From: Prolixibacteraceae bacterium
GTDB taxonomy: Bacteria > Bacteroidota > Bacteroidia > Bacteroidales > Prolixibacteraceae
Length of the DNA: 64,000 bases
NCBI GenBank assembly: GCA_019459485.1
Contig: JAIBEZ010000058.1
Location: forward strand, 1 to 64,000
Direction of reading: 5' to 3'
In this document: positions 1 to 64,000 of the stretch, piece by piece
How the letters are laid out: every line of letters begins with the position of its first letter
How positions within the stretch are numbered: position 1 is the first letter of the stretch
Program-made: the position numbers and the translations under genes
The notes under the pieces: generated by a model
Database searches by the model: none
Seen by the model: only the letters and a program-made list of their open reading frames with translations
Told to the model about the DNA's origin: nothing

Positions 1-872
1 TGTGCCCCAATCCTTGTAACTGAAATAGCTGCGGCCTTATTGGCAAAAGCGATCGATTCCTGAATCGTTTTTCCTTCTGACAAAGCAACTACCAGCGCAC
101 CGTTGAAAGTATCGCCGGCAGCGGTGGTATCAACCGCCTCCACCTTTGGAGCGCTGATGATTTCCGATTTTCCGTTCGACAGCAAAAATGCACCGGCTGA
201 ACCCATTGTAATAATCACCAGCTCAACCCCTTTTTCATTGAGAATCAGAGCAGCTTTTAAAGCAGATTGTTCGTCTGAAACCTTAATTCCGGTAAGCAGT
301 TCAGCTTCCGTTTCGTTGGGCGTAATGATATACAAATTCTGAAGCAATTCATCGGCAAGAACAGCAGCCGGAGCCGGATTTAAAACCACCTTCTTTTGCT
401 TTTTCGCAGTCATCCGGGCAATGTGCTCAACAGTCGGAATCGGAATTTCAAGTTGCATCAGCACATACTCCGATTCGTACAACTCGGCAATCGCCTTATC
501 AAAATCGGCTGCACTCAATGTACCGTTCGAGCCGGGCGCCACCACGATCGAGTTTTCGCCCTTTTTATCAACAGTGATCAATGCTACTCCACTCGGATTT
601 TCTGGATCGACTGCCACAAAATCAACATTAATTCCTTCGTCTTCGAGTTGTTGAACAGCCTGTTTACCGAAGATATCGTCACCAATTTTGCCTACAAAAG
701 TGACAATGCCACCCAATCGGGCAGCGGCAACCGCCTGATTGGCGCCTTTTCCTCCGGCATTCATCAGGAAACGACCACCCAAAATAGTTTCGCCGGGAGC
801 CGGGAATTTGTGTGTTTTGATGACCATATCGGTATTTGAACTTCCGACAACAAGGATTTTTCGTCTGTTCAT
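1..872 (-). CDS. rbsK: Ribokinase, PfkB family (3' end beyond window)
   Basis: Probable ATP-dependent ribokinase making ribose-5-phosphate in the cytoplasm. The start is the ATG at 872, giving a protein that begins MNRRKILVVGSSNTDMV, the usual ribokinase N-terminus. The PfkB substrate-binding glycines are visible near residues 43-50 (NAGGKGANQA). The second PfkB signature with the catalytic Asp (DTTAAGDTFNGA) lies near residues 250-262, so nearly the whole enzyme is present; about 290 codons are seen and the stop lies outside the window. A promoter-like TTTG-N19-TACTTTTA sits just upstream. No ribose transporter or rbsD is in view. Other sugar kinases of the family are possible, but the N-terminal motif favours ribokinase. 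Confidence 0.88.
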   Translation of the reverse strand, partial: MNRRKILVVGSSNTDMVIKTHKFPAPGETILGGRFLMNAGGKGANQAVAAARLGGIVTFVGKIGDDIFGKQAVQQLEDEGINVDFVAVDPENPSGVALITVDKKGENSIVVAPGSNGTLSAADFDKAIAELYESEYVLMQLEIPIPTVEHIARMTAKKQKKVVLNPAPAAVLADELLQNLYIITPNETEAELLTGIKVSDEQSALKAALILNEKGVELVIITMGSAGAFLLSNGKSEIISAPKVEAVDTTAAGDTFNGALVVALSEGKTIQESIAFANKAAAISVTRIGA

Positions 873-888
873 AAGATTTATTTTTCAC

Positions 889-919
889 TAAAAGTAAATC
901 TTATGACACAAGTATCAAA
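889..919 (-). promoter_or_regulatory. Bacteroidota-type promoter upstream of rbsK
   Basis: On the minus strand a TTTG (919-916) is followed after 19 nt by TACTTTTA (896-889). This fits the Bacteroidota -33 TTTG / -7 TAnnTTTG pattern except for the last base. It would place transcription start about 10 nt before the ATG at 872. Pattern match only. Confidence 0.4.
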
Positions 920-968
920 ATGTAAATGAAGAAATTACAATACTGTCACCTCTTTTGCAATTCATTAT

Positions 969-1553
969 TCAGAAATACCGTGGAACTCTGGCCTTGTATT
1001 TTCGGTATTCGTTGCCAAATTCATTTTCGAGAAATTTCTCTTCGCCTAAAATAATGAAGTGGTGAACGATCATTCCATACAACATCACCATCAGGAGCAA
1101 AACACTGGGAAGAAATAAGAAAGTAGCGGTATTCATGAAAAAAAAACTGGCATACATCGGATTTCTGCTAATGGCATAAATACCGCTTGTGCGAAGCGCG
1201 TGTTTTCCGGTTGGCAATCCGATATTGGTTATCAAACCCATCGAAAGGTAGGCCGGAACGATAATCAGATTTGCGGGAATCAGAAATACAGCAGCCAATA
1301 ACTTTTGAACTTCCGGAGTGTAATCCTGAATTAAGTAGGGCACTGAATTACGGTATTCAGGAAAAATGGCTGTTACAGCAAACAAAGCCCAAACTCCAAA
1401 AAGGAAAAATTTACCAGTAAAAAACAGCAGCGGATGAATGGTGGGTTTTCCCATAGCATCTTTCCCGTTTTTAGCCAAAAATGCACCCAAAACAACTGTT
1501 GCCAAAATGGGCATACTTATCAAAACAGCCAAACTGTAATCAATCCAGTTCAT
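969..1553 (-). CDS. Isoprenylcysteine carboxyl methyltransferase/PEMT-like membrane protein
   Basis: Integral membrane protein of 194 aa with about five hydrophobic segments. The C-terminal half matches the phospholipid-methyltransferase/ICMT family: an RTSGIYAISRNPMYASFF motif near residues 125-142, then an acidic/aromatic tail with GEEKFLENEFGNEYRKYKA. In this family the RNPMY and EE segments bind S-adenosylmethionine. The substrate cannot be told from sequence. Its start codon overlaps the stop of the upstream permease gene (ATGA, base 1553), so the two are very likely co-translated. Linkage to a metal exporter suggests an accessory role in metal stress or membrane modification, but this is inference. 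Confidence 0.75.
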   Translation of the reverse strand: MNWIDYSLAVLISMPILATVVLGAFLAKNGKDAMGKPTIHPLLFFTGKFFLFGVWALFAVTAIFPEYRNSVPYLIQDYTPEVQKLLAAVFLIPANLIIVPAYLSMGLITNIGLPTGKHALRTSGIYAISRNPMYASFFFMNTATFLFLPSVLLLMVMLYGMIVHHFIILGEEKFLENEFGNEYRKYKARVPRYF

Positions 1554-2881
1554 CAGATGCTTCCTTTATATTGATAGCCCAGATCAGTCACAATCAGTTC
1601 AATTTCAGACAGATTTATCTTTGACCCTTTAATTTTCACCTGCGAAGTGTTTTTATCAGCTACCACTTCTTCAATACCTTCTATTTTCGAAAGGTTGCGG
1701 TTTATACTGGCTTCGCAATGCGAGCAAGTCATGCCTTCAACTTTGATCGTTTGAAACTTTTCAGCTGTCATTTTTTTATTTTTTTGAATTCGGTTAGCAA
1801 TGTATCCTGAAACCATTAAAACTACCAGAATAACCGATGAAGCAATCCCCACCCATTTCGGGAACATTTCGTGGGCTTCGCCATGCGCCATCAAATGGTT
1901 CATGTGGCTCATGATAAAATCGGCAGGAATCAGCCAATTGGTGAGCAAACCAAAGAAAATAGCTCCTCCGGTAATGGATGCAAGGTAAATAAACAGTGAT
2001 TTTCGACCCATTGTTTTACCAATAACGGTCATCGTTGCAACATTCGTTGCCGGACCGGCCATCATAAAAACCAAAGCGGCTCCGGGCGAAACGCCTTTCA
2101 TAAGCAAAACTGCCGCAATCGGAATAGAACCGGTTGCACAAACATAAATTGGAACTGAAGCGGCCAATACTACCAGAATTTCGAGCACCCCGTAGCCCTT
2201 GAACATGCTAAAAAAGTCAGGAGGCAACAAAACTGAAATTAGTGCTGCAACTAAAAAACCAAGTATCAACCATTTGGCAATATCCTGAAGCAATTCTACA
2301 AAAGCATAGTTTGCTGCCTGAATAAGCGGATGACGATCTTTCTTTGGAGGCTCGTGGCAACCACAGGAGTCGTCGGCGCATGTTTCTTTGATTTTCCCCA
2401 GTTTTACAGCGTCAATTTTGAAACTTCCATACTTCGAGTTAACGGGTGGGGCAACAACTTTCGGTGGTTCTTTGATCAGTAAATTGGTTAAGACTCCCCC
2501 GAAGATCCCGGTTGTAAAAGCTACGATTGGCCGAAGAATAGCAAAAGGCCATCCGAGCATAGAATAGGTAGCAAAAATGGAATCGACCCCAGTTTGCGGC
2601 GTCGAAATCAGAAACGAATTGGTTGCGCCACGCGATGCGCCATTCTTGTAAAATGATATACCGGTAGGAATTACTCCGCATGAACAAAGTGGCATGGGAA
2701 CTCCAAGCAAGGAGCCGTTAACAGCCGACTTGAAATTTGATTTGCCCAAATATTTATCGATGTGTTTCTGCGGAAAATAGACTTTCAACAAACCGGCAAA
2801 TACCAGCCCCAGTAGCAACCATGGAGCCATTTCGCCTACCAGATAGTACAATTCTGAAAAATAACGGACTATGTATTCCAT
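1553..2881 (-). CDS. SO_0444-type Cu/Zn efflux permease with C-terminal HMA domain
   Basis: Membrane permease of the DUF318/ArsP-like family. The N-terminal part has a membrane segment followed by PMPLCSCGVIPTG (a conserved Cys pair), a cytoplasmic Cys/His-rich loop (CADDSCGCHE) and a second bundle of helices with MAGPATNVAT. The last 70 residues form a heavy-metal-associated domain with MTCSHC at about Cys397/Cys400 (numbered from the upstream start), suited to Cu(I) or Zn(II). The frame opens at 2914, but the ATG at 2881 is preferred because it begins MEYIVRYF like homologues and has AGAAGG 8 nt upstream. It overlaps the methyltransferase gene by one base. Expected role: export of copper or zinc across the inner membrane. 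Confidence 0.82.
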   Translation of the reverse strand: MEYIVRYFSELYYLVGEMAPWLLLGLVFAGLLKVYFPQKHIDKYLGKSNFKSAVNGSLLGVPMPLCSCGVIPTGISFYKNGASRGATNSFLISTPQTGVDSIFATYSMLGWPFAILRPIVAFTTGIFGGVLTNLLIKEPPKVVAPPVNSKYGSFKIDAVKLGKIKETCADDSCGCHEPPKKDRHPLIQAANYAFVELLQDIAKWLILGFLVAALISVLLPPDFFSMFKGYGVLEILVVLAASVPIYVCATGSIPIAAVLLMKGVSPGAALVFMMAGPATNVATMTVIGKTMGRKSLFIYLASITGGAIFFGLLTNWLIPADFIMSHMNHLMAHGEAHEMFPKWVGIASSVILVVLMVSGYIANRIQKNKKMTAEKFQTIKVEGMTCSHCEASINRNLSKIEGIEEVVADKNTSQVKIKGSKINLSEIELIVTDLGYQYKGSI

Positions 2882-3041
2882 CTCACAACCTTCTATCGAT
2901 TTTTTCCTATACACTTAATAGCTACCAAAAGTAACACAAATAAAAACATTGAGCTATCTGAATACTTCCATTTATTTAACGATCACCCGATCATTTTATC
3001 TTCTTGTTTGTTGGGACATCAACATTGGGAGTTGAACCGAC

Positions 3042-3086
3042 AAAAAAAAAACGAGACCACCTTTGCAGATGGCCTCGTTTTTTTTT
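3042..3086 (-). terminator. Rho-independent terminator after the TPR gene
   Basis: Hairpin with arms at 3051-3059 and 3070-3078, flanked by an A-run and a T-run. The single A·C mismatch on the plus strand becomes a G·U pair in minus-strand RNA, so it fits the upstream minus-strand TPR gene best. Confidence 0.75.
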
Positions 3087-3108
3087 AAAGTAATCGAAAT
3101 ATTTATCC

Positions 3109-3759
3109 TTAAATATTTTGCTCACAGGCAGCCTTTAATTGTTTGCCTGTTGCATTTTCAGGATCGATAGCCAGTGCCTTTTCTACCAACGGAAGTGCTT
3201 TTTTAAACTCATCCTTTGCTTTTTCAGTAGCAACTTTGTAGGGTTCGTCGGTTGTTTTGTATTTTGCGGCAGCTACATCAGCGGCAGCATTTTTAAGAAT
3301 AGTAGCACCGGCAGTATAAAAAACATTGGCTTCTTTCAGATAAACATTGGCCAGCATTCCCTTAAGTTTATCATCATTGGGCGAATTAGCCAGAGCAACC
3401 TCAAGGGTTTTTTCATACTCTTCATCATTCTTCGTTAATCTATAAGTATTTATCTTATAAAGCAACGCGGTTTCTTTCTTATAATCCATTGCAATCGTTT
3501 CATCTAACAGTTTGATTGCTTTGGTAAAGTCTTTCGACTGATAGGCACAAACTGCCATATTATATACCATAGCGGTATCTTTAGGTTCATCGCCCCATTT
3601 GCTCAATGCAGTTTCATATAACTTAAGAGCTCCGGCGTAATCTTTAGAGCGCAGAGCTTCATTGCCTTCATTTTTAAAATCGATTGCACCTTTTTCTTCC
3701 TGTGCAAATCCTACCACAATTCCAAAACAAAACACAATAGCTAAAAAAAATCGTTTCAT
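3109..3759 (-). CDS. Secreted TPR-repeat protein
   Basis: 216 aa with a cleavable signal peptide (MKRFFLAIVFCFGIVVGFAQ), so periplasmic or surface-exposed. The mature part consists of TPR-like helices: FKNEGNEALRSKDYAGALKLYE near residues 28-49, then AYQSKDFTKAIKLLDETIAMD, and a C-terminal unit FKKALPLVEKALAIDPENATG. Between them is an Ala-rich stretch near residues 155-170. No catalytic residues are visible. Such proteins are protein-protein scaffolds; the partner is unknown. It is followed by a terminator and is separated by 184 nt from a second, much shorter TPR gene on the same strand. Confidence 0.75.
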   Translation of the reverse strand: MKRFFLAIVFCFGIVVGFAQEEKGAIDFKNEGNEALRSKDYAGALKLYETALSKWGDEPKDTAMVYNMAVCAYQSKDFTKAIKLLDETIAMDYKKETALLYKINTYRLTKNDEEYEKTLEVALANSPNDDKLKGMLANVYLKEANVFYTAGATILKNAAADVAAAKYKTTDEPYKVATEKAKDEFKKALPLVEKALAIDPENATGKQLKAACEQNI

Positions 3760-3943
3760 ACTTATAATTTTAAAGGTTTATAATTCATCTTCTTAAATTT
3801 CTTCTCTGATATTAACTAAGTTCATGCCAAAAATAACAAATACAAATAAAAAACCTAAGAATTAATTAACACTGAAATTAAAAAAAACATCTTTCCATGG
3901 TCGAAATATAACCGAAATACATAAAATAGATCGCCATAAATAT

Positions 3944-4222
3944 CTAAGGATTAAACATATCAGGCGTGAAATACCCCAAAATATTTCCGGCCATTTCGAT
4001 TCCTGATTTTGCTTCCTGATTTCCGGGCTCAATTTCCAAAACCGAACAATAATCATTCATTGCATCTCCCCAGTTTTGCATTTTGTAATGTATTCGCGCC
4101 CTAAGCAAAAATGCACCACTGTCATTTTGATCATTCCGGAGAATCTCATTCAAAGCGTCGAATGAACCCGAAAATTCATTCTGATCAAACAACAATTTTG
4201 CCTTATTCATTAAATCATTCAT
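3944..4222 (-). CDS. Small TPR-like protein
   Basis: 92 aa without a signal peptide, so probably cytoplasmic. It contains about two TPR units: KAKLLFDQNEFSGSFDALNE and ARIHYKMQNWGDAMNDYCSV followed by LEIEPGNQEAKSG. It lies 36 nt downstream of the RelA/SpoT-like gene on the same strand and may be co-transcribed with it. Function is unknown; a partner-binding adaptor is the most that can be said. Confidence 0.65.
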   Translation of the reverse strand: MNDLMNKAKLLFDQNEFSGSFDALNEILRNDQNDSGAFLLRARIHYKMQNWGDAMNDYCSVLEIEPGNQEAKSGIEMAGNILGYFTPDMFNP

Positions 4223-4258
4223 TGCTATTTAATCTTTAAATTTTCAATTAAACGTCTT

Positions 4259-6427
4259 CTATTCAGCCCTTGTAACAGATATAACACCATTGATACCCTT
4301 TAGTTTATTCATTAAAAAGTCAAGATGATCAAGCCCATTTACAAAAACCCGCAAAGTTCCGTCGAATGCGCCATTGTTGGTATCAATATTTATTGAACGC
4401 ATCTGCACGCCAATATCTTTTGATATTACATGCGAAATTTGCCCCACAATTCCAATTTCATCGGTTCCTGCAATGCGTATGGTTGCCTGAAACGACGATT
4501 TTTTCTTTGTCTCCTGCCATTTCGCTTTAATGAGGCGGTATGGATAGCGCTCAAGCAATTGCGGGGCATTCGGGCAAGTTGAACGGTGAATTTTTATGCC
4601 TTCACTAATGGTAACAAACCCAAATATCGGATCTCCGAAAATCGGGTTACAGCAGGGAGCCAATTTATAAACTACATTTTTAAGGTTGTTGTCAATCACC
4701 AGATAATCATCTCCACCTGAAAATTCCAGATCCTGAATTTTTTCTTTGGGCAATATATCTGCAATAAGTTGTTTGGCAGTTTCTTCCTTTTTCCCCACCA
4801 ACAACTCCTTAATTTCAAGCGGATCAATTTTGCCGGTCGAAACATTGTAATACAAGTCCTGCGCAAGTTTCAGTTTATAATTCTTCAGTATTTTTCGAAT
4901 ACTTTCGTCATTGTATTCAATCTTCCAGTTCTTCATTTTCCGGAGAACGATTTCTTTACCGTTCTCGGCTTCGCGTTTAACTTCCTCATTCAAACTGGCT
5001 TTTATCCGGTTTTTCGCCTTTGTTGTTGCAACAAAATCGAGCCAATCCAACTTAGGTCGCTGATGGTTTGCTGTATCAACCGATATCTGATCGCCGTTTT
5101 TAAGCTTATGCCGCAGGGTTACATTTCGCCCGTTTACTTTTCCGCCCACACATCTGTCGCCTACTCCTGAATGGATCTCGTAGGCAAAATCGAGCAATGT
5201 TGCTCCAGCCGACAATTTGCGTAAATCGCCCTTTGGCGTGAATACAAATATCTCATCGGCATAAACGTTCATTTTGAATTCGTCGATAAAATCGACCATA
5301 TTCAAATCCGGATTTTCCAAAATTTCACGCACGTTGGCCAGCCATTTTTCCATTTCAGAAGTACCGGTTCCACCTTTGTATTTCCAATGCGCAGCCAGTC
5401 CTTTTTCTGCAATTTCATCCATACGCCTGGTTCTGATCTGAATCTCAACCCATTTGTCGTGTGGCCCTAAAACAGTGGCATGCAGCGACTCGTAACCATT
5501 CGATTTGGGTATGGTTATCCAATCGCGCATACGTTTCGGGTTCGACTGGTATTCTTCTGTAACGACCGAATACACCTGCCAGCAATCCGATTTTTCATTT
5601 TCCAGTTCAGTATTGAGAATAATACGAATGGCAAATAAATCCATTACCTCATCAAACTCCACTTTCTGTGTCTGCATTTTGCGCCAGATGGAATTGATGG
5701 ATTTGGTTCTGGCTTTCATGTCAAAGGAAAAACCCCTGATATTCAGCTTGTTTTCGATTGGCTTCACAAATTCAGCCACAAAATTCGCACGTTCCCTGTC
5801 GGTTTCCTGCAACCTAAGGGCAACTGCTTTATAAGCCTCCGGATTTTGGTATTTCAGGCAAAGATCAAGCAGCTCTGAATTAATGTAGTACAGACCAAGC
5901 CGGTGAGCCAGCGGAGCATACAAATGAGATGTTTCACTTGATATTTTGGCTTGTATAGCGTCACTTTGTAAATCGAGGTGACGCATTACCTGCATGCGGT
6001 CAGCTATCTTCAACAAAATTACCCGCACATCGCCAGCCATTGCAAGCATCAGGTTGCGGAAGTTTTCTGAATGCAATTCAACCGTATCTGTTCCGAGCGC
6101 GTTAATCTTTGCCATTCCCTGCAAAATAGAGGCGACCGATCTCCCGAATCTTACTTCTATTTCGCTGACATACTGATCCTTGTAAAATACATTGTGCAAC
6201 AGGGCAGCAATCACCGAATCCACCCCGAGACCAATTTCGAGAACTACAATCTTTGCTACATCAATGGAATGAATTACAATATTTTCGCCCGACTCCCAAC
6301 TGGTATCTCCAAAAACATCGCATGCGAATTTATAGGCATCCTGAATTTTTGAATGATCTTTCTCCGGAATGTTTGTTTTGCATATTTCGAAGAATTCGGA
6401 AAATGCTGTTTCAATATCTGTTATCAT
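4259..6427 (-). CDS. relA: Long RelA/SpoT homologue, synthetase intact, hydrolase site degenerate
   Basis: 722-aa stringent-response enzyme with the full domain order. The N-terminal HD-like domain keeps His53, His78 and Asp143. The HD motif, however, reads HN (Asn79), and the following Glu-Asp pair of active hydrolases is Tyr82-Lys83. The synthetase domain (about 220-350) is intact: DLFAIRI (Asp263, Arg268), RMRDWITIPKSNGYESLHATV (20 of these residues match the GTP/ATP-binding region) and EIQIRT (Glu328). Then come TGS (about 390-455), a Cys-Cys/His/Cys zinc-finger-like segment (CCNP, RSTCPN) and a C-terminal ACT domain. Expected activity is (p)ppGpp synthesis on the ribosome with little or no hydrolysis, so a second, hydrolase-competent homologue should exist elsewhere. 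Confidence 0.9.
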   Translation of the reverse strand: MITDIETAFSEFFEICKTNIPEKDHSKIQDAYKFACDVFGDTSWESGENIVIHSIDVAKIVVLEIGLGVDSVIAALLHNVFYKDQYVSEIEVRFGRSVASILQGMAKINALGTDTVELHSENFRNLMLAMAGDVRVILLKIADRMQVMRHLDLQSDAIQAKISSETSHLYAPLAHRLGLYYINSELLDLCLKYQNPEAYKAVALRLQETDRERANFVAEFVKPIENKLNIRGFSFDMKARTKSINSIWRKMQTQKVEFDEVMDLFAIRIILNTELENEKSDCWQVYSVVTEEYQSNPKRMRDWITIPKSNGYESLHATVLGPHDKWVEIQIRTRRMDEIAEKGLAAHWKYKGGTGTSEMEKWLANVREILENPDLNMVDFIDEFKMNVYADEIFVFTPKGDLRKLSAGATLLDFAYEIHSGVGDRCVGGKVNGRNVTLRHKLKNGDQISVDTANHQRPKLDWLDFVATTKAKNRIKASLNEEVKREAENGKEIVLRKMKNWKIEYNDESIRKILKNYKLKLAQDLYYNVSTGKIDPLEIKELLVGKKEETAKQLIADILPKEKIQDLEFSGGDDYLVIDNNLKNVVYKLAPCCNPIFGDPIFGFVTISEGIKIHRSTCPNAPQLLERYPYRLIKAKWQETKKKSSFQATIRIAGTDEIGIVGQISHVISKDIGVQMRSINIDTNNGAFDGTLRVFVNGLDHLDFLMNKLKGINGVISVTRAE

Positions 6428-6514
6428 GATTCTATTTTCAATCAGGAAACAATAAAAAATTATTTAAAAACCTGTTCGATTCAAAGGTAGTTTTCAAATC
6501 AAACAACTACATCA

Positions 6515-6925
6515 TCAAATTGTAAGATCGCCAGCTGCTTCGGGTTGATAAATTATTTCATCAATTCTGATTTTTGTCAAGCCTCCCGGAACCATCCACT
6601 CGATTAAATCCCCCACCCTGAACCCGATCAGGGCAGTTGCAACAGGAGAAAAGATTGAAACTCTTTTTTCCTTTAAATTCGCTTCATTTGGATACACTAT
6701 TTTAAATTCCTGCTGTTTTCCGGCATCGACAAATGTTATTTTCACAACTGAATTCATTGTTACTACATCACCCGGAATTTTATCCGGATCAAGAATTGTA
6801 GCAGAATTTAATTCATTGATCAGTTTTTCCGCTTCTGATGCAGCAATCGTTTTATTTTGCATTGCTTCACCAATTTGCTTTTGTATTCTGATATAATCCA
6901 GCCTATTTACAATAATATTTTTCAT
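6515..6925 (-). CDS. Rnk/GreA-GreB C-terminal-domain family factor
   Basis: 136 aa, the same length as E. coli Rnk. The N-terminal 40 residues are a short helical hairpin; the remainder is the FKBP-like GreA/GreB C-terminal fold (VVTMNSVVKITF, FKIVYPNEAN, ISIFSPVATALIG-like segment, VGDLIEWMVPGG). It lacks the long coiled coil needed for transcript cleavage, so an RNA-polymerase-binding modulator like Rnk is more likely than a cleavage factor. It is cytoplasmic and lies 87 nt upstream of relA on the same strand. Which Rnk-like role it plays here is not shown. Confidence 0.8.
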   Translation of the reverse strand: MKNIIVNRLDYIRIQKQIGEAMQNKTIAASEAEKLINELNSATILDPDKIPGDVVTMNSVVKITFVDAGKQQEFKIVYPNEANLKEKRVSIFSPVATALIGFRVGDLIEWMVPGGLTKIRIDEIIYQPEAAGDLTI

Positions 6926-7001
6926 GATATTCTGTTTTAAATTACCAATTTTAAAATTCTGATTAAGTTGCTAATAAATAGCGATTGAAAAAATCGCACA
7001 T

Positions 7002-7030
7002 AAAAAAAGGCTACCAAATGGCAGCCTTTT
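7002..7030 (-). terminator. Terminator after ferritin gene
   Basis: Hairpin AAAAGGCT (7005-7012) / AGCCTTTT (7023-7030) with extension through CC/GG; the minus-strand RNA ends in a U-run. A second small hairpin GCGATT/AATCGC lies at 6981-6997. Confidence 0.75.
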
Positions 7031-7051
7031 GCAAATTATTATTTGTAAAAA

Positions 7052-7564
7052 TTATACTGCCGCATTTGGATCAACAAAGACTCGCTGTCCGAATTCACGA
7101 TCCATCATAAAAATTCCATTACCTTGTCCGTCGATAAGCTTGAGTGTGTCCAGAATCTTTTGAACGTTGGCTTCTTCTTCAACCTGTTCATCAATAAACC
7201 ACTTCAGGAAACTTTGAGAAGCATGGTCGCTGGCTGCTATCGCAACACTCATCAAATTATTAATCAGGTCGGTAACATGGGCTTCGTGCACCTGTGTCTT
7301 TTCAAATACGTCAACAATTCCACCAAAATCAACCGGTACCTGTTCGATCGCTTTCAAAACTACTTTGCCATTGCGTTCGGTCAGGTAATTGAAAAATTTC
7401 AGCGCATGTGCCGCTTCTTCCTGATACTGAACTTTCATCCAGTTGGCAAAACCCGAAAGACCCATGTCTTCAAAGTAGGCAGCCATAGAAAGGTAAAGAT
7501 ATGCAGAATAACTTTCGGCATTGATCTGTGCATTTATTGCATCTAATACTTCTTTTTTTATCAT
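7052..7564 (-). CDS. ftnA: Non-heme ferritin
   Basis: Iron-storage ferritin of 170 aa from the ATG at 7564 (MIKKEVLDAINAQINAESYS). The frame continues upstream to 7639, but that part is a low-complexity Lys/Phe stretch, and a -7-like box at 7604-7597 would lie inside it, so the shorter start is chosen. Ferroxidase-centre residues are present: the Glu of INAESYSAYLYL, the EEAAH motif (YQEEAAHALKFF), a Glu in the helix before EKTQVHEAH and Glu-rich DEQVEEEANV. It oxidises Fe(II) and stores Fe(III) in a 24-mer in the cytoplasm. Confidence 0.92.
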   Translation of the reverse strand: MIKKEVLDAINAQINAESYSAYLYLSMAAYFEDMGLSGFANWMKVQYQEEAAHALKFFNYLTERNGKVVLKAIEQVPVDFGGIVDVFEKTQVHEAHVTDLINNLMSVAIAASDHASQSFLKWFIDEQVEEEANVQKILDTLKLIDGQGNGIFMMDREFGQRVFVDPNAAV

Positions 7565-7596
7565 AGCTCTATGTTTTTCATTTTTTTTTAAAAATA

Positions 7597-7604
7597 CAAA
7601 ATTA
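7597..7604 (-). promoter_or_regulatory. -7 box of ferritin gene
   Basis: TAATTTTG on the minus strand (7604-7597) is a perfect TAnnTTTG and lies 33 nt before the chosen ATG. No convincing -33 TTTG is seen at the right distance. Confidence 0.4.
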
Positions 7605-7673
7605 TATTTAGCCTTGAACTTAAATTTAAATTTGAACAAGAAAATACCTGAAAAGTTTCAAAAATGATAACAA

Positions 7674-8318
7674 TCAGTCATGAAAATCGAGGTTGAATTT
7701 TTGTTTGAATTCATTCAGCACCGGATTTTTCTGCATCATCATCTGTAATTTTTCCGAATCAGAAAAAATAACCCGTTCCGATTCATTTTTTTCCAGTTTG
7801 GTAATTATTTCAATTCCCGAATTTCGGAGTTCTTTGCGCAACCACGAAACAAGTTCCGGTTTTATCTGTCGAACATCTTCTTCCTGAACTGAATTTCCGA
7901 TTTTTAGCAATAATTTATTTCCATCAGTTATTTCAGGAACATTTGAAAGGGCAGAACAAAGACTTGGACGGTCGGCCATTTTATCCAAAAATTCAATCCA
8001 TTTTGCCGTCAGTTCATCCTGGGTAAACGATTCAAAATCATTTTCCTGATACTGACTAAAAATGTTTTTCTGGGGATCATCCAATAACTTTTTTTCCTGA
8101 CTGCCTCCTGAAAGTGCATCTTTGATTGACGGGCTAAACGAGCTCCCCATTTTTCGGATTACCTTCATTGTACCCGGCTTTTCAACCGGTGGAAGATTGT
8201 TTGTTACAACAGCGGTAGTGATTTCAGGTTGTGATACCGAAGCAGCAGACTGAGACGGCTGTGCATCTGTCAGGTTGAAGATCGGCAAAATCGCCGTTTC
8301 ACCGGTTTCGTCAACTAT
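7674..8318 (-). CDS. dnaX: C-terminal (tau-specific) part of DnaX, in the -1 frame
   Basis: About 214 codons that continue dnaX in the -1 frame immediately after the A10 run at 8318-8327. There is no ATG near its beginning, only a TTG at 8288, and no separate promoter or ribosome site, so an independent gene is unlikely. The segment starts with a Pro/Ser/Thr-rich linker (VSQPEITTAVV, NNLPPVEKPG) and ends with a folded domain (KWIEFLDKMADRPSLCSAL to the C-terminus NEFKQKFNLDFHD), which resembles the C-terminus of Bacteroidota DnaX. In E. coli the corresponding tau part binds DnaB helicase and polymerase alpha. Joined to the upstream part the product is about 581 aa. Confidence 0.8.
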   Translation of the reverse strand: MVDETGETAILPIFNLTDAQPSQSAASVSQPEITTAVVTNNLPPVEKPGTMKVIRKMGSSFSPSIKDALSGGSQEKKLLDDPQKNIFSQYQENDFESFTQDELTAKWIEFLDKMADRPSLCSALSNVPEITDGNKLLLKIGNSVQEEDVRQIKPELVSWLRKELRNSGIEIITKLEKNESERVIFSDSEKLQMMMQKNPVLNEFKQKFNLDFHD

Positions 8319-8327
8319 TTTTTTTTT
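8315..8327 (-). promoter_or_regulatory. dnaX: Putative dnaX frameshift/slippage site
   Basis: The minus strand reads TTA AAA AAA AAA TAG: ten consecutive A followed at once by a zero-frame stop. The A_AAA_AAA heptamer is in the correct phase for tandem -1 ribosomal slippage; a run this long also favours polymerase slippage, as known for Thermus dnaX. A short hairpin CGGC/GCCG lies about 28 nt downstream. A -1 shift opens the frame to 7674. A homopolymer sequencing error is the alternative. Confidence 0.7.
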
Positions 8328-9418
8328 AAGGTAAGCTGAGTTATTTTGATAATTGCCAATTCAACCAACAACCTTTTATTCTGACTGGCTTTGTACTGAA
8401 GGTCGCATTCGTTGGCAATCTGCAGCGCGCCAATCAGAAAATCATTGTCGCAGTGTGTTGCCTGAACTTTGTATTTTTCCTTGATTTCGCCACCGACTTC
8501 GAGTAACTGAATAGTGACAGGATCTTTGCAAACCATCACATCCCTGAAATGAGAGCTAAGTCCGGTAATAAAATGGTGACCATCGAAACCATGGTCGAGA
8601 ATTTCGTTAAAAAGCAGCAAACTTCCGGAGATGTCATTTTTCAGGAACAAATCGACCAATCTGAAATAATAATCGTAGTCGAGTACGTTCAGGTTCGAGA
8701 TAACATCTTTGTAAGAAATATTTCTTCCTGAGAAGCTAACGATCTGGTCGAAAATCGACAATGCATCACGCATGGCTCCATCCGCCTTTTGAGCAATCAC
8801 GTTCAGCGCTTCACTCTCAATCGAAACAGTTTCGCCGGCGGCAACATGCGACAAATAACCAGCGATATCACTTATTTTGATACGGTTAAAATCAAAAATC
8901 TGACAACGTGACAATATGGTTGGAATAATCTTGTGCTTTTCGGTAGTGGCTAAAATGAAAATCGCATGGCGCGGCGGTTCTTCAAGTGTTTTCAGGAAAG
9001 CATTGAATGCACTCGATGACAACATGTGAACCTCATCGATGATATAAACGCTGTATTTCCCGATCTGCGGCGGAATCCTAACCTGATCGGTCAGGTTGCG
9101 GATGTCGTCAACAGAATTGTTCGAGGCGGCATCCAGTTCATGAATATTATAGGAGCGGTTTCCGTTGAAAGCCATGCAGGACTCGCATTGGTTGCATGGT
9201 TCAATTTCTGCCGAAAGGTTCTGACAGTTAATGGTTTTGGCAAAAATCCGCGCGCAGGTAGTTTTTCCGACCCCACGTGGGCCGCAAAACAAATAGGCAT
9301 GGGCAAGCTGGTTATTTTTAATCGCATTTTTCAATGTCGATGTAATCGATGCCTGACCAACAACTGTTTGAAACGTATCGGGTCTGTATTTCCGCGCTGA
9401 AACAATAAAATTCTCCAT
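8315..9418 (-). CDS. dnaX: DNA polymerase III clamp loader subunit DnaX (gamma-like zero-frame product)
   Basis: 367-aa AAA+ ATPase from the ATG at 9418 (MENFIVSARKYRPDTFQTVV); the frame extends to 9469 but without family similarity. Visible motifs: Walker A GPRGVGKT (46-53), the four-Cys zinc module (Cys65, Cys75, Cys78, Cys81), Walker B YIIDEVHML (about 114-122), sensor 1 LATTEKHK and the SRC motif TILSRCQIF. Domain III follows and the frame ends at LTLKKK-stop inside the A10 run. The zero-frame product therefore contains domains I-III, equivalent to E. coli gamma. It loads the beta clamp at replication forks. Frameshifting would add the tau tail. Confidence 0.93.
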   Translation of the reverse strand: MENFIVSARKYRPDTFQTVVGQASITSTLKNAIKNNQLAHAYLFCGPRGVGKTTCARIFAKTINCQNLSAEIEPCNQCESCMAFNGNRSYNIHELDAASNNSVDDIRNLTDQVRIPPQIGKYSVYIIDEVHMLSSSAFNAFLKTLEEPPRHAIFILATTEKHKIIPTILSRCQIFDFNRIKISDIAGYLSHVAAGETVSIESEALNVIAQKADGAMRDALSIFDQIVSFSGRNISYKDVISNLNVLDYDYYFRLVDLFLKNDISGSLLLFNEILDHGFDGHHFITGLSSHFRDVMVCKDPVTIQLLEVGGEIKEKYKVQATHCDNDFLIGALQIANECDLQYKASQNKRLLVELAIIKITQLTLKKK

Positions 9419-9556
9419 AAAATTCTCTTCATTGAACGCCCAAATATAATCATTCTGCCCCAATGGCAAAGGTGAAATTTATTAATAAAATTGGCGAGGA
9501 ATCTAAATCATCACTGCGCGCAGTAACTTCGCAAAGCTGATAAAACTTTTTGAATC

Positions 9557-9564
9557 TAAATTTG
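9557..9564 (+). promoter_or_regulatory. -7 box of the glutathione peroxidase gene
   Basis: TAAATTTG matches TAnnTTTG exactly and lies 33 nt before the ATG at 9597. No clear -33 element is seen at standard spacing. Confidence 0.4.
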
Positions 9565-9596
9565 TTTCAATCTAAATTCAAATTAATAAACAAAAC

Positions 9597-10133
9597 ATGA
9601 AAACACTGACATTAATTTTTGGTCTGATATTAATCACAACGCTTGCTTTCAGTCAAAAATCATTTTACGATTTTAAGGTAAAAGACATCGATGGCAAAGA
9701 TTTCGATCTTTCGAGCCTGAAAGGGAAAAAAGTATTGGTAGTAAACACAGCTTCAAAATGCGGTTTAACCCCTCAGTACAAACAACTTCAATCAATATTT
9801 GAAATGTACGGTGGCGAAAAATTCACCATCATTGGTTTTCCTGCAAATAATTTCATGAAACAGGAACCTGGAACTGAAGAAGAAATTGCAGAATTCTGCG
9901 AAAAGAACTACGGTGTAACTTTCCAGATGATGTCGAAAATTTCGGTGAAAGGTGATGACATTCATCCTCTTTACAAATGGCTGACAAGCAAAAGTGAAAA
10001 TGGAGTGATGGATTCGGAAGTAGCATGGAATTTTCAGAAATACCTGATTGACGAAAAAGGCAATCTGGTTGACATGGTTGCACCCAAAGTGAAACCAGAC
10101 GATGATAAAATTTTAAGCTGGATAAAGAAATAG
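9597..10133 (+). CDS. Exported glutathione-peroxidase-family thiol peroxidase
   Basis: 178 aa with an N-terminal signal peptide (MKTLTLIFGLILITTLAFSQ), so probably periplasmic. The peroxidatic Cys55 lies in NTASKCGLTPQY; the partner residues are the Gln of the FPANNF-containing segment region and the Trp-Asn of VAWNFQKYL. Cys101 in EFCEKNYGV is placed like the resolving Cys of thioredoxin-dependent GPx proteins, so thioredoxin is a likelier reductant than glutathione. It reduces hydroperoxides. The gene stands alone, divergent from dnaX, with a -7-like box upstream and a terminator downstream. Confidence 0.88.
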   Translation: MKTLTLIFGLILITTLAFSQKSFYDFKVKDIDGKDFDLSSLKGKKVLVVNTASKCGLTPQYKQLQSIFEMYGGEKFTIIGFPANNFMKQEPGTEEEIAEFCEKNYGVTFQMMSKISVKGDDIHPLYKWLTSKSENGVMDSEVAWNFQKYLIDEKGNLVDMVAPKVKPDDDKILSWIKK

Positions 10134-10157
10134 ATTTTTAAGATTGGTGGATTGTAT

Positions 10158-10192
10158 AAGAAAGCGGTTTTCGAAAGACGATCGCTTTTTTT
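10158..10192 (+). terminator. Terminator after glutathione peroxidase gene
   Basis: Arms AAAGCG (10161-10166) and CGCTTT (10183-10188) with a partly paired GTTTTCGAAAGAC interior, followed by a T-run to 10192. Confidence 0.6.
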
Positions 10193-10198
10193 ATTGAA

Positions 10199-11497
10199 CT
10201 AATTCAGCGCTTTCCTATACGTTTCAATCGCCCTTAATCTCGCAAAAGCATGGTCAACAATGGGTTTTGGATAAGAAAATGATTCGAATTCGGGAACCCA
10301 TTTCCGGATGTATTTCAATTGCGGATCGAACTTTTTGGTTTGCAAATCCGGACTAAAAACGCGGAAATACGGAGCGGCATCGCAACCCGAACCGCTCGCC
10401 CACTGCCAGCCACCATTGTTGGAGGCCAATTCGTAATCGAGTAATTTTTCAGCAAAATAAGCTTCGCCCCAACGCCAATCGATCAGCAAATGTTTGGTCA
10501 AAAAGCTTGCAACCACCATACGAACCCGGTTGTGCATAAAGCCGGTTTGGTTCAGTTCCCGCATTCCGGCATCTACAATCAGATAGCCGGTTTGTCCGTT
10601 GCACCAGCATTCAAATTCAGCTTCATTGTTTCGCCACGGAATAAAATCATATTTTGGTTTAAACGATTTCTCTGCAGCATGTGGAAAATGCCACAATATA
10701 TCCATGTAAAAATTCCGCCAGATCAATTCATTTAGAAACACTTCGGAATATTGTTGGGCAAAAAGGGTGAGTTTGCGAATAGAAATGGTTCCGAAACGGA
10801 GATGAACTCCCAGTCGGCTTGTTCCGTTTTCGGCAGGAAAATCACGCATTCTGGCATAATTTTCAATCAAAAGCTGATCGAAGCTCTTATCGGGAAACTT
10901 AACGGATTGTGGTTGGTAACCAATTTCAGTCAATTCAGGAAAATAGCCTGGCAATAAGTGCTTTAGCTGAGACAGAAGTTTTTCACTTTCAAAAAACTGT
11001 ATTTCCCCGCTGGCAAGTTTTTCTTTCCATTTGCGGCTGTATGGTGTAAAAACCGTGTAGGGCGTTCCGTCAGCCTTTACCACCTCATTTTGGTGAAAGA
11101 TAAGCTGATCTTTGAAAGTCTGAAATCCGATTTCAAGCGAATGAAGCAGCGTTTCAACTTTCTGATCGCGTTCAATTGCAGCTGGTTCGTAGTCAGTATT
11201 CGTAAAAACACTCTGCACTGAATATTTGGCTGCAAGTTGTCTGAAAACCACTTCCGGAGTAGAAAAGTAAACCTGTAAACTACTGCCGTATTTTTCAAAT
11301 TCGCGGTTTAAATCAGTCATGCAGCGGTGAATAAACGTGAGACGCGCATCATTTGGATTGGGAAACTGAACCAGAATTGCCGGATCGAAAATAAACACTG
11401 CCACCACCGGCAAACCCGCATTTAGCGCTTGAAATAGCCCGTGATTGTCGTCTGTCCGCAAATCGCGCCGAAACCAAAATATGTTTACCTTTTCCAT
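10199..11497 (-). CDS. phrB: Deoxyribodipyrimidine photolyase (class I)
   Basis: About 432 aa from the ATG at 11497 (MEKVNIFWFRRDLRTDDNHG); three extra upstream codons are possible. The N-terminal Rossmann domain carries FWFRRDLR. The C-terminal FAD domain shows TSRLGVHLRFGTIS, ELIWRNFYMDILW, GMRELNQTGFMHNRVRM and the strongly conserved NNGGWQWASGSGCDAAPYFR. These fit FAD-dependent repair of cyclobutane pyrimidine dimers by light. Length is close to that of class I CPD photolyases. A cryptochrome-like paralogue cannot be fully excluded, but the WQWASGSGCDAAPYFR region is typical of repair enzymes. Cytoplasmic, single gene. Confidence 0.9.
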   Translation of the reverse strand: MEKVNIFWFRRDLRTDDNHGLFQALNAGLPVVAVFIFDPAILVQFPNPNDARLTFIHRCMTDLNREFEKYGSSLQVYFSTPEVVFRQLAAKYSVQSVFTNTDYEPAAIERDQKVETLLHSLEIGFQTFKDQLIFHQNEVVKADGTPYTVFTPYSRKWKEKLASGEIQFFESEKLLSQLKHLLPGYFPELTEIGYQPQSVKFPDKSFDQLLIENYARMRDFPAENGTSRLGVHLRFGTISIRKLTLFAQQYSEVFLNELIWRNFYMDILWHFPHAAEKSFKPKYDFIPWRNNEAEFECWCNGQTGYLIVDAGMRELNQTGFMHNRVRMVVASFLTKHLLIDWRWGEAYFAEKLLDYELASNNGGWQWASGSGCDAAPYFRVFSPDLQTKKFDPQLKYIRKWVPEFESFSYPKPIVDHAFARLRAIETYRKALN

Positions 11498-11766
11498 GAG
11501 AGCCAAAAGTATTATTTAAAGTTTTCAAAAACTAAATATTATTCTTGCGGCGCATAGAGCATTTAAGTTTCAAACCAGATTATTTGATGCGCCTTGTTTG
11601 ATATGGATGTTTTTACCACGGGTTTCGCTTCGCTGCACCCGCGGTTATTCAGATTTGACACTTTCAGTGTCCCATGCGGAATAAATTCAAACAACAACCG
11701 AATTTTCGAATCGTCTCACATTCTTATTTTCCCCTTCGGAATCCTGAGACTGAACACTTTCCCCGC

Positions 11767-14610
11767 TCATCTTCTGCAAATCCTATTAAATGTGCAATAG
11801 CTGCATTTCTGCAGGTCTTTGGTTTGATCGTATGTATTTGTCATACTGAACATTTCAGACAATACTTCCGAAAATATTTTCCTGAATTCGCCGGCTACCT
11901 GATGAAACGAAAGTTTTTCGCCCTGATAAATAACATTCGGAACGAACTCTTCATCAAACAGATTATCAAGTTTATAAATGACCGGAAATATTGCTGAATG
12001 GTTTTCTGACCGGTTGACGATATCAGAATAGATCAGGGTTTGAAATATTTCCTTCCGGCGATCAGAATAATTCCGGTCAACCAATTGTGGCCAGTCTTTG
12101 AAATCGAGTTTCATATTCCGGCCAGTTTTATAGTCGATAATCCGCAATCCTTCATCCGTTTGATCCAGCCTGTCAATGATTCCGCCAATTTTGATCTGGT
12201 AGGTTTTATCGTCCGAAACCACCTGATAATTGGCTGAAAAATCTTTTTCGAGACCGACGATTTGAAATGGTGCGAACCGGATGTCGTTTTCCAACAACTG
12301 AAAAATATAATCACGAATGTGCGAAGCAATCAAAATGCTCTGCCCGCCCAACTTTAGCCGCGACACGTCTTCCGGGTTCATCTGATAATATTTCACTGCA
12401 ATCGACTGGCGTACAACCTCATCAATCCGACGGTGATCGCTTCTCAATAGTTTTAAGGCAGCCGCTTCAACCACCTTGTTCTCAAAAGGCTTGTATAAAA
12501 GTTCGATCGCATAATGAAACAGGTTTCCGAATAAAACTGCATCAATTTCTTCCTTCAGTTCGTCTTTTTCCTTTATTCCGGCAATGTATTTAAAGTAAAA
12601 TTTCAGCTTGCAATCCAGATAAGTATTGATGGCGCTCGGACTAAGTTTACTTTCTGAATATTTCGAAATTAATTTCTGAATGTGCGCTTCGCTGGTTTCA
12701 ATTCTGATGGGTTCGCTGGAGGTACCTTTAAAATTGAAACTCAGGTTCAGCTCTTCAATTTCAAATTCAGAATCGTACAAAAGCTGGTATAAAAAGCGAC
12801 TTTTTTCGGATGAAGCAATTCCCTCGGTGATCGAGTTGTAAACCAATACCGTTTTTTCAGACCGCTGAATCAGGCGGTAAAAATAATAGGCATACATGGC
12901 ATCGCGATCTTCATAGGTGGGCATTCCAAATCCTTTCCGTAAATGATATGGAACAAAAGAATGACCGGCTGCAATTCGGGGCAAAAAGCCTTCGTTGGCC
13001 GAGAACAAAACAAGGTTTTCGAAATCGAGGCAGCGGGTTTCAAGCAAACCCATTACCTGTAAGCCAGTGAGTGGTTCTCCTTCAAATGGAATGGAAATAC
13101 GCCGCAAACTCTGATCAAGCAAGCGGTACAATATTTTAACCGGAAAGTCCGGCACATTCAATGCTTCCAACGTATCCTTCAACCGCTGAACTGTCAGAAA
13201 TGCCTGAAAAAGGTATTCAGATTCCAATTTAACCTGTTCATTTTCCGTACTATTAAACTTCAGGGCAAGCTCTTTCAAAACATCCAGAAAATAATCGAGA
13301 ATATCCAGCCAGCTTTCAGGTCTCGAAAATATTCTCCGCACAAACAGATTCAAATTCAATTCACCGACTTCCAGATAAACTTTATTCCGTTTGTAAATTC
13401 CTGATACAAACGTTTTTATTTCGGGATTGACAACAAATTGATGGTTCAAAATTGCCACCACCGGCTTGTGGTAGAAAACTGGCGATGCCCCCGACTTGCG
13501 AATATTCTTCTGAAGGCTGATTACCTGCGAAATAAAACCATAAACAGGTGTGTTCACAAATGGGTAGCCCATTGTGATATTTATGTCAGCAAAGTTTTTA
13601 CCAACCGCTGAAATCACCGGAATCAGCAGGTTTTCATCAGCCAGCACAAAGGCGGTATTGTCGAAACGACTGTTGATTTGGAAGCTTTTAACAACTTGCG
13701 GAATATTGATGGCCTGCGCCTGGGTAATATTTCCGGGAACCGAAACCATTGTAATTTTGCGGTTTTTGGGAGTCGGCGATTTTTCAGGAACAAAGTGTTT
13801 CGGAGCTGGAAAAGCAATCATGTTAGTCCGAAGAAACCGTCCGGCTTCGTTTTCATTGTCTTTCAGGTAAAATTCGTCGTAATCCCAGAAAAACAAAGCT
13901 TTGTTCAATTTATCCAGCTTTTTAAAAATGGCTTTTTCGCAATCGTTCAGCGCGTTGAATCCAATAAATACATATTTTTTCGCTTTTAATTCAACAGGAA
14001 GTTGTTCAGCCAATCCATCGGCCACATCGCGGTATATCATTCCTGAATAAGCAATATTGTTTTGCCGGAGTGATTCCCTGAATTGGTGATAGATTTCAGC
14101 CAGTTTTATCCAGATTCCGATGAATTTTTCCTTGTTAAACGAATGCGGCACTTTTTCCAGATTCCCCCAAAATTCCTCAATGGCGGCTTTTTGTTCCGCC
14201 GTCAGGTATTCAAATTGATTTTCAAGGTCTTTTAAATCAGATATATTCGTGAATAAATCATCCGCATTCAGCAGATATTTGTCGATGTCGTCAAAGTCAG
14301 ACAAAAGAATTTCGCCCCAAAAGAAAAACTCGTCCAACGGTTCCTGATGGCCGGTCACTTTTGAGTAAACTTCCTGAAGTTTCAGTACAAGCGCTACCTG
14401 ATCGGCCTGCTGCAAGCCCGACACAGACGAAATCAATTCGCTGATGGTGATAATTTCAGGAGAAAGCATTGAAGTCTCTACCATTTCGTTGAGGTAGGCC
14501 GTAAAAAACACACCTGCTCTCCTACCCGGAAAAACAAGGCAGAAATCACTCAATTCGGAACGATGATTGGTATAAAGATAACTGGCAACCTGCTTTAAAA
14601 ATGGAGACAT
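11767..14610 (-). CDS. AddB-like PD-(D/E)XK exonuclease
   Basis: 947-aa protein with a helicase-like N-terminal two thirds and a RecB-family nuclease domain at the C-terminus. Nuclease motifs: GNLFHYAIELLY (His), GGIIDRLDQ (Asp), RIIDYKTGR (Asp-x-Lys). A first Cys in YLDCKLKFYFKY and a last cluster KCSYCTFNRICRR give the 4Fe-4S cluster pattern of AddB. The N-terminal position where AddB has a Walker A loop reads FPGRRAGVFF, without GKT, so ATP hydrolysis is doubtful. AddB normally works with the helicase-nuclease AddA in double-strand-break repair; no addA lies next to it here, since the next gene upstream is a BRO-N protein. Confidence 0.82.
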   Translation of the reverse strand: MSPFLKQVASYLYTNHRSELSDFCLVFPGRRAGVFFTAYLNEMVETSMLSPEIITISELISSVSGLQQADQVALVLKLQEVYSKVTGHQEPLDEFFFWGEILLSDFDDIDKYLLNADDLFTNISDLKDLENQFEYLTAEQKAAIEEFWGNLEKVPHSFNKEKFIGIWIKLAEIYHQFRESLRQNNIAYSGMIYRDVADGLAEQLPVELKAKKYVFIGFNALNDCEKAIFKKLDKLNKALFFWDYDEFYLKDNENEAGRFLRTNMIAFPAPKHFVPEKSPTPKNRKITMVSVPGNITQAQAINIPQVVKSFQINSRFDNTAFVLADENLLIPVISAVGKNFADINITMGYPFVNTPVYGFISQVISLQKNIRKSGASPVFYHKPVVAILNHQFVVNPEIKTFVSGIYKRNKVYLEVGELNLNLFVRRIFSRPESWLDILDYFLDVLKELALKFNSTENEQVKLESEYLFQAFLTVQRLKDTLEALNVPDFPVKILYRLLDQSLRRISIPFEGEPLTGLQVMGLLETRCLDFENLVLFSANEGFLPRIAAGHSFVPYHLRKGFGMPTYEDRDAMYAYYFYRLIQRSEKTVLVYNSITEGIASSEKSRFLYQLLYDSEFEIEELNLSFNFKGTSSEPIRIETSEAHIQKLISKYSESKLSPSAINTYLDCKLKFYFKYIAGIKEKDELKEEIDAVLFGNLFHYAIELLYKPFENKVVEAAALKLLRSDHRRIDEVVRQSIAVKYYQMNPEDVSRLKLGGQSILIASHIRDYIFQLLENDIRFAPFQIVGLEKDFSANYQVVSDDKTYQIKIGGIIDRLDQTDEGLRIIDYKTGRNMKLDFKDWPQLVDRNYSDRRKEIFQTLIYSDIVNRSENHSAIFPVIYKLDNLFDEEFVPNVIYQGEKLSFHQVAGEFRKIFSEVLSEMFSMTNTYDQTKDLQKCSYCTFNRICRR

Positions 14611-14626
14611 TTGTGTTGTTAATGGG

Positions 14627-15460
14627 TTATTTTAGCTGTTTATTTTCTTTAGAAGGTGGCAGAAAATTTTCTCCTGTCACCACTTTCTTTCCGGTTTTCT
14701 GTTCAAGAGCTAATCGGGCATCTTTGGCTATTTTGCCACCTTTTTTGCCTGCTTTAGCATTTTCTATCAGACCTTTCGCTTCATCGGTTTCAGCTATTTG
14801 CCGTGTTGACAGTTCCGCAAGTGCAGTAAAAATCAATTCAGCCTCGGTCATGTGATCCCGAAGATTCTGTGATTTTAATCCTTTTAGATTTTTGTGGTCC
14901 TTTACCTTTAATCCTGTCCATTCCTGATGGATAATATTGGTAAGCATGGCAAATTCATCTTGCTTTTCTACTCCACTTTCCTTCCAATAATCGGTAAGTT
15001 TATTTCGGGTTTCCTGCCCTGTCATGCGTTGTTGAATCCATTTTTCGCTGCGACCAAGCTTTTGCCAGTTTTCTCTTGCCCGTTCGATACTTTGTTCTGG
15101 ATCGGCAATTTCTTTCATACGCTCATACCCCACCTTGGCAAGCCATTGTTTAAATGGTTCTGCTTTTGGCGAGGGAATGGATTGGATAATTCGCAACAAT
15201 TGCTGGGTATCGGAAACATCAGTTTCTCTTTTTTTTCCGTCATCGGCAATCATTTTCAACCGTACGATTTTTTCGTACACTTCACTTCCTTCTAACTTTA
15301 ACTTCTTTTTTAAATCACTCCAATATCTTTTTGGGACACTACTTCCTGTTAGGATTTCTATCACATCAATCACAGAAAAATACCATTTCTCCTGCACTTC
15401 ATCCCAATGAGTGCGAACTTTTTTGCTTTCGAAAAGCTTGATTGAATCACTGTTTTCCAT
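14627..15460 (-). CDS. BRO-N domain protein, DinD-like
   Basis: 277 aa. The N-terminal 110 residues are a BRO-N domain as in phage antirepressors (IKLFESKKVRTHWDE, WYFSVIDVIEILTGS, YWSDLKKKLK, DTQQLLRIIQSIPSP). The C-terminal half (WQKLGRSEKWIQQRM, then FAMLTNIIHQEWTGL, DHMTEAELIFTALAE) has the layout of DNA-damage-inducible protein D, including the closely similar length (E. coli DinD is 274 aa). No phage genes surround it. Possible roles are SOS-linked modulation of RecA-type activity or antirepression of a distant prophage; neither is demonstrated. It lies 16 nt upstream of the AddB-like gene on the same strand. Confidence 0.7.
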   Translation of the reverse strand: MENSDSIKLFESKKVRTHWDEVQEKWYFSVIDVIEILTGSSVPKRYWSDLKKKLKLEGSEVYEKIVRLKMIADDGKKRETDVSDTQQLLRIIQSIPSPKAEPFKQWLAKVGYERMKEIADPEQSIERARENWQKLGRSEKWIQQRMTGQETRNKLTDYWKESGVEKQDEFAMLTNIIHQEWTGLKVKDHKNLKGLKSQNLRDHMTEAELIFTALAELSTRQIAETDEAKGLIENAKAGKKGGKIAKDARLALEQKTGKKVVTGENFLPPSKENKQLK

Positions 15461-15661
15461 AACAAACCGGTCTTTGGGTTATTTTATTCTATTCGCTTTG
15501 TGGCTCTCTTTTGGTCTGAATTTAGAAATCAAATTTAAAAGAAAGGAAGGGTAATACCCTATTCTTTTACCATTATATTATAATTACTTATCAACAGCAA
15601 TGAAACTTCAGAAAAACTATTCAATTTAGTTTAAAACAAATCTGTTTGAACTAAAAATGAA

Positions 15662-15694
15662 TTGTGTATTCAGAAAATGAATTTTATAACTTTA
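15662..15694 (+). promoter_or_regulatory. Promoter of gamma-glutamyltransferase gene
   Basis: TTG (15662-15664), 22-nt spacer, TAACTTTA (15687-15694). The -7 box lies 23 nt before the ATG at 15718 and would fall inside the reading frame if the upstream GTG at 15664 were used, so it supports the ATG. Confidence 0.4.
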
Positions 15695-15717
15695 GGCACT
15701 CTATCAAACAAAGCATC

Positions 15718-17406
15718 ATGAAAAATTATCTATTAATTTGCTCTTTGTTGTTCGTCCTACATTCATTATCGGCACAAGACCGCGTTACCGGTCTGCCATT
15801 TGCTACCCGTTCTGAAGTAATCGCACAACATGGGATGGCCTGCACCAGTCAGCCACTTGCCACACAGGTTGCACTCGACATTCTGAAAGCAGGGGGAAAT
15901 GCGATTGACGCGGCCATTGCAGCCAATGCAGTGCTCGGACTGGTCGAACCCACTGGAAATGGAATCGGCGGCGATTTGTTCGCCATCGTTTGGGATGCCA
16001 AAACACAAAAACTGTATGGTTTAAATGCCAGCGGACGATCGCCTTACGATCTGAGTTTCGAATATTTCAGGAAAAATGGAATCACAAGAATTCCAGCCTT
16101 GGGTCCATTGCCGGTTTCGGTTCCCGGATGCGTTGACGGTTGGTTCGAATTGCACAAAAAATTCGGCAACCTACCCGTTTCTGATATCCTGAAACCTGCT
16201 ATAACCTATGCGCGTGAAGGATTTCCGGTTTCTGAGGTGATTGCCTATTACTGGAATTCGAACGCTTTAAAATTGCAAAAGTACCCGGGATTCAAGGAAA
16301 TTTTTATGCCCGAAGGAAAAGCTCCTGCCAAAGGTGAAATATTCCGGAATCCCTTTCTGGCTGAGACCCTCGAAAAAATTGCTGCCGGAGGCCGCGATGC
16401 ATTTTACAAAGGTGAGATTGCGCAAAAAATTGCGGATTACATGAAAGAACAGGGTGGCTTTTTAAGTATGCGCGACCTTGCCGACCATCATTCGGAATGG
16501 GTGGAACTAATTTCGACCAATTATCGCGGCTACGACGTTTGGGAATTACCGCCAAATGGACAGGGAACTGCTGTTCTTCAACAGCTGAATATGCTTGAAA
16601 AATTTGATATTGCCTCAATGGGTTACGGAAGTGACGAATACTTCCACGCTTTTATTGAAACAAAGAAACTGGCTTTCGAAGATCGTGCAAAATTCTATTC
16701 AGATCCGGATTTTAATCAGATTCCGATTCGCAAACTGATCTCAAAGGAATATGCAAAAGAACGTTTAAAACTTTATGATTCTGAAAAAGCGGCAAAAAGC
16801 GTTCCTGCTGGTAACCTTGAAACAGGAAATACCATCTACCTCACAATTGCCGACACAGAAGGCAACATGGTTTCGTTGATTCAAAGCAACTACCGCGGAA
16901 TGGGTTCAGGAATGACGCCCGGAAAACTTGGATTTGTTTTACAGGACCGGGGCGAAATGTTTATCATCGACGCCAATCACATGAACAAATATGAACCACA
17001 CAAACGACCGTTTCACACCATCATTCCGGCTTTCATTACCAAAGACGGGAAGCCTTTTATCAGCTTTGGTCTGATGGGAGGATCGATGCAACCGCAGGGA
17101 CATGTTCAGATGGTGGTCAACCTGATTGATTTCGGAATGAACCTTCAGGAAGCAGGCGACGCGCCGAGAATTTGTCACGAAGGGTCGAGCGAACCCACCG
17201 GTGAGACAATGACCGATGGCGGAATCGTTTATCTGGAAAGCGGAATACCTTATGAAACGGTGCGAAACCTGCTGGGAAAAGGCCACCAGATTCAATACAC
17301 CAATGGAATTTACGGCGGTTATCAGGCAATCAAATGGGACGATAAAAACAAAGTCTATTACGGTGCATCCGAATCGCGAAAAGACGGACAGGCTGCGGGG
17401 TATTGA
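15718..17406 (+). CDS. ggt: Gamma-glutamyltransferase (glutathione hydrolase)
   Basis: 562-aa N-terminal-nucleophile hydrolase with a signal peptide (MKNYLLICSLLFVLHSLSAQ), hence periplasmic. The large-subunit start shows MACTSQPLATQVALDIL, GGNAIDAAIAANAVLGLVEP and GNGIGGDLFAI. The autocleavage site is the Thr of GNTIYLTIADTEGN; cleavage there gives two subunits. The second Thr seen in E. coli Ggt is Ile here. Downstream are SNYRGMGSGMTPG and a C-terminal GGIYGGYQAI segment. It hydrolyses or transfers the gamma-glutamyl group of glutathione and similar compounds. The frame opens at 15664 (GTG), but signal peptide and promoter favour 15718. Confidence 0.9.
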   Translation: MKNYLLICSLLFVLHSLSAQDRVTGLPFATRSEVIAQHGMACTSQPLATQVALDILKAGGNAIDAAIAANAVLGLVEPTGNGIGGDLFAIVWDAKTQKLYGLNASGRSPYDLSFEYFRKNGITRIPALGPLPVSVPGCVDGWFELHKKFGNLPVSDILKPAITYAREGFPVSEVIAYYWNSNALKLQKYPGFKEIFMPEGKAPAKGEIFRNPFLAETLEKIAAGGRDAFYKGEIAQKIADYMKEQGGFLSMRDLADHHSEWVELISTNYRGYDVWELPPNGQGTAVLQQLNMLEKFDIASMGYGSDEYFHAFIETKKLAFEDRAKFYSDPDFNQIPIRKLISKEYAKERLKLYDSEKAAKSVPAGNLETGNTIYLTIADTEGNMVSLIQSNYRGMGSGMTPGKLGFVLQDRGEMFIIDANHMNKYEPHKRPFHTIIPAFITKDGKPFISFGLMGGSMQPQGHVQMVVNLIDFGMNLQEAGDAPRICHEGSSEPTGETMTDGGIVYLESGIPYETVRNLLGKGHQIQYTNGIYGGYQAIKWDDKNKVYYGASESRKDGQAAGY

Positions 17407-17409
17407 AGT

Positions 17410-17892
17410 TTATTTCCCGCTCCGAACTTTTTTTACCAACGCTGCATCAACCGGATCAAAACTATTTCCGAAACTTATCCGGATATAGGTTAACACATCG
17501 GCAATTTCCTCATCGGTCAATTGGGCATGAGAGGGCATAAAACCCTTGTAAACCTCTCCGTTCACTTCAATCGTACCACTGAGCCCTTTCATCATAATGG
17601 CTACCAGCTCTTTGGGATCTTTGCCGGTCCAACTTCCCGGCCCCAATGGCGGGTGCATTCCCGGCACACCCGATCCGTCGGCCTGATGACAGGTGAGGCA
17701 ATATTTTGTATAAACAGCTTTCCCCGGATGCACTTTCCCGGCTGTCTGGGCTGGCATATTTTCAGTAATTTCTTTCGCCAATTGCTCAGTGCTCACTGGC
17801 TCCACTTTCTTTTTTTCGGTATTATTCTGGCATGAAATCACCAATCCAAGCAATAAAATACTGAAAATTATCTGGCTATACATTCGTATCAT
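17410..17892 (-). CDS. Lipoprotein c-type cytochrome
   Basis: 160 aa with a lipoprotein signal (LLGLVISC lipobox near residue 21). One heme-c site, CLTCHQ, lies near residue 66; MPSHAQLTDEEIADVLTYI supplies the likely axial Met and the last helix of a class I cytochrome c. Electron carrier on the periplasmic face of a membrane. The gene follows the sorbosone-dehydrogenase-like gene by 52 nt on the same strand, so the two are probably co-transcribed and the cytochrome could accept electrons from that enzyme. A second in-frame ATG three codons downstream is also possible as start. Confidence 0.85.
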   Translation of the reverse strand: MIRMYSQIIFSILLLGLVISCQNNTEKKKVEPVSTEQLAKEITENMPAQTAGKVHPGKAVYTKYCLTCHQADGSGVPGMHPPLGPGSWTGKDPKELVAIMMKGLSGTIEVNGEVYKGFMPSHAQLTDEEIADVLTYIRISFGNSFDPVDAALVKKVRSGK

Positions 17893-17944
17893 TAAATCAC
17901 ATTTATGTTTTGGGTGGTCAAGATACCACTATTTTGCAAATAAA

Positions 17945-19204
17945 TTATTTTGGCTGATATAAAATCCGGTAAATCCGGCCATTTACATCGTCGGTAACAA
18001 ACAGCGAACCATCGGGTGCCTGAGCCAACCCACATGGACGATGCTTCGCGTCTCTTGGACTTTTCACCACCTCGACACCCGCAAAACCACTGGCAAAAAT
18101 CTCCCATTCTCCGGAAGGAATTGAACCTTTAAAAGGAACAAATACAACGTGATAACCTTCCTGTGGCTGCGGTGCGCGGTTCCATGAACCGTGAAATGCC
18201 ACAAAAGCGCCATTTTTATATTTCTCCGGAAACATACTTCCGGTATAAAACAGCACATCATTTGGGGCGGTATGGGCCGGAAAAGCCATAATCGGATCGT
18301 CAGCTGCCGAACATCTTTCAGTTTTAAATCCATCACCACCATATTCAGGACCCAGTACTTTTTTATTCTGTGCCAGATCGAAATAGCAGTAAGGCCAGCC
18401 AAAATCGGATCCATCTTCAACCAACAGAAATTCTTCAGCGGGAATTTGTGAATTTTGTTCCTCGCTGTATAATTCAGGAAAGAACTGTGAAAGTTGGTCT
18501 CTGCCGTGCTGAAGGGCGTATAATTTATTTTCAGATTTGTTCCAGGTAATTGCAACTGCATTTCGGATTCCCGTTGCATAACGGTAGCCATCTTTGGTCT
18601 GGTCCTGATTCAAAACATCTGCCTTGAACCGCCATATTCCGCCATGCTGTTCGAGAATCGGACAAGGATCCATCCCCGGCGATCCTTTTGTGCGATCTTC
18701 TTCCTGACAGGCATTTGAAGGTGCGCCCACGGTTACATACATATTGCCTTGCTGATCGAAAGTGATTGGTTTTGTCGCATGTTGATTTTGCACTGTAAAT
18801 CCACCGGCAATTATTTCAGCATTTTCATCCGGAACCAATTCTCCCTCTTTCAACTGGTAGCGAACAACCAGTGTATCAGCGCCAAAATAGACATATCCAT
18901 TGTGAATTCTTATACCTGTTCCGTCATAGATACCATGATATTTAACAACATCAGCTTTGCCATCATTGTTTTCATCGCGCAGACAAACCAATCCACCTTC
19001 ATTTTTAACACGGCTGAGCGAAACATACACATCTCCGTTGGAATTGATGTCAATGTGCCGGGCATGGCCAATATCATCAGCAAAAATAAGTGCCGAAAAA
19101 CCTTCAGGTAGTTTCAATCCGGCGTTGTCTTTTTCTGAATGTATGTCAGGTTGGCAAGCTCCCAAAAAAGCCAATGCAATAATGCAAAAGGATATTTTTC
19201 TCAT
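17945..19204 (-). CDS. PQQ-dependent sorbosone/glucose dehydrogenase-like lipoprotein
   Basis: About 419 aa from the ATG at 19204, which gives a lipoprotein signal (MRKISFCIIALAFLGAC); the frame opens at 19264 but that extension is not signal-like. The body is a six-bladed propeller: LPEGFSALIFADDIGHARH, ISRVKNEGG-like blades, GIRNAVAITWN, LALQHGRDQLSQFFPE-like segment, DFGWPYCYFD and the C-terminal CGLAQAPDGSLFVTDD. These are the hallmarks of the GSDH/sorbosone dehydrogenase family, which oxidises sugars in the periplasm with PQQ. No PQQ synthesis genes are in view, so cofactor and substrate are uncertain. A cytochrome c gene follows directly. Confidence 0.82.
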   Translation of the reverse strand: MRKISFCIIALAFLGACQPDIHSEKDNAGLKLPEGFSALIFADDIGHARHIDINSNGDVYVSLSRVKNEGGLVCLRDENNDGKADVVKYHGIYDGTGIRIHNGYVYFGADTLVVRYQLKEGELVPDENAEIIAGGFTVQNQHATKPITFDQQGNMYVTVGAPSNACQEEDRTKGSPGMDPCPILEQHGGIWRFKADVLNQDQTKDGYRYATGIRNAVAITWNKSENKLYALQHGRDQLSQFFPELYSEEQNSQIPAEEFLLVEDGSDFGWPYCYFDLAQNKKVLGPEYGGDGFKTERCSAADDPIMAFPAHTAPNDVLFYTGSMFPEKYKNGAFVAFHGSWNRAPQPQEGYHVVFVPFKGSIPSGEWEIFASGFAGVEVVKSPRDAKHRPCGLAQAPDGSLFVTDDVNGRIYRILYQPK

Positions 19205-19285
19205 GATTGGTTGGTTTTTTATTATTTCAAAACAAAGAAAAGCATTATTGCTTATTTTCGCCAACTATTTTTTATATCCATAAAG

Positions 19286-19660
19286 ATGAACCTCAAAGGA
19301 ATTACCACCATTGTTTTACTGATACTGTCCAACTCGTTTATGACCCTGGCATGGTACGGACACCTCAAATTTGGAGAATTGAAATGGTTCAGCAAGTTGG
19401 GCATCATATCAATTGTATTGGTTAGCTGGGGAATCGCACTTTTTGAATATGCCTTTCAGGTTCCAGCCAACAGAATTGGATACAACGGTAACGGCGGCCC
19501 CTTTTCGCTCATTGAATTAAAAGTAATTCAGGAGGTTACAACATTGCTGATTTTCACTGTCTTTTCGCTTCTGTTTTTCAAGAATGAAAACTTCAGACTC
19601 AACCATCTTATCGGGTTCGTATTTCTGATCCTTGCGGTTTATTTTATTTTCAAGAAATAA
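19286..19660 (+). CDS. DUF486 (DMT-like) membrane protein
   Basis: 124 aa with four predicted membrane helices. Family features are LILSNSFMTLAWYGHLKF at the N-terminus, ALFEYAFQVPANRIGY in the centre and the C-terminal FVFLILAVYFIF. It belongs to the small drug/metabolite-transporter-like DUF486 family of unknown function. The ATG at 19286 is chosen because upstream codons in this frame overlap the divergent dehydrogenase start and are not conserved-looking. It stands alone. Confidence 0.85.
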   Translation: MNLKGITTIVLLILSNSFMTLAWYGHLKFGELKWFSKLGIISIVLVSWGIALFEYAFQVPANRIGYNGNGGPFSLIELKVIQEVTTLLIFTVFSLLFFKNENFRLNHLIGFVFLILAVYFIFKK

Positions 19661-19663
19661 AAG

Positions 19664-21475
19664 CTACTCAATATCCCGCTTCTCCCTGTTAGAATAGAAT
19701 TGCTGAAGAATTGAGCCATCGTTTGATTCCTTTGACAATGATTCAATAGTATTCTGCGGAATATCGCACAAATCGAGCGCCATCAGTCCATCCAGACAAT
19801 TGTTGAATTTTGGATCGACATTAAAACCAATGATTTTTGCATTCAGTTTGATGTACTTTTTCAGGAGCACGGGCAATCCTGAATTCATTTCATCCACATC
19901 GCCAATAAATTTATCAAGCGAATTGATGTCGGCATCCATCGTTTCCATCAAAACATTCAGGTTCTGATCAACGGTTCTGAACTTGTATGCGTTGCGCGGT
20001 GTAATGCTTCTGGCAAGTTTCCAATCGAAATAATGCGTCATGATAAACTTAATAATCATCGCTTTCGAGGTTGTTGAATAATCGTCGCTGATGCTCACCG
20101 GCCCCATCAGGTAGCGGTATTCAGGATTCTTCAGGATAAAATAAAGAATGCCTTTCCACAACAAAAACAGTGGCATAGGTTTTTTCTGATATTCCCTGAC
20201 GATAAACGACCGCCCCAACTCCATCGTCTGTTTTAACATATCCTGAAGTTCGTCTTTCAGCTTAAACAAACTTTGCACATAAAAACCACGGATGCCGTAT
20301 TTGTGAATTATTTCGGCGCCTTTTCCAATGCGGTAGGCGCCCACAATCATTTCGGTTTCGGTATCCCAGATAAACATCTGATGGTAATACAAATCGAATT
20401 CATCCAAATCGATGCTCCGGTTCGTTCCTTCTCCCACCTGCCGGAAAGTAATCTCACGAAGTCGGCCGATTTCAAGTAAAATATTGGGAATTTGCTTCGA
20501 TGGCGCACAATAAATGGTGTAATTTTTTAGCTTGAAAAGCAACGATTCCGAAGTCAGGCCGTTTAGCTCTTTCCTGATTATTTCAATTGGCAAAGGTTCT
20601 GCAACCGGTTCAACTTTCTGCTGACGCTTGAGGGTATAATTAAAAAATTTTCTGACCTCAATTTTGGAACGCAGACAATAAGTTCTGGCTCGTAAAAACC
20701 TGCCATACTGGTAAATATCTGCAAATTTATCTTGTTCCAAAACCGAAATACTATGTCCAATCCTGATTTTGACTGCTTTTTTTCGCTGGTGCAATATTTC
20801 GGTCGGAAGTTTCATTTGGCTTAGCGACGAATTGATGCTTCCCAATAAGTAGAACAACTTGCTGTTATTGCCTTGAAAATGAACCGGAACAACCGGAACT
20901 TTCTGTTGCTTGATGAATTTCAGGGCAGAGTATTGCCATTGTTTGTCGGATAATACCATGTAATCATCAAACTGCGAAACATCTCCAGCCGGAAATACAC
21001 ACAGAATCCCCCCATTTTCGAGGTGTTCCGAAGCTTGTTCCTGACCAATTGCAATTGCCCGTTTATCTGCCGTTTTCTGAAAAGGATCTTCTTCAAGAAA
21101 AAATTCGCTGATCGGATCTATTTTTTGCAGCAATTGCGTGGAAACAATTTTAATATCGGTGCGGAGCGGGCTAAGAATTTTAATCAGTAAAATTGACTCC
21201 AAACCGCCAAACGGATGATTTGAGACAAGGATACACGACCCTGATTTTGGAATCCGTTTCAGCAAAACCTCGCTGTCAAAGACATAATTAATCGACAAAA
21301 TTGCAAGTAACTCTTCAACAAAATCAAGACCTCTTTTATCTCCGATCTTGTTATAAACCCTGTTCAGCTTATCGAAACGTAACATCAGCATCAAAAATCG
21401 GGCGAAATGTTCTCCACCAAGGAAACTAAGTTTGGGGTTGGCTTTCAGGAAATCCTTCGGTTTGAAAAGTTCCAT
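19664..21475 (-). CDS. Two-domain acyltransferase, OlsF/aminolipid-synthase-like
   Basis: 603-aa fusion. Residues about 70-290 are a PlsC-type O-acyltransferase with SNHPFGGLES replacing the usual HX4D box and FPAGDVSQF as the later motif. Residues about 330-530 are a GNAT/hemolysin-like N-acyltransferase (REITFRQVGEGTNR, EMIVGAYRIGKG, YVQSLFKLKDEL, PVSISDDYS). This is the arrangement of OlsF, in which the C-terminal half N-acylates an amino acid and the N-terminal half O-acylates the product, giving ornithine or glycine lipids. Which amino acid is used cannot be read from sequence. Membrane-associated, cytoplasmic side; single gene. Confidence 0.82.
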   Translation of the reverse strand: MELFKPKDFLKANPKLSFLGGEHFARFLMLMLRFDKLNRVYNKIGDKRGLDFVEELLAILSINYVFDSEVLLKRIPKSGSCILVSNHPFGGLESILLIKILSPLRTDIKIVSTQLLQKIDPISEFFLEEDPFQKTADKRAIAIGQEQASEHLENGGILCVFPAGDVSQFDDYMVLSDKQWQYSALKFIKQQKVPVVPVHFQGNNSKLFYLLGSINSSLSQMKLPTEILHQRKKAVKIRIGHSISVLEQDKFADIYQYGRFLRARTYCLRSKIEVRKFFNYTLKRQQKVEPVAEPLPIEIIRKELNGLTSESLLFKLKNYTIYCAPSKQIPNILLEIGRLREITFRQVGEGTNRSIDLDEFDLYYHQMFIWDTETEMIVGAYRIGKGAEIIHKYGIRGFYVQSLFKLKDELQDMLKQTMELGRSFIVREYQKKPMPLFLLWKGILYFILKNPEYRYLMGPVSISDDYSTTSKAMIIKFIMTHYFDWKLARSITPRNAYKFRTVDQNLNVLMETMDADINSLDKFIGDVDEMNSGLPVLLKKYIKLNAKIIGFNVDPKFNNCLDGLMALDLCDIPQNTIESLSKESNDGSILQQFYSNREKRDIE

Positions 21476-21648
21476 AGTTAGCTTTTAGAAATGTGTCATA
21501 AAATTAGAAAAATCGACATTCTATAAAACCATGCGAGTGTTTTTTGTCTGAAATTTAATAGAATGCAAAAAAGAAATCTGAAATAATGAACATTTTTTTT
21601 GGTCAGTTGTCAAAGGTTTAGCTTATTTCGCATCTAAAAATTAAAAAA

Positions 21649-23529
21649 TTGAATATTCTATATCAAAAATACGATATCAACAATTGGTTGCCAACAACCA
21701 AAAAAGAGATTGAATCGCGGGGTTGGGACAGTGTCGATGTTATTTTCTTTACCGGCGACGCTTATGTCGATCATCCCTCTTTTGGAGCTGCTGTTATAGG
21801 CAGAATACTGGAAGCAGAAGGTTTGAAAGTGGCCATCGTGCCTCAACCCAACTGGCAGGACGATTTGCGCGATTTCAAAAAACTTGGAAAGCCAAACCTT
21901 TATTTTGCAGTCACCGCAGGAAATATGGATTCGATGGTGAACCATTACACCGCCAACAAGCGGAAACGCTCGAACGATGCCTACACGCCAGGTGGAAAGG
22001 CTGGCCAGCGCCCCGATTATGCCGCCACGGTTTACTGTAATATCCTGAAAGATTTGTATCCCGATGTTCCGCTGGTGGTTGGAGGAATTGAAGCTTCGCT
22101 GCGGCGCGTCACCCATTACGATTACTGGAGCGATAAGCTGAAACCTTCGATTTTGGTCGACTCACGTGCCGACATGCTTTTCTACGGAATGGGCGAAAAA
22201 TCGATTCTGGAATATACCGAACTGATCCGCAAAGGAGTTGATTACAAGAAAATTACCAACATTCCGCAAACTGCGTTTTTGGTCTCGAAGGAAGAGCAAT
22301 ATGCAACCAATAAAAAGTGGAACAGCATGAAGCTGTATTCGTACGAAGAATGTTTGGAAGACAAAAAGAAATATGCCCAAAACTTCATGCACATCGAGGA
22401 AGAGTCGAACAAAGTGGAGGCAAATGTTCTTACCCAGGAAGTTGGTAACCAACAGGTAATTATCAATCCGCCCTGGCCACCTTTGGAAGAAAAGGAAATC
22501 GACCGTTTCTACGATTTGCCGTTTACCCGTCTGCCCCACCCGCGCTATAAAAACAAGGAGGAAATTCCGGCTTACAATATGATACGGCATTCGGTAAACA
22601 TTCACCGCGGATGTTTTGGCGGATGTACTTTTTGCACCATTTCGGCCCATCAGGGAAAATTCATTGCCAGCCGTTCCGAAGAGTCCATCCTGAAAGAAGT
22701 TGACAAACTGGTGCTGATGCCCGATTTTAAGGGATACATTTCCGATTTGGGTGGTCCATCGGCCAACATGTACAAAATGAAAGGAATTCACGAAGAAATT
22801 TGCCGCAAATGCAAACGTCCGTCGTGTGTTTATCCTGATGTTTGTAAAAACCTGAATGTCGATCACCAGCCAATGCTGGATTTGTACAAAAAAGTACGTC
22901 AGCATCCGGATGTAAAAAAGGCATTTATCGGAAGCGGCATCCGTTACGACATGATTCTGAAGGAAACCAGCGATCCGCAGGTGAATAAAAACAACATGGA
23001 ATATTTGCGCGAAGTCATCAAACATCATGTCTCCGGAAGATTAAAAGTGGCTCCTGAACATACATCCGATCAGGTACTTGACCTGATGCGAAAACCTTCT
23101 TTCAAACTGTTTCACAAACTAAAAAGGGTATTTGATGAGATCAACAAAGAAGAAGGTCTCAACCAGCAGCTGATTCCGTATTTCATTTCGAGCCATCCCG
23201 GATGCGAAAATACCGACATGGCAAATCTCGCTGTTGAAACCAAAAGTCTCGACTTTAAATTGGAACAGATTCAGGATTTTACGCCCACTCCGATGACACT
23301 GGCCACAGTAATTTATTACACTGGTTATCATCCATATACCATGCAAAAGGTGTTCACGCCCAAAAGTCAGAAAGAAAAGCTGGCCCAACGCAAGTATTTT
23401 TTCTGGTATCAGCGCGAAAATCAGCAAGAAATAAAAAGTGAGTTGCTCCGTTTAAACCGGAAAGACCTGATCGACGGACTGTTTGGGTCAGCAAAAAAGG
23501 AAGAACACAAACCAGCACGTCGAAAATAA
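21649..23529 (+). CDS. ygiQ: YgiQ-family radical SAM protein
   Basis: 626 aa. The N-terminal UPF0313 domain is clear (GWDSVDVIFFTGDAYVDHPS, VTAGNMDSMVNHYTANKRKR, GGIEASLRRVTHYDYWSD). The radical-SAM cluster motif is CFGGCTFC near residues 324-331 with HRG just before it; the C-terminal part contains VAPEHTSDQVLDLMRKP and YFISSHPGC. The start is a TTG at 21649; no ATG lies between it and the in-frame stop at 21619, and the protein aligns from there with other YgiQ proteins. The reaction of this widespread family is not established. Single gene with weak upstream signals. Confidence 0.9.
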   Translation: MNILYQKYDINNWLPTTKKEIESRGWDSVDVIFFTGDAYVDHPSFGAAVIGRILEAEGLKVAIVPQPNWQDDLRDFKKLGKPNLYFAVTAGNMDSMVNHYTANKRKRSNDAYTPGGKAGQRPDYAATVYCNILKDLYPDVPLVVGGIEASLRRVTHYDYWSDKLKPSILVDSRADMLFYGMGEKSILEYTELIRKGVDYKKITNIPQTAFLVSKEEQYATNKKWNSMKLYSYEECLEDKKKYAQNFMHIEEESNKVEANVLTQEVGNQQVIINPPWPPLEEKEIDRFYDLPFTRLPHPRYKNKEEIPAYNMIRHSVNIHRGCFGGCTFCTISAHQGKFIASRSEESILKEVDKLVLMPDFKGYISDLGGPSANMYKMKGIHEEICRKCKRPSCVYPDVCKNLNVDHQPMLDLYKKVRQHPDVKKAFIGSGIRYDMILKETSDPQVNKNNMEYLREVIKHHVSGRLKVAPEHTSDQVLDLMRKPSFKLFHKLKRVFDEINKEEGLNQQLIPYFISSHPGCENTDMANLAVETKSLDFKLEQIQDFTPTPMTLATVIYYTGYHPYTMQKVFTPKSQKEKLAQRKYFFWYQRENQQEIKSELLRLNRKDLIDGLFGSAKKEEHKPARRK

Positions 23530-23533
23530 ATTT

Positions 23534-23654
23534 ACCACAGATTACTCAGATTTTCACAGATTTATGACAATTCAAGTTTTTATCTGTGGCAATCCTTTTT
23601 ATCTGTGGTGAAAAATTCAATCTTTGTGTTTCAATCCGTTCAATCTTTTCAATC
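23534..23654. repeat. Nested inverted CACAGAT repeats plus TTCAATC tandem
   Basis: ACCACAGAT (23534-23542) pairs perfectly with ATCTGTGGT (23601-23609), and a second CACAGAT (23555-23561) pairs with ATCTGTG (23582-23588) inside it. Just downstream TTCAATC occurs at 23616, 23630, 23639 and 23648, the last three at a 9-nt period. The array fills the gap between ygiQ and the DUF4197 gene. Confidence 0.75.
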
Positions 23655-23663
23655 TTTTTAAAC

Positions 23664-24413
23664 ATGCAAAAAATAAAAATCATTGCCTTCATCTTTTCTC
23701 TGTTTACAATGACTTCCTGTGCCGAACTGACCCAAATCGCACAATCGGCAGCCAACCAGAACTTACCGTTGTCGAATACCGAAATTATTGCCGGATTAAA
23801 AGAGGCGCTTTTGGTTGGCGCCGACAGTTCTGTAAAACGGTTATCTGCTGTGGACGGTTATCTGAAAGATCAGGCAGTTAAAATATTGCTTCCGCCTGAA
23901 GCAAAAACAATTATGGACAACCTTTCGAAACTGCCTGGCGGGCAAAAGCTGGTTGACGATGTAGTTGTTCGGATCAACAGGGCAGCAGAAGATGCCGCAA
24001 AAGGGGCTAAACCTATTTTTGTGAATAGCGTTCGCGAAATGACTTTTGCCGACGGACTTCAAATTCTACGCGGCCCCGACAATGCAGCCACCAGCTATTT
24101 CAAACAAAAAACGTCGCAACAACTCGGAGAATTATACCGGCCAAAAATTCGTGAATCGCTGAATAAAAACCTTGTTGCCGGAATTTCTACGCAACAGTCG
24201 TGGAACGAACTGACCACCAACTGGAACAAATTGGCGGGCTCAACGGTTGGGAAAATTGCAGGCTTTAAAAGGGTGGATGTAAAACTAGAAGACTACCTGC
24301 TGCAACAAGCTTTAAACGGCTTGTTCCTGAAAATCGAAGAGCGCGAAAAAGATATCCGCACCAACGCCAATGCACGGGTAACCAATATTCTGAAAAGGGT
24401 GTTTGGGAGCTAG
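23664..24413 (+). CDS. DUF4197 lipoprotein
   Basis: 249 aa from the ATG at 23664, which gives a lipoprotein signal peptide ending in MTSC. The remainder is one DUF4197 domain: LSNTEIIAGLKEALLVGADS, KILLPPEAKTIMDNLSKLPGG, RAAEDAAKGAKPIFVNSVREM, ILRGPDNAATSYFKQKTS. The frame is open from 23586 but the extra residues come from the upstream repeat array. Function of the family is unknown; location is expected to be periplasmic or outer membrane. Its stop codon overlaps the first base of the palindromic element that follows. Confidence 0.85.
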   Translation: MQKIKIIAFIFSLFTMTSCAELTQIAQSAANQNLPLSNTEIIAGLKEALLVGADSSVKRLSAVDGYLKDQAVKILLPPEAKTIMDNLSKLPGGQKLVDDVVVRINRAAEDAAKGAKPIFVNSVREMTFADGLQILRGPDNAATSYFKQKTSQQLGELYRPKIRESLNKNLVAGISTQQSWNELTTNWNKLAGSTVGKIAGFKRVDVKLEDYLLQQALNGLFLKIEEREKDIRTNANARVTNILKRVFGS

Positions 24414-24573
24414 AAACTGTTTAAATTTCCTGTAGGGAAAGTAGGTGGGTAGAAAAGTTGCTGTTTCCATTCAAAGTTTTGTCCCATACGTGACAAAATG
24501 TAGTTGCATATCATTCACTTTCTACCCACATTTTGTTCCTGATGGAACAATCGAATAAAATTTAAACAGTTTC
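24413..24573. repeat. 161-bp palindromic element with 16-bp terminal inverted repeats (REPIN/MITE-like)
   Basis: GAAACTGTTTAAATTT (24413-24428) is the exact reverse complement of 24558-24573. Inside, GTGGGTAGAAA (24445-24455) is repeated inverted at 24519-24529. Three short hairpins occur: TTTCC/GGAAA (24426-24440), TTTTGTC/GACAAAA (about 24477-24498) and TTGTTCC/GGAACAA (24533-24550); the last two are related in sequence. No open reading frame. This looks like a non-autonomous mobile or REP-type element. Confidence 0.75.
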
Positions 24574-24609
24574 AAAACATTGATGAAATCAAGTAAAATC
24601 AAGTCTTTT

Positions 24610-24676
24610 ATTGTCATTGAGTCATTCTTAATATCCCGGTTTTAAAAGCAACGAATGACACGAAACAAATGACAAT
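24610..24676. repeat. Nested inverted AATGAC repeat
   Basis: ATTGTCATT (24610-24618) pairs with AATGACAAT (24668-24676), and GTCATTC (24621-24627) pairs with GAATGAC (24653-24659) inside it. Same word as the array at 36727-36820. Confidence 0.65.
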
Positions 24677-24716
24677 TAATCAAATTTCAACGGAGAACTT
24701 ATACCCCTTTCTCGTA

Positions 24717-24989
24717 TTATTTTCTGCTAAGTTTTTTTATCGGCGGCCTAACTAATACACGTTTTATTATTAGGAAATGTTCATCTTCATAATCATCTCC
24801 TCTTGAAACCTTGTTGTATATTTTGTTACGAGCTTCATCAGTGTCGTATCCTTCGTTGTGTTGGGTAAAACATTTTACACCGGTATAAGGTGTGTATTTT
24901 TTATTTTGCTTGTCAAAAACAATAGTGACGTTGGTATTGAAAGTAACTTTCTTTTTTACTTTATTATCTATTTTCTCTTCGTTATCCAT
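24717..24989 (-). CDS. Small hypothetical protein
   Basis: 90 aa, highly charged, no signal peptide or membrane segment. It starts with Asp/Glu/Lys-rich MDNEEKIDNKVKKKVTF, has a short hydrophobic strand NVTIVFDKQNKKYTPYTG and a basic C-terminus VRPPIKKLSRK. Not recognised. It is flanked by repeats on one side, lies 129 nt upstream (in its own orientation) of nothing similar, and is more AT-rich than neighbouring genes, so it may be a recent acquisition. A real gene is plausible but not certain. Confidence 0.45.
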   Translation of the reverse strand: MDNEEKIDNKVKKKVTFNTNVTIVFDKQNKKYTPYTGVKCFTQHNEGYDTDEARNKIYNKVSRGDDYEDEHFLIIKRVLVRPPIKKLSRK

Positions 24990-25118
24990 ATCTCATCTTT
25001 TTTACAAAAATAGTTATAGTTTCATAACACACAACTTTTAATTAAATACATTCCGGTTTTTTTATTAAGGAAGAACTTCCAAAGATGAGTCGACTAGTTT
25101 TTCTATTAGACTCTTCTC

Positions 25119-26060
25119 TTATTGCTTATACAACCGCCCCTGCCAGGTATCCCGTTCAACCAACAACTTTTCAAGTTTGGCAGTGAATTCAAAGTTTTTC
25201 AGTCCCCAGCGAGGAGCAATTAGCAATTCATCAGGAGCTTCGCTAACAAAACGCTCAACCACTATTTCAGGATTCAGCAATTCGAGGTATTTCACAATCA
25301 ATTCCAAATACCCTTCAACTGTAAACATCGGGAACTGCTCCGGATTTTGAAGGTATTCGCGGTACATCCGGGTTCCTTTATGAATCTGCAACTGGTGCAA
25401 TTTCAGGTTTTCGACCGGCAAGCTGGAAATCACGCGGGCCTGATCAAGCCAATCGGCTTGCGTTTCGCCGGGCAATCCCAAAATCAGGTGCGCGCAATTA
25501 TGGATTTTTCTCCGTGCGGTTTCTTCGATCGCCAATACCGATTCCTCAAACGAATGTCCACGGTTCATCTTGTCAAGACTTGAATTCAAATGCGATTCAA
25601 TCCCGAATTCAACCATGATGTAATGTTCTTCAGCCAACAACTGAAGGTAATTCAGAATTTCAGGAGTAAGGCAATCGGGACGGGTAGCAATTACCAAACC
25701 TATTACTTCAGGATGTGCCAATGCTTCTTCGTAAAGCAATTTCAGGTTATAAAGTGGAGCGTAGGTATTACTAAATGACTGAAAGTAGGCCAGATACATC
25801 ATTGAATTGTATTTCCGGGAGAAGAATTCAATTCCTTCAGCCAGTTGACTGGCAACGCTTTTTTCGAGATTACAATAAGCCGGACTAAATGTTTGATTGT
25901 TGCAATACGAACAACCACCGGTTCCCCGCGAGCCATCACGGTTTGGACAGGTAAAACCAGCGTCGATCGAAACCTTTTGCACCCGTCCGTTAAACTTTCT
26001 CCTGAAATAGCCCGAAAAGTCATTGTATCGTTTATCACTTCCCCACGAAAACCGATTCAT
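25119..26060 (-). CDS. TIGR01212-family radical SAM protein (YhcC-like)
   Basis: 313 aa. The cluster motif region reads VSIDAGFTCPNRDG followed by GGCSYCNNQTFSP, giving the unusual long-spaced Cys triad of this family. Other family segments are YLAYFQSFSNTYAP, GLVIATRPDCLTPEI, EFGIESHLNSSLDKMNRGH, LILGLPGETQADW and LKLHQLQIHKGTRM. It carries a 4Fe-4S cluster and uses S-adenosylmethionine; the substrate is unknown (E. coli YhcC is the best-known relative). Cytoplasmic, single gene. Confidence 0.9.
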   Translation of the reverse strand: MNRFSWGSDKRYNDFSGYFRRKFNGRVQKVSIDAGFTCPNRDGSRGTGGCSYCNNQTFSPAYCNLEKSVASQLAEGIEFFSRKYNSMMYLAYFQSFSNTYAPLYNLKLLYEEALAHPEVIGLVIATRPDCLTPEILNYLQLLAEEHYIMVEFGIESHLNSSLDKMNRGHSFEESVLAIEETARRKIHNCAHLILGLPGETQADWLDQARVISSLPVENLKLHQLQIHKGTRMYREYLQNPEQFPMFTVEGYLELIVKYLELLNPEIVVERFVSEAPDELLIAPRWGLKNFEFTAKLEKLLVERDTWQGRLYKQ

Positions 26061-26373
26061 CCTGTTGCATTTAAATTCAGTGGCAAAAATAGTCTATTTT
26101 GACTGTCATTGAAATCCATTCATCGGTATTCAAAAATTGATTTTCAGCCCCAAAAATCGGGGCTACATTTTCCGATTTATTTAGCAAAAATGTCAAAACA
26201 ACAAACTACACCAGAACAACCAGTAATAATAAATTAACAATCAGATATTTAACCATCAATGCTCCGACCCGAAATTGTTAAAAACTAGTTTAAAACTTTC
26301 TAAAGGCAGCAACATTCAAGTGTCATTTGTAAAAATTGATTTCTTAAATTTAAACATCTCTAAATACTTAGCT
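26061..26373. other. Intergenic region between two divergent genes
   Basis: AT-rich spacer between the YhcC-like and DUF4301 genes. An open in-frame extension of DUF4301 runs back to a TTG at 26275. I see no RNA gene, terminator or repeat; promoters for both genes must lie here but no full consensus is visible. Confidence 0.5.
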
Positions 26374-27915
26374 ATGTTTAAACCAGAAGATATCAAACAG
26401 ATTGTTGCAAGGGGAAGCGAAATAGAAATAGTTGAGCAACAAATATTAAATTTCAAACACGGTTTCCCTTTCCTGAAAATAACAGAAGCAGCCAGCAATC
26501 ACCACGGACTTATCAAATTATCCGGCAATGAAATCGAAAAATATGTAACCATTTTTGATAAAAAAGTTCAGAATGGAATTGAATTGTTGAAGTTTGTTCC
26601 TGCTTCAGGAGCAGCCAGCCGCATGTTCAAATCACTTTTCTCAGCCCTTGAAGATTTTCAAAAAGGAAAAGAACATTCAGAAGTTATTAAAGACAAAGAA
26701 GTTGCACTGTTTCTGGACCAACTCCGTAAATTTGCTTTTTATGACGATTTGAAACAACTTGCAACAAAAGATAATATTGATATTGAAGAAGTTCAGGCAA
26801 AAAAAATACTGGAATGGGTTCTTCTTGAACAAGGTTTAAACTACGGAAATCTGCCCAAGGGATTGTTGAAATTTCACTCTTATACTGATGGAAACCGCAC
26901 TCCGCTTGAAGAGCATTTTGTTGAAGGCGCATCTTATTCAAAAAACAGTTCTTCGGTGGTTCATCTGCATTTTACCGTTTCTCCCGAGCATCAGCTTATT
27001 TTCGAAAATGATGTTGCCGAAATTCTGCCCAAATACGAACAATTTTTTGGGGTAAAATATCAGGTCGGATTTTCGCAGCAAAAACCATCAACCGATACCA
27101 TTGCAGTTGCTCCTGACAATGAACCATTCAGGAACAATGATGGCAGTTTACTCTTCAGACCGGCCGGACACGGCGCTTTACTTGAAAACCTGAACGATCT
27201 TGACGCCGACATCATTTTCATCAAAAACATCGACAATGTAGTTCCCGATCAGCTAAAAAAACCAACCATCGATTACAAGAAAGCGCTTGCAGGAGTTTTG
27301 CTGAGCCTTCAGGAACAGATTTTTCATTATCAAAAAACGTTGAAAGAGCATCATTACAGTTCACTCGAAAGCGCTTTTTACGCCGAAGCCGCCAATTTTC
27401 TGGAAAATGTTCTGAATATTGTTCCTCCACAAAACCAGTATTACAGCGAAAAGGAAGAATTGTACCACTATTTCAACAGTAAATTCAACCGGCCAATCAG
27501 GGTTTGCGGAATGGTTAAAAACCTCGGAGAACCTGGTGGTGGACCGTTTTTCGCTCAAAACAGAGACGGATCGATTTCCCTTCAGATTGTTGAAAGTTCG
27601 CAAATTGATTTCAAAGATCCGGATCAGGCAAAAATCACCCACAATGCAAGCCATTTCAATCCGGTTGACCTTGTATGCGCGACAAAAAATTATCAGGGCG
27701 AAAAATTTAACCTTGATGATTTCAGCGATCCCGAAACTGGTTTTATTTCCATCAAATCGAAAGACGGAAAAGAATTGAAAGCTCAGGAGCTACCCGGATT
27801 GTGGAACGGAGCCATGTCGGACTGGAACACCCTTTTTGTTGAAGTTCCGGTCGAAACATTCAACCCGGTTAAAACTGTTACCGATCTGTTGCGAAAAGAG
27901 CACCAGTCAAATTGA
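26374..27915 (+). CDS. DUF4301 family protein
   Basis: 513 aa from the ATG at 26374 (MFKPEDIKQIVARGSEIEIV). Family segments include FVPASGAASRMFKSLFSALED near residues 78-98, NLPKGLLKFHSYTDGNRTPLEEH, HFTVSPEHQLIFEN, LFRPAGHGALLENLNDLDAD and the C-terminal RVCGMVKNLGEPGGGPFF. The last motifs resemble sugar-nucleotidyltransferase folds (GHGALLENLND, KNLGEPGGGP), so a nucleotide-sugar or sugar-phosphate activity is conceivable, but function is undescribed. No signal peptide. The downstream TPR gene has its own promoter overlapping this stop codon. Confidence 0.85.
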   Translation: MFKPEDIKQIVARGSEIEIVEQQILNFKHGFPFLKITEAASNHHGLIKLSGNEIEKYVTIFDKKVQNGIELLKFVPASGAASRMFKSLFSALEDFQKGKEHSEVIKDKEVALFLDQLRKFAFYDDLKQLATKDNIDIEEVQAKKILEWVLLEQGLNYGNLPKGLLKFHSYTDGNRTPLEEHFVEGASYSKNSSSVVHLHFTVSPEHQLIFENDVAEILPKYEQFFGVKYQVGFSQQKPSTDTIAVAPDNEPFRNNDGSLLFRPAGHGALLENLNDLDADIIFIKNIDNVVPDQLKKPTIDYKKALAGVLLSLQEQIFHYQKTLKEHHYSSLESAFYAEAANFLENVLNIVPPQNQYYSEKEELYHYFNSKFNRPIRVCGMVKNLGEPGGGPFFAQNRDGSISLQIVESSQIDFKDPDQAKITHNASHFNPVDLVCATKNYQGEKFNLDDFSDPETGFISIKSKDGKELKAQELPGLWNGAMSDWNTLFVEVPVETFNPVKTVTDLLRKEHQSN

Positions 27916-27943
27916 CTCAAATCGAAAAGTATTCTTAAATTTG
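27912..27943 (+). promoter_or_regulatory. Promoter of the TPR-ComA operon
   Basis: TTG (27912-27914), 21-nt spacer, TAAATTTG (27936-27943), a perfect -7 box 20 nt before the ATG at 27964. It overlaps the stop codon of the DUF4301 gene. Confidence 0.55.
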
Positions 27944-27963
27944 CAACCTTTTAATTAGAGCTT

Positions 27964-29385
27964 ATGAACGAGGACGCCAGAGATAGAGACATTGAGGAAG
28001 ATGATTTCCGGGAGGCGATAACACGTTTCAAAAAAATGGTTGAAAATGAAACCTCCGACTACTTCGATGTATTTGAGGTTGAAGGAATTATAGACCATTT
28101 TCTGGAAGAAGGAGAAATTTCACTTGCCCATATTGCAGTTGAAACCGGGACAAAAATACATCCGGGCGCCATTTCCATACAAATTCGCAAAGCTCAGGTA
28201 CTTATGCACGAAGGAAATCTGGAAGAGTGCCTTGAACTGTTGAATATTGCCGAAAAAATTGAAACAACCAATCCTGAACTTTATCTTACAAAAGGGGCTG
28301 CACTGAACTTGCTGGGCGATGTAAACGAAGCAATTAAAGCCTACGAATATGCACTGACGCTGCCGCTCGACGAAATTGACGAAACCCTTTACAATATAGG
28401 TATCTCATTCGGTCAGGCAGGTGAAACCCACCTTGCAATCAAATACCTCGAAAAAGCATGTAAAAGCAATCCTGACAACGAAATTGTACTTTACGAACTT
28501 GGGTATTATTACGACCGCGATTCTCAATTCGAAAACAGTATTGAACTTTATAACAAATACCTCGATATCGATCCTTTCAACCACTCGGTTTGGTACAATA
28601 TCGGCATCACTTACAACAGATTGGGCAAATTCGAAAAAGCAATTGAAGCTTACGATTTTGCGCTTGCGCTGAATGATGAATTTCTGCATGCCCATTTCAA
28701 CAAAGCGAATGCGCTGGCCAACAACAATCAATTCGAAGAAGCCATTATTTGCTACAATGAATACTTGCTGCTCGATAAAGACAACGATGATGCGTTCTGT
28801 TATCTGGCCGAATGCTACCTGAACAGCGACAATTACGGCGAAGCCCTTGTCAATTACCAGAAAGCAATCCGCCTGAACGACAAAAATTCGAGCGCCTGGT
28901 ATGGTTCCGGATTAATCATGTGGTCGGAAGGACAATTGGTCGAAGCAAAAACCTTCTTTAAAAATGCCATCAGGCTGGAAGAAGACAATGCCGATTTCTG
29001 GTCGATGATTGCCAGAGTACATGCCGAATTAAACGAAACAAAAGAAGCAGTTGCCTCATTCGAAATGGCAGCATCGCTCGAACCTGAAAATATTGAAAAC
29101 TGGCTCTCGTATTCGGAAATGTATTACGATTTGGACAACACCGACAAAGCCATAAAAATACTTAGAACAGCCAACAAGACAAACAAGTCGAACGCTTACC
29201 TCGACTACAGGCTAACGGCCTATTTGCTTGATAAAAATGAAGAACTGGAAGCTGCCTGTCATTTTGAAAGGGCGCTGAAAATTGATTTCAGCAAAAGCAG
29301 CGAACTTTTTGAATTTTATCCTGAAGCTTTGAAAATTGAATCGATAAAAAAACTTATCTCCCAATATCAATCAACGAAACTATAA
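27964..29385 (+). CDS. Cytoplasmic TPR-repeat protein
   Basis: 473 aa made almost entirely of TPR units, with no signal peptide. Clear repeats include PELYLTKGAALNLLGDVNEA, YNIGISFGQAGETHLAIKYL, WYNIGITYNRLGKFEKAIEA, YLAECYLNSDNYGEALVNYQ and WSMIARVHAELNETKEAVAS. About ten consecutive units form a superhelix for protein binding. The next gene, a phosphosulfolactate-synthase homologue, begins 4 nt after this stop, so the two are co-transcribed from the promoter at 27912-27943. The functional link between them is unknown. Confidence 0.85.
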   Translation: MNEDARDRDIEEDDFREAITRFKKMVENETSDYFDVFEVEGIIDHFLEEGEISLAHIAVETGTKIHPGAISIQIRKAQVLMHEGNLEECLELLNIAEKIETTNPELYLTKGAALNLLGDVNEAIKAYEYALTLPLDEIDETLYNIGISFGQAGETHLAIKYLEKACKSNPDNEIVLYELGYYYDRDSQFENSIELYNKYLDIDPFNHSVWYNIGITYNRLGKFEKAIEAYDFALALNDEFLHAHFNKANALANNNQFEEAIICYNEYLLLDKDNDDAFCYLAECYLNSDNYGEALVNYQKAIRLNDKNSSAWYGSGLIMWSEGQLVEAKTFFKNAIRLEEDNADFWSMIARVHAELNETKEAVASFEMAASLEPENIENWLSYSEMYYDLDNTDKAIKILRTANKTNKSNAYLDYRLTAYLLDKNEELEAACHFERALKIDFSKSSELFEFYPEALKIESIKKLISQYQSTKL

Positions 29386-29389
29386 AACA

Positions 29390-30169
29390 ATGAATTTTCG
29401 ATTGCCACACATGCCTGAGCGTCCGGCACAACCACGCGAAAGCGGGTTAACGATGGTCATGGACAAAGGGTTGAGTTTGCGCGAAGCAGAAGATTTGTGC
29501 GATATTTCGGCACCCTACTGCGATCTGATGAAACTTGGTTTTGGAACTTCTATCATTACCAACCGGTTGCTCGAAAAAATCAGGCTATACAAATCCGTCG
29601 GGCTAAAACCCTATTTCGGAGGAACTCTTTTCGAAGCTTTTGCTGTCCGCAACATGATGGACGATTACCGCCGATATCTGGATAAGTATGAAATGGAAAT
29701 GGTGGAAGTATCCGACGGAGTGATGGAACTGGACCATGATTTAAAATGCAGATACATTTCGGAACTGAGCAAAAACTACACAGTTTTATCAGAAGTCGGT
29801 TCGAAACTGAAAGGAAAAGAAATCTCCAACGAAAAATGGATCGATTACATGCAAACCGAACTTCAGGCCGGAGCATGGAAAGTGATCGCCGAAGCCCGCG
29901 AAAGTGGCAACATGGGCATATACAACGACGACGGATCGGCCAATTTCAAGCTGATTCTGGACATCAAAAAAGCACTTGACCCCGACACCATTCTTTGGGA
30001 AGCGCCGCTGAAAAACCAGCAGGTTTGGTTCATTAAATTACTTGGTTCGAATGTCAACCTTGGAAACATAGCCACCGACGAAATTATTCCGCTCGAAACC
30101 CTCCGGCTCGGGCTGCGCGGCGACACGCTGCTTACTTTTCTGCCCTGCATTCACAATTGGGACATATAA
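29390..30169 (+). CDS. Phosphosulfolactate synthase (ComA) family protein
   Basis: 259 aa, a TIM-barrel of the ComA family, which joins sulfite to phosphoenolpyruvate in coenzyme M synthesis. Family segments: LPHMPERPAQPRESGLTMVMDK at the start, DLMKLGFGTSII, KPYFGGTLFEAF, EVSDGVMELDHDLK, VLSEVGSKLKGKE, EARESGNMGIYND and LWEAPLKNQQVWFI. The Lys and Glu residues of the beta strands that line the active site are retained. No other coenzyme M genes are nearby, and Bacteroidota are not known to make it, so the product is probably used in another sulfonate pathway. Co-transcribed with the TPR gene and ended by a strong hairpin. Confidence 0.85.
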   Translation: MNFRLPHMPERPAQPRESGLTMVMDKGLSLREAEDLCDISAPYCDLMKLGFGTSIITNRLLEKIRLYKSVGLKPYFGGTLFEAFAVRNMMDDYRRYLDKYEMEMVEVSDGVMELDHDLKCRYISELSKNYTVLSEVGSKLKGKEISNEKWIDYMQTELQAGAWKVIAEARESGNMGIYNDDGSANFKLILDIKKALDPDTILWEAPLKNQQVWFIKLLGSNVNLGNIATDEIIPLETLRLGLRGDTLLTFLPCIHNWDI

Positions 30170-30171
30170 TC

Positions 30172-30211
30172 AAACAGAAAAGGTGGTCAGAAATGGCCAC
30201 CTTTTCTGTTT
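30172..30211. terminator. Bidirectional terminator
   Basis: Perfect 15-bp stem AAACAGAAAAGGTGG (30172-30186) / CCACCTTTTCTGTTT (30197-30211) with a 10-nt loop, between convergent genes. Serves the ComA-like gene and possibly the thioredoxin-like gene on the other strand. Confidence 0.8.
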
Positions 30212-30266
30212 GATAAACGAACCCGCCCGGTAAGTTGTGAGGTGATTTTTCCGGCGGAAATTTATA

Positions 30267-30875
30267 CTACTTCTTATTTCTATCTTTGATGCCGCATCCA
30301 ATTGCCTTAGTGGTGGTGGTTTCCGGTAAACTCCCGGCAATTAATGCATCCAAAGCATTTGCCAAAAAAGGCGAAGTTACCTTTGCTGCGTCCTGATGGT
30401 TATCATCGATTGCCCCGATGTACTGAACCACAAAATCGTTTCCTTTTTTCTGAAGGACATAAACATGCGGGGTTCGTGTCGCTCCGTAATTTTTGTAAAC
30501 TTCCTGTTTTTCATCGATAAGATAAGGAAACGTAAAGCCTTCTTTTTTTGCCACTGAAACCATTTTGTCGTATGAGTCATCAGGAGCAAGTGCAGGATCG
30601 TTGGGATTTATGGCGATAACAGGATATCCTTTCGATTTATACTTTTTATCTATTTCAATCAATCGATCCTGATAGGCCTGAGCATAAGGACATCCATTAC
30701 ATGTGAATACGACTACAAAACCTTTTGCATCAGAGAAATTGCTAAAGGAAATGTGTTTTCCATCAACGTTTTTAAGTTTAAAATCAGATGCTTTGTCACC
30801 TACATTGTATCCTGATGAATAAGCAGCTACAACAGCGAATACCAGAATAAAGACTACTGAAATAATACGTTTCAT
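30267..30875 (-). CDS. Exported thioredoxin-family/AhpC-TSA protein
   Basis: 202 aa with a signal peptide (VFILVFAVVAAYSSG). Thioredoxin fold with the active-site motif TCNGCPYAQAY near residues 58-68, a CxxC pair followed by Pro-Tyr, as in the thioredoxin-family proteins annotated as redoxins. The cis-Pro segment is ATRTPHVYVL. It probably acts as a periplasmic thiol peroxidase or disulfide reductase. Its start overlaps the stop of the upstream TlpA-like gene (ATGA at 30872-30875), so the pair is translationally coupled. An extra Cys lies near the C-terminus (AIGCGIKD). Confidence 0.85.
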   Translation of the reverse strand: MKRIISVVFILVFAVVAAYSSGYNVGDKASDFKLKNVDGKHISFSNFSDAKGFVVVFTCNGCPYAQAYQDRLIEIDKKYKSKGYPVIAINPNDPALAPDDSYDKMVSVAKKEGFTFPYLIDEKQEVYKNYGATRTPHVYVLQKKGNDFVVQYIGAIDDNHQDAAKVTSPFLANALDALIAGSLPETTTTKAIGCGIKDRNKK

Positions 30876-31372
30876 GGCATTTTAATTTTACGGTTAATAA
30901 TTGAATCAAGCGTTTTAAAATCAAACGGCTGAGTATATGAATCACGAAAATCTTTCCCGTAAATCAGCGTAAACGGTATTTCTCCCGACCAGGCTTTGTC
31001 AACCTTGTCAATCCAGCGATTCTGGTTTGGGTCATCGAGCAAAAATACGTCCGAAGTAATTTTATGGGAAAGCACAAAGGGAGTCAGCCTGGATTTTAAA
31101 TGACCAGGCATATCAAGGCTCACTAGCAATACTTTAAATTTTTTATCCGAATACTTTTTTTCAACAGCTTTTATAGCTGGCAATTCGGCAACACAAGGTG
31201 CACACCAGGTTGCCCAGAAGTTTACCAGATAAACCGTATCGTTTCTGAAATTCAGATACGGTTCCAACTGGTCGTAGTTCAAAACACGGATCCTTTTAGC
31301 ATCCGGAACCTTCGAACTAAGTGTTTGACTGACAAACAAAAATGTTATCAGTATTGAAATCAATCTTTTCAT
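30872..31372 (-). CDS. TlpA-like exported thiol-disulfide oxidoreductase
   Basis: 166 aa from the ATG at 31372, giving a signal peptide (MKRLISILITFLFVSQTLSS); the frame opens at 31438. The thioredoxin-fold active site is NFWATWCAPCVAELPAI near residues 54-70, and the cis-Pro loop is SGEIPFTLIYG. Such proteins reduce periplasmic disulfides, often for cytochrome c maturation. It is translationally coupled to the second thioredoxin-like protein, suggesting a relay or shared target. Neither has an adjacent membrane reductase (DsbD/CcdA) in the window. Confidence 0.85.
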   Translation of the reverse strand: MKRLISILITFLFVSQTLSSKVPDAKRIRVLNYDQLEPYLNFRNDTVYLVNFWATWCAPCVAELPAIKAVEKKYSDKKFKVLLVSLDMPGHLKSRLTPFVLSHKITSDVFLLDDPNQNRWIDKVDKAWSGEIPFTLIYGKDFRDSYTQPFDFKTLDSIINRKIKMP

Positions 31373-31490
31373 TTTTAATTTAAGATTAATTTGTCTTTTA
31401 TTTTTAACAAACCATTGCGACAAAATGTTTGAAATCAAAAATCACAAAAGATTTTAAGTAGTTTCCGTTCGTTTCTATTCATGAAAAATT

Positions 31491-31498
31491 TATATTTG
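31491..31498 (+). promoter_or_regulatory. -7 box of alpha-L-fucosidase gene
   Basis: TATATTTG is a perfect TAnnTTTG 40 nt before the ATG at 31539. No clear TTTG is present at -33. Confidence 0.45.
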
Positions 31499-31538
31499 TC
31501 AGCACATTACAGCACAGTAAAAACCTAAACTAAAATTT

Positions 31539-32864
31539 ATGAAGTCAACAAAATTGATTGCAACAATTATTCTTTCCATCCTTCTATCCGGAAGTATTAT
31601 GGCACAAACCGGTTATCAGCCATCTGAGAAAAATCTCCAAAACCGCGAATGGTTTCAAGATGCAAAATTCGGACTGTTTATTCACTGGGGAATGTACTGC
31701 CAATTAGCAGGTGGTGGCGATCAGGGAATTGCCGAATGGATAATGAACCAGAAAAAAATCCCCATTGCCCAGTACGAAAAGATCCCCAACTTTTTTAACC
31801 CTGTCGCATTTAACCCTGCTGAATGGGTTTCGATGGTAAAAAAAGCAGGCATGAAATACATTACAATTACCAGCAAACACCATGAAGGTTTTGCCATGTA
31901 CGACTCGAAGGTGAGCGATTACAACGTGGTTGACAAAACTCCTTATGGCAAAGACATCATTAAAATGCTGAAAGACGAATGTGACAAACAGGGGATCAAA
32001 CTGTTCTTCTATTATTCACAGCTCGATTGGCATCATCCTGATTATTTTCCGCGTGGAAATACCGGCCAGGGTTTTACTGGGAGACCGGAAAAGGGAGACT
32101 GGAACAAGTATATCGATTACATGAATGCCCAACTTTCGGAGCTTTTAACCAACTATGGCGAGATTGGCGGAATCTGGTTCGACGGAATGTGGGACAAATG
32201 GGATGCGCCCTGGCGTCTGGACGAAACTTATGCCTTGATCCACAAACATCAGTCCGGAGCATTGGTTGGCAGTAACCACCACAAGTTTCCGATTGCAGGA
32301 GAAGATTTCCAGATGTACGAACGCGACCTTCCGGGCGAAAACTCGATGGGATTTAACCACACCGGCGCAATGTCGGATTTACCGCTCGAAATGTGCGAAA
32401 CGATGAACGGATCATGGGGTTTCAATCTGGCCGATAACAACTACAAATCAACCACCCAATTGCTTCAGACATTGATAAAATCTGCTGGTTATGGCGCAAA
32501 CTTTTTACTGAACACAGGCCCGATGCCAAACGGAAAAATTCAGCCTGAAAATATTGACACCCTCATGGTAATGGGCAAATGGCTCGATAAATACGGCGAA
32601 ACCATTTATGGAACGCGTAAAGGCCCGATCAATCCAACAACATGGGGCGCTTCGACTCAGAAGGATGGAAAAGTTTGGGTGCATGTTCTCAAGTGCAACG
32701 AAGAAAATCTGTTTATTGGCAAACTTCCGAAGAAATTAAAGTCGGCCAAATTCTTCGATGATCAGTCGGTTGTGAATTTTAAAGAAACAGAGTTTGGGGT
32801 CATTCTGAACATTCCCGATTCAAAGAAAAGACCGGTTGATACAATCATTCAACTCGAAATGTAA
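31539..32864 (+). CDS. Alpha-L-fucosidase, GH29
   Basis: 441 aa with a signal peptide (LIATIILSILLSGSIMAQ). GH29 segments: WFQDAKFGLFIHWGMYC near residue 38, ITSKHHEGFAMYDSKVSDYN, KLFFYYSQLDWHHPDYFP, and GGIWFDGMWDKWD, whose Asp is the catalytic nucleophile position. It removes terminal alpha-L-fucose from glycans in the periplasm or on the surface. It has its own promoter and terminator and no adjacent SusC/D, so it is not part of a clear polysaccharide utilisation locus. The C-terminal beta-domain is short. Confidence 0.92.
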   Translation: MKSTKLIATIILSILLSGSIMAQTGYQPSEKNLQNREWFQDAKFGLFIHWGMYCQLAGGGDQGIAEWIMNQKKIPIAQYEKIPNFFNPVAFNPAEWVSMVKKAGMKYITITSKHHEGFAMYDSKVSDYNVVDKTPYGKDIIKMLKDECDKQGIKLFFYYSQLDWHHPDYFPRGNTGQGFTGRPEKGDWNKYIDYMNAQLSELLTNYGEIGGIWFDGMWDKWDAPWRLDETYALIHKHQSGALVGSNHHKFPIAGEDFQMYERDLPGENSMGFNHTGAMSDLPLEMCETMNGSWGFNLADNNYKSTTQLLQTLIKSAGYGANFLLNTGPMPNGKIQPENIDTLMVMGKWLDKYGETIYGTRKGPINPTTWGASTQKDGKVWVHVLKCNEENLFIGKLPKKLKSAKFFDDQSVVNFKETEFGVILNIPDSKKRPVDTIIQLEM

Positions 32865-32888
32865 TCATTATCAATTTCTTACAAACCG

Positions 32889-32920
32889 AAAAAGCTATCT
32901 GTTGCAGGATGGCTTTTTTT
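32889..32920 (+). terminator. Terminator after fucosidase gene
   Basis: Arms AAAAAGCTATC (32889-32899) and GATGGCTTTTT (32908-32918) with one G·U pair, followed by T-run. Confidence 0.75.
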
Positions 32921-32997
32921 AGTTTATTCTGAATAAATCTTGATAGAAAATATGATTGTGCACACAAACGACAACTCATGCATATATCTATATACTT

Positions 32998-33016
32998 TAT
33001 CAAATATTTTTTGATA
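32998..33016. repeat. Inverted repeat upstream of aconitase
   Basis: TATCAAA (32998-33004), TATTT, TTTGATA (33010-33016): 7-bp arms about 90 nt before the aconitase start. Could be an operator for the TCA cluster; no regulator is assigned. Confidence 0.4.
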
Positions 33017-33104
33017 TATTCGGAAACTTAAAAAGAACAAAACCGCGGTGGTATTGTTAAGAACAGTGTTTTTAATGAATTGACAATCACAAAAAACCAA
33101 AAAT

Positions 33105-35366
33105 ATGTTTGATCTGGATTTAATTACAAAAAATTATCAGGAATTAAGTGCTAAAATTGAAAAAGCTAAAAAACACTTAAACAGGCCGTTAACCCTTTCA
33201 GAAAAAATTCTCTATTCGCATCTGTACGAAGATCAGCCGTTGCAGGATTTTAAACGTGGCGTTGACTATGTTGATTTTGCTCCTGACCGGGTTGCTATGC
33301 AGGATGCCACTGCCCAAATGGCCCTGTTGCAATTCATGAATTCAGGCAAAACCCAAACTGCAGTTCCTTCAACAGTGCATTGCGATCACCTGATACAGGC
33401 CAGCAAAAATGGCCTTGCAGATTTGAACGATGCAATCAAAATCAACAAAGAAGTGTATGATTTCCTTGAATCGGTTTCAAACAAATACGGAATTGGGTTC
33501 TGGAAACCGGGTGCCGGAATTATTCATCAGGTAGTGCTCGAAAACTATGCATTTCCGGGCGGAATGATGATCGGGACCGACTCGCATACCGTGAACGCCG
33601 GAGGTTTGGGCATGGTTGCCATTGGTGTTGGCGGCGCCGATGCCGTTGATGTAATGGCCGGAATGGCGTGGGAACTTAAATTTCCAAAGCTAATCGGAGT
33701 AAAACTCACCGGCAAACTGAATGGTTGGACTGCTCCGAAAGATATTATCCTGAAAGTTGCCGGAATCCTTACGGTGAAAGGGGGAACAGGCGCTATCATT
33801 GAATATTTTGGCGAAGGTGCACAATCGATTTCATGCACCGGAAAAGGAACCATTTGCAACATGGGCGCTGAAGTTGGCGCAACCACTTCTACATTTGGCT
33901 ACGACGAATCGATGGAGCGTTACCTGCGGGCGACTGGCCGTTCTGAAGTTGCCGATCTGGCAAATCTGGTCAAAGAACATTTGACTGCCGATCCAGAAGT
34001 ATATGCAAATCCTGAAAAGTACTTTGATCAACTGATCGAAATCAATCTGGATGAGTTGGAACCTTATATCAATGGTCCGTTTACTCCCGATCGTGCAACG
34101 CCCATTTCAAAAATGGCAGAAGTTGCCAAAGAAAACGGCTGGCCAACAAAAATCGAAGTTGGTTTGATCGGTTCGTGCACCAACTCTTCGTATGAAGACA
34201 TTTCCCGCGCGGCATCGCTTGCTCAACAGGCAGTCGATAAAAATCTTAAATCGAAATCCGAATTTACGATTACTCCGGGTTCTGAATTGGTACGTTTTAC
34301 CATCGAACGCGATGGGTTTATTGATATTTTCAATCAAATAGGCGCGAGCGTTTTTGCCAATGCCTGCGGACCGTGTATCGGCCAATGGTCGCGCCCCGGA
34401 GCTGAAAAAGGCGAAAAAAATACGATCATCCATTCGTTCAACCGAAATTTTTCGAAGCGTGCCGATGGAAATCCAAATACGCATGCATTCGTAGCTTCTC
34501 CTGAAATCGTAACTGCGATGGCCATTGCAGGAGATCTCACATTCAACCCGCTGACCGATTACCTGATCAATGAAAAAGGCCAAAAGGTAAAACTTGACAT
34601 TCCTTCAGGACAAGAACTTCCGGAGAGAGGTTTTGATGTGGAAGATGCAGGCTATCAGGCTCCGGCTGAAAATGGCTCTTCGGTAATTGTAAAAGTTGAT
34701 CCGGAATCTTCCAGATTGCAGTTGCTTTATCCTTTTGCTCCCTGGAACGGTGAAAATCTTTTGGGATTAAAACTGCTGATCAAAGCCAAAGGCAAATGCA
34801 CCACCGACCACATTTCAATGGCTGGCCCGTGGCTTCGTTTCCGTGGTCACCTCGACAACATTTCTAACAACATGTTGATTGGTGCTGTCAATTCATTTAA
34901 CGATGCAACCAACAAGGTGAAAAATCAGATGACCGGCGAATACGACGAAGTGCCTGCTGTTCAAAGGTATTACAAAGCTTCAGGAGTTGCTACAGTGGTG
35001 GTGGGCGACCACAATTACGGCGAAGGTTCATCGCGCGAACATGCGGCCATGGAACCCCGGCATCTGGGCGTAAAAGCGGTGATTGTGAAATCGTTTGCCC
35101 GTATTCACGAAACCAACCTGAAAAAGCAGGGAATGCTCGGGTTGACTTTCGCAAACGAAGCCGATTACGAGTTAATTCAGGAAGACGATACCTTTAACTT
35201 TATTGATCTGAAAGAATTTGCACCAGGCAGGCAATTGACTTTGGAAATAGTTCATGCTGATAATTCAAAAGACATTATCATGCTGAACCACACCTACAAT
35301 CAGCAACAAATCGACTGGTTTATAGCCGGTTCGGCATTGGATTTAATTCGTAAACAAAACCTTTAA
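33105..35366 (+). CDS. acnA: Aconitate hydratase
   Basis: 753 aa, mitochondrial-type aconitase that isomerises citrate to isocitrate. The 4Fe-4S ligands are visible as [10 protein letters not shown] region followed by [14 protein letters not shown] (first cluster Cys) and [10 protein letters not shown] (Cys-x-x-Cys). Other motifs: [31 protein letters not shown], and [20 protein letters not shown] in the swivelling C-terminal domain. Length fits the family. It is the first gene of a cluster acn-IDH-IDH-citrate synthase, all on the plus strand, with repeat arrays in two of the three gaps. Confidence 0.95.
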
Positions 35367-35380
35367 TGCATTATAAAAAC

Positions 35381-35445
35381 AACCACATAGGCACATAGAA
35401 CACATAGTTTTTATTTTTCTATGTGACCTATGTGTCTATGTGGTT
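35381..35445. repeat. Nested inverted CACATAG repeats
   Basis: Three CACATAG copies (from 35384, 35392 and 35401) face three inverted CTATGTG copies (35419, 35428, 35436). The outermost pair is a 10-bp match, AACCACATAG (35381-35390) with CTATGTGGTT (35436-35445). Lies between aconitase and the first IDH gene. Confidence 0.75.
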
Positions 35446-35463
35446 CAAAAAAAAAACATAAAA

Positions 35464-36693
35464 ATGATAGCAAAAATCAAAGTAGCAAACCCGGTCGTAG
35501 AGCTGGATGGTGATGAAATGACCCGGGTAATCTGGACGTTTATCAAAGAAAAACTGATTTTCCCTTACCTCGATGTGGACATTAAATATTTCGACCTGGG
35601 AATGGAAAACCGTGATGTGACAAACGACCAGGTAACTGTTGATGCAGCAAATGCAATCAAAAAATACGGAGTTGGAATTAAATGCGCCACCATCACCCCC
35701 GATGAAGCACGCGTAGAAGAATTTGGCCTGAAAAAAATGTGGAAATCGCCCAACGGCACTATCCGCAATATTCTTGATGGCACCGTTTTCCGCGAACCAA
35801 TTATCATCAGCAATATTCCAAGGTTGGTTCCAGGATGGAAACAACCGATCTGCATTGGCCGTCACGCATTTGGCGATCAGTACAAAGCGACCGATTTCGT
35901 AACCAAAGGCAAAGGCAAACTAACCATCACTTTCACTCCTGAAGATGGCACCAAGGAAACGTCATTTGAAGTATATGATTTCGCCGGAGATGGTGTTGCA
36001 ATGGCGATGTACAATACCGACGAATCGATTACCGGTTTTGCCCGCGCTTGTATGAACCAGGCTTTGATGAAAAAATGGCCGCTATACCTGTCAACAAAAA
36101 ACACTATTCTGAAGAAATACGACGGACGTTTTAAAGATATTTTTCAGGATGTATTTGATGCCGAATTTAAAACAGCGTTTGCTGAAGCAGGAATCACCTA
36201 CGAACACCGCCTGATTGACGACATGGTTGCGGCCTGTATGAAATGGGAAGGTGGATTTGTTTGGGCATGCAAAAATTACGACGGCGATGTTCAGTCTGAC
36301 ACTGTTGCCCAGGGATTTGGTTCACTTGGGCTGATGACTTCCACATTGGTTACTCCTGACGGAAAAACAATGGAAGCCGAAGCTGCACATGGAACAGTTA
36401 CCCGCCACTTCCGCCAGCACCAGCAGGGAAAACCAACTTCGACAAATCCAATTGCATCAATTTATGCCTGGACACGCGGATTGGAATTTCGGGGTAAACT
36501 GGACGGAAACCAGGAATTGATCAATTTTGCTGAAGCAATCGAAAAAACATGTGTCGAAACTGTGGAAAGCGGAAAAATGACAAAAGATTTGGCCATGCTT
36601 ATTTACGGCAATGACATTAAAACCGATCAATACCTGACAACCGAAGGATTTCTGGATGCAATTGACGAGAATCTTCAGGCGAAGTTAAAGTAG
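35464..36693 (+). CDS. idh: NADP-dependent isocitrate dehydrogenase (eukaryotic type)
   Basis: 409 aa from the ATG at 35464 ([20 protein letters not shown]); eight earlier codons come from the upstream repeat. It is the IDH1/IDH2-like subfamily: [49 protein letters not shown] and [20 protein letters not shown]. The cofactor segment [13 protein letters not shown] keeps the Arg-His pair that binds the 2'-phosphate of NADP in human IDH1. It converts isocitrate to 2-oxoglutarate with NADPH formation. A second, unrelated-subfamily IDH follows. Confidence 0.93.
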
Positions 36694-36726
36694 GCAGTGG
36701 TCAGTCGCAGTAAGCTGTTGTACTCG

Positions 36727-36820
36727 GTCATTGAAAGTCATTTGTTACACGTCATTTATTGTCATTTATTGTTGCGTGCAGAATGGAGTTACCACTAATG
36801 ACAATCAATGACTTAATGAC
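36727..36820. repeat. Nested inverted GTCATT/AATGAC repeats
   Basis: GTCATT occurs at 36727, 36737, 36751 and 36761; inverted AATGAC at 36797, 36807 and 36815. The inner arms ATTGTCATT (36759-36767) and AATGACAAT (36797-36805) match perfectly. Shares its word with the array at 24610-24676. Confidence 0.75.
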
Positions 36821-36868
36821 AACAAATAACAATCAGTATTCACATCAGGAAAAGCAAAGACATTAAAA

Positions 36869-38134
36869 ATGAGCCAAAGTATTCAATTTATAAACGGTCA
36901 GTTAATCGTTCCCGACCAGCCGGTGATTCCTTTTATTGAGGGTGACGGAATTGGGAAAGAGATTACGGAAGCAAGTCAACGGGTGATTGATGCTGCGGTA
37001 ACTGCGGCCTACGGTGACAAAAAAAAACTGATCTGGAAAGAAGTTCTGGCAGGTCAAAAAGCTTTTGAACTTACCGGCAGTTACATGCCCGACGAAACAC
37101 TGGAAGCATTTCAGCAATACCTTGTTGGAATAAAAGGTCCGCTCGAAACGCCCGTTGGCGAAGGAATCCGCTCATTAAATGTAGCCCTGCGCCAAACACT
37201 CGATTTGTATGCCTGCATGAGACCGATCCGTTGGTTCAAAGGAGTCCCCTCTCCTATCCGTTACCCTGAACTGGTTGACATGCATATCTTCAGGGAAAAT
37301 ACCGAGGATATTTACGCCGGAATTGAATTTATGACAGGCACTGACCAAGGCAACAAGTTCCGCGACTTTCTGATCAATGAAATGGGAGTTGACAAAATCA
37401 GGTTCCCGGAAACCAGTTCGTTCGGCGTTAAACCAGTTTCAAAAGAAGGATCTGAACGATTGATTAAAGCAGCCATTCAATATGCGGTCAAGAGAGGTTT
37501 GCCGTCGGTTACCATTGTTCACAAGGGCAATATCATGAAATTTACCGAAGGCGCTTTTAAAAACTGGGGCTACAATCTGGCTGAAACAGAATTTTCAGAA
37601 CAAACTTTTACCTGGCGAAAATATCAGGAAATAGAAAAAAAAGAAGGGAAACCGGAGGCAAAAGCTGCACTCGAAGCTGCAAAAAGTTCAGGAAAAGTGA
37701 TTGTTAAAGATGTGATTACCGATGCATTCCTTCAGGAAAGCTTACTGCATCCGTATGATCATTCGGTAATTGCCACCTTAAACCTGAACGGCGATTACAT
37801 TTCGGATCAGTTGGCTGCCATGGTTGGAGGTATCGGAATTTCACCCGGGGCAAACATCAATTATATCAGCGGCTATGCTATTTTCGAAGCGACCCACGGA
37901 ACAGCCCCCAACATTGCCGGAACCGGGAAAGCAAATCCGGGATCACTCATTCTTTCAGGAGCGATGTTACTCGAGTATTTGGGCTGGTTCAAAGCTGCCG
38001 AACATGTTTATGATGCCATGGAACATACTTTTGCCAAAAGAAAAGTTACTTCTGATTTGTTTACAATGATGGAAGGGGCAACTTTACTTTCAACTTCTGA
38101 ATTTGCGGACGAGATAATCCGAAATATTCATTAA
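36869..38134 (+). CDS. icd: Isocitrate dehydrogenase, E. coli Icd-type, predicted NAD-dependent
   Basis: 421 aa, the prokaryotic Icd subfamily: [35 protein letters not shown] (with the Ser that is phosphorylated in E. coli), [37 protein letters not shown]. The cofactor region reads [16 protein letters not shown]. Using E. coli numbering (offset 4), Lys344, Tyr345, Val351, Tyr391 and Arg395, which bind NADP, are Asn348, Ile349, Ala355, Ser395 and Thr399. Ile and Ala at two of these positions are those known to favour NAD. I therefore predict NAD as cofactor. It lies 40 nt before citrate synthase. Confidence 0.9.
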
Positions 38135-38174
38135 TTTAGAAAACTTATTCTGAATAAAACTAAATACAAGATAT

Positions 38175-39494
38175 ATGGAATATATTAAAAACAGGTTCTA
38201 CGAAAAGGCTACCAAAGATTTAGCCGAGTTTCAACGCATTCGCAAAGAGCACGGAGATGTCGTATTGGGTCAGGTAACAATCGACCAGGTGCTTTCGGGT
38301 ATGAAAGGAATACCCGCGCTGCTTACCGAAACGTCAAAATTAGATGCCAACGAAGGTATCAGGTTCAGAGGTTATTCACTGCCTGAATTGCGTGAAAAAC
38401 TTCCTAAAATGGATCCCGAGGGTGAACCACTTCCGGAAGGTTTATTTTACCTGATGATGGTTGGTGAAATCCCGGACAAGGAAGATGTAATCAACATTTC
38501 TAAAGACTGGGCAACCCGTTCGCATGTGCCACAACACGTTTTCGATGTGATTGATGCCTTGCCAAAAAACAGCCGCCCAATGACTCAGTTCGCAACTGCA
38601 GTCCTTTCAATGGCTTACGATTCCGTATTTCAGAAAGCATACCGTGCAGGAATTAACAAGAAATTCTACTGGGACTTTATGTATGAAGATGTGATGACTC
38701 TCATTGCACGTCTTCCACGTATTGCGGCCTATATTTACAGAAGGATTTACCACAATGGTCATCACATTGAACCAAATCCGAGCCTCGACTGGGCAGGCAA
38801 TTTGGCCCACATGATGGGTCACGATTCGCTTGAGGTAAAACGTTTATTGCGTCTTTACATGGTGATACATGCCGACCATGAAGGAGGAAATGTTTCTGCC
38901 CATGCAACTCACCTCGTAGGCTCTGCCTTGAGCAATGCCTATTATTCGTTTGCCGCCGGAATGGTTGGACTGGCTGGTCCGTTGCATGGTTTTGCCAATC
39001 AGGAAGTAATGAGCTGGTTGGAAGAAATGATCGAGCAAATCGGCACAGACGAACCAACAGATGAGCAGATCGCTGCCTATATTGAACAAACATTGTTACA
39101 GGGAAGGGTTGTTCCGGGTTACGGACATGCCGTACTTCGCATCACAGACCCAAGGTTCACGGTTCAGCAGGAATTTGCCGAAAAATACATTAAAAACGAC
39201 AAGCTGATCAACATCGTAAATGCTGTTTACCGCGTTGCTCCCCCTATTCTTGAAGGCACAGGGAAAATTAAAAACCCATGGCCAAATGTGGATGCAATCA
39301 GTGGAGCGTTGTTGAACCATTACGAAATCACAGAATCGAATTTCTACACCGTACTGTTCGGAGTTTCGCGCTCGCTGGGTGTTTTATCGTCGCTTGTTTT
39401 CGACCGTTTTTACGGACTTCCGATCGAAAGACCTTCGTCGTTTCCGCTTGAGTGGTTTGCTGCAAAAGCCAAAGCTGCCGCTGATAAAAAATAA
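38175..39494 (+). CDS. gltA: Citrate synthase (mitochondrial-type)
   Basis: 439 aa. It belongs to the eukaryote-like citrate synthases rather than the E. coli GltA group: GMKGIPALLTETSKLDANEGIRFRGYSL near the start (shown in part), HNGHHIEPNPSLDWAGNLAHM, HADHEGGNVSAHATHLVGSA (catalytic His), GPLHGFANQEV and VPGYGHAVLRITDPR (second catalytic His), with the Asp of LSSLVFDRFYGLPIERP. It condenses oxaloacetate with acetyl-CoA, feeding the aconitase and two IDHs encoded upstream. A strong terminator follows, so the gene ends the cluster. Confidence 0.94.
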   Translation: MEYIKNRFYEKATKDLAEFQRIRKEHGDVVLGQVTIDQVLSGMKGIPALLTETSKLDANEGIRFRGYSLPELREKLPKMDPEGEPLPEGLFYLMMVGEIPDKEDVINISKDWATRSHVPQHVFDVIDALPKNSRPMTQFATAVLSMAYDSVFQKAYRAGINKKFYWDFMYEDVMTLIARLPRIAAYIYRRIYHNGHHIEPNPSLDWAGNLAHMMGHDSLEVKRLLRLYMVIHADHEGGNVSAHATHLVGSALSNAYYSFAAGMVGLAGPLHGFANQEVMSWLEEMIEQIGTDEPTDEQIAAYIEQTLLQGRVVPGYGHAVLRITDPRFTVQQEFAEKYIKNDKLINIVNAVYRVAPPILEGTGKIKNPWPNVDAISGALLNHYEITESNFYTVLFGVSRSLGVLSSLVFDRFYGLPIERPSSFPLEWFAAKAKAAADKK

Positions 39495-39512
39495 TATTAG
39501 CTTCTGAAAATT

Positions 39513-39549
39513 AAAAAAGGCTGTCCGGATTGGGCAGCCTTTTTTGTTT
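39513..39549 (+). terminator. gltA: Terminator after citrate synthase
   Basis: Perfect arms AAAAAAGGCTG (39513-39523) and CAGCCTTTTTT (39535-39545), closing the TCA cluster. Confidence 0.85.
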
Positions 39550-39652
39550 TTCTTCGGAATGAAATGAAAACTTGATTTTGCTTTGGCACCAGCCTCCCGT
39601 ACTTGTTTCGGAATCCCATCAGGTTTCAATCCATAAACTTAGACTGAGAACA

Positions 39653-39689
39653 ACACTCAGAGCGCGACTTCGAGTCACACCCTGAGTGT
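39653..39689. repeat. Stem-loop repeat upstream of hicBA
   Basis: ACACTCAG (39653-39660) and CTGAGTGT (39682-39689) flank an inner GACT-TCG-AGTC hairpin (39666-39676). It is not followed by a T-run; REP-like remnant or extrudable structure. Confidence 0.4.
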
Positions 39690-39753
39690 GTACAATCCAC
39701 GCGCCCATTAAAAAATCGTCGTCGGTGTAGATATTTTGTATTTGTGATTTGAT

Positions 39754-39761
39754 TACTTTTG
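39754..39761 (+). promoter_or_regulatory. -7 box of hicBA
   Basis: TACTTTTG matches TAnnTTTG exactly, 17 nt before the hicB ATG. Possible TTTG at 39735-39738 is closer than usual (15 nt). Confidence 0.45.
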
Positions 39762-39778
39762 CTTTAAATCAGATAAAT

Positions 39779-39985
39779 ATGAAAGAGATCGTTTTTATAG
39801 TAGAAGAATCGCAGGACGGTGGCTATTTTGCCCGCGCCGTCAATCAATCCATCATTACCCAAGGCGAAACCATGGAAGAACTTCGAAGCATGATTTCCGA
39901 CGCGGTACGTTGCCATTTTGTTGAAGAAGAAATGCCTACCTATGTTCATTTGCATGTTACCCGCGAAGAAACCTTTGTATTATGA
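39779..39985 (+). CDS. hicB: HicB-family antitoxin
   Basis: 68 aa from the ATG at 39779. The partial RNase-H-like HicB fold is visible: EIVFIVEESQDGGYFARAVN, then GETMEELRSMISDAVRCHF. It lacks the C-terminal helix-turn-helix or ribbon-helix-helix domain found in longer HicB proteins, so it may not repress its own promoter directly. It would neutralise the HicA toxin by direct binding. Its stop overlaps the hicA start (ATGA at 39982-39985). Confidence 0.85.
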   Translation: MKEIVFIVEESQDGGYFARAVNQSIITQGETMEELRSMISDAVRCHFVEEEMPTYVHLHVTREETFVL

Positions 39986-40221
39986 ACCTGCCACGCGATA
40001 TTGAAGCGTCAAAACTTATTAAGGCACTTCGCAAGTTAGGCTACGAAACTACCCGCCAAAGCGGAAGTCATATAAGGCTCACCACCCAACAAAACGGTCA
40101 ACACCACCTTACCATTCCCAACCACGATCCTTTAAAAATAGGAACCCTAAATGCCATAATCACCGAAGTGGCAAAACATTTAGGAGTTTCCAAACAAGAG
40201 TTGGTTGAGAGGTTGTTCTAA
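39982..40221 (+). CDS. hicA: HicA-family mRNA interferase toxin
   Basis: 79 aa, dsRNA-binding-like fold. The catalytic His is in RQSGSHIRLTTQQ near residue 30; the following HHLTIPNHDPLKIGTL is the second half of the signature. It cleaves mRNA independently of codon phase when not bound by HicB. Gene order here is antitoxin first, the reverse of the E. coli hicAB order. Translational coupling to hicB keeps the two in proportion. No mobile-element genes flank the pair. Confidence 0.9.
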   Translation: MNLPRDIEASKLIKALRKLGYETTRQSGSHIRLTTQQNGQHHLTIPNHDPLKIGTLNAIITEVAKHLGVSKQELVERLF

Positions 40222-40545
40222 AACCCATTTATTTGTTCCGGGTTCAAACCTCCTAATCTCATTACTTAAACCTGTTCTTTCGGCCAAATGGAAATTAATA
40301 CATCAATAAAATACATAATCTCCTCTGTCATTAACAGAAGTGAAATAGGAATCCGAACGATTTTAAAATATAATAACTTCAAATATGTTATTTAGATTTA
40401 AGCAAAATAAACCCGTTAAAAAAAGAGTACGCTTTTGAGCTGAATAGAAGAAATCAACTATTTTTAACGCTAGCAAACAGGAGTGATTTTTGGATTTGCA
40501 TTTTTGATTTCCTGAAAATCACCGACAACTAAAAAACTACTGAGA
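40222..40545. other. Intergenic region before the GH92 gene
   Basis: 324 nt, AT-rich. A GTGATTTT (about 40481-40488) with inverted AAAATCAC (about 40513-40520) lies just upstream of the GH92 start and could be a regulatory palindrome. No RNA gene or open frame is recognised. Confidence 0.4.
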
Positions 40546-42798
40546 ATGACTACTAACAAACTTTACCTGCCAATCATGCTGGCAGTAACCATTTTAATGT
40601 CTGGATGCCAGGAAAAAGCCGAAGACCTTATTAAATATGCCAATCCGTTAATAGGAACCAGCGAGTCAACCGGACCGAGCGGTTTTAAACACAACGAGAA
40701 TACGGAAGCATTCGGGCAGGTAACTCCCGCTGTTTCAACCCCTTTCGGAATGACCCAATGGACGCCGCAAACCCGCGACACAGAAAAAAAATGTCTTGCG
40801 CCCTACTATTATAACGACACCAAGATTCAGGGATTCCGTGGTTCTCACTGGCTTTCCGGGTCGTGCGTACAGGATTACGGCAGTTTTACTATTATGCCGA
40901 CAACCGGCTACCTGCGCACTTTTGCCAGCGAGCGCGCCACATTGTTAATGCACGAAAGCGAAACCTCAACACCTGCCTACTATTCGTGTATGTTGCAGGA
41001 ATACATGACTTTTGTTGAAATGACGGGAACTGCCCGAGCAGGATTTTTTAAGTTTTCGTACCTGAAAAATGACCAGGCCATTGTTCTTGTTACTCCAAAC
41101 AGCGACGAAGGCCAGGGATACATAAAAGTTGATCCGGAGAAACAGGAAATATATGGTTACAATCCAGTTCACCGCATTTATCAGGGCTGGGGACAACCGG
41201 CAGGATTCAGCGGTTATTTTGTTGTAAGGTTCAACCGCCCGCTTGACAATTACGGTTGCTATTTCCAGATGGAAGATTTTAAACAGCAAACCGAGATTTC
41301 AGGAAAACCGGATATTGGCGCTTACGCAGCTTTTCAGATTAAAGAAAACGACGTGATTCTGGCCAAGGTTGGAACTTCGTTTACAAGCATTGAAGCGGCA
41401 CGTGCCAATCTCGACGCTGAAATTCCTCATTGGGATTTTGCAAAAACCAAGGCTGAAACGGAACAAGTCTGGAACGAAGCGTTTTCAACCATAAAACTTA
41501 AAGGCGGAAAAGAAGAAGATTATACTAAATTTTACACCGGGCTTTACCATTCGATGATTTCGCCCCGCACATTCAGCGATGTGAGTGGCACTTACCCTTC
41601 ATTCGACGGAAATAAAAGCATTCAGAAAATGGAAAACGGGCAGGTGTATTACGACGATTTTTCGTTGTGGGACACTTTCAGGGCACAGTTGCCACTTGTT
41701 AGCCTTGTTGCACCCGACAAATATGAAGACATGATGAAATCGCTTGTTCTGAAAGCAGAACAGGGCGGATGGATGCCCATTTTCCCGATGTGGAACAGCT
41801 ACACTTCGGCGATGATCGGCGACCATGCGAACACTGCTTTGGGCGACGCTTACCTCAAAGGTTTCGATATCAATATTGACCAAGCTTGGCCGTACATGCG
41901 AAAAAATGCGTTTGAAGTTTCTGAAGGGGAGGATTACATCAATGGCAAAGGCCGAAGGGGAATGAAGTCGTACCTCGAAAACGGATACATTCCGCTGGAA
42001 GACAGTGTAAAAGAAGCTTTTCACAAAATGGAACAAACTTCGCGCACACTTGAATATGCCATGACCGACGATGTACTTTCGAAAGTTGCCGCAAAATACG
42101 GAAAGACAGAAGATGCCCAAATACTGGAAAAACGCGGGCAGAATTACCAGCGTGTTTTCGACGGTGAAACCAAAAGTATGCGTGGCCGCCATCTCGACGG
42201 AACATGGAGCGCAGATTACAATCCACTGGCACGTGCATCATACCTCACCGAAGGAACGCCATTGCAGCACATGTGGTTTGTTCCGCAGGATATTCCAGGA
42301 TTGTTCGACCTGATTGGCGATCAAAAACAAGTTCGGGAAAAACTGGATGAACTCTTCGATACCGGCGAATACTGGCACTCGAACGAACCTTGCCACCACA
42401 TTGCCTATTTGTACAATTATCTGGGCGATCCGGCTGAAACACAGCGAAAAGTGAAGAACATTCTGGCAACCGAATACAATGCATTCGATGGAGGAATCCC
42501 CGGAAACGATGACTCCGGACAAACTTCGGCATGGTATGTTTTTTCGGCCATGGGTTTTTATCCTCTTTCACCCGGAAGTGGCGAATACCAGCTCTCCTCT
42601 CCTATTTTCACTGAAGTTGAATTAAACCTGAACCCGAAATATTACCCCGGAAAGAAATTTAAAATCACCATCGACGATCCGGATACCTCAAAAGCATTCG
42701 ATAAAGTGAATTTGAATGGAAAAGAAAGTCAGTTTGTGCTGAAACACGAAGACATACGAAAGGGCGGAAAATTGGAATTCTCAAATTCTGTAAAATAA
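40546..42798 (+). CDS. GH92 alpha-mannosidase lipoprotein
   Basis: 750 aa with a lipoprotein signal (MLAVTILMSGC). GH92 segments: KYANPLIGTSES at the mature N-terminus, GFRGSHWLSGSCVQDYG, YDDFSLWDTFRAQLPLVSL, PIFPMWNSYTSAMIGDHANT, WHSNEPCHHIAYLYNYLG and GNDDSGQTSAWYVFSAMGFY. The Glu of the SNEPCHHIAYLY segment and the Asp residues of GNDDSGQ are the acid/base region of this Ca-dependent inverting family. It removes alpha-mannose from N-glycan-like or yeast-mannan-like substrates at the cell surface or in the periplasm. The neighbouring convergent LytTR operon is not obviously linked. Confidence 0.93.
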   Translation: MTTNKLYLPIMLAVTILMSGCQEKAEDLIKYANPLIGTSESTGPSGFKHNENTEAFGQVTPAVSTPFGMTQWTPQTRDTEKKCLAPYYYNDTKIQGFRGSHWLSGSCVQDYGSFTIMPTTGYLRTFASERATLLMHESETSTPAYYSCMLQEYMTFVEMTGTARAGFFKFSYLKNDQAIVLVTPNSDEGQGYIKVDPEKQEIYGYNPVHRIYQGWGQPAGFSGYFVVRFNRPLDNYGCYFQMEDFKQQTEISGKPDIGAYAAFQIKENDVILAKVGTSFTSIEAARANLDAEIPHWDFAKTKAETEQVWNEAFSTIKLKGGKEEDYTKFYTGLYHSMISPRTFSDVSGTYPSFDGNKSIQKMENGQVYYDDFSLWDTFRAQLPLVSLVAPDKYEDMMKSLVLKAEQGGWMPIFPMWNSYTSAMIGDHANTALGDAYLKGFDINIDQAWPYMRKNAFEVSEGEDYINGKGRRGMKSYLENGYIPLEDSVKEAFHKMEQTSRTLEYAMTDDVLSKVAAKYGKTEDAQILEKRGQNYQRVFDGETKSMRGRHLDGTWSADYNPLARASYLTEGTPLQHMWFVPQDIPGLFDLIGDQKQVREKLDELFDTGEYWHSNEPCHHIAYLYNYLGDPAETQRKVKNILATEYNAFDGGIPGNDDSGQTSAWYVFSAMGFYPLSPGSGEYQLSSPIFTEVELNLNPKYYPGKKFKITIDDPDTSKAFDKVNLNGKESQFVLKHEDIRKGGKLEFSNSVK

Positions 42799-42806
42799 CA
42801 ATTGGG

Positions 42807-43541
42807 TTACACACCTGCCACCGAACCGGTAAAATTCAAGGCGCTCAATACCGCATTCTTGAAATTCCGGCCAATTGGCAGTTCTTTTCCTTGAATTTCT
42901 ATTGTATTGGCAGTGAAGGCTTCTATCTTGCTGACCGAAACAATGTATGATTTGTGAATCCGCAGAAAGTTTTCAGCGGGCAGTTTCTCTTCCATCAAAG
43001 CCATGCTGGTTTTGGTAATAATCTTACGTTTATCGGTGTAAATCTGAACATATTCGCTTAATCCTTCAATGAACCTGATTTCGGAGAGATACACTTTTAC
43101 AACCTTTTTATTTTCTTTCACATAGATAAAACTTTCTTCCTGAACTTTTTCCGAAGTAGAATTGGAACTAACCTGAACTTCGTCCTGATTCGTCTGGTAA
43201 AACTTGTTCACCGATTTCAGGAAGCGTTCAAAAGTGATGGGCTTCAGTAAATAATCGACCACATCAAGTTCAAAACCTTCCAAGGCATATTCACGGTAAG
43301 CCGTGGTAATAATCACTTTTGGCGGATGTTTCAGTGTTTTTAGAAATTCGATGCCGGTAATCTGAGGCATTTGAATGTCCATAAATACCAGATCAACATG
43401 CTTTTCGCGTAAAATGCCCAATGCTTTCATTGCATCGCTGCATTCGGCAACAATTTCAAAATTCTCCAGTTTTTCAACATGCCCACGTATGAGTTCACGT
43501 GCCAGCGGCTCGTCGTCAACAATCAAACATTTTGTCTTCAT
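42807..43541 (-). CDS. LytTR-family response regulator
   Basis: 244 aa. The receiver domain (1-120) has DDE at residues 9-11, the phosphoacceptor Asp55 in DLVFMDIQMPQ, Thr in VIITTAYREYA and Lys in YLLKPI. The LytTR DNA-binding domain occupies about 140-238 (FIYVKENKKVVKVYLSEIRFIE, LRIHKSYIVSVSKIEAFT). It is the last gene of a five-gene operon and the only output protein in it, so it is the probable partner of the sensor kinases upstream. It begins 4 nt after the ACE-like gene. Confidence 0.92.
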   Translation of the reverse strand: MKTKCLIVDDEPLARELIRGHVEKLENFEIVAECSDAMKALGILREKHVDLVFMDIQMPQITGIEFLKTLKHPPKVIITTAYREYALEGFELDVVDYLLKPITFERFLKSVNKFYQTNQDEVQVSSNSTSEKVQEESFIYVKENKKVVKVYLSEIRFIEGLSEYVQIYTDKRKIITKTSMALMEEKLPAENFLRIHKSYIVSVSKIEAFTANTIEIQGKELPIGRNFKNAVLSALNFTGSVAGV

Positions 43542-43545
43542 AGTA

Positions 43546-45291
43546 TCACAATTTATGCGTTTCTGTTTTCTGCTTCAACTGATTGACAAAATACATCGAA
43601 TTCAGCGGTTCGCCTGTCGCCTTTTCGATCAGTTTTTCCCATGGCAAAAGGTTACCGTAGCGGTAAATATTATCTTTCAAATACTGTCCGACAGCTTTAT
43701 TATTCGTGTAAACACCGTTTGTTTGCTTTGTGACGCGGCTTTCGATGGCATGTTGCAATTGAGCGGCAAAAACATCGGCAAGTAAAAAATTGTGGGTCGA
43801 ACACGACAGGCTGGTTGCAAACTTATTGGCCGCCCATACACCTGAATTCTTTTCAGCCGGATAACTGATTCCCAAATATTTGAGGTTCAGTTTGTACCAC
43901 AACGAATCCAGGTTCTGATACGGATTCCGGTAAATTTCCTGTTCAAAGTCTGACAGGGCAAGCAATTTACGGCATCTGAACAACTGATCGACTTGCTGCA
44001 AATGCCGACAAACAACCACAATCTCTTTCTGGTTGTCCTCATTAAGATTTAACTCATTTTTCAACCAACTGTAATCTGAAGCGAGGTTTTCAAAATATCT
44101 GGCAATCCCTTCATAAATAACCGGGATCGGAGTTTTCAGCAAATAAGGAATATCGTCAGAAATAGAATTGTAATGAGATGCGTGTCCGCCAAGGTGCATC
44201 ATTCGGTATATTCCGTTGTGTGAATTCTGAATGCCGGAAATCAGGCGAATGTCGTTTTTGAAATCAACATTGATCATGGCGGTTAAGGATGACTTTTCCG
44301 GACGGTATTCCAAATCGCTGTTATCAATCACATCCTGGATGGGCAGGCCAATTCCTTCAAAAAACTCAGCTGTTTTCTGAATCGGATCAATATCCACAAA
44401 AAGGGAATCCATTTTTGCGATAAATTTTTCAGGCAGGTAACCGGTTCGCTCACTGTCGTAATGCCAGGGTTTTAATTCGCTCACCGGAATTTTGAAACGA
44501 TCTGCCAACAACTTATCAATTCCCCGCTTTGCTTCAAAGAACTGGCTTCTGGTATTCATTTCAATTTCATCAATCATCCGTTTTATCTTTTGCGGAGTCT
44601 GATCTTTCGATTCTAGCGAAAGTGTATAATAATCTGGATACCCAAAATTAGCGGCGAAATCATTTCTATCCTTTACCATCCGGATAATATCAGGTGCTAC
44701 AATCTTGCCTTGCTGCTGGTAAGCCTCAAAAATACGTTTCCGTACAGATTCATCATTGGTGTGTTTCTGAATGGAATCAATTTTATTGATACCATATTCT
44801 TTGCCATCAATTTCAATTTTCAGTACCGAAAATACCTGCCACAATTTCATTTCATTTGATATAAGTTTCTGATATTTTTCGGGTTCTATTTGTGGCCCCA
44901 TAAATGCCTGATAAAGAACATTCAACTGGCGAACCAGCAAGGTGTCGGTAATCAATCCTGAATATTTTAATTTCCGTAGAAGCTGAAAATCCTCTTCATT
45001 GGTAAATACATTTTGGGTGATGGACGAAAACCTGTCGGGATTAAAAAAATTGGAATCTTTTTGATTTGTTTTGTTGAATTCGAGATCGATATCCATTAAT
45101 TTCCGGTAATCTTCCTCGTTGCCAGAAACAGTGGCGTTCCACAATGCAACTGCACTTTCCATCGAATAATTCCTGATCATGTCAACCTTCTGATCAATGT
45201 AATGCTGCAGAATTTTTTCGGCCTGTTGTTTTTCATTTAAACAAGCAGAGACAGCAAAAAACAGTCCTATGGGAATGAGAATCTTACGCAT
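43546..45291 (-). CDS. ACE-like (M2-family) pseudo-peptidase lipoprotein
   Basis: 581 aa with a lipoprotein signal (IGLFFAVSAC). The fold matches angiotensin-converting-enzyme-like (M2) metallopeptidases: long helical N-terminal half, ILQHYIDQ, RNDFAANFGYPDYYTLSLES, then MMHLGGHASHY. The zinc-binding motif has His366 and His370, and Glu394 (IYEGIARYF) stands exactly 24 residues after His370, as Glu411 does after His387 in ACE. The catalytic Glu that normally follows the first His is Leu367 (codon CTT at 44193-44191). Metal binding may persist but peptidase activity is unlikely. It overlaps the upstream kinase gene by 8 nt. A sensory or ligand-binding role in the two-component system is my inference. 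Confidence 0.8.
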   Translation of the reverse strand: MRKILIPIGLFFAVSACLNEKQQAEKILQHYIDQKVDMIRNYSMESAVALWNATVSGNEEDYRKLMDIDLEFNKTNQKDSNFFNPDRFSSITQNVFTNEEDFQLLRKLKYSGLITDTLLVRQLNVLYQAFMGPQIEPEKYQKLISNEMKLWQVFSVLKIEIDGKEYGINKIDSIQKHTNDESVRKRIFEAYQQQGKIVAPDIIRMVKDRNDFAANFGYPDYYTLSLESKDQTPQKIKRMIDEIEMNTRSQFFEAKRGIDKLLADRFKIPVSELKPWHYDSERTGYLPEKFIAKMDSLFVDIDPIQKTAEFFEGIGLPIQDVIDNSDLEYRPEKSSLTAMINVDFKNDIRLISGIQNSHNGIYRMMHLGGHASHYNSISDDIPYLLKTPIPVIYEGIARYFENLASDYSWLKNELNLNEDNQKEIVVVCRHLQQVDQLFRCRKLLALSDFEQEIYRNPYQNLDSLWYKLNLKYLGISYPAEKNSGVWAANKFATSLSCSTHNFLLADVFAAQLQHAIESRVTKQTNGVYTNNKAVGQYLKDNIYRYGNLLPWEKLIEKATGEPLNSMYFVNQLKQKTETHKL

Positions 45292-46366
45292 TTATTTCAG
45301 GAGTTTGGGTACAGTTTTTCTTGATTACCAGACGAACGAAAAACACACAATTTTCTTTCCTTATCTCTAATTCATGATTTTTAGGATAGATCAGTTCAAG
45401 TCGCCTTTTGATGTTTGTAAGGCCAACGCCTTCTTCAATTTCATTATCGAAACACTTTGATTTCGGGATACTGTTGGAAGCTTCGAACTCAAAAATATTA
45501 TCGCGCACTCTGATCAGAAGTTTGATCCAGGGTGATTCAGGATCGGGGCTGCTGCCGTGTTTAAAGCAATTTTCGATAAATGTATAGAGCAGCATCGGCG
45601 GAATCAGGCAATCAGGATTGTCAACATCCTTTTCAAAAGTGTACGAAAGCCGGTCGGAATAACGCAATTCTTCGAGCTGAATGTAATCTTCAATAAGCTT
45701 AATCTCTTTTTTAACAGGCACCTCAATGGCATTGCACTCGTATAAAATATAGTGAAAAAGGTCGGCCATTTTGGAAATAACAATCGGGGTTTTATCGCTT
45801 TTCTGGAGTGCCAGAACGTATAAATTATTGAAGGTATTGAACAGAAAATGAGGATTTAACTGCGCTTTCAGTACCTGCAATTCTGAAGCCAGATGTTTTC
45901 GTTCGGCCTCATTGGCAAGGTTTCTGAAATTCAACCAGTTTTTGTAATACTTAAACATCGCAAACAGAATAGCAGGACCCAAAATCCAGATCAGGTTCCG
46001 AAAAAATATATCTGCATTAAACCATTCCGTCGGATGTAAAACCTCCGGAATGAACAATGCATAATAAACGTATCTGCCGGTTAAAATCCTTAAACAAGCA
46101 GCTGCACAAGCCGCAAAGGCAAGTGCCAGAAAAAATTGCCAGTACTTGCGGTTCAGAAGAAAAGCAGGTACCAGAAAATAAACTACACCATAAGTAAAAA
46201 ACACAAATACCGGCAAATGAACCAGGAAATTCAGAAGGTAAAAAGAATAGGGGAAATTTTGCTGGTAACTAAATATGAATGATCCGATCAGCACAAAGAA
46301 TGTCCAAAACACAAGGTGAATCACCGGGCGTTTATTCAGGAATTGATAGATAGTTTTTAATGCCAT
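45284..46366 (-). CDS. LytS/YehU-type sensor histidine kinase
   Basis: 360 aa. Four membrane helices fill the first 145 residues without a recognisable extracellular sensor domain. A coiled linker leads to the His_kinase domain with AQLNPHFLFNTFNNLY (phosphoacceptor His173), the N-box FIENCFKHGSSPD (Asn266) and the G-box EEGVGLTNIKRRL. All catalytic motifs are intact. It probably phosphorylates the LytTR regulator encoded two genes downstream. The start overlaps the preceding degenerate kinase gene by 10 nt. Confidence 0.92.
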   Translation of the reverse strand: MALKTIYQFLNKRPVIHLVFWTFFVLIGSFIFSYQQNFPYSFYLLNFLVHLPVFVFFTYGVVYFLVPAFLLNRKYWQFFLALAFAACAAACLRILTGRYVYYALFIPEVLHPTEWFNADIFFRNLIWILGPAILFAMFKYYKNWLNFRNLANEAERKHLASELQVLKAQLNPHFLFNTFNNLYVLALQKSDKTPIVISKMADLFHYILYECNAIEVPVKKEIKLIEDYIQLEELRYSDRLSYTFEKDVDNPDCLIPPMLLYTFIENCFKHGSSPDPESPWIKLLIRVRDNIFEFEASNSIPKSKCFDNEIEEGVGLTNIKRRLELIYPKNHELEIRKENCVFFVRLVIKKNCTQTPEINA

Positions 46367-47409
46367 GGCTCGATATTGATTTCGATGGACACTTCCACAA
46401 AGTTAATTTCAAAATTCGACATAACCTTGTGATTTTCAGGATAAAAATAGTCAAGGTATTTCAGGCAGTTTTCAATGATACTGGGATTAAATTGTTTGCT
46501 GAGCAAACGATCGTTCCAAATAGTCATCGAAAATAGAAGATGTTGAGGCTCTGTTTTGATAAGTAAGGAATAATCTGTATTGTTTTCAGATTCATCCAGA
46601 ATCATAAACCCTTCCTCAACCAATTGAAAAAAAAGGAACGGAGGAATCCGGAAACCATTCAATTCACCGGAAACCTGAAAATTAACATCATAATCAGCAG
46701 GTAAACTCATCAGTTGAATGTCGATGTAACCTTTGATTAATTCAACTTCCTTCTGAAGTAAAATCTTATCTGATCTGTTATCTGAAATCATGCTGTTCAT
46801 CAGATTCGATAAACGAATGATCATTTCCGGTGTTTGTGGTGAATGATTCTTTGCCAGTTCCTCAAGTTTGTCTGCCACGTTCAGAAGAAATCGCGGATAC
46901 GACTGAATTTTAAGCAGTTCAATCTCTGTTGACATTTTTCGGTTCAGCAAATCAGTCTTCTCACCCATCTTCAAATTCCAGAAACGGATGACTTTTACCG
47001 AAAGAAAAACAATAACAACGTATTCGTTACCCAAACCGTTGATCAGGATATTCTGCCAGCCTAAATAATTACCCGGTTGCTTATACTCAGGTTTTACCAG
47101 CGCCCATACCACTTCGTTGCTGATAACCATCTCAAGGATTGATGCAATAATAAGCAAAACAATGATCCACAGCGCAAATAATCCATAGTGAGGTCTGAAA
47201 AAATATGCCGGAACAAGCCAGTATGCAATAAGGTAGGTATGAGCCATGAATATAGGAAGTGTAACCAGATAATAAACTAACCAGGCCATAAAATCATGCA
47301 TTCCAAAGCCAAAACTTTGAATGAAGGTAAAACCAAAAATCCAGCACATCCAGAAAATGGTGTGTTGTGTCAACAGTTTTTTATCTATATGTATCGAAAA
47401 TTCAGTCAT
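46357..47409 (-). CDS. Degenerate LytS-type histidine kinase homologue (pseudokinase)
   Basis: 350 aa with the same four-helix membrane domain as its two neighbours. The kinase core is altered at every motif: the phosphoacceptor position in PHFLFN is Arg173 (YPRFLLN; codon CGA at 46893-46891), the N-box ENCFKHGS is replaced by VEEGFMILD (264-272), and no GxGL G-box is present. Yet the frame is intact and overlaps its neighbour, so it is a maintained protein and not a decaying gene. It may dimerise with the flanking kinases and modulate them. Start at 47409 lies 6 nt after the first kinase gene. Confidence 0.85.
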   Translation of the reverse strand: MTEFSIHIDKKLLTQHTIFWMCWIFGFTFIQSFGFGMHDFMAWLVYYLVTLPIFMAHTYLIAYWLVPAYFFRPHYGLFALWIIVLLIIASILEMVISNEVVWALVKPEYKQPGNYLGWQNILINGLGNEYVVIVFLSVKVIRFWNLKMGEKTDLLNRKMSTEIELLKIQSYPRFLLNVADKLEELAKNHSPQTPEMIIRLSNLMNSMISDNRSDKILLQKEVELIKGYIDIQLMSLPADYDVNFQVSGELNGFRIPPFLFFQLVEEGFMILDESENNTDYSLLIKTEPQHLLFSMTIWNDRLLSKQFNPSIIENCLKYLDYFYPENHKVMSNFEINFVEVSIEINIEPWH

Positions 47410-47415
47410 TTCAAT

Positions 47416-48471
47416 TTAGCTAAGATCCAAATCAAGTTTAACTGTAAATTCCTGTTCTTTTGGCTGTACAACCAAACTGTATTTCTTTGGGTAGATTAAA
47501 TCCAGACGTTGCCTTAATCTTACAAGACCCTTATTTTCTGTTGCTTGAACCAATTGAATTTTCTTTGGCATACTGTTTTTTGTCTCAACCGAAAGCCTGT
47601 TTCTTTTACAATTCAGATTAAGTTCAATCCACGGATTACCGGCGTCAGTGCTGCTTCCATGTTTAAAGCAATTCTCCACCAGAGAAAACAACACGAATGG
47701 GGCAATTACCTGTTGACTGATTTCACCTTTTACATTATTAATCATATTTAGCCGTGAACCATAGCGCAATAACTCAATCCTGATATAATCCTGAATCATG
47801 GCTATTTCATTGTTCAGAAGAACTTTTTCTTGTTGCCCATCCACAATTGCAAAATGCAGCACCCGTTTAAGTCTGCAAATCAAATCCAATGTTTCGTCAA
47901 AATTACGGAGCGACAATGCATATAAATTATTGAGCGTATTGAACAGGAAATGAGGCTCAAATTGATTTTGCAATAATTTAAGGTTCAGTTCGGTATATTT
48001 TTTTTGCAATATTTTGTGTTGTTTTTCGGCTATCAGCCAGTCTTTGCTGAATTTTGCAATCACAAACAACGCAACTATAAACGACATATCTTTCGTATTG
48101 ACCAGGAGAAACCGGGCGCTGAGCATTCCTTTGGAACCAATGAATTCAGGAGAAATGGCTGAATAAAAAATATAGTCCGAAACACTCAGCTTGATTGCCG
48201 ACAGCACGAATCCAAGCGCAAGGAAGGAGACTGCGAACCACGCATATTTTCTTCGAAGTACGAGGAACGGAATTAGAATAAAAATGGTGAGATATCCGTA
48301 TCCAAGAAAAATAAGCGCATTGATGAAAGTGAGGTTCAGCTGGTATAAAAAAGTCTTTTCGCTGTTCCTGCTGTAAAGAACAAGCGTAAAAACAAGCACC
48401 ACAACGGTAAAAAAAACAATGTGCCTGCTTATCCTGAATTTCAAAGCATTATCAAACAAAAATTTATTCAT
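47416..48471 (-). CDS. LytS/YehU-type sensor histidine kinase
   Basis: 351 aa, first gene of the operon. Four membrane helices lie in residues 15-145. The kinase domain contains QNQFEPHFLFNTLNNLYAL (phosphoacceptor His174), N-box LVENCFKHGSSTDAG (Asn267) and a G-box variant ENKGLVRLRQRL. It lacks an obvious extracytoplasmic sensor domain, so input may come through the membrane helices or a partner such as the co-encoded lipoprotein. It shares about the same layout as the third kinase, suggesting internal duplication. Confidence 0.92.
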   Translation of the reverse strand: MNKFLFDNALKFRISRHIVFFTVVVLVFTLVLYSRNSEKTFLYQLNLTFINALIFLGYGYLTIFILIPFLVLRRKYAWFAVSFLALGFVLSAIKLSVSDYIFYSAISPEFIGSKGMLSARFLLVNTKDMSFIVALFVIAKFSKDWLIAEKQHKILQKKYTELNLKLLQNQFEPHFLFNTLNNLYALSLRNFDETLDLICRLKRVLHFAIVDGQQEKVLLNNEIAMIQDYIRIELLRYGSRLNMINNVKGEISQQVIAPFVLFSLVENCFKHGSSTDAGNPWIELNLNCKRNRLSVETKNSMPKKIQLVQATENKGLVRLRQRLDLIYPKKYSLVVQPKEQEFTVKLDLDLS

Positions 48472-48766
48472 TTTTTACCTGGATTAGCTTTCCCTGACTA
48501 TTTTTTTCCTGTCATCAAACTCAAATAAAAATAGTAAAAGATACAATCAGCTTAGATGACAAGCTGCAAACAACACAAGGAGATCAGTTAATTACCTGAC
48601 TGAATAATTGATAACCATTCGCCCGGCGGAATGCATCGTTGAGACGGAGTTTGTTGTATTTCGCAGACAGAAGACTTGAAATCAAATAATCAGAGTCGTC
48701 AAACAAAAAAAGTTTCCTGACCATCAGATCAGGAAACTTTTTAGAAATTAAGACTAAAATTAAATC
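48472..48766. other. Intergenic region upstream of the LytTR operon
   Basis: 295 nt. The half near 48700-48743 holds the terminator of the adjacent orphan gene; the half nearest 48471 should hold the operon promoter, but no perfect TAnnTTTG is seen on the minus strand. Confidence 0.4.
48702..48743 (-). terminator. Terminator after the orphan secreted-protein gene
   Basis: Perfect 14-bp arms AAAAAGTTTCCTGA (48707-48720) and TCAGGAAACTTTTT (48729-48742), ending in U-run on the minus strand. Confidence 0.8.
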
Positions 48767-49258
48767 TCAGATTTGCGCCCTGAATTGTTCTTTTATCAGC
48801 AATGGGAAATAACAGGCAATTAAACCCAATAGTTCTTCCTCATTTTTTGGAGTTTGAGAAATCACCCTTTGTGTATAATACTGCGAATTATCCAGCATTG
48901 CATTTACAGTGGCAAGATCAACTTCACGATATTCTTCATTCACCTTTTTAACACCAAATACATGCTTGTTACAGATGTATTCAATTTCAAAATCCTCAGT
49001 CCTGACAATAAAATTCATACATTTCTTTGTCTTCTTTACTCCGATCAAAACCGGAGAATCCGATTCAGAATAAACCAATTGATAAGTATTCAGAACTTCA
49101 TTGCCAATGGTGATGGCTTCGGGTGAAAGACTGATAGTGTACTGTCCTAATTCGGTCAATGACTGTCCACTAACGACGGTGGTTCCTCTTTCTTTTGCAA
49201 CTGCGAATAAACTTACCAGCAGCAAACCAAATGTTAAAATTGCAAGTTTTGTTTTCAT
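48767..49258 (-). CDS. Secreted protein of unknown function
   Basis: 163 aa with a signal peptide (MKTKLAILTFGLLLVSLFAVA). The mature part begins with a beta-rich segment (YTISLSPEAITIGNEVLNTY, VLIGVKKTKKCMNFIVRTED) that has two Cys (KKCMNF and YICNKH) possibly forming a disulfide, followed by a helical C-terminus (EEELLGLIACYFPLLIKEQF). I do not recognise the family. The gene has its own terminator and is transcribed toward the LytTR operon; a functional link is not evident. Confidence 0.6.
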   Translation of the reverse strand: MKTKLAILTFGLLLVSLFAVAKERGTTVVSGQSLTELGQYTISLSPEAITIGNEVLNTYQLVYSESDSPVLIGVKKTKKCMNFIVRTEDFEIEYICNKHVFGVKKVNEEYREVDLATVNAMLDNSQYYTQRVISQTPKNEEELLGLIACYFPLLIKEQFRAQI

Positions 49259-49445
49259 GATTTCTTGATTTTAAATAATTGTTTTTTAATAGCTGAAGTA
49301 AATTTATTTCAATTATTAAGGCCCATTATTACAAATCAATCAACGAACGTTTTTCAGGCAGAAAAACAAAAGATCTGAATACAAACGCCATTCGTTTACT
49401 GCATTTTGCTGACAAATTAGATTTCGGAACACTGACAACTGATAC

Positions 49446-49467
49446 TCCTGCCCGCGGCAGGCGGGGA
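49446..49467. repeat. Short GC-rich inverted repeat
   Basis: CTGCC-CGC-GGCAG within a CCTGCCCGCGGCAGGCGGG tract, just downstream of a TPR gene. Much more GC-rich than its surroundings; REP-like remnant. Confidence 0.4.
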
Positions 49468-49479
49468 ACACTTTTTTCC

Positions 49480-50721
49480 TCACTTATTCCCGATAAACAA
49501 ATCCTCCTTTAATTTTCTCATCCGCTCAAGGGCATAATCGGCGTTCTTTGCCTTCTCCCCTGCGGTTTTCAAATAGGTCGAATAATAATTCAGCGCCAGC
49601 GTTTTGTTGAAGTTGAACTCTTCGTAGGTAGTAGCAATCTCGAACAAAATCTCAACCCGTTCATTGTTGCATTCCCAGGCTTTTTGCAATGCTTCAATCG
49701 ACTTTTCGAATTCGCGGTTGTTGCCGTAAACCTGCCCCAGATGATGGTACATTTCGGTCATGTAAACCGGCTGAGCACAAGCAATTGCCGCAATCAGGTA
49801 TTCGGCGCTCCGGTCATATTTTGCAAGGTTTTTATAAGCCAGTCCCAGGTAAAAATGCACAAACTGATCGTTCGGAACCATAGAGAAACACTTTTCCAGA
49901 ATCTGAATCGCCGTTTGCTCATTCTTGCAGAAATATTGACATATTCCATAATTTTTCAACACATCAAAAGCCGAATCATTCTCGGCCAGGTATTTTTCAT
50001 AAGGAAATATTGCTTTTTCGTATTCCTGAAGTTCAAACAAGGCGTCGGCCTGCCGGAGCAAAATAGTTGGATTCTGCGGAAAAACCGACAAAGCTCTTGA
50101 GCCGGTTGCAACGACTTTTTCAACATCTTTTTTGCGTTTATAAATGGCAATCAGGTTTAAGTGCGAGCTAAAATCACCCTGATTTTCAGCCAAAACCTGC
50201 TCATACAAGCGGATAGCAAGTTCGGGTTTCCCTGTACGAAAAGCAGAAAAGGCAAATTGTTTATTGAAATATACATTCGTCGAATCGACTTTGTGAATGG
50301 CCTCGAAGGTTTGATATGCCCGCACAAAATCGTCGATACTAATATAAGCCCGTCCCAGCTTTGCTTTCAGACTTAAATCTTTTGGCGAAAACTCAACGGC
50401 CCGACGATAGCACTCAACCGTTTGGTATATATTTCCCAGACTCGAATAATTTTCACCCAATTCGGCCAGATACAAACTATTTTGCGGGTCATAAAACAAA
50501 GCTGTTTCCAGCGATTTACAGGCCAAAAGCGGCATGGACTGCTCTTTGTAAATAACAGCCTGTTTGAAATACAATTCAGCGTCAGGTTTCTCCTGAATTT
50601 TGGCTGAAATCTGATCCAAAGCTTTGTCGTACTTCTTGTTCAGGATAAGCTCATCGATTGATTGGGCAAATAAATTAAACGGCAAAATGAGCAGAACGAG
50701 GATGATTGTTTTCTGAATCAT
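49480..50721 (-). CDS. Exported TPR-repeat protein
   Basis: 413 aa with a signal peptide (IIILVLLILPFNLFAQ-like N-terminus). The rest is TPR units: LYLAELGENYSSLGNIYQTV, LGRAYISIDDFVRAYQTFEA, HFYLGLAYKNLAKYDRSAEY and HHLGQVYGNNREFEKSIEAL, about ten in all, typical of Bacteroidota periplasmic scaffolds. No catalytic domain. It lies downstream of the blaI-blaR1 pair, separated by 128 nt, and could be read from the same transcript. Confidence 0.8.
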   Translation of the reverse strand: MIQKTIILVLLILPFNLFAQSIDELILNKKYDKALDQISAKIQEKPDAELYFKQAVIYKEQSMPLLACKSLETALFYDPQNSLYLAELGENYSSLGNIYQTVECYRRAVEFSPKDLSLKAKLGRAYISIDDFVRAYQTFEAIHKVDSTNVYFNKQFAFSAFRTGKPELAIRLYEQVLAENQGDFSSHLNLIAIYKRKKDVEKVVATGSRALSVFPQNPTILLRQADALFELQEYEKAIFPYEKYLAENDSAFDVLKNYGICQYFCKNEQTAIQILEKCFSMVPNDQFVHFYLGLAYKNLAKYDRSAEYLIAAIACAQPVYMTEMYHHLGQVYGNNREFEKSIEALQKAWECNNERVEILFEIATTYEEFNFNKTLALNYYSTYLKTAGEKAKNADYALERMRKLKEDLFIGNK

Positions 50722-50849
50722 GGCGGGTAAATTTTTGGTTATTGGGTTTGGTAGCTTCCTCCTTAACTTCCGAATAGAATGTGATTAAAAACAGAATTAT
50801 CCTTTAAACCTGTCAGGCTTTGGAATCCTGACAGGTTTAACAGAAAATT

Positions 50850-52298
50850 TTACTGCAAAACGAAATTGATTGGAATGGTGTATTGAACGGCAACAACGTT
50901 TCCTTTATGTTTTCCCGGGTTAAAAGCGGGAAGGCTATTCACAACACGAAGCGCCTCAGCATCAAGTGATGGATCAACTCCTCTGATAACTTTGGCATTC
51001 GAAACGGAGCCGTCTTTATTAACCACAAAAGATACAAAGACTTTACCCTGAATACCTTTTTCCTGAGCAACAACCGGATATTTAACCGCGTAAGCAATAA
51101 ATTTCCGTAATTCCAGCTGTCCACCAGGAAATTCAGGCATTTCATCAACCATAGTAAATACTTCTTCCTGAATCTGTGATGATTTTTCCTGAGCTCCATA
51201 TCCAACTACAACCAATTCATCCACTTTATTTTTTTTAGCAGTGAATTCTAGCTGGCCTGTTGATAAATCTGTTTTTAAATCATAATCACTTGATTCGGCA
51301 ATAATGCTTTTCAATTTTTCTATTCCTGCTGAATCACCGGATATTTGGAGGGCATGCCCATCTGCAACCAGGGTTACCGATTTTTCACTGGAGGTAATTT
51401 CTGTATTTACCGATTCCTTTTGTTCACAGGCAAATACGGCAACTAAACTGGCTGCCATGATAAATCCTACAAGGAATTTTAGGTTGGCTATTTTTCTTGA
51501 TTTTATTTTTGAGATCATTTTGATACGGTTTTTAATTAACGAATAATTGAAGTTGTTGGCAATCACAACTTGTTCGCCAACATACTGATTGAGTAGGATC
51601 TGCTTGTACCACGAAGGCGCAGTTCCGTGAGAGATAACGGCCTGGTCGGCCAAAAATTCATGATTTTCGCGCAGCGCCCGTCTGAACATCCAAAAGAAAG
51701 GATTAAACCACTGAAATACAGCAACGAACTCAAGAACAAGCACATCAAATGTATGCCCCTGCCGAATGTGCTGTTTTTCGTGCTCGAGCATTTTCTCCCA
51801 GCCTTTGGTATTTTGCAGGTTTTTGCTTACGAAAATGTAATTCAGAAAAGAAAACGGACTTAACTCCCGGTCCAGAATAACCAGCTTAATTCGTCCTTCA
51901 GGAACCACCCGGTTTTGCGCAATTAACCGGATAATCTGGTAAATCCGAAGAAAAAGTATTCCGGCGAAAAACACCACTCCCAATAAATATACATAACCCA
52001 ACAAGCTGTAATTCAATACAAACTGCTCGGCGCCGTGCGACAATGCAGTTCCGTAAATGGTTACCGAACTCAATAAATTGACATACGGAGTTACTGTAAC
52101 TTCCTGCAACATGGTTGCCTGTGGCGTATAAAACGGAATGTGCAACAGTGGCAAAAATGCCGAGAAACCGATTGAAACCAGCAAAAACCAGCGGTTCACA
52201 CTGAAAAAAGTTTCTCTCCGTAAAAACAGGAAATAAACGAGCGCAAAAAGGCTCAGGCTTATTCCCGATTCAAGCAGGTAATTTATAAAACTAGTCAT
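50850..52298 (-). CDS. BlaR1/MecR1-family M56 peptidase fused to a TonB C-terminal domain
   Basis: 482 aa. The N-terminal part has four membrane helices and a cytoplasmic M56 zinc peptidase with EHEKQHIRQGHTFD (HExxH form HEKQH near residue 174). A further membrane/lipid-like segment VAVFACEQKES follows near residue 287. The last 100 residues are a TonB-type C-terminal domain (MPEFPGGQLELRKFIAY, GKVFVSFVVNKDGS, IPINFVL). Between them is VDELVVVGYGAQEKSSQ, resembling the plug motif of SusC proteins. It probably senses an envelope signal and cleaves the BlaI repressor encoded just upstream, with which it overlaps by 8 nt. Confidence 0.85.
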   Translation of the reverse strand: MTSFINYLLESGISLSLFALVYFLFLRRETFFSVNRWFLLVSIGFSAFLPLLHIPFYTPQATMLQEVTVTPYVNLLSSVTIYGTALSHGAEQFVLNYSLLGYVYLLGVVFFAGILFLRIYQIIRLIAQNRVVPEGRIKLVILDRELSPFSFLNYIFVSKNLQNTKGWEKMLEHEKQHIRQGHTFDVLVLEFVAVFQWFNPFFWMFRRALRENHEFLADQAVISHGTAPSWYKQILLNQYVGEQVVIANNFNYSLIKNRIKMISKIKSRKIANLKFLVGFIMAASLVAVFACEQKESVNTEITSSEKSVTLVADGHALQISGDSAGIEKLKSIIAESSDYDLKTDLSTGQLEFTAKKNKVDELVVVGYGAQEKSSQIQEEVFTMVDEMPEFPGGQLELRKFIAYAVKYPVVAQEKGIQGKVFVSFVVNKDGSVSNAKVIRGVDPSLDAEALRVVNSLPAFNPGKHKGNVVAVQYTIPINFVLQ

Positions 52299-52677
52299 TG
52301 GGGGTTGGATTTTCAGGTTCCAAATCTTTTCCTACTTCCTTGATCAATTCTTCAAGTTCTGAGAGGCTCATTTTGTCTTCTTTGGCAAAAAACGAAACCA
52401 TTTCCTGAAATGAATTGCTAAAATAACCATTCAGAAAATTTTTGAAATACGATTTCGTATATTCCGGCTTGCTGATCAGCGGAAAATACTGATGTGTTTT
52501 TCCATACGCGTAATGGTCAACAAATCCTTTCTTTTCCAGAATACGAATAATGGTAGAAACCGTGTTGTATGCAGGTTTTGGCTCCGGAAGCTTTTCAACA
52601 ATTTCTTTTACGAAAGCTTTTTCGAGTATCCACAATTCCTGCATAATTTGTTCTTCAGCTTTGGTCAATTCCTTCAT
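52291..52677 (-). CDS. BlaI/MecI-family transcriptional repressor
   Basis: 128 aa from the ATG at 52677 (MKELTKAEEQIMQELWILEK); the frame opens at 52722. A winged-helix domain occupies about residues 1-75 (YNTVSTIIRILEKKGFVDHY is the recognition region), followed by a dimerisation/cleavage tail (FKNFLNGYFSNSFQEMVSFF). It overlaps the blaR1-like gene and both lie behind palindromic AACTAA-N4-TTAGTT sites, so autoregulation with release by BlaR1-mediated cleavage is expected. No beta-lactamase gene is adjacent. Confidence 0.9.
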   Translation of the reverse strand: MKELTKAEEQIMQELWILEKAFVKEIVEKLPEPKPAYNTVSTIIRILEKKGFVDHYAYGKTHQYFPLISKPEYTKSYFKNFLNGYFSNSFQEMVSFFAKEDKMSLSELEELIKEVGKDLEPENPTPND

Positions 52678-52733
52678 GACAAACGGTTTTAATTTAAATT
52701 TTCCCCTCAAACATCTTGCCAAAAACTAAGCAA

Positions 52734-52759
52734 TTAGTTCCTCAACTAATATTTTAGTT
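52734..52759. promoter_or_regulatory. Putative BlaI operator 1
   Basis: TTAGTT (52734-52739), then the palindrome AACTAA-TATT-TTAGTT (52744-52759). Located 57 nt upstream of the blaI start; identical to operator 2. Confidence 0.6.
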
Positions 52760-52867
52760 ACAAAAGACAAAAAAAAAGTTCAACGACGTTCAACTTGATT
52801 CGGCAAACTGGTTGATCAACGCCAACTCACCGTTTCACAGTTGATTGGATATCCGGTACAAACATAT

Positions 52868-52903
52868 AACTAATATTTTAGTTACACAACTAACTTAATA
52901 GTT
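52868..52903. promoter_or_regulatory. Putative BlaI operators 2 and 3
   Basis: An identical copy AACTAA-TATT-TTAGTT (52868-52883, extended by AC) is followed by a weaker AACTA-N6-TAGTT palindrome (52888-52903). A further half site TTAGTT lies at 52917-52922. Confidence 0.6.
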
Positions 52904-52971
52904 TTTTATAATATTTTTAGTTGAGATATTGGATTCTGAAACATATGTTGTGTTAACCCGGGCTTCAGTCA

Positions 52972-53027
52972 CCCCGAATTCAGTTCGGGGTCTCATCATA
53001 TAAGGGATGCCGAAACAAGTTTGGCAT
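52972..53027. repeat. Paired hairpin REP-like element
   Basis: Hairpin CCCCGAA/TTCGGGG (52972-52990) and hairpin ATGCC/GGCAT with AAC core (53007-53027), 16 nt apart, the arrangement of a two-hairpin REP/REPIN. Confidence 0.55.
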
Positions 53028-53170
53028 GACACTTCGAACATGGATCAACAAACACAGAATTATAACCGTACTATTGATCTATTCTGCATCTTCCAGAAAA
53101 GAAAAATAGTCAATTAATAATCAACATCCAAAAATCAAGGAGAAACTGAAACTTTACCGCGAGTTAGAGA

Positions 53171-53215
53171 ATCAAAAAAGGCCGCCCGATTTATATCAGG
53201 CGACCTTTTTTTGAT
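53171..53215. terminator. Strong hairpin terminator
   Basis: Arms ATCAAAAAAGGCCGCC and GGCGACCTTTTTTTGAT around a 12-nt loop, with T-run in one strand and A-run in the other. Lies downstream of the NlpC/P60 gene (minus) and could end that transcript. Confidence 0.75.
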
Positions 53216-53327
53216 TTAAATGGTTGAGGTGGTTTACGAAGTGTATTTGGTATAGATCAATATTCCCGGCGAATACGCAATAAAGACATCTGAAATAAAA
53301 GTAACCCTTACTCTAAGGGGTATTATT

Positions 53328-54503
53328 TTAATGATACCATGGATGATCTTTTACAAGCACAATTCCTTCGGTATTCAATGAATTTAGTATTCGGCTGGCA
53401 GCAACCAGATTTTTCCGGAGTGACAGATTAAAATCCGGTGCTTTTGGATCGATGCTGTTGATACGAACCATTCCCGATGCATGAATATACCGGCCATCTC
53501 CCATGTGAATTCCAACATGGGTAATTCGTTGAGCGCTGCGGCCAAAAAAGAGCAAATCGCCGGGTTGCAGGTTAGGTATCTCATTAAAATCGGGATGTTC
53601 TCCATATCGGGCCTGCTGCGATGCGTCGCGTGCCAGTATGATTCCCTGAGAGTAGTAGGCTGTTTTTGTCAATCCTGAACAATCAACCGCTTTGCAGGAA
53701 GTTCCACCCCACAAGTAGGGTACTCCAAGCATTTGGCGGCCAACAGAAATAATGGACTGAACATCCGGGCTTCCGGAGGTCCATTCGTTCCACGACAAGC
53801 AATCCTTTTTGCGGACAAAACCGGTACGTCCATCCGGCAGCCTGATTTTCAGATATCCTTTCATTTCGGCCACCACTTCAAATAAGTCACCCAAAACCAA
53901 ATCGGTCACCATACTGCTTTTCCGGTTGGGAGAATCGAAAGCGTTGCCGGTTATATGATTGTAGATTGATCTGTTCGATTTTTTCCAGCGTTCCATTTCT
54001 GCCGGTGTAAAATGTGCCAGTCCGTTTCCTTCCATCCATCCAATATAATAATCCGGACTTTGAACCAGGTACCAGCCGTTGTATTGATCCAGAATTTTTA
54101 CCGGAGTACCCATCAAAGCCTGCGAAACCAATTCAGTAGCATGATCGGGCTCCGAGCGCATATTGGCTGCTGAAAGGGTTACCAATCCCCATGTTTTATC
54201 GCCCAGCGAAGCATCAGGAAAAACCCGTATGGAATCAACAAACTGAATGCCTTTGGATTTCAGCAGTTCTAAAATCTGTTTTTTGCCTTCCGGAAGATTG
54301 GTTTCTCCCTTAATAACAACCGGAGATTTCAATGTATCAACAATAAGATTCAGTAACGCAACCCGCTTATCAGGAACAAGCTGTTTTTGAACTGCCTGAA
54401 TTTCAGATTTTAGCGATTTAAAACTGGGAACCTGGGCATGAACAATTGTTCCGGCGAAAAAAACCAGAAGAAAAAGCAGTATTTTATGGACGATGTTTTT
54501 CAT
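53328..54503 (-). CDS. SH3-domain NlpC/P60 cell-wall peptidase
   Basis: 391 aa from the ATG at 54503, giving a signal peptide (ILLFLLVFFAGTIVHAQ). Residues about 100-260 contain two bacterial SH3 domains (VTLSAANMRSEPDHATELVS with NGWYLVQSPDYYIGWMEG, then LVLGDLFEVVAEMKGYLKIR). The NlpC/P60 domain follows with KAVDCSGLTKTAYYSQG (catalytic Cys) and RITHVGIHMGDGRYIHASG (His). This architecture matches gamma-D-glutamyl-L-diamino-acid endopeptidases of the YkfC type that cut muropeptide stems. It is the last gene of the SusCD region, 76 nt after the phosphoesterase gene. Confidence 0.88.
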   Translation of the reverse strand: MKNIVHKILLFLLVFFAGTIVHAQVPSFKSLKSEIQAVQKQLVPDKRVALLNLIVDTLKSPVVIKGETNLPEGKKQILELLKSKGIQFVDSIRVFPDASLGDKTWGLVTLSAANMRSEPDHATELVSQALMGTPVKILDQYNGWYLVQSPDYYIGWMEGNGLAHFTPAEMERWKKSNRSIYNHITGNAFDSPNRKSSMVTDLVLGDLFEVVAEMKGYLKIRLPDGRTGFVRKKDCLSWNEWTSGSPDVQSIISVGRQMLGVPYLWGGTSCKAVDCSGLTKTAYYSQGIILARDASQQARYGEHPDFNEIPNLQPGDLLFFGRSAQRITHVGIHMGDGRYIHASGMVRINSIDPKAPDFNLSLRKNLVAASRILNSLNTEGIVLVKDHPWYH

Positions 54504-54579
54504 TAAAATTGATGAATTTCTTTTTTTGTGACTGTGAAAACAATCCGGTGCAAAACTACAAACAGTTATTGAATTTAAA

Positions 54580-56421
54580 CTATTTAAATTGAAGGCAAGC
54601 CACTCTCCCATCCAAAATAGTTACCAAAATCCGATTTTCGCCGACCGGCTCAATTGCATTTATTAACGCGTTGGATAGTTTGTATTTCCAGGCAACCCGA
54701 TGGGTTGTTTTGTCAATCGCCACCACTGTTCCGTTGGTGGTTGGCACAAAAATCAGTTTTTCATTTTCGGTGATTGGCGACGGCGCAATTTCGTAACCCA
54801 AATCTGCAGGGCAATCCCAAACCAACGATTGTTCTTTTGCTGAAGTTGAAAACGCCATCACATTTCCTTCAGTCATATTTTTAATATAAACTGATTTTCC
54901 ATCTTTCGAAATGCCAATAGATTCGCGACACGAATATTGGCCCGAATCCCAGATTTCTGCGCCTGTTTTGGCGTCCAATGCGGTCATACGGCGGTCGGGA
55001 GCAACAATAAATACCTTTCCGTTTGCGGCAACCGGCCAAACTGCGGCAGGCGAAAGCATCCGGTTGGCGTACTTTTCTCGCTTCCACAGCAACTTTCCGG
55101 TTTGCTGATCGAGCGCATAAAACTCATTGCCCCAAGAGCCAAAATAAACAGCTCCTTCATAAACAAGCGGTTTCGATTCCACAAAGTTTTTTACCTGATC
55201 GAATTGCCATTTCAACTGACCCGACTTCAAATCAATTGCCCGAAAAATTCCTTCAGAAGAACCAATATAAACAGTTTCCCGATCGATGACAGGCGAAGCA
55301 ACTATTGATCTTTTGGTTGGAAATTTCCACTCCAGTTGTCCGGTTTTCAGGTTTAAACAGTATATGCTTTGGTCGGTTGATGCACAAACAACCAAATTGC
55401 TGTTGATGGCCGGAGTGGAGTATATTTTGCCTGAAGTTGGATAGCGCCAGATTGTTTTTCCTGACTTGTTATTAACAGCCACAATTTCGCCTTTGGCATT
55501 GGCATAAACAGCCATTTTTCCTGAAAAGGCAATTCCAGTTCCGATATCGCTTTTATCCTGAAACTGCCATTTTACCTTGATCTGCGGGTATTTTTCGTTG
55601 ACCGAAAAATCAGGGCGCACCCATTTTGTAGTATCCTGACTAAAATTTTTCAATCTTAACGGGATTTTGCACCATACCGGTTTTGTTTCAACACCGGGCG
55701 TTCGTTCAGCATAAAAAATGGTATCTTTTGTAACGGTAACGATATTGTATCCTCCGATTTCGTTTTTTGCCCGAAGGTTTGAACGTCCCATTACACCGGG
55801 AATCCCTTCAAAATTGAACAGTTTATTATTGTGTCCGTGCCCAAGTAAACTCACCTGAACATTGCGGGTTTTGAGCAGGTCAACCACCTCGTACCAATTT
55901 GAAAGCGATTCGTCGAGTGGATAATGGTTGACAAAAATGATTGGCTGATCCGCTTTTTTCATATTGACCAATGTAGAATCGAGAAATACCATTTGCTCGC
56001 GTGGAACCAGTCCGGGAGCCATGCGCATATTCGGGCCGCTGGCTGTTCCGATGAATAGAAAACCGTTCTTTTCGAACGAGAAACCTTCGGCACCAAAAAT
56101 CCTGACAAAATCGTTGTTCCCACTTTCCGACCATTTCGAATCGTGATTGCCGGGAGTGACATAACACGGTTTGGTAAGCTTGCTGAGAATGGATTTGGCT
56201 TCGAGGAGTTCTTCTTCGGAGCCAAATTCAGTAACATCGCCTGAAAGAATCATAAAATCGACATCGGTAAGTTGGTTGATATCTTCAACTGTCCGCAAAA
56301 GATCTTCGGCTCCGGTACTTCCGCCAACATGCGTATCGGTTACATGTGCAAAACGAAAGGTCTGTGCCTGCGCCTGAATTATCAGGAAAAAGAACAGGTA
56401 AATAAAAAGTAGCTGTTTCAT
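54580..56421 (-). CDS. Metallophosphoesterase with PQQ-like beta-propeller
   Basis: 613 aa with a signal peptide (FFFLIIQAQAQ). The N-terminal calcineurin-like domain has the metal-binding motifs AHVTDTHVGG, ILSGDVTEFG, TPGNHDSKW, FVNHYPLD and LLGHGHNNK. From about residue 280 a PQQ-like propeller follows with repeated ANAKGEIVAVNNKSGKTIWR, CLNLKTGQLEWKFPTK, ALDQQTGKLLWKREK and ALDAKTGAEIWDSG. Exported; substrate unknown. It lies between susD and the NlpC/P60 gene on the same strand, but a double terminator separates it from susD. Confidence 0.88.
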   Translation of the reverse strand: MKQLLFIYLFFFLIIQAQAQTFRFAHVTDTHVGGSTGAEDLLRTVEDINQLTDVDFMILSGDVTEFGSEEELLEAKSILSKLTKPCYVTPGNHDSKWSESGNNDFVRIFGAEGFSFEKNGFLFIGTASGPNMRMAPGLVPREQMVFLDSTLVNMKKADQPIIFVNHYPLDESLSNWYEVVDLLKTRNVQVSLLGHGHNNKLFNFEGIPGVMGRSNLRAKNEIGGYNIVTVTKDTIFYAERTPGVETKPVWCKIPLRLKNFSQDTTKWVRPDFSVNEKYPQIKVKWQFQDKSDIGTGIAFSGKMAVYANAKGEIVAVNNKSGKTIWRYPTSGKIYSTPAINSNLVVCASTDQSIYCLNLKTGQLEWKFPTKRSIVASPVIDRETVYIGSSEGIFRAIDLKSGQLKWQFDQVKNFVESKPLVYEGAVYFGSWGNEFYALDQQTGKLLWKREKYANRMLSPAAVWPVAANGKVFIVAPDRRMTALDAKTGAEIWDSGQYSCRESIGISKDGKSVYIKNMTEGNVMAFSTSAKEQSLVWDCPADLGYEIAPSPITENEKLIFVPTTNGTVVAIDKTTHRVAWKYKLSNALINAIEPVGENRILVTILDGRVACLQFK

Positions 56422-56449
56422 AATTGTTTCAATAACAGATTAAAAAAAA

Positions 56450-56484
56450 AATTCATCGGATTGCTGAATGCCCCCCGATGAATT
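56450..56484 (-). terminator. First hairpin after the phosphoesterase promoter side (downstream of susD)
   Basis: AATTCATCGG (56450-56459) with CCGATGAATT (56475-56484), preceded on this strand's 3' side by an A9 run (T-run in minus RNA). Confidence 0.65.
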
Positions 56485-56490
56485 TTAAAT

Positions 56491-56523
56491 ACTCAGCGGA
56501 TGACCTTAATTCATCCGCTGAGT
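56491..56523 (-). terminator. Second, perfect hairpin downstream of susD
   Basis: Perfect 13-bp arms ACTCAGCGGATGA (56491-56503) and TCATCCGCTGAGT (56511-56523). Together with the hairpin at 56450-56484 it forms a tandem pair after susD, likely ending or attenuating the susCD transcript. Confidence 0.7.
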
Positions 56524-56542
56524 TAAAAACCATTTAAGTTTA

Positions 56543-58369
56543 CTACCAGCCCGGAGTTTGAGTTAACGTATAACCTTTATCCTTGTAATCGTTAATCTGA
56601 GTATTTCCTACCGGAGCCAAATAGACCCTTTCAGTAAATGCATCTCTGTTGGAAATATTTTCAGGAATATAATAACCGACCATATCGGCCGCATTGGTAC
56701 CAGTATAAGTCACAATGGTACCATCTTCCTTTTTAACTTTAAGCTTACTTACTTTTGCAGCAACCAACCATTCAGGATATTCCGTCTGGAAATTGACCCA
56801 TAAACCAAGCATGTTATCAGGATCGGTATTCTTCATATAATCGATCTTTTTCCAACGTTTAATATCCATTAAACGAGTATGCTCAAACACAAACTCCATG
56901 CGGCGTTCACGGCGAATTTCCCATATCAGGGCAGGTACATCTGCGTCGCGATCGGGATCATCAGGAAGGCTTGCCAAAGTTAAAGGAGCTGTCTTCTTAA
57001 TACCTTTTGCTATCGCTGTTGCATCTAAAGGACGATTGCGAATTGCATTGATAGAAGCGTCAATATCTCCCTGAGAAACAGCAGTTCCGCCCATTGTTGC
57101 CAATTCAGCTTTTGCTTCCACCCAGTTCAACATAACTTCGGCCAAACGCATTACGGGAGCATCGTTGGTGTTTGTATTTGAACCGTACATTGATTGGTAT
57201 GGCCCCGGATATTGTTTCACACCTTCACGATCGATGAATTTATCTGCATAAAGCAAAGTACTCGACTCTTTCTTGGGAGCATCCCAGAAAGTAGCTTCAA
57301 AACGTGAATCGCGGGTTGCAACCATGTTTTTGATGTCCAGTTTATCTGCATTTTCAAGGGTCGACAACTTATACGGTTTTCCATCGGTAGTTACAAATGC
57401 CTTGGCCAATTTTAAGTTTGGCGCCGGAGTTTGACTTTCAGTAAGATTTGAATAGGAAGCAATATGGTGTGTTGTAGTCAATGCAGCATCATAATGCCTG
57501 TACAAAAGAACTTCTTTGTTACCTGCCAAATCCTGTGATCCAAACAAAGACCGGAAATCGCTTGTGAATGAATATTTGTTTGAAGCTTTAACAATATCTC
57601 CGGCTTTTACAGCCAATTCCAGATATTTTTTGGCTTTTTCAGGATTGTTCATGTGATATTTCTGCCAGGTACCTTCGAACAACATAAAGCGTGAAATAAA
57701 ACCTGCTGCAATATTTTTGTTAAGATATTGAGCACTTCCGTCCAGGGCACGCATATTATCCAGTGCATATACAAAGTCATCATAAACCTTGTCCATAACA
57801 ACCGTTCTGCTGTCCCTGTCTTTGAACAAAAGATCAAGTTCTGTTTCTAAAATAACCCGATCGTAATATGGAACATCGCCAAATACACTCACCAAACGAC
57901 TGTATTCAAAGCCTCTGAAAAAACGGGCAACTGCACTCCAATGCTTATAAACGTCTGCAGTAACCTGTTTATCTTTCATTGCTTCTATTCGCTCAATGAA
58001 TAAATTGGATTTCCGCACCCATGCAAAATTCCAGGTTGGACCTGCATAGGTAGTCAACCATGCTGCGGCTTCGCTGGTAGATGATCTGGACTCAGGAGCC
58101 TGGGTTTCAAATCCACCTTGTTTTCCGGTAGATGCAAAATCGTCGGCGAAATTATAGCCGCGGAGAGGAGTATAATCAGTTGTAAAAGATGAATTATATC
58201 CATTAAAGTAGTTTGCATAAAAACCATTCGCAAATAAGCGAAGGCTATTTTCTGATGTCCAGTAGGTATCGTCGTTCATAGTTGTTAGCGATGGTCTGTC
58301 CAAATAATCGTCACAACTACTAAAAACAAGCGTAACTACAGAAATTAATATTAAAATGTATTTTTTCAT
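56543..58369 (-). CDS. SusD/RagB-family substrate-binding lipoprotein
   Basis: 608 aa with a lipoprotein signal ending VFSSCDDYLDRPS, the typical SusD mature start. The N-terminal SusD-like TPR region (TTMNDDTYWTSENSLRLFAN, AVARFFRGFEYSRLVSVFGDV) and the C-terminal RagB/SusD domain (MLNWVEAKAELATMGG, INAIRNRPLD, LIWEIRRERRMEFVFEHTRL) are clear. It sits on the outer-membrane surface as a lid of the SusC transporter, whose gene ends 12 nt upstream. The ligand cannot be read from sequence; neighbours point to cell-wall fragments. Confidence 0.93.
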   Translation of the reverse strand: MKKYILILISVVTLVFSSCDDYLDRPSLTTMNDDTYWTSENSLRLFANGFYANYFNGYNSSFTTDYTPLRGYNFADDFASTGKQGGFETQAPESRSSTSEAAAWLTTYAGPTWNFAWVRKSNLFIERIEAMKDKQVTADVYKHWSAVARFFRGFEYSRLVSVFGDVPYYDRVILETELDLLFKDRDSRTVVMDKVYDDFVYALDNMRALDGSAQYLNKNIAAGFISRFMLFEGTWQKYHMNNPEKAKKYLELAVKAGDIVKASNKYSFTSDFRSLFGSQDLAGNKEVLLYRHYDAALTTTHHIASYSNLTESQTPAPNLKLAKAFVTTDGKPYKLSTLENADKLDIKNMVATRDSRFEATFWDAPKKESSTLLYADKFIDREGVKQYPGPYQSMYGSNTNTNDAPVMRLAEVMLNWVEAKAELATMGGTAVSQGDIDASINAIRNRPLDATAIAKGIKKTAPLTLASLPDDPDRDADVPALIWEIRRERRMEFVFEHTRLMDIKRWKKIDYMKNTDPDNMLGLWVNFQTEYPEWLVAAKVSKLKVKKEDGTIVTYTGTNAADMVGYYIPENISNRDAFTERVYLAPVGNTQINDYKDKGYTLTQTPGW

Positions 58370-58381
58370 AATTCTTATATT

Positions 58382-61300
58382 TTAGAAGTTCAACTGAAGA
58401 CCAACTGACGCACTCTTGAAGGCTGGAACACCCATTCCGGTACGGCCTAAATTGTAGTTAGTGGCATTCCACATTGAATAGCCACTAATTACTTCAGGAT
58501 CAATAGGAAGAGTTCCAAGATGGTCAAATGTAAAGAAATTTTCCAAAGCTGCATAAATACGGAATTTACTAAGATGCATTTTGCTTAGCGTCGCTGATGG
58601 TAAACTGTAGCCCACGGTAATGTTCTTGATTCGCAGATAGGCCATGTTAAGCAAATATCTGGATTGTACCTGCATGTTCAAAGTTGTACTGCTTCCTGCC
58701 ATATTGTATGGAGCCGGATAGAATGCGTCAGTTCTGTCTTCTTTCCAGAAATCGCCTGCAAATGCTTGTGGTATTGCTCCATCAGCTGAGTTGTAACCGG
58801 GAATTGCAAGGAAACCATCTCCCCAAACGTCGCGCTTACCTACACCCTGAATAAAAACAGATGCATCAAATCCTTTGTAATCAATACCTGTACGGAAACT
58901 GTATTCGTAACGCGGAGTTGAGTTGCCTATAATTTTTAAATCGCCATAGTCGGCTTTACCTTCCGCATTTTGAACCAATCTGTTACCAGGATTAATAACA
59001 CCATCACCGTTCAGGTCTTTAAACTTAACGTCGCCAGGGCCAAAAACGAAGTTTCCTGCCTGAAGCCTTCCCTGTGTAGCCACAGTAGCATCAACTAACT
59101 TGTTTACGTTATATCCGTCTGAAGATTTTACAACAATTAATTTGCCTGCACCGTCATATTCAAAATCACTTTTTTGATACAATCTGTCAGTTTCATACCC
59201 CCAGATTTCACCATAATTTTTCCCAACATACCACGAGTCGATGCTATTTGTTGTGCCGTATTTGGTGATTGTAGTTTTTGAATCGGCAAAAGTTGCAACA
59301 AAATTAATCCCTATGCCATTTTTAAAGCGGTGCGCATAGTCCAATTGCAATTCAATACCATTTGTTTTTAGTGAACCGTAGTTACTTTGCGGAGCACCTG
59401 TACCGAATGTTGTGGGAATACCTTCAAGGGGAACAATCATATTTTCCGTATCACGTTGGTACCAGTCAAACGCAATTCCAAATTCATTATTAAAAAGACG
59501 GGCATCAGCACCTAAGTCAAGAGTAGTAATATCCTGCCAGGTAACCGATTCAGAAACGGCGCCCGGAGTACTAAATTGATAAGGTCTGACATTTGAAATT
59601 AACCAGTTATTAAACGAACCGTTCATGGTTGGTACATATAGAGAACCGGGAACTGTTTGATCACCGATGGTTCCCCATGATGCGCGAAGTTTTAAAGCGT
59701 CAAGCTGAGTACTTGCCCAATCCATCCAGTTTTCTTCATTGACACGCCACCCTGCAGAGAATGATGGGAAATACCGCCACTTCAGTTCATTCGGAAATTT
59801 TGAAGTTCCATCATATCTTAGATTTCCTTCCAATAAATACTTTTCTTTATAGCTGTAGTTTACACGGCCAAAGAAACCGACCTGAGATTCCCAATATTCA
59901 CCACCATTGGCAGTTTGAGTTCCATAAGCCAAATCGAGCTGAGGATTATTATAATCAATTAATTGTGTAACCTGCGAAGAATTATATGAATTTTCGAGGC
60001 TAACACTATTCATGCCGACCATAAATTTGAAAATGTGATCATCCATAGTCAGGTCATAGGTCGAATTAAGGTTGATAGTATTTCTTTGTTCATTTCCGGC
60101 TATACGATATGCATGATCCGGATTGCCACCAATTGGGGTGTAAGTATTATTTGCCAGTTGAAAAGCAGGCATCGCTCCGGTAGTAGTTGAAGGAACTACT
60201 TCACCAGCATTGTTTACATAAATACGTGCTCCGGCAGCGTCCAGTTTTGGAATGGCTGACGCCCATGAATCGCGGGCAGTGAATCGAGTACCCGGTCTTT
60301 TATTAATGTACTCCTGATTGGCATGTGTATAATCAAAATTAATTTGCCAATCTTTGGTTGGAGTGATTGTTAAACCACCGTTCAAACTTGTATAATTGGT
60401 TTCCTGAGATGCAGTATTTGCAGCTGCCATTTCAAATGCCGGACTTCTGACCGGATCCCCATCTTCAGTTGTCATCGGATAGGTAGGTCCCCAACGATAT
60501 ATGTACAACCATGGATCTGCTGTTGTTGAGTTTGTAGCGTAGGCATATCGCTTAACACGCTTTGAATACAAAGCTCCTGCAGTAACTCTTAACCAACTGT
60601 TTACATCTGTTCCAAGTCGGACAGATCCGTTATAACGTTTAAAATCATCAGTTTTAGCGGGCGCAATAATACCAGTCTGATCTAAAAATCCATAACTGAC
60701 ATTGTAATCAGTTTTGCCACTCTTACCATTTAAAGACAAGTTGTGTGTCTGGGTAGGGGTCCATTCCTTTATCATATAGTCATAAGGATCATAAGTTCTT
60801 AAACCAATCTTGCGATTGTCAGCATCAACATACCAATCACGTCCATAAACCATTGGATCATCTGGTTTTACTACTCCACCCCATGTTTCCTGCCATACTT
60901 TGGCTTTTTCGTAACCTTCGCGGGTGACATGCCAGAATGCTCCGGCAGATACACCTTTAATGCGCTCAAAAGCACTAAGTGTGTATTCCATGGCATCAAC
61001 TCCTCCCATCTCCATTTTCTTAGAGATGTTTTGGAAAGAAAGGTTTCCTGAATAAGATACATTTACGCTTTCTGTTTTAGCGCCTTTTTTTGTAGTAATC
61101 AAAACAACCCCAAAGGCGGCTTTTGCTCCGTAGATCGATGCAGAAGCTGCATCCTTCAATATTGAAATTGACTCAATATCATCAGGGTTGATCATTAGAA
61201 TTGAAGGAATTTCAACGTTATCCATCAGAATCAATGGAGATGAACCTCCTTGAAGTGAACCCAACTGACCACGAATTTTCAGAATCGGGTCAGAACCAAT

Positions 61301-61768
61301 TTCACCACTTGGAATAACAACGCTCAGACCGGGAGTTACGCCCTGAAGGCCACGGCCAACGTCGGCAATAGGTCTGGCTTCCAGAACTTTGGTATCGACA
61401 GAAGCGACAGCGCCAGTTAGGTTGGCTTTCTTTTGCTGACCGTAACCTACAATCACCACTTCGTCAACTTGTTCAACTGAAGATTCAAGACTGGCATTGA
61501 TGGCGGAAGAATTTCCAACTTTCACTTCCAGTGTCGTCATTCCAATGTAGCTGATTACCAATGTTGCGCCTTCGTTCACCGAAAGCTCATAGCGGCCATC
61601 AGCATTGGTAATTGTCCCATTCGTGGTTCCTTTTTCTACAACAGAAACACCCGGAATTGACTCATTGGTCGATTTATCCCGAACGACCCCGGATAACGAC
61701 CGCTTTTGTGCCATTGTCAACTGGACAATCATACACAAAATGAAGATTAATGCTACCGTTTTTTTCAT
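58382..61768 (-). CDS. SusC/RagA-family TonB-dependent outer-membrane transporter
   Basis: 1128 aa with a signal peptide (ALIFILCMIVQLTMAQ). Order: carboxypeptidase-regulatory-like beta domain (LSGVVRDKSTNESIPGVSVV to about 105), the SusC plug motif VDEVVIVGYGQQKKANLTG, plug domain with ILKDAASASIYGAKAAFGVV, then a 22-strand barrel with SusC hallmarks GTSKFPNELKWRYFPSFSAG, LKLRASWGTIGDQTVPG and the aromatic C-terminus SVGLQLNF. No extra N-terminal signalling domain. It imports the ligand captured by the SusD partner, powered by TonB. Confidence 0.95.
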   Translation of the reverse strand: MKKTVALIFILCMIVQLTMAQKRSLSGVVRDKSTNESIPGVSVVEKGTTNGTITNADGRYELSVNEGATLVISYIGMTTLEVKVGNSSAINASLESSVEQVDEVVIVGYGQQKKANLTGAVASVDTKVLEARPIADVGRGLQGVTPGLSVVIPSGEIGSDPILKIRGQLGSLQGGSSPLILMDNVEIPSILMINPDDIESISILKDAASASIYGAKAAFGVVLITTKKGAKTESVNVSYSGNLSFQNISKKMEMGGVDAMEYTLSAFERIKGVSAGAFWHVTREGYEKAKVWQETWGGVVKPDDPMVYGRDWYVDADNRKIGLRTYDPYDYMIKEWTPTQTHNLSLNGKSGKTDYNVSYGFLDQTGIIAPAKTDDFKRYNGSVRLGTDVNSWLRVTAGALYSKRVKRYAYATNSTTADPWLYIYRWGPTYPMTTEDGDPVRSPAFEMAAANTASQETNYTSLNGGLTITPTKDWQINFDYTHANQEYINKRPGTRFTARDSWASAIPKLDAAGARIYVNNAGEVVPSTTTGAMPAFQLANNTYTPIGGNPDHAYRIAGNEQRNTINLNSTYDLTMDDHIFKFMVGMNSVSLENSYNSSQVTQLIDYNNPQLDLAYGTQTANGGEYWESQVGFFGRVNYSYKEKYLLEGNLRYDGTSKFPNELKWRYFPSFSAGWRVNEENWMDWASTQLDALKLRASWGTIGDQTVPGSLYVPTMNGSFNNWLISNVRPYQFSTPGAVSESVTWQDITTLDLGADARLFNNEFGIAFDWYQRDTENMIVPLEGIPTTFGTGAPQSNYGSLKTNGIELQLDYAHRFKNGIGINFVATFADSKTTITKYGTTNSIDSWYVGKNYGEIWGYETDRLYQKSDFEYDGAGKLIVVKSSDGYNVNKLVDATVATQGRLQAGNFVFGPGDVKFKDLNGDGVINPGNRLVQNAEGKADYGDLKIIGNSTPRYEYSFRTGIDYKGFDASVFIQGVGKRDVWGDGFLAIPGYNSADGAIPQAFAGDFWKEDRTDAFYPAPYNMAGSSTTLNMQVQSRYLLNMAYLRIKNITVGYSLPSATLSKMHLSKFRIYAALENFFTFDHLGTLPIDPEVISGYSMWNATNYNLGRTGMGVPAFKSASVGLQLNF

Positions 61769-62105
61769 AATAAAATGATTAAAATTACATTTTGAAATAG
61801 ATGATAAGTATTGATGAATTAATGTAAAATCAGCTAAAATTAGTTGTCATACAAATAGAAAATAAATATTGCGGTATTGATCGCATCGGCAGCACAGATC
61901 AGAAAAGGATCAATTGATTAGCAATAAATGATGGGACTAAAAATAAAACTTATTTTTTAAAAAATCGGTGCTTTTGTAACATGTAATACCAATTTATTTA
62001 TTAAATAATTTTATCATTTTTTAACAATTGGATATCAACGCGTTACAAATCCAAAATAATGGTATTATTTTCTATAACATATCCGGGAGCTCTAATCCGG
62101 AATCT
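61769..62105. other. Intergenic region between namZ and susC
   Basis: 337 nt, very AT-rich. It contains a palindrome AAAATAAT-GGT-ATTATTTT (62053-62071) that could be an operator or weak terminator. No perfect -7 box is seen on the susC strand, nor any regulator gene. Confidence 0.45.
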
Positions 62106-63329
62106 TTACTGGTATAATAAGTAGGTAGTACGAAGCTTTTTGAAATCGGATAAGCCGGGTTCCCATGATTCGCGAATCTCTTTTTCAGATTTTCCGGCAA
62201 TGATCTGTTCTTTCAACTGGGTTGTTCCTGCCAGTTTGTCGAAGTTTCCCATCTGATTGCTTTGCTTAAAATCGAAGAATTTTTCTTTGTGTGGATAGGC
62301 TTTATACATATCTATCAGCCATTTGAGGTTAATTTGCCCGGTTTTAAGAAATTCGCCGTTATCGTACATACGCAAATCAAGTCCGTAGCAGACTTTGTCC
62401 TGATGAAGCGGAGTTTCGCTCATTCCTTTAATGCTGACGGGCGTAAACGAGAATTCGTATTTACCTTTCAAATCGGGATTTCCCAACACTGTAAAAGGAA
62501 AATGAGTGCCCCTGCCCTGACTAATAATTGTTCCTTCAAACAAGCAAAGTGATGGATATAAAAGTATGGATTGCTGAGTATTTAGATTGGGAGATGGGGC
62601 AACCGGCAGTGTATATTGCATGTTGTGGGAATAATTCTCAACTTGTATGACAATAATTTTGCATTGCGTTTTGTTTGCCAGCCAACCTTCGCCATTGTAC
62701 ATGCGGGCAAGTTCGCCAACGGTCATTCCATGGGTAATTGGTATGGGAAACATTCCGATTCCCGATTTCAGTTTCATATCCAGAATTGGGCCATCAACAC
62801 TAAAGCCGGTGGGGTTTGGGCGATCAAGAATTATAAGCTCTTTGCTATTTTCGGCACAGGCTTCCATCACCCTTGCCAGCAAATTAATGTAGGTATAAAA
62901 ACGGGCTCCAACATCCTGAATATCAAAAATAACCAGATCAACATTGGCCAAATCTTCTTTCGAAGGTTTGCTTTTTTTGCCGTAAAGCGAAATTTCGGGA
63001 ATACCTGTTTTTGCATCAATACTATCGGAAACGACAGCACCGGCGCTGGCAGTTCCGCGAAAACCATGCTCCGGACCAAAAATTTTGACAATATTTACTC
63101 CCAGTGATTTCAAACTATCAACAAGTGAAGTCCGCCCAATCACTGAAGTTTGATTTGCTACGATTGCAACCCGCTTATCTTTCAGGAGTGAAACGTATTT
63201 TTCGGTTTGCTCGGCTCCGGTTTTTATTGATTGACTTTCAGCATTTGACTGCTTTTCAGGAGTATTTCCGCATGAAATGAAAACTGCAAATACAAATGTT
63301 AAAACCAATATTGAGTGAATTGTTTTCAT
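62106..63329 (-). CDS. namZ: Exo-beta-N-acetylmuramidase NamZ (DUF1343) lipoprotein
   Basis: 407 aa with a lipoprotein signal (TFVFAVFISCGNTPEKQ). DUF1343 segments: LKDKRVAIVANQTSVIGRTS, VKIFGPEHGFRGTASAGAVV, DLVIFDIQDVGARFYTYINL, LDRPNPTGFSVDGPILD, PITHGMTVGELARMYNGEGW and LYPSLCLFEGTIISQGRGTH. The family releases MurNAc from the non-reducing ends of peptidoglycan chains. Length matches the family. It is the first gene of the minus-strand set that includes SusC, SusD and an NlpC/P60 peptidase, which fits peptidoglycan fragment use. Confidence 0.9.
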   Translation of the reverse strand: MKTIHSILVLTFVFAVFISCGNTPEKQSNAESQSIKTGAEQTEKYVSLLKDKRVAIVANQTSVIGRTSLVDSLKSLGVNIVKIFGPEHGFRGTASAGAVVSDSIDAKTGIPEISLYGKKSKPSKEDLANVDLVIFDIQDVGARFYTYINLLARVMEACAENSKELIILDRPNPTGFSVDGPILDMKLKSGIGMFPIPITHGMTVGELARMYNGEGWLANKTQCKIIVIQVENYSHNMQYTLPVAPSPNLNTQQSILLYPSLCLFEGTIISQGRGTHFPFTVLGNPDLKGKYEFSFTPVSIKGMSETPLHQDKVCYGLDLRMYDNGEFLKTGQINLKWLIDMYKAYPHKEKFFDFKQSNQMGNFDKLAGTTQLKEQIIAGKSEKEIRESWEPGLSDFKKLRTTYLLYQ

Positions 63330-63688
63330 TGTTGGGGATTATTAAAAATAAGCTAATCGTTGCCCTATCTTATTACAAGCTTCAAACTTAGGCAAATTTC
63401 CGAACATTATTTTTTTGAAACTACAACAGGTCCTCATTATTTCATCGCGAAAATCTGCCAATAGCTTATCAGTCCACAGTTTTTTGGGGATTTTTTCCAC
63501 AGTGGAAACGTAGATTCCACACCTCATTTATGAAGGTTAATCCCAGCCATATTATATTTTAACCATCCTAAAGCTATCATTTAAAGTGCTTTAACACACG
63601 CCAGCAAATTTCAGATGCCGTTCTGGCATACTTTTGATTGAAAGATAACCGACATTGAATATTTTAACAATTAGAAAAAACAGAAAAG
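63330..63688. other. Intergenic region between divergent namZ and PepSY-like genes
   Basis: 359 nt. Holds a palindrome TTTCCAC-A-GTGGAAA (63494-63508) with a further TTCCAC nearby, and the promoter of the PepSY-like gene. No coding sequence or RNA gene recognised. Confidence 0.5.
63629..63636 (+). promoter_or_regulatory. -7 box of PepSY-like gene
   Basis: TACTTTTG, a perfect TAnnTTTG, 52 nt before the ATG at 63689. It may also set the distance to the palindrome at 63494-63508. Confidence 0.45.
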
Positions 63689-64000
63689 ATGAAAAAAGTA
63701 ATTATTTTATCAGCAGTAGCATTGGCACTTAGTTTTGCAACACCGCAGGTGGCAAATGCCATAACAACACAAAATGAAATAGCAATCAGTCAGGAAAAAG
63801 AAGTAAAATACACGGAAATTAAAGTTGAAGAACTTCCTGAGGCAGTGAGCAAATCGATCGTTACAGCTTATCCCGGATATAAAGTTGACAAAGCTTTTCT
63901 GGGCGACGATGCTACCTTTAAAGTAAAAGTAAGTTTGGAAGATGTTAAACATGTGCTTTTTTACAAAGCAAGTGGCGAACTTATTAAAATTGAAGAACCT
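63689..64000 (+). CDS. PepSY-like secreted protein (3' end beyond window)
   Basis: 104 codons seen. A signal peptide is clear (MKKVIILSAVALALSFATPQ). After it comes EVKYTEIKVEELPEAVSKSI, VTAYPGYKVDKAFLGDD and ATFKVKVSLEDVKHVLFYKA, the repeating pattern of PepSY-like (DUF2874-type) small periplasmic proteins common in Bacteroidota. Role unknown; some inhibit proteases or bind metals. The gene runs past the end of the window. Confidence 0.8.
   Translation, partial: MKKVIILSAVALALSFATPQVANAITTQNEIAISQEKEVKYTEIKVEELPEAVSKSIVTAYPGYKVDKAFLGDDATFKVKVSLEDVKHVLFYKASGELIKIEEP

Follow-up and report, generated by a model that had tools for sequence, protein, structure and literature searches.

Collectrin and C. 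elegans ACN-1 are inactive relatives of peptidase M2 (ACE) with non-enzymatic roles, and BtsS is a PF06580 kinase. In the strict sense, a LytS-type kinase is defined by its 5TMR-LYT membrane domain (PMC10653868). QseG, a lipoprotein encoded between a kinase gene and a regulator gene, directly activates its kinase (PMC12691602). The truncated ChrS variant, a catalytically dead kinase, is a product of laboratory evolution; the heterodimer with HrrS was seen for native ChrS and not for this variant (PMC9491836). Herein, a locus is described within a window of 64,000 nucleotides (positions 1 to 64,000 of contig JAIBEZ010000058.1, Prolixibacteraceae bacterium). Its analysis indicates that, in a group of Bacteroidota, selection seems to have kept two dead enzymes, a kinase and an ACE-like peptidase, as partners of membrane kinases that have one gene regulator in common.

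The operon consists of five minus-strand genes in the order K1, K2, K3, lipoprotein and regulator (Table 1). Along the operon, the junctions are a gap of 6 nt (K1/K2), an overlap of 10 nt (K2/K3), an overlap of 8 nt (K3/lipoprotein) and a gap of 4 nt (lipoprotein/regulator), and these spacings match those of the initial annotation. The gene-neighbourhood check that it proposed found the same arrangement in other genomes, which indicates that the arrangement is more than chance. The five genes probably share one transcript. The regulator was matched by both the Response_reg and LytTR domains and is thus a LytTR regulator. An Rfam scan of positions 40000-52500 at gathering thresholds gave no match.

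Table 1 Features of the operon and its upstream neighbour, in window coordinates.
Feature	Coordinates	Strand	Description
K1	47416..48471	-	PF06580 histidine kinase with 4 hydrophobic segments; retains the His and Asn boxes but has an abnormal G-box
K2	46357..47409	-	Pseudokinase by its motifs: PRFLLN replaces PHFLFN; without N-box and G-box
K3	45284..46366	-	PF06580 histidine kinase, all three motifs present
Lipoprotein	43546..45291	-	Predicted ACE (peptidase M2) fold; reads HLGGH, lacks the catalytic Glu and His, retains the zinc ligands
LytTR response regulator	42807..43541	-	Response_reg and LytTR domains; common to cassettes A and B
s163	48767..49258	-	Small exported protein gene, probable regulator target
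Intrinsic-terminator-like hairpin, 16 pairs	48707..48742	-	Between s163 and K1
Promoter box 1 of s163, GAATGGCGTTTGTAT	49379..49393	-	Conserved upstream of s163
Promoter box 2 of s163, CGTTCGTTGATT	49338..49349	-	Conserved; 44 nt downstream of box 1

All three kinases belong to the PF06580 family, with scores of 67.3 (K1), 46.3 (K2) and 80.7 bits (K3) against a cut-off of 25.2. No 5TMR-LYT domain was matched by Pfam in any of the three up to E 0.1; by this domain criterion they are not LytS-type in the strict sense. K3 carries PHFLFN, ENCFKHG and GVGLTN and thus has the sequence features of an active histidine kinase. In K1, the His box and the N-box are present; however, the G-box reads NKGLVRLRQRL, as compared with EGVGLTNIKRRL in K3, and lacks the first Gly and the Asn. 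With this G-box, K1 may or may not be an active kinase. The earlier description of two intact kinases thus holds fully for K3 only, and the label LytS-type does not hold in the strict sense. The third kinase had been described as lacking all three catalytic motifs, and this was borne out. K2 has PRFLLN for PHFLFN and VEEGFMILD for IENCFKHGS, and the GxGLxN box is absent. The phosphoacceptor His was missing in 35/35 K2 proteins read by column, with Arg in 19 and Lys in 10, and the N-box column held Asn in 2/35. By the His, N-box and G-box criteria for an active histidine kinase, K2 is a pseudokinase.

The operon was compared across 140 Prolixibacteraceae genomes as two cassettes. Cassette A was defined as K1 plus the pseudokinase K2, often with an extra kinase, K0, and cassette B as K3 plus the ACE-fold lipoprotein. 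In the trees, K0, K1, K2, K3 and the lipoprotein each grouped as a single clade, with bootstrap values of 99-100. The lipoprotein was found in 15/140 genomes (E <= 1e-100) and K2 in 42/140 (E <= 2.5e-66). The lipoprotein gene lies between K3 and the regulator in 15/15 genomes, with K3 directly upstream. K1 lies directly upstream of K2 in 35/35 genomes read, including one in which a contig end truncates the locus; these comprise 34 of the 42 family genomes and G301 from another family.

The initial annotation had proposed that the three kinases and the lipoprotein form a single membrane complex. Eight genomes hold all genes in one cluster and thereby both cassettes. However, cassette B occurs without K1-K2 in 7/15 lipoprotein genomes, and K2 occurs without the lipoprotein in 34/42 K2 family genomes; 26 of these 34 were inspected, and all have the gene order K1-K2-regulator. 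Furthermore, across the 15 lipoprotein genomes, parsimony on a poorly resolved tree gives five changes in the presence of cassette A, or at least two when only well-supported branches are counted. These data argue against the single complex, which we consider improbable, and do not support the five-gene proposal as it was worded. Since the cassettes occur apart, the lipoprotein belongs with K3 and the pseudokinase belongs with K1. Two modules fit the data better than one multi-kinase complex, and the locus is a composite operon in which two separable input cassettes share one LytTR regulator. Identity of the regulator to the window copy is 79.5-97.5% in the other 14 lipoprotein loci and 51-75% in the 8 loci retrieved from family genomes that lack the lipoprotein. 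Resolution of the regulator tree is poor.

The lipoprotein has a lipobox-like FAVSAC and is presumably lipidated. Its predicted structure resembles ACE (Foldseek TM-score 0.75 to 9ss7), and a profile of 41 rows (15 from operons and 26 others) matched ACE with an E of 1.5e-67; the window lipoprotein by itself gave a Pfam match to M32 only. By this modelled fold and the profile similarity, it is assigned the peptidase M2 fold. Where HExxH is expected, the window lipoprotein has HLGGH, with Leu at the position of the general-base Glu. In addition, Phe occupies the ACE His513 position, Ser and Phe occupy the two Tyr positions, and all three zinc ligands are retained. The earlier observation of Leu for the catalytic Glu was thus confirmed but incomplete, because the ACE His and Tyr positions are lost as well.

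The 15 operon lipoproteins were compared by column with 36 other rows. The general-base Glu is present in 1/15 vs 36/36, the ACE catalytic His in 0/15 vs 36/36, and the two residues jointly in none of the 15. The zinc His columns are kept in 13/15 and 13/15 vs 35/36 and 35/36, and the zinc Glu in 14/15 vs 35/36; the complete triad is present in 13/15. By the HExxH base and ACE His criteria, these sequences place the lipoprotein outside the peptidase M2 enzymes. An enzyme working through an altered mechanism would be consistent with the mostly retained zinc ligands, with G694 (1/15), whose lipoprotein retains HEGGH and one Tyr, and with Tyr at the ACE Tyr523 position in 4/15 (the Tyr520 position has Tyr in 1/15). 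The loss of the ACE His in every operon lipoprotein, never with Glu and His together, makes such activity very doubtful.

The kept ACE fold and the zinc ligands retained in 13/15 favour ligand sensing by the lipoprotein, and RMMHLGGHASHY is unchanged across its six closest orthologues. Zinc binding is not universal, because both zinc histidines are missing in G682 and G806 (2/15), with G682 also lacking the third ligand. These two genomes suit a different reading, in which the lipoprotein takes no ligand but serves K3 as a structural activator or a tether, as QseG serves QseE, with the ACE fold recruited for binding protein. The 15/15 linkage to K3 suits any obligate partner, and QseG activates its kinase through direct contact (PMC12691602). 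However, a pure tether would not need a zinc site, so the widespread triad counts against this reading, as does the invariant motif; we regard it as rather unlikely, and sensing of a ligand remains the preferred role.

In the phylum sample, the profile of the lipoprotein was matched at E <= 1e-60 by 26/395 genomes, the 25 others among them scoring no better than 9e-104; HExxH is present in 9/9 fetched of those 25, L167 included. In the order and class samples, it is present in 35/36 (35 fetched homologues and the source paralogue), with L038 as the exception. Within the samples searched, the inactive clade was therefore found only in Prolixibacteraceae. K2 was matched at E <= 1e-55 in 6/393 genomes of the order sample, 4 of them from one other family.

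The dN/dS ratio was measured in two close pairs only, because most of the distant pairs had reached saturation of dS. The values are 0.175 and 0.159 for K2 and 0.161 and 0.101 for the lipoprotein, with 0.152 and 0.184 for K1 as comparison. Purifying selection on K2 and the lipoprotein is significant (Fisher p 1.6e-12 or lower) and extends to every tested domain of both. Each protein lacks the catalytic residues of its own family, and within K2 constraint is weakest in the dead CA domain (0.197 and 0.264), as decaying paralogues might show. However, no relaxed selection was detected, the frames are open without inner stops in 15 lipoprotein and 42 K2 matches, and both clades are old. Decay was ruled out on dN/dS and conservation and is extremely improbable; the conditions that the initial annotation had named as refuting its view, loss of the conserved cluster or relaxed selection, did not refute it. 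With dN/dS of 0.10-0.18 and long conservation, the two pseudoenzymes look preserved, in agreement with the initial annotation, which took them as maintained parts.

Upstream of the operon, s163 is a likely target of the LytTR regulator. At E < 1e-50, s163 was found in 47/49 cassette-bearing genomes vs 8/91 others (p 3e-26), and within the genus in 11/12 with a cassette vs 1/11 without (p 1e-4). These counts were made by hand and ignore kinship beyond the within-genus split; the profile was derived from 20 proteins encoded in system neighbourhoods, and the cut was chosen after the matches were known, which favours system genomes. At the looser E <= 1e-8, homologues are present in 119/140 family genomes, and G687 has s163 and box 1 with no K2 or lipoprotein match. 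For s163, the PDB fold search found no convincing match (best E 0.53), and neither Pfam up to E 0.1 nor NCBIfam up to 0.01 gave one. Box 1 lies upstream of s163 in the 7 genus loci with adjacent s163 from which its profile was made and, as the test, in 4/4 system genomes of the genus where s163 is not adjacent; it is absent upstream of K1. A two-box scan of the own genome gave 22 matches vs 35 in the reversed control, so no wider regulon was found. A consensus scan for the putative terminator hairpin gave 10 sites in the region vs an average of 5.5 in shuffles, which does not establish function.

The best explanation of the whole, which we hold to be somewhat probable, is a composite two-component operon whose cassettes A and B converge on one LytTR regulator. 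The lipoprotein, derived from a dead ACE-type peptidase, would sit in the cell envelope as an accessory in contact with K3, bind but not cut a peptide or a similar ligand, and switch K3. K1 and K2 would most likely form a heterodimer in which K2 gives a sensor half and sets the activity of K1. Phosphotransfer to the regulator may follow, and the phosphorylated regulator would most likely switch the neighbouring s163. The full scheme is offered tentatively as a possibility: an ACE-type peptidase would have become a non-cutting peptide receptor driving a membrane histidine kinase, and would have been joined to an obligate heterodimer of kinase and pseudokinase, so that two signals meet on one LytTR regulator in control of a small exported protein. 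If true, a sensor subunit made from a dead ACE would represent a new type of envelope input to two-component systems. Two sets of relatives with shared flanks provide a natural series of A alone, B alone and A plus B, which makes the signalling roles of the pseudokinase and the pseudo-peptidase testable via whole-cassette removal, and the s163 promoter would be a ready readout.

Among the matches listed in a search of the open-licence literature, no such system was found, which does not prove its absence from print. The QseE-QseG-QseF system of Pseudomonadota likewise places a lipoprotein gene between kinase and regulator genes with conserved linkage, here 15/15. The likeness is one of gene layout and possibly of working; the kinase and regulator families of QseEGF differ from those of the operon, and QseG is not known to be related to the operon lipoprotein. 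Unlike QseEGF, the operon may add a second, pseudokinase-containing cassette feeding the same regulator. Compared with the LytS/LytTR systems BtsS/BtsR and YpdA/YpdB, the LytTR regulator and PF06580 kinases are in common, and the best NCBIfam match of the regulator is BtsR (152 bits, under the 246 cut-off); however, the operon has no 5TMR-LYT domain, three kinases per regulator and an accessory lipoprotein. The operon lipoprotein shares the ACE fold with the peptidase M2 family, and here that fold occurs in a predicted lipoprotein of bacteria that goes with a sensor kinase. Histidine pseudokinases such as DivL and the ChrS variant are catalytically dead and act as modulators (PMC9491836), as K2 probably does; unlike the ChrS variant, K2 is a natural and widely kept PF06580 pseudokinase beside a fixed partner, K1.

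The positions, gaps and overlaps of the five operon genes in the initial annotation all agree with the recomputed coordinates. By Pfam profile match, K1, K2 and K3 are all PF06580 kinases and the last gene encodes a LytTR regulator; the genome itself holds 11 PF06580 kinases and 12 LytTR genes. The three kinase motifs are normal in K3 (PHFLFN, ENCFKHG and GVGLTN) and all missing from K2, as had been described for one of the kinases. K1 has the first two motifs, with NKGLVRLRQRL in place of the G-box. Thus, K3 is the one fully canonical kinase, and the earlier count of two intact kinases applies in full to K3 only. The label LytS-type in its strict sense is not supported, as the Pfam scan found no 5TMR-LYT domain in K1, K2 or K3, and this domain is named as the mark of LytS-type kinases (PMC10653868). 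A simple hydropathy scan found four segments each in K1 and K3; in K2, two were found at a stricter threshold and four at a looser one.

Features of the window and of two fetched loci
Feature	Sequence	Position	Strand	Remark
K1, kinase	window	47416-48471	minus	
K2, pseudokinase	window	46357-47409	minus	
K3, kinase	window	45284-46366	minus	
ACE-like lipoprotein	window	43546-45291	minus	
LytTR regulator	window	42807-43541	minus	
s163, small exported protein	window	48767-49258	minus	
s163 promoter box 1	window	49379-49393		GAATGGCGTTKGTAT-like
s163 promoter box 2	window	49338-49349		CGTTYGTTGATT-like
GH92 glycosidase gene	window	40546-42798		converges on operon
BlaR1-like M56 peptidase domain fused to TonB C-terminal domain	window	50850-52298		Pfam profile match
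Short PF06580-like kinase	L081 (G301, family f80)	8444-9103		
K1-K2-regulator locus	L141 (G792)	6732-7802 and 7872-8957		K1 motif PDFLFN

The lipoprotein (581 residues) matched only the M32 profile in a single-sequence Pfam search. Its G699 orthologue matched Pfam M2 at 37 bits, and the three intact relatives tested (L082, L030 and L017) matched M2 at 84-343 bits. A profile of 41 relatives matched human ACE at E 1.5e-67, and the AlphaFold2 model of the window protein, built with those 41 rows (mean pLDDT 84), is similar to ACE at TM 0.75. These matches and the model similarity indicate that the earlier term ACE-like is correct. The operon lipoproteins form one clade (100/99), with long branches for G682 and G806.

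Columns were assigned to ACE positions by alignment, with residue numbers and roles (e.g. Tyr520, Tyr523, catalytic His) as in ACE. For the 15 operon lipoproteins, the comparison set was 36 further rows, made up of 35 fetched homologues plus the window genome's paralogue; in the tree, 32 of these fall in a nearer group and 4 are more distant. The base Glu is present in 1/15 versus 36/36, and the ACE His in 0/15 versus 36/36, with replacement by Tyr (7), Phe (5) or others (3). An aromatic residue is retained in the cleft in 12 of the 15. Tyr occupies the Tyr520 position in 1/15 versus 31/36, the next column in 0/15 versus 36/36, and the Tyr523 position in 4/15 versus 36/36. The zinc histidines are each kept in 13/15, the zinc Glu in 14/15, and all three ligands in 13/15. 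G694 retains HEGGH and the Tyr523-position Tyr and has lost the ACE His, while G682 and G806 have lost both zinc histidines. One of the other rows, L038 (G452), also lacks both zinc histidines (YECGF); this solitary M2-like protein does not belong to the operon clade, and its short flanks gave no match to a kinase or regulator.

None of the 35 K2 copies whose alignment column was read retains the phosphoacceptor His; 17 of them came from full neighbourhoods and 18 from short loci, and they cover 34 of the 42 K2 genes in the family plus that of G301 in another family. The residues in its place are Arg (19), Lys (10), Leu (2), Ile (2), Glu (1) and Gln (1). The lost His became Arg or Lys in 29/35 copies, which suggests that selection favours a basic residue here and that the position does not simply drift. 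K0 (an additional kinase), K1, K2 and K3 each form one clade. The dN/dS values in two close pairs (G000-G679 and G692-G689, respectively) were 0.152 and 0.184 for K1, 0.175 and 0.159 for K2, 0.038 and 0.065 for K3, 0.161 and 0.101 for the lipoprotein, 0.054 and 0.058 for the regulator, and 0.100 and 0.128 for s163. The dead CA domain is the least constrained part of K2 (0.197 and 0.264) and is nonetheless under selection (Fisher p 3.5e-5 and 3.1e-4). Both inactive proteins appear to be maintained, as the initial annotation had proposed.

The two pseudoenzymes belong to separate cassettes sharing the regulator: cassette A (K1-K2) and cassette B (K3-lipoprotein). The K2 profile matched 57/140 family genomes at E <= 1e-40, 42 of which form a separate group at E <= 2.5e-66. 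The lipoprotein profile matched 15/140 at E <= 1e-100, and in 15/15 the gene lies between K3 and the regulator. K1-K2 precedes K3 in 8 of these: G000, G679, G692 and G689 are complete, K1 is cut in G695, the locus is split over two contigs in G685, and K0 stands at the front in G699 and G806. The other 7/15 have K3-lipoprotein-regulator alone. Conversely, 34 of the 42 K2 genomes have no lipoprotein match at E <= 1e-100, and all 26 K2 loci examined among them read K1-K2-regulator, many with K0 at the front. One K1-K2-regulator locus, L141, has a K1 that also lacks the His, so neither of its kinases has a phosphoacceptor. Flanks are common to two-cassette G692 and G689 and B-only G698 and G694 (a block read as trp-like genes), and to two-cassette G699 and G685 and B-only G680. 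This indicates that cassette A is gained or lost as one unit. Parsimony on the lipoprotein tree gives five such changes, at least two of them forced by well-supported branches. In the order sample, K2 was found in 6/393 genomes, 4 of them from another family, f80; in these 4, K1 adjoins K2 and K2 lacks the PHFxFN motif. Close to K1-K2 in f80 (L081 and L173-L175) lies a short kinase of about 220-235 residues, with PHFLFN intact and length for the catalytic part only.

Upstream of K1, in the same direction and separated from it by a 16-pair terminator-like hairpin, lies s163, a small exported protein with a hydrophobic N-terminus; its model (pLDDT 87) had no convincing fold match in the PDB. The gene was present in 19/25 neighbourhoods examined; of the six without it, L077 and L135 stop short of that side, and L075, L079, L128 and L133 do not. 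By hand counts at E < 1e-50, s163 was found in 47/49 family genomes with either cassette versus 8/91 without, and within the genus in 11/12 versus 1/11, a contrast that is overstated because the profile was built from system neighbourhoods and the cut-off picked afterwards. At E <= 1e-8, homologues occur in 119/140 family genomes. The protein is a member of a larger family, often with several copies per genome, for which no Pfam or NCBIfam match was found.

Box 1 of the s163 promoter lies 135 bases ahead of the start in the window, and box 2 lies 44 bases past box 1. Both, with variants, occur at the 7 genus loci with s163 adjacent, and they resemble LytTR half-sites. A box 1 profile of these loci was scored against 1000 shuffles. 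Box 1 was found in 4/4 genus system genomes with s163 elsewhere (G680, G699, G695 and G685), and also in a genome without a cassette match, G687 (each 0/1000 shuffles as good). In other genera, it was marginal in G811 (p 0.047) and not found in G706, G787 and G708. It was absent upstream of K1, and a search of the own genome found no wider regulon of such boxes. s163 is likely the output of the system. Near the operon, GH92 genes occur in 5/25 neighbourhoods and genes of a cluster read as SusC-like in 9/25, possibly by chance in this group.

K3 and the lipoprotein would form one sensor unit, and K1 and K2 the other. The lipoprotein is predicted to bind a ligand without hydrolysing it; the retained fold and zinc ligands and the lost catalytic residues, as seen in alignment and model, would fit such binding. 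QseG-QseE, likewise a lipoprotein partnered with a kinase, is described as activation by direct contact (PMC12691602). Direct activation of K3 by its lipoprotein is plausible by analogy with this precedent. K2 may act as a pseudokinase modulator, a role that by analogy fits the accounts of DivL and ChrS (PMC9491836).
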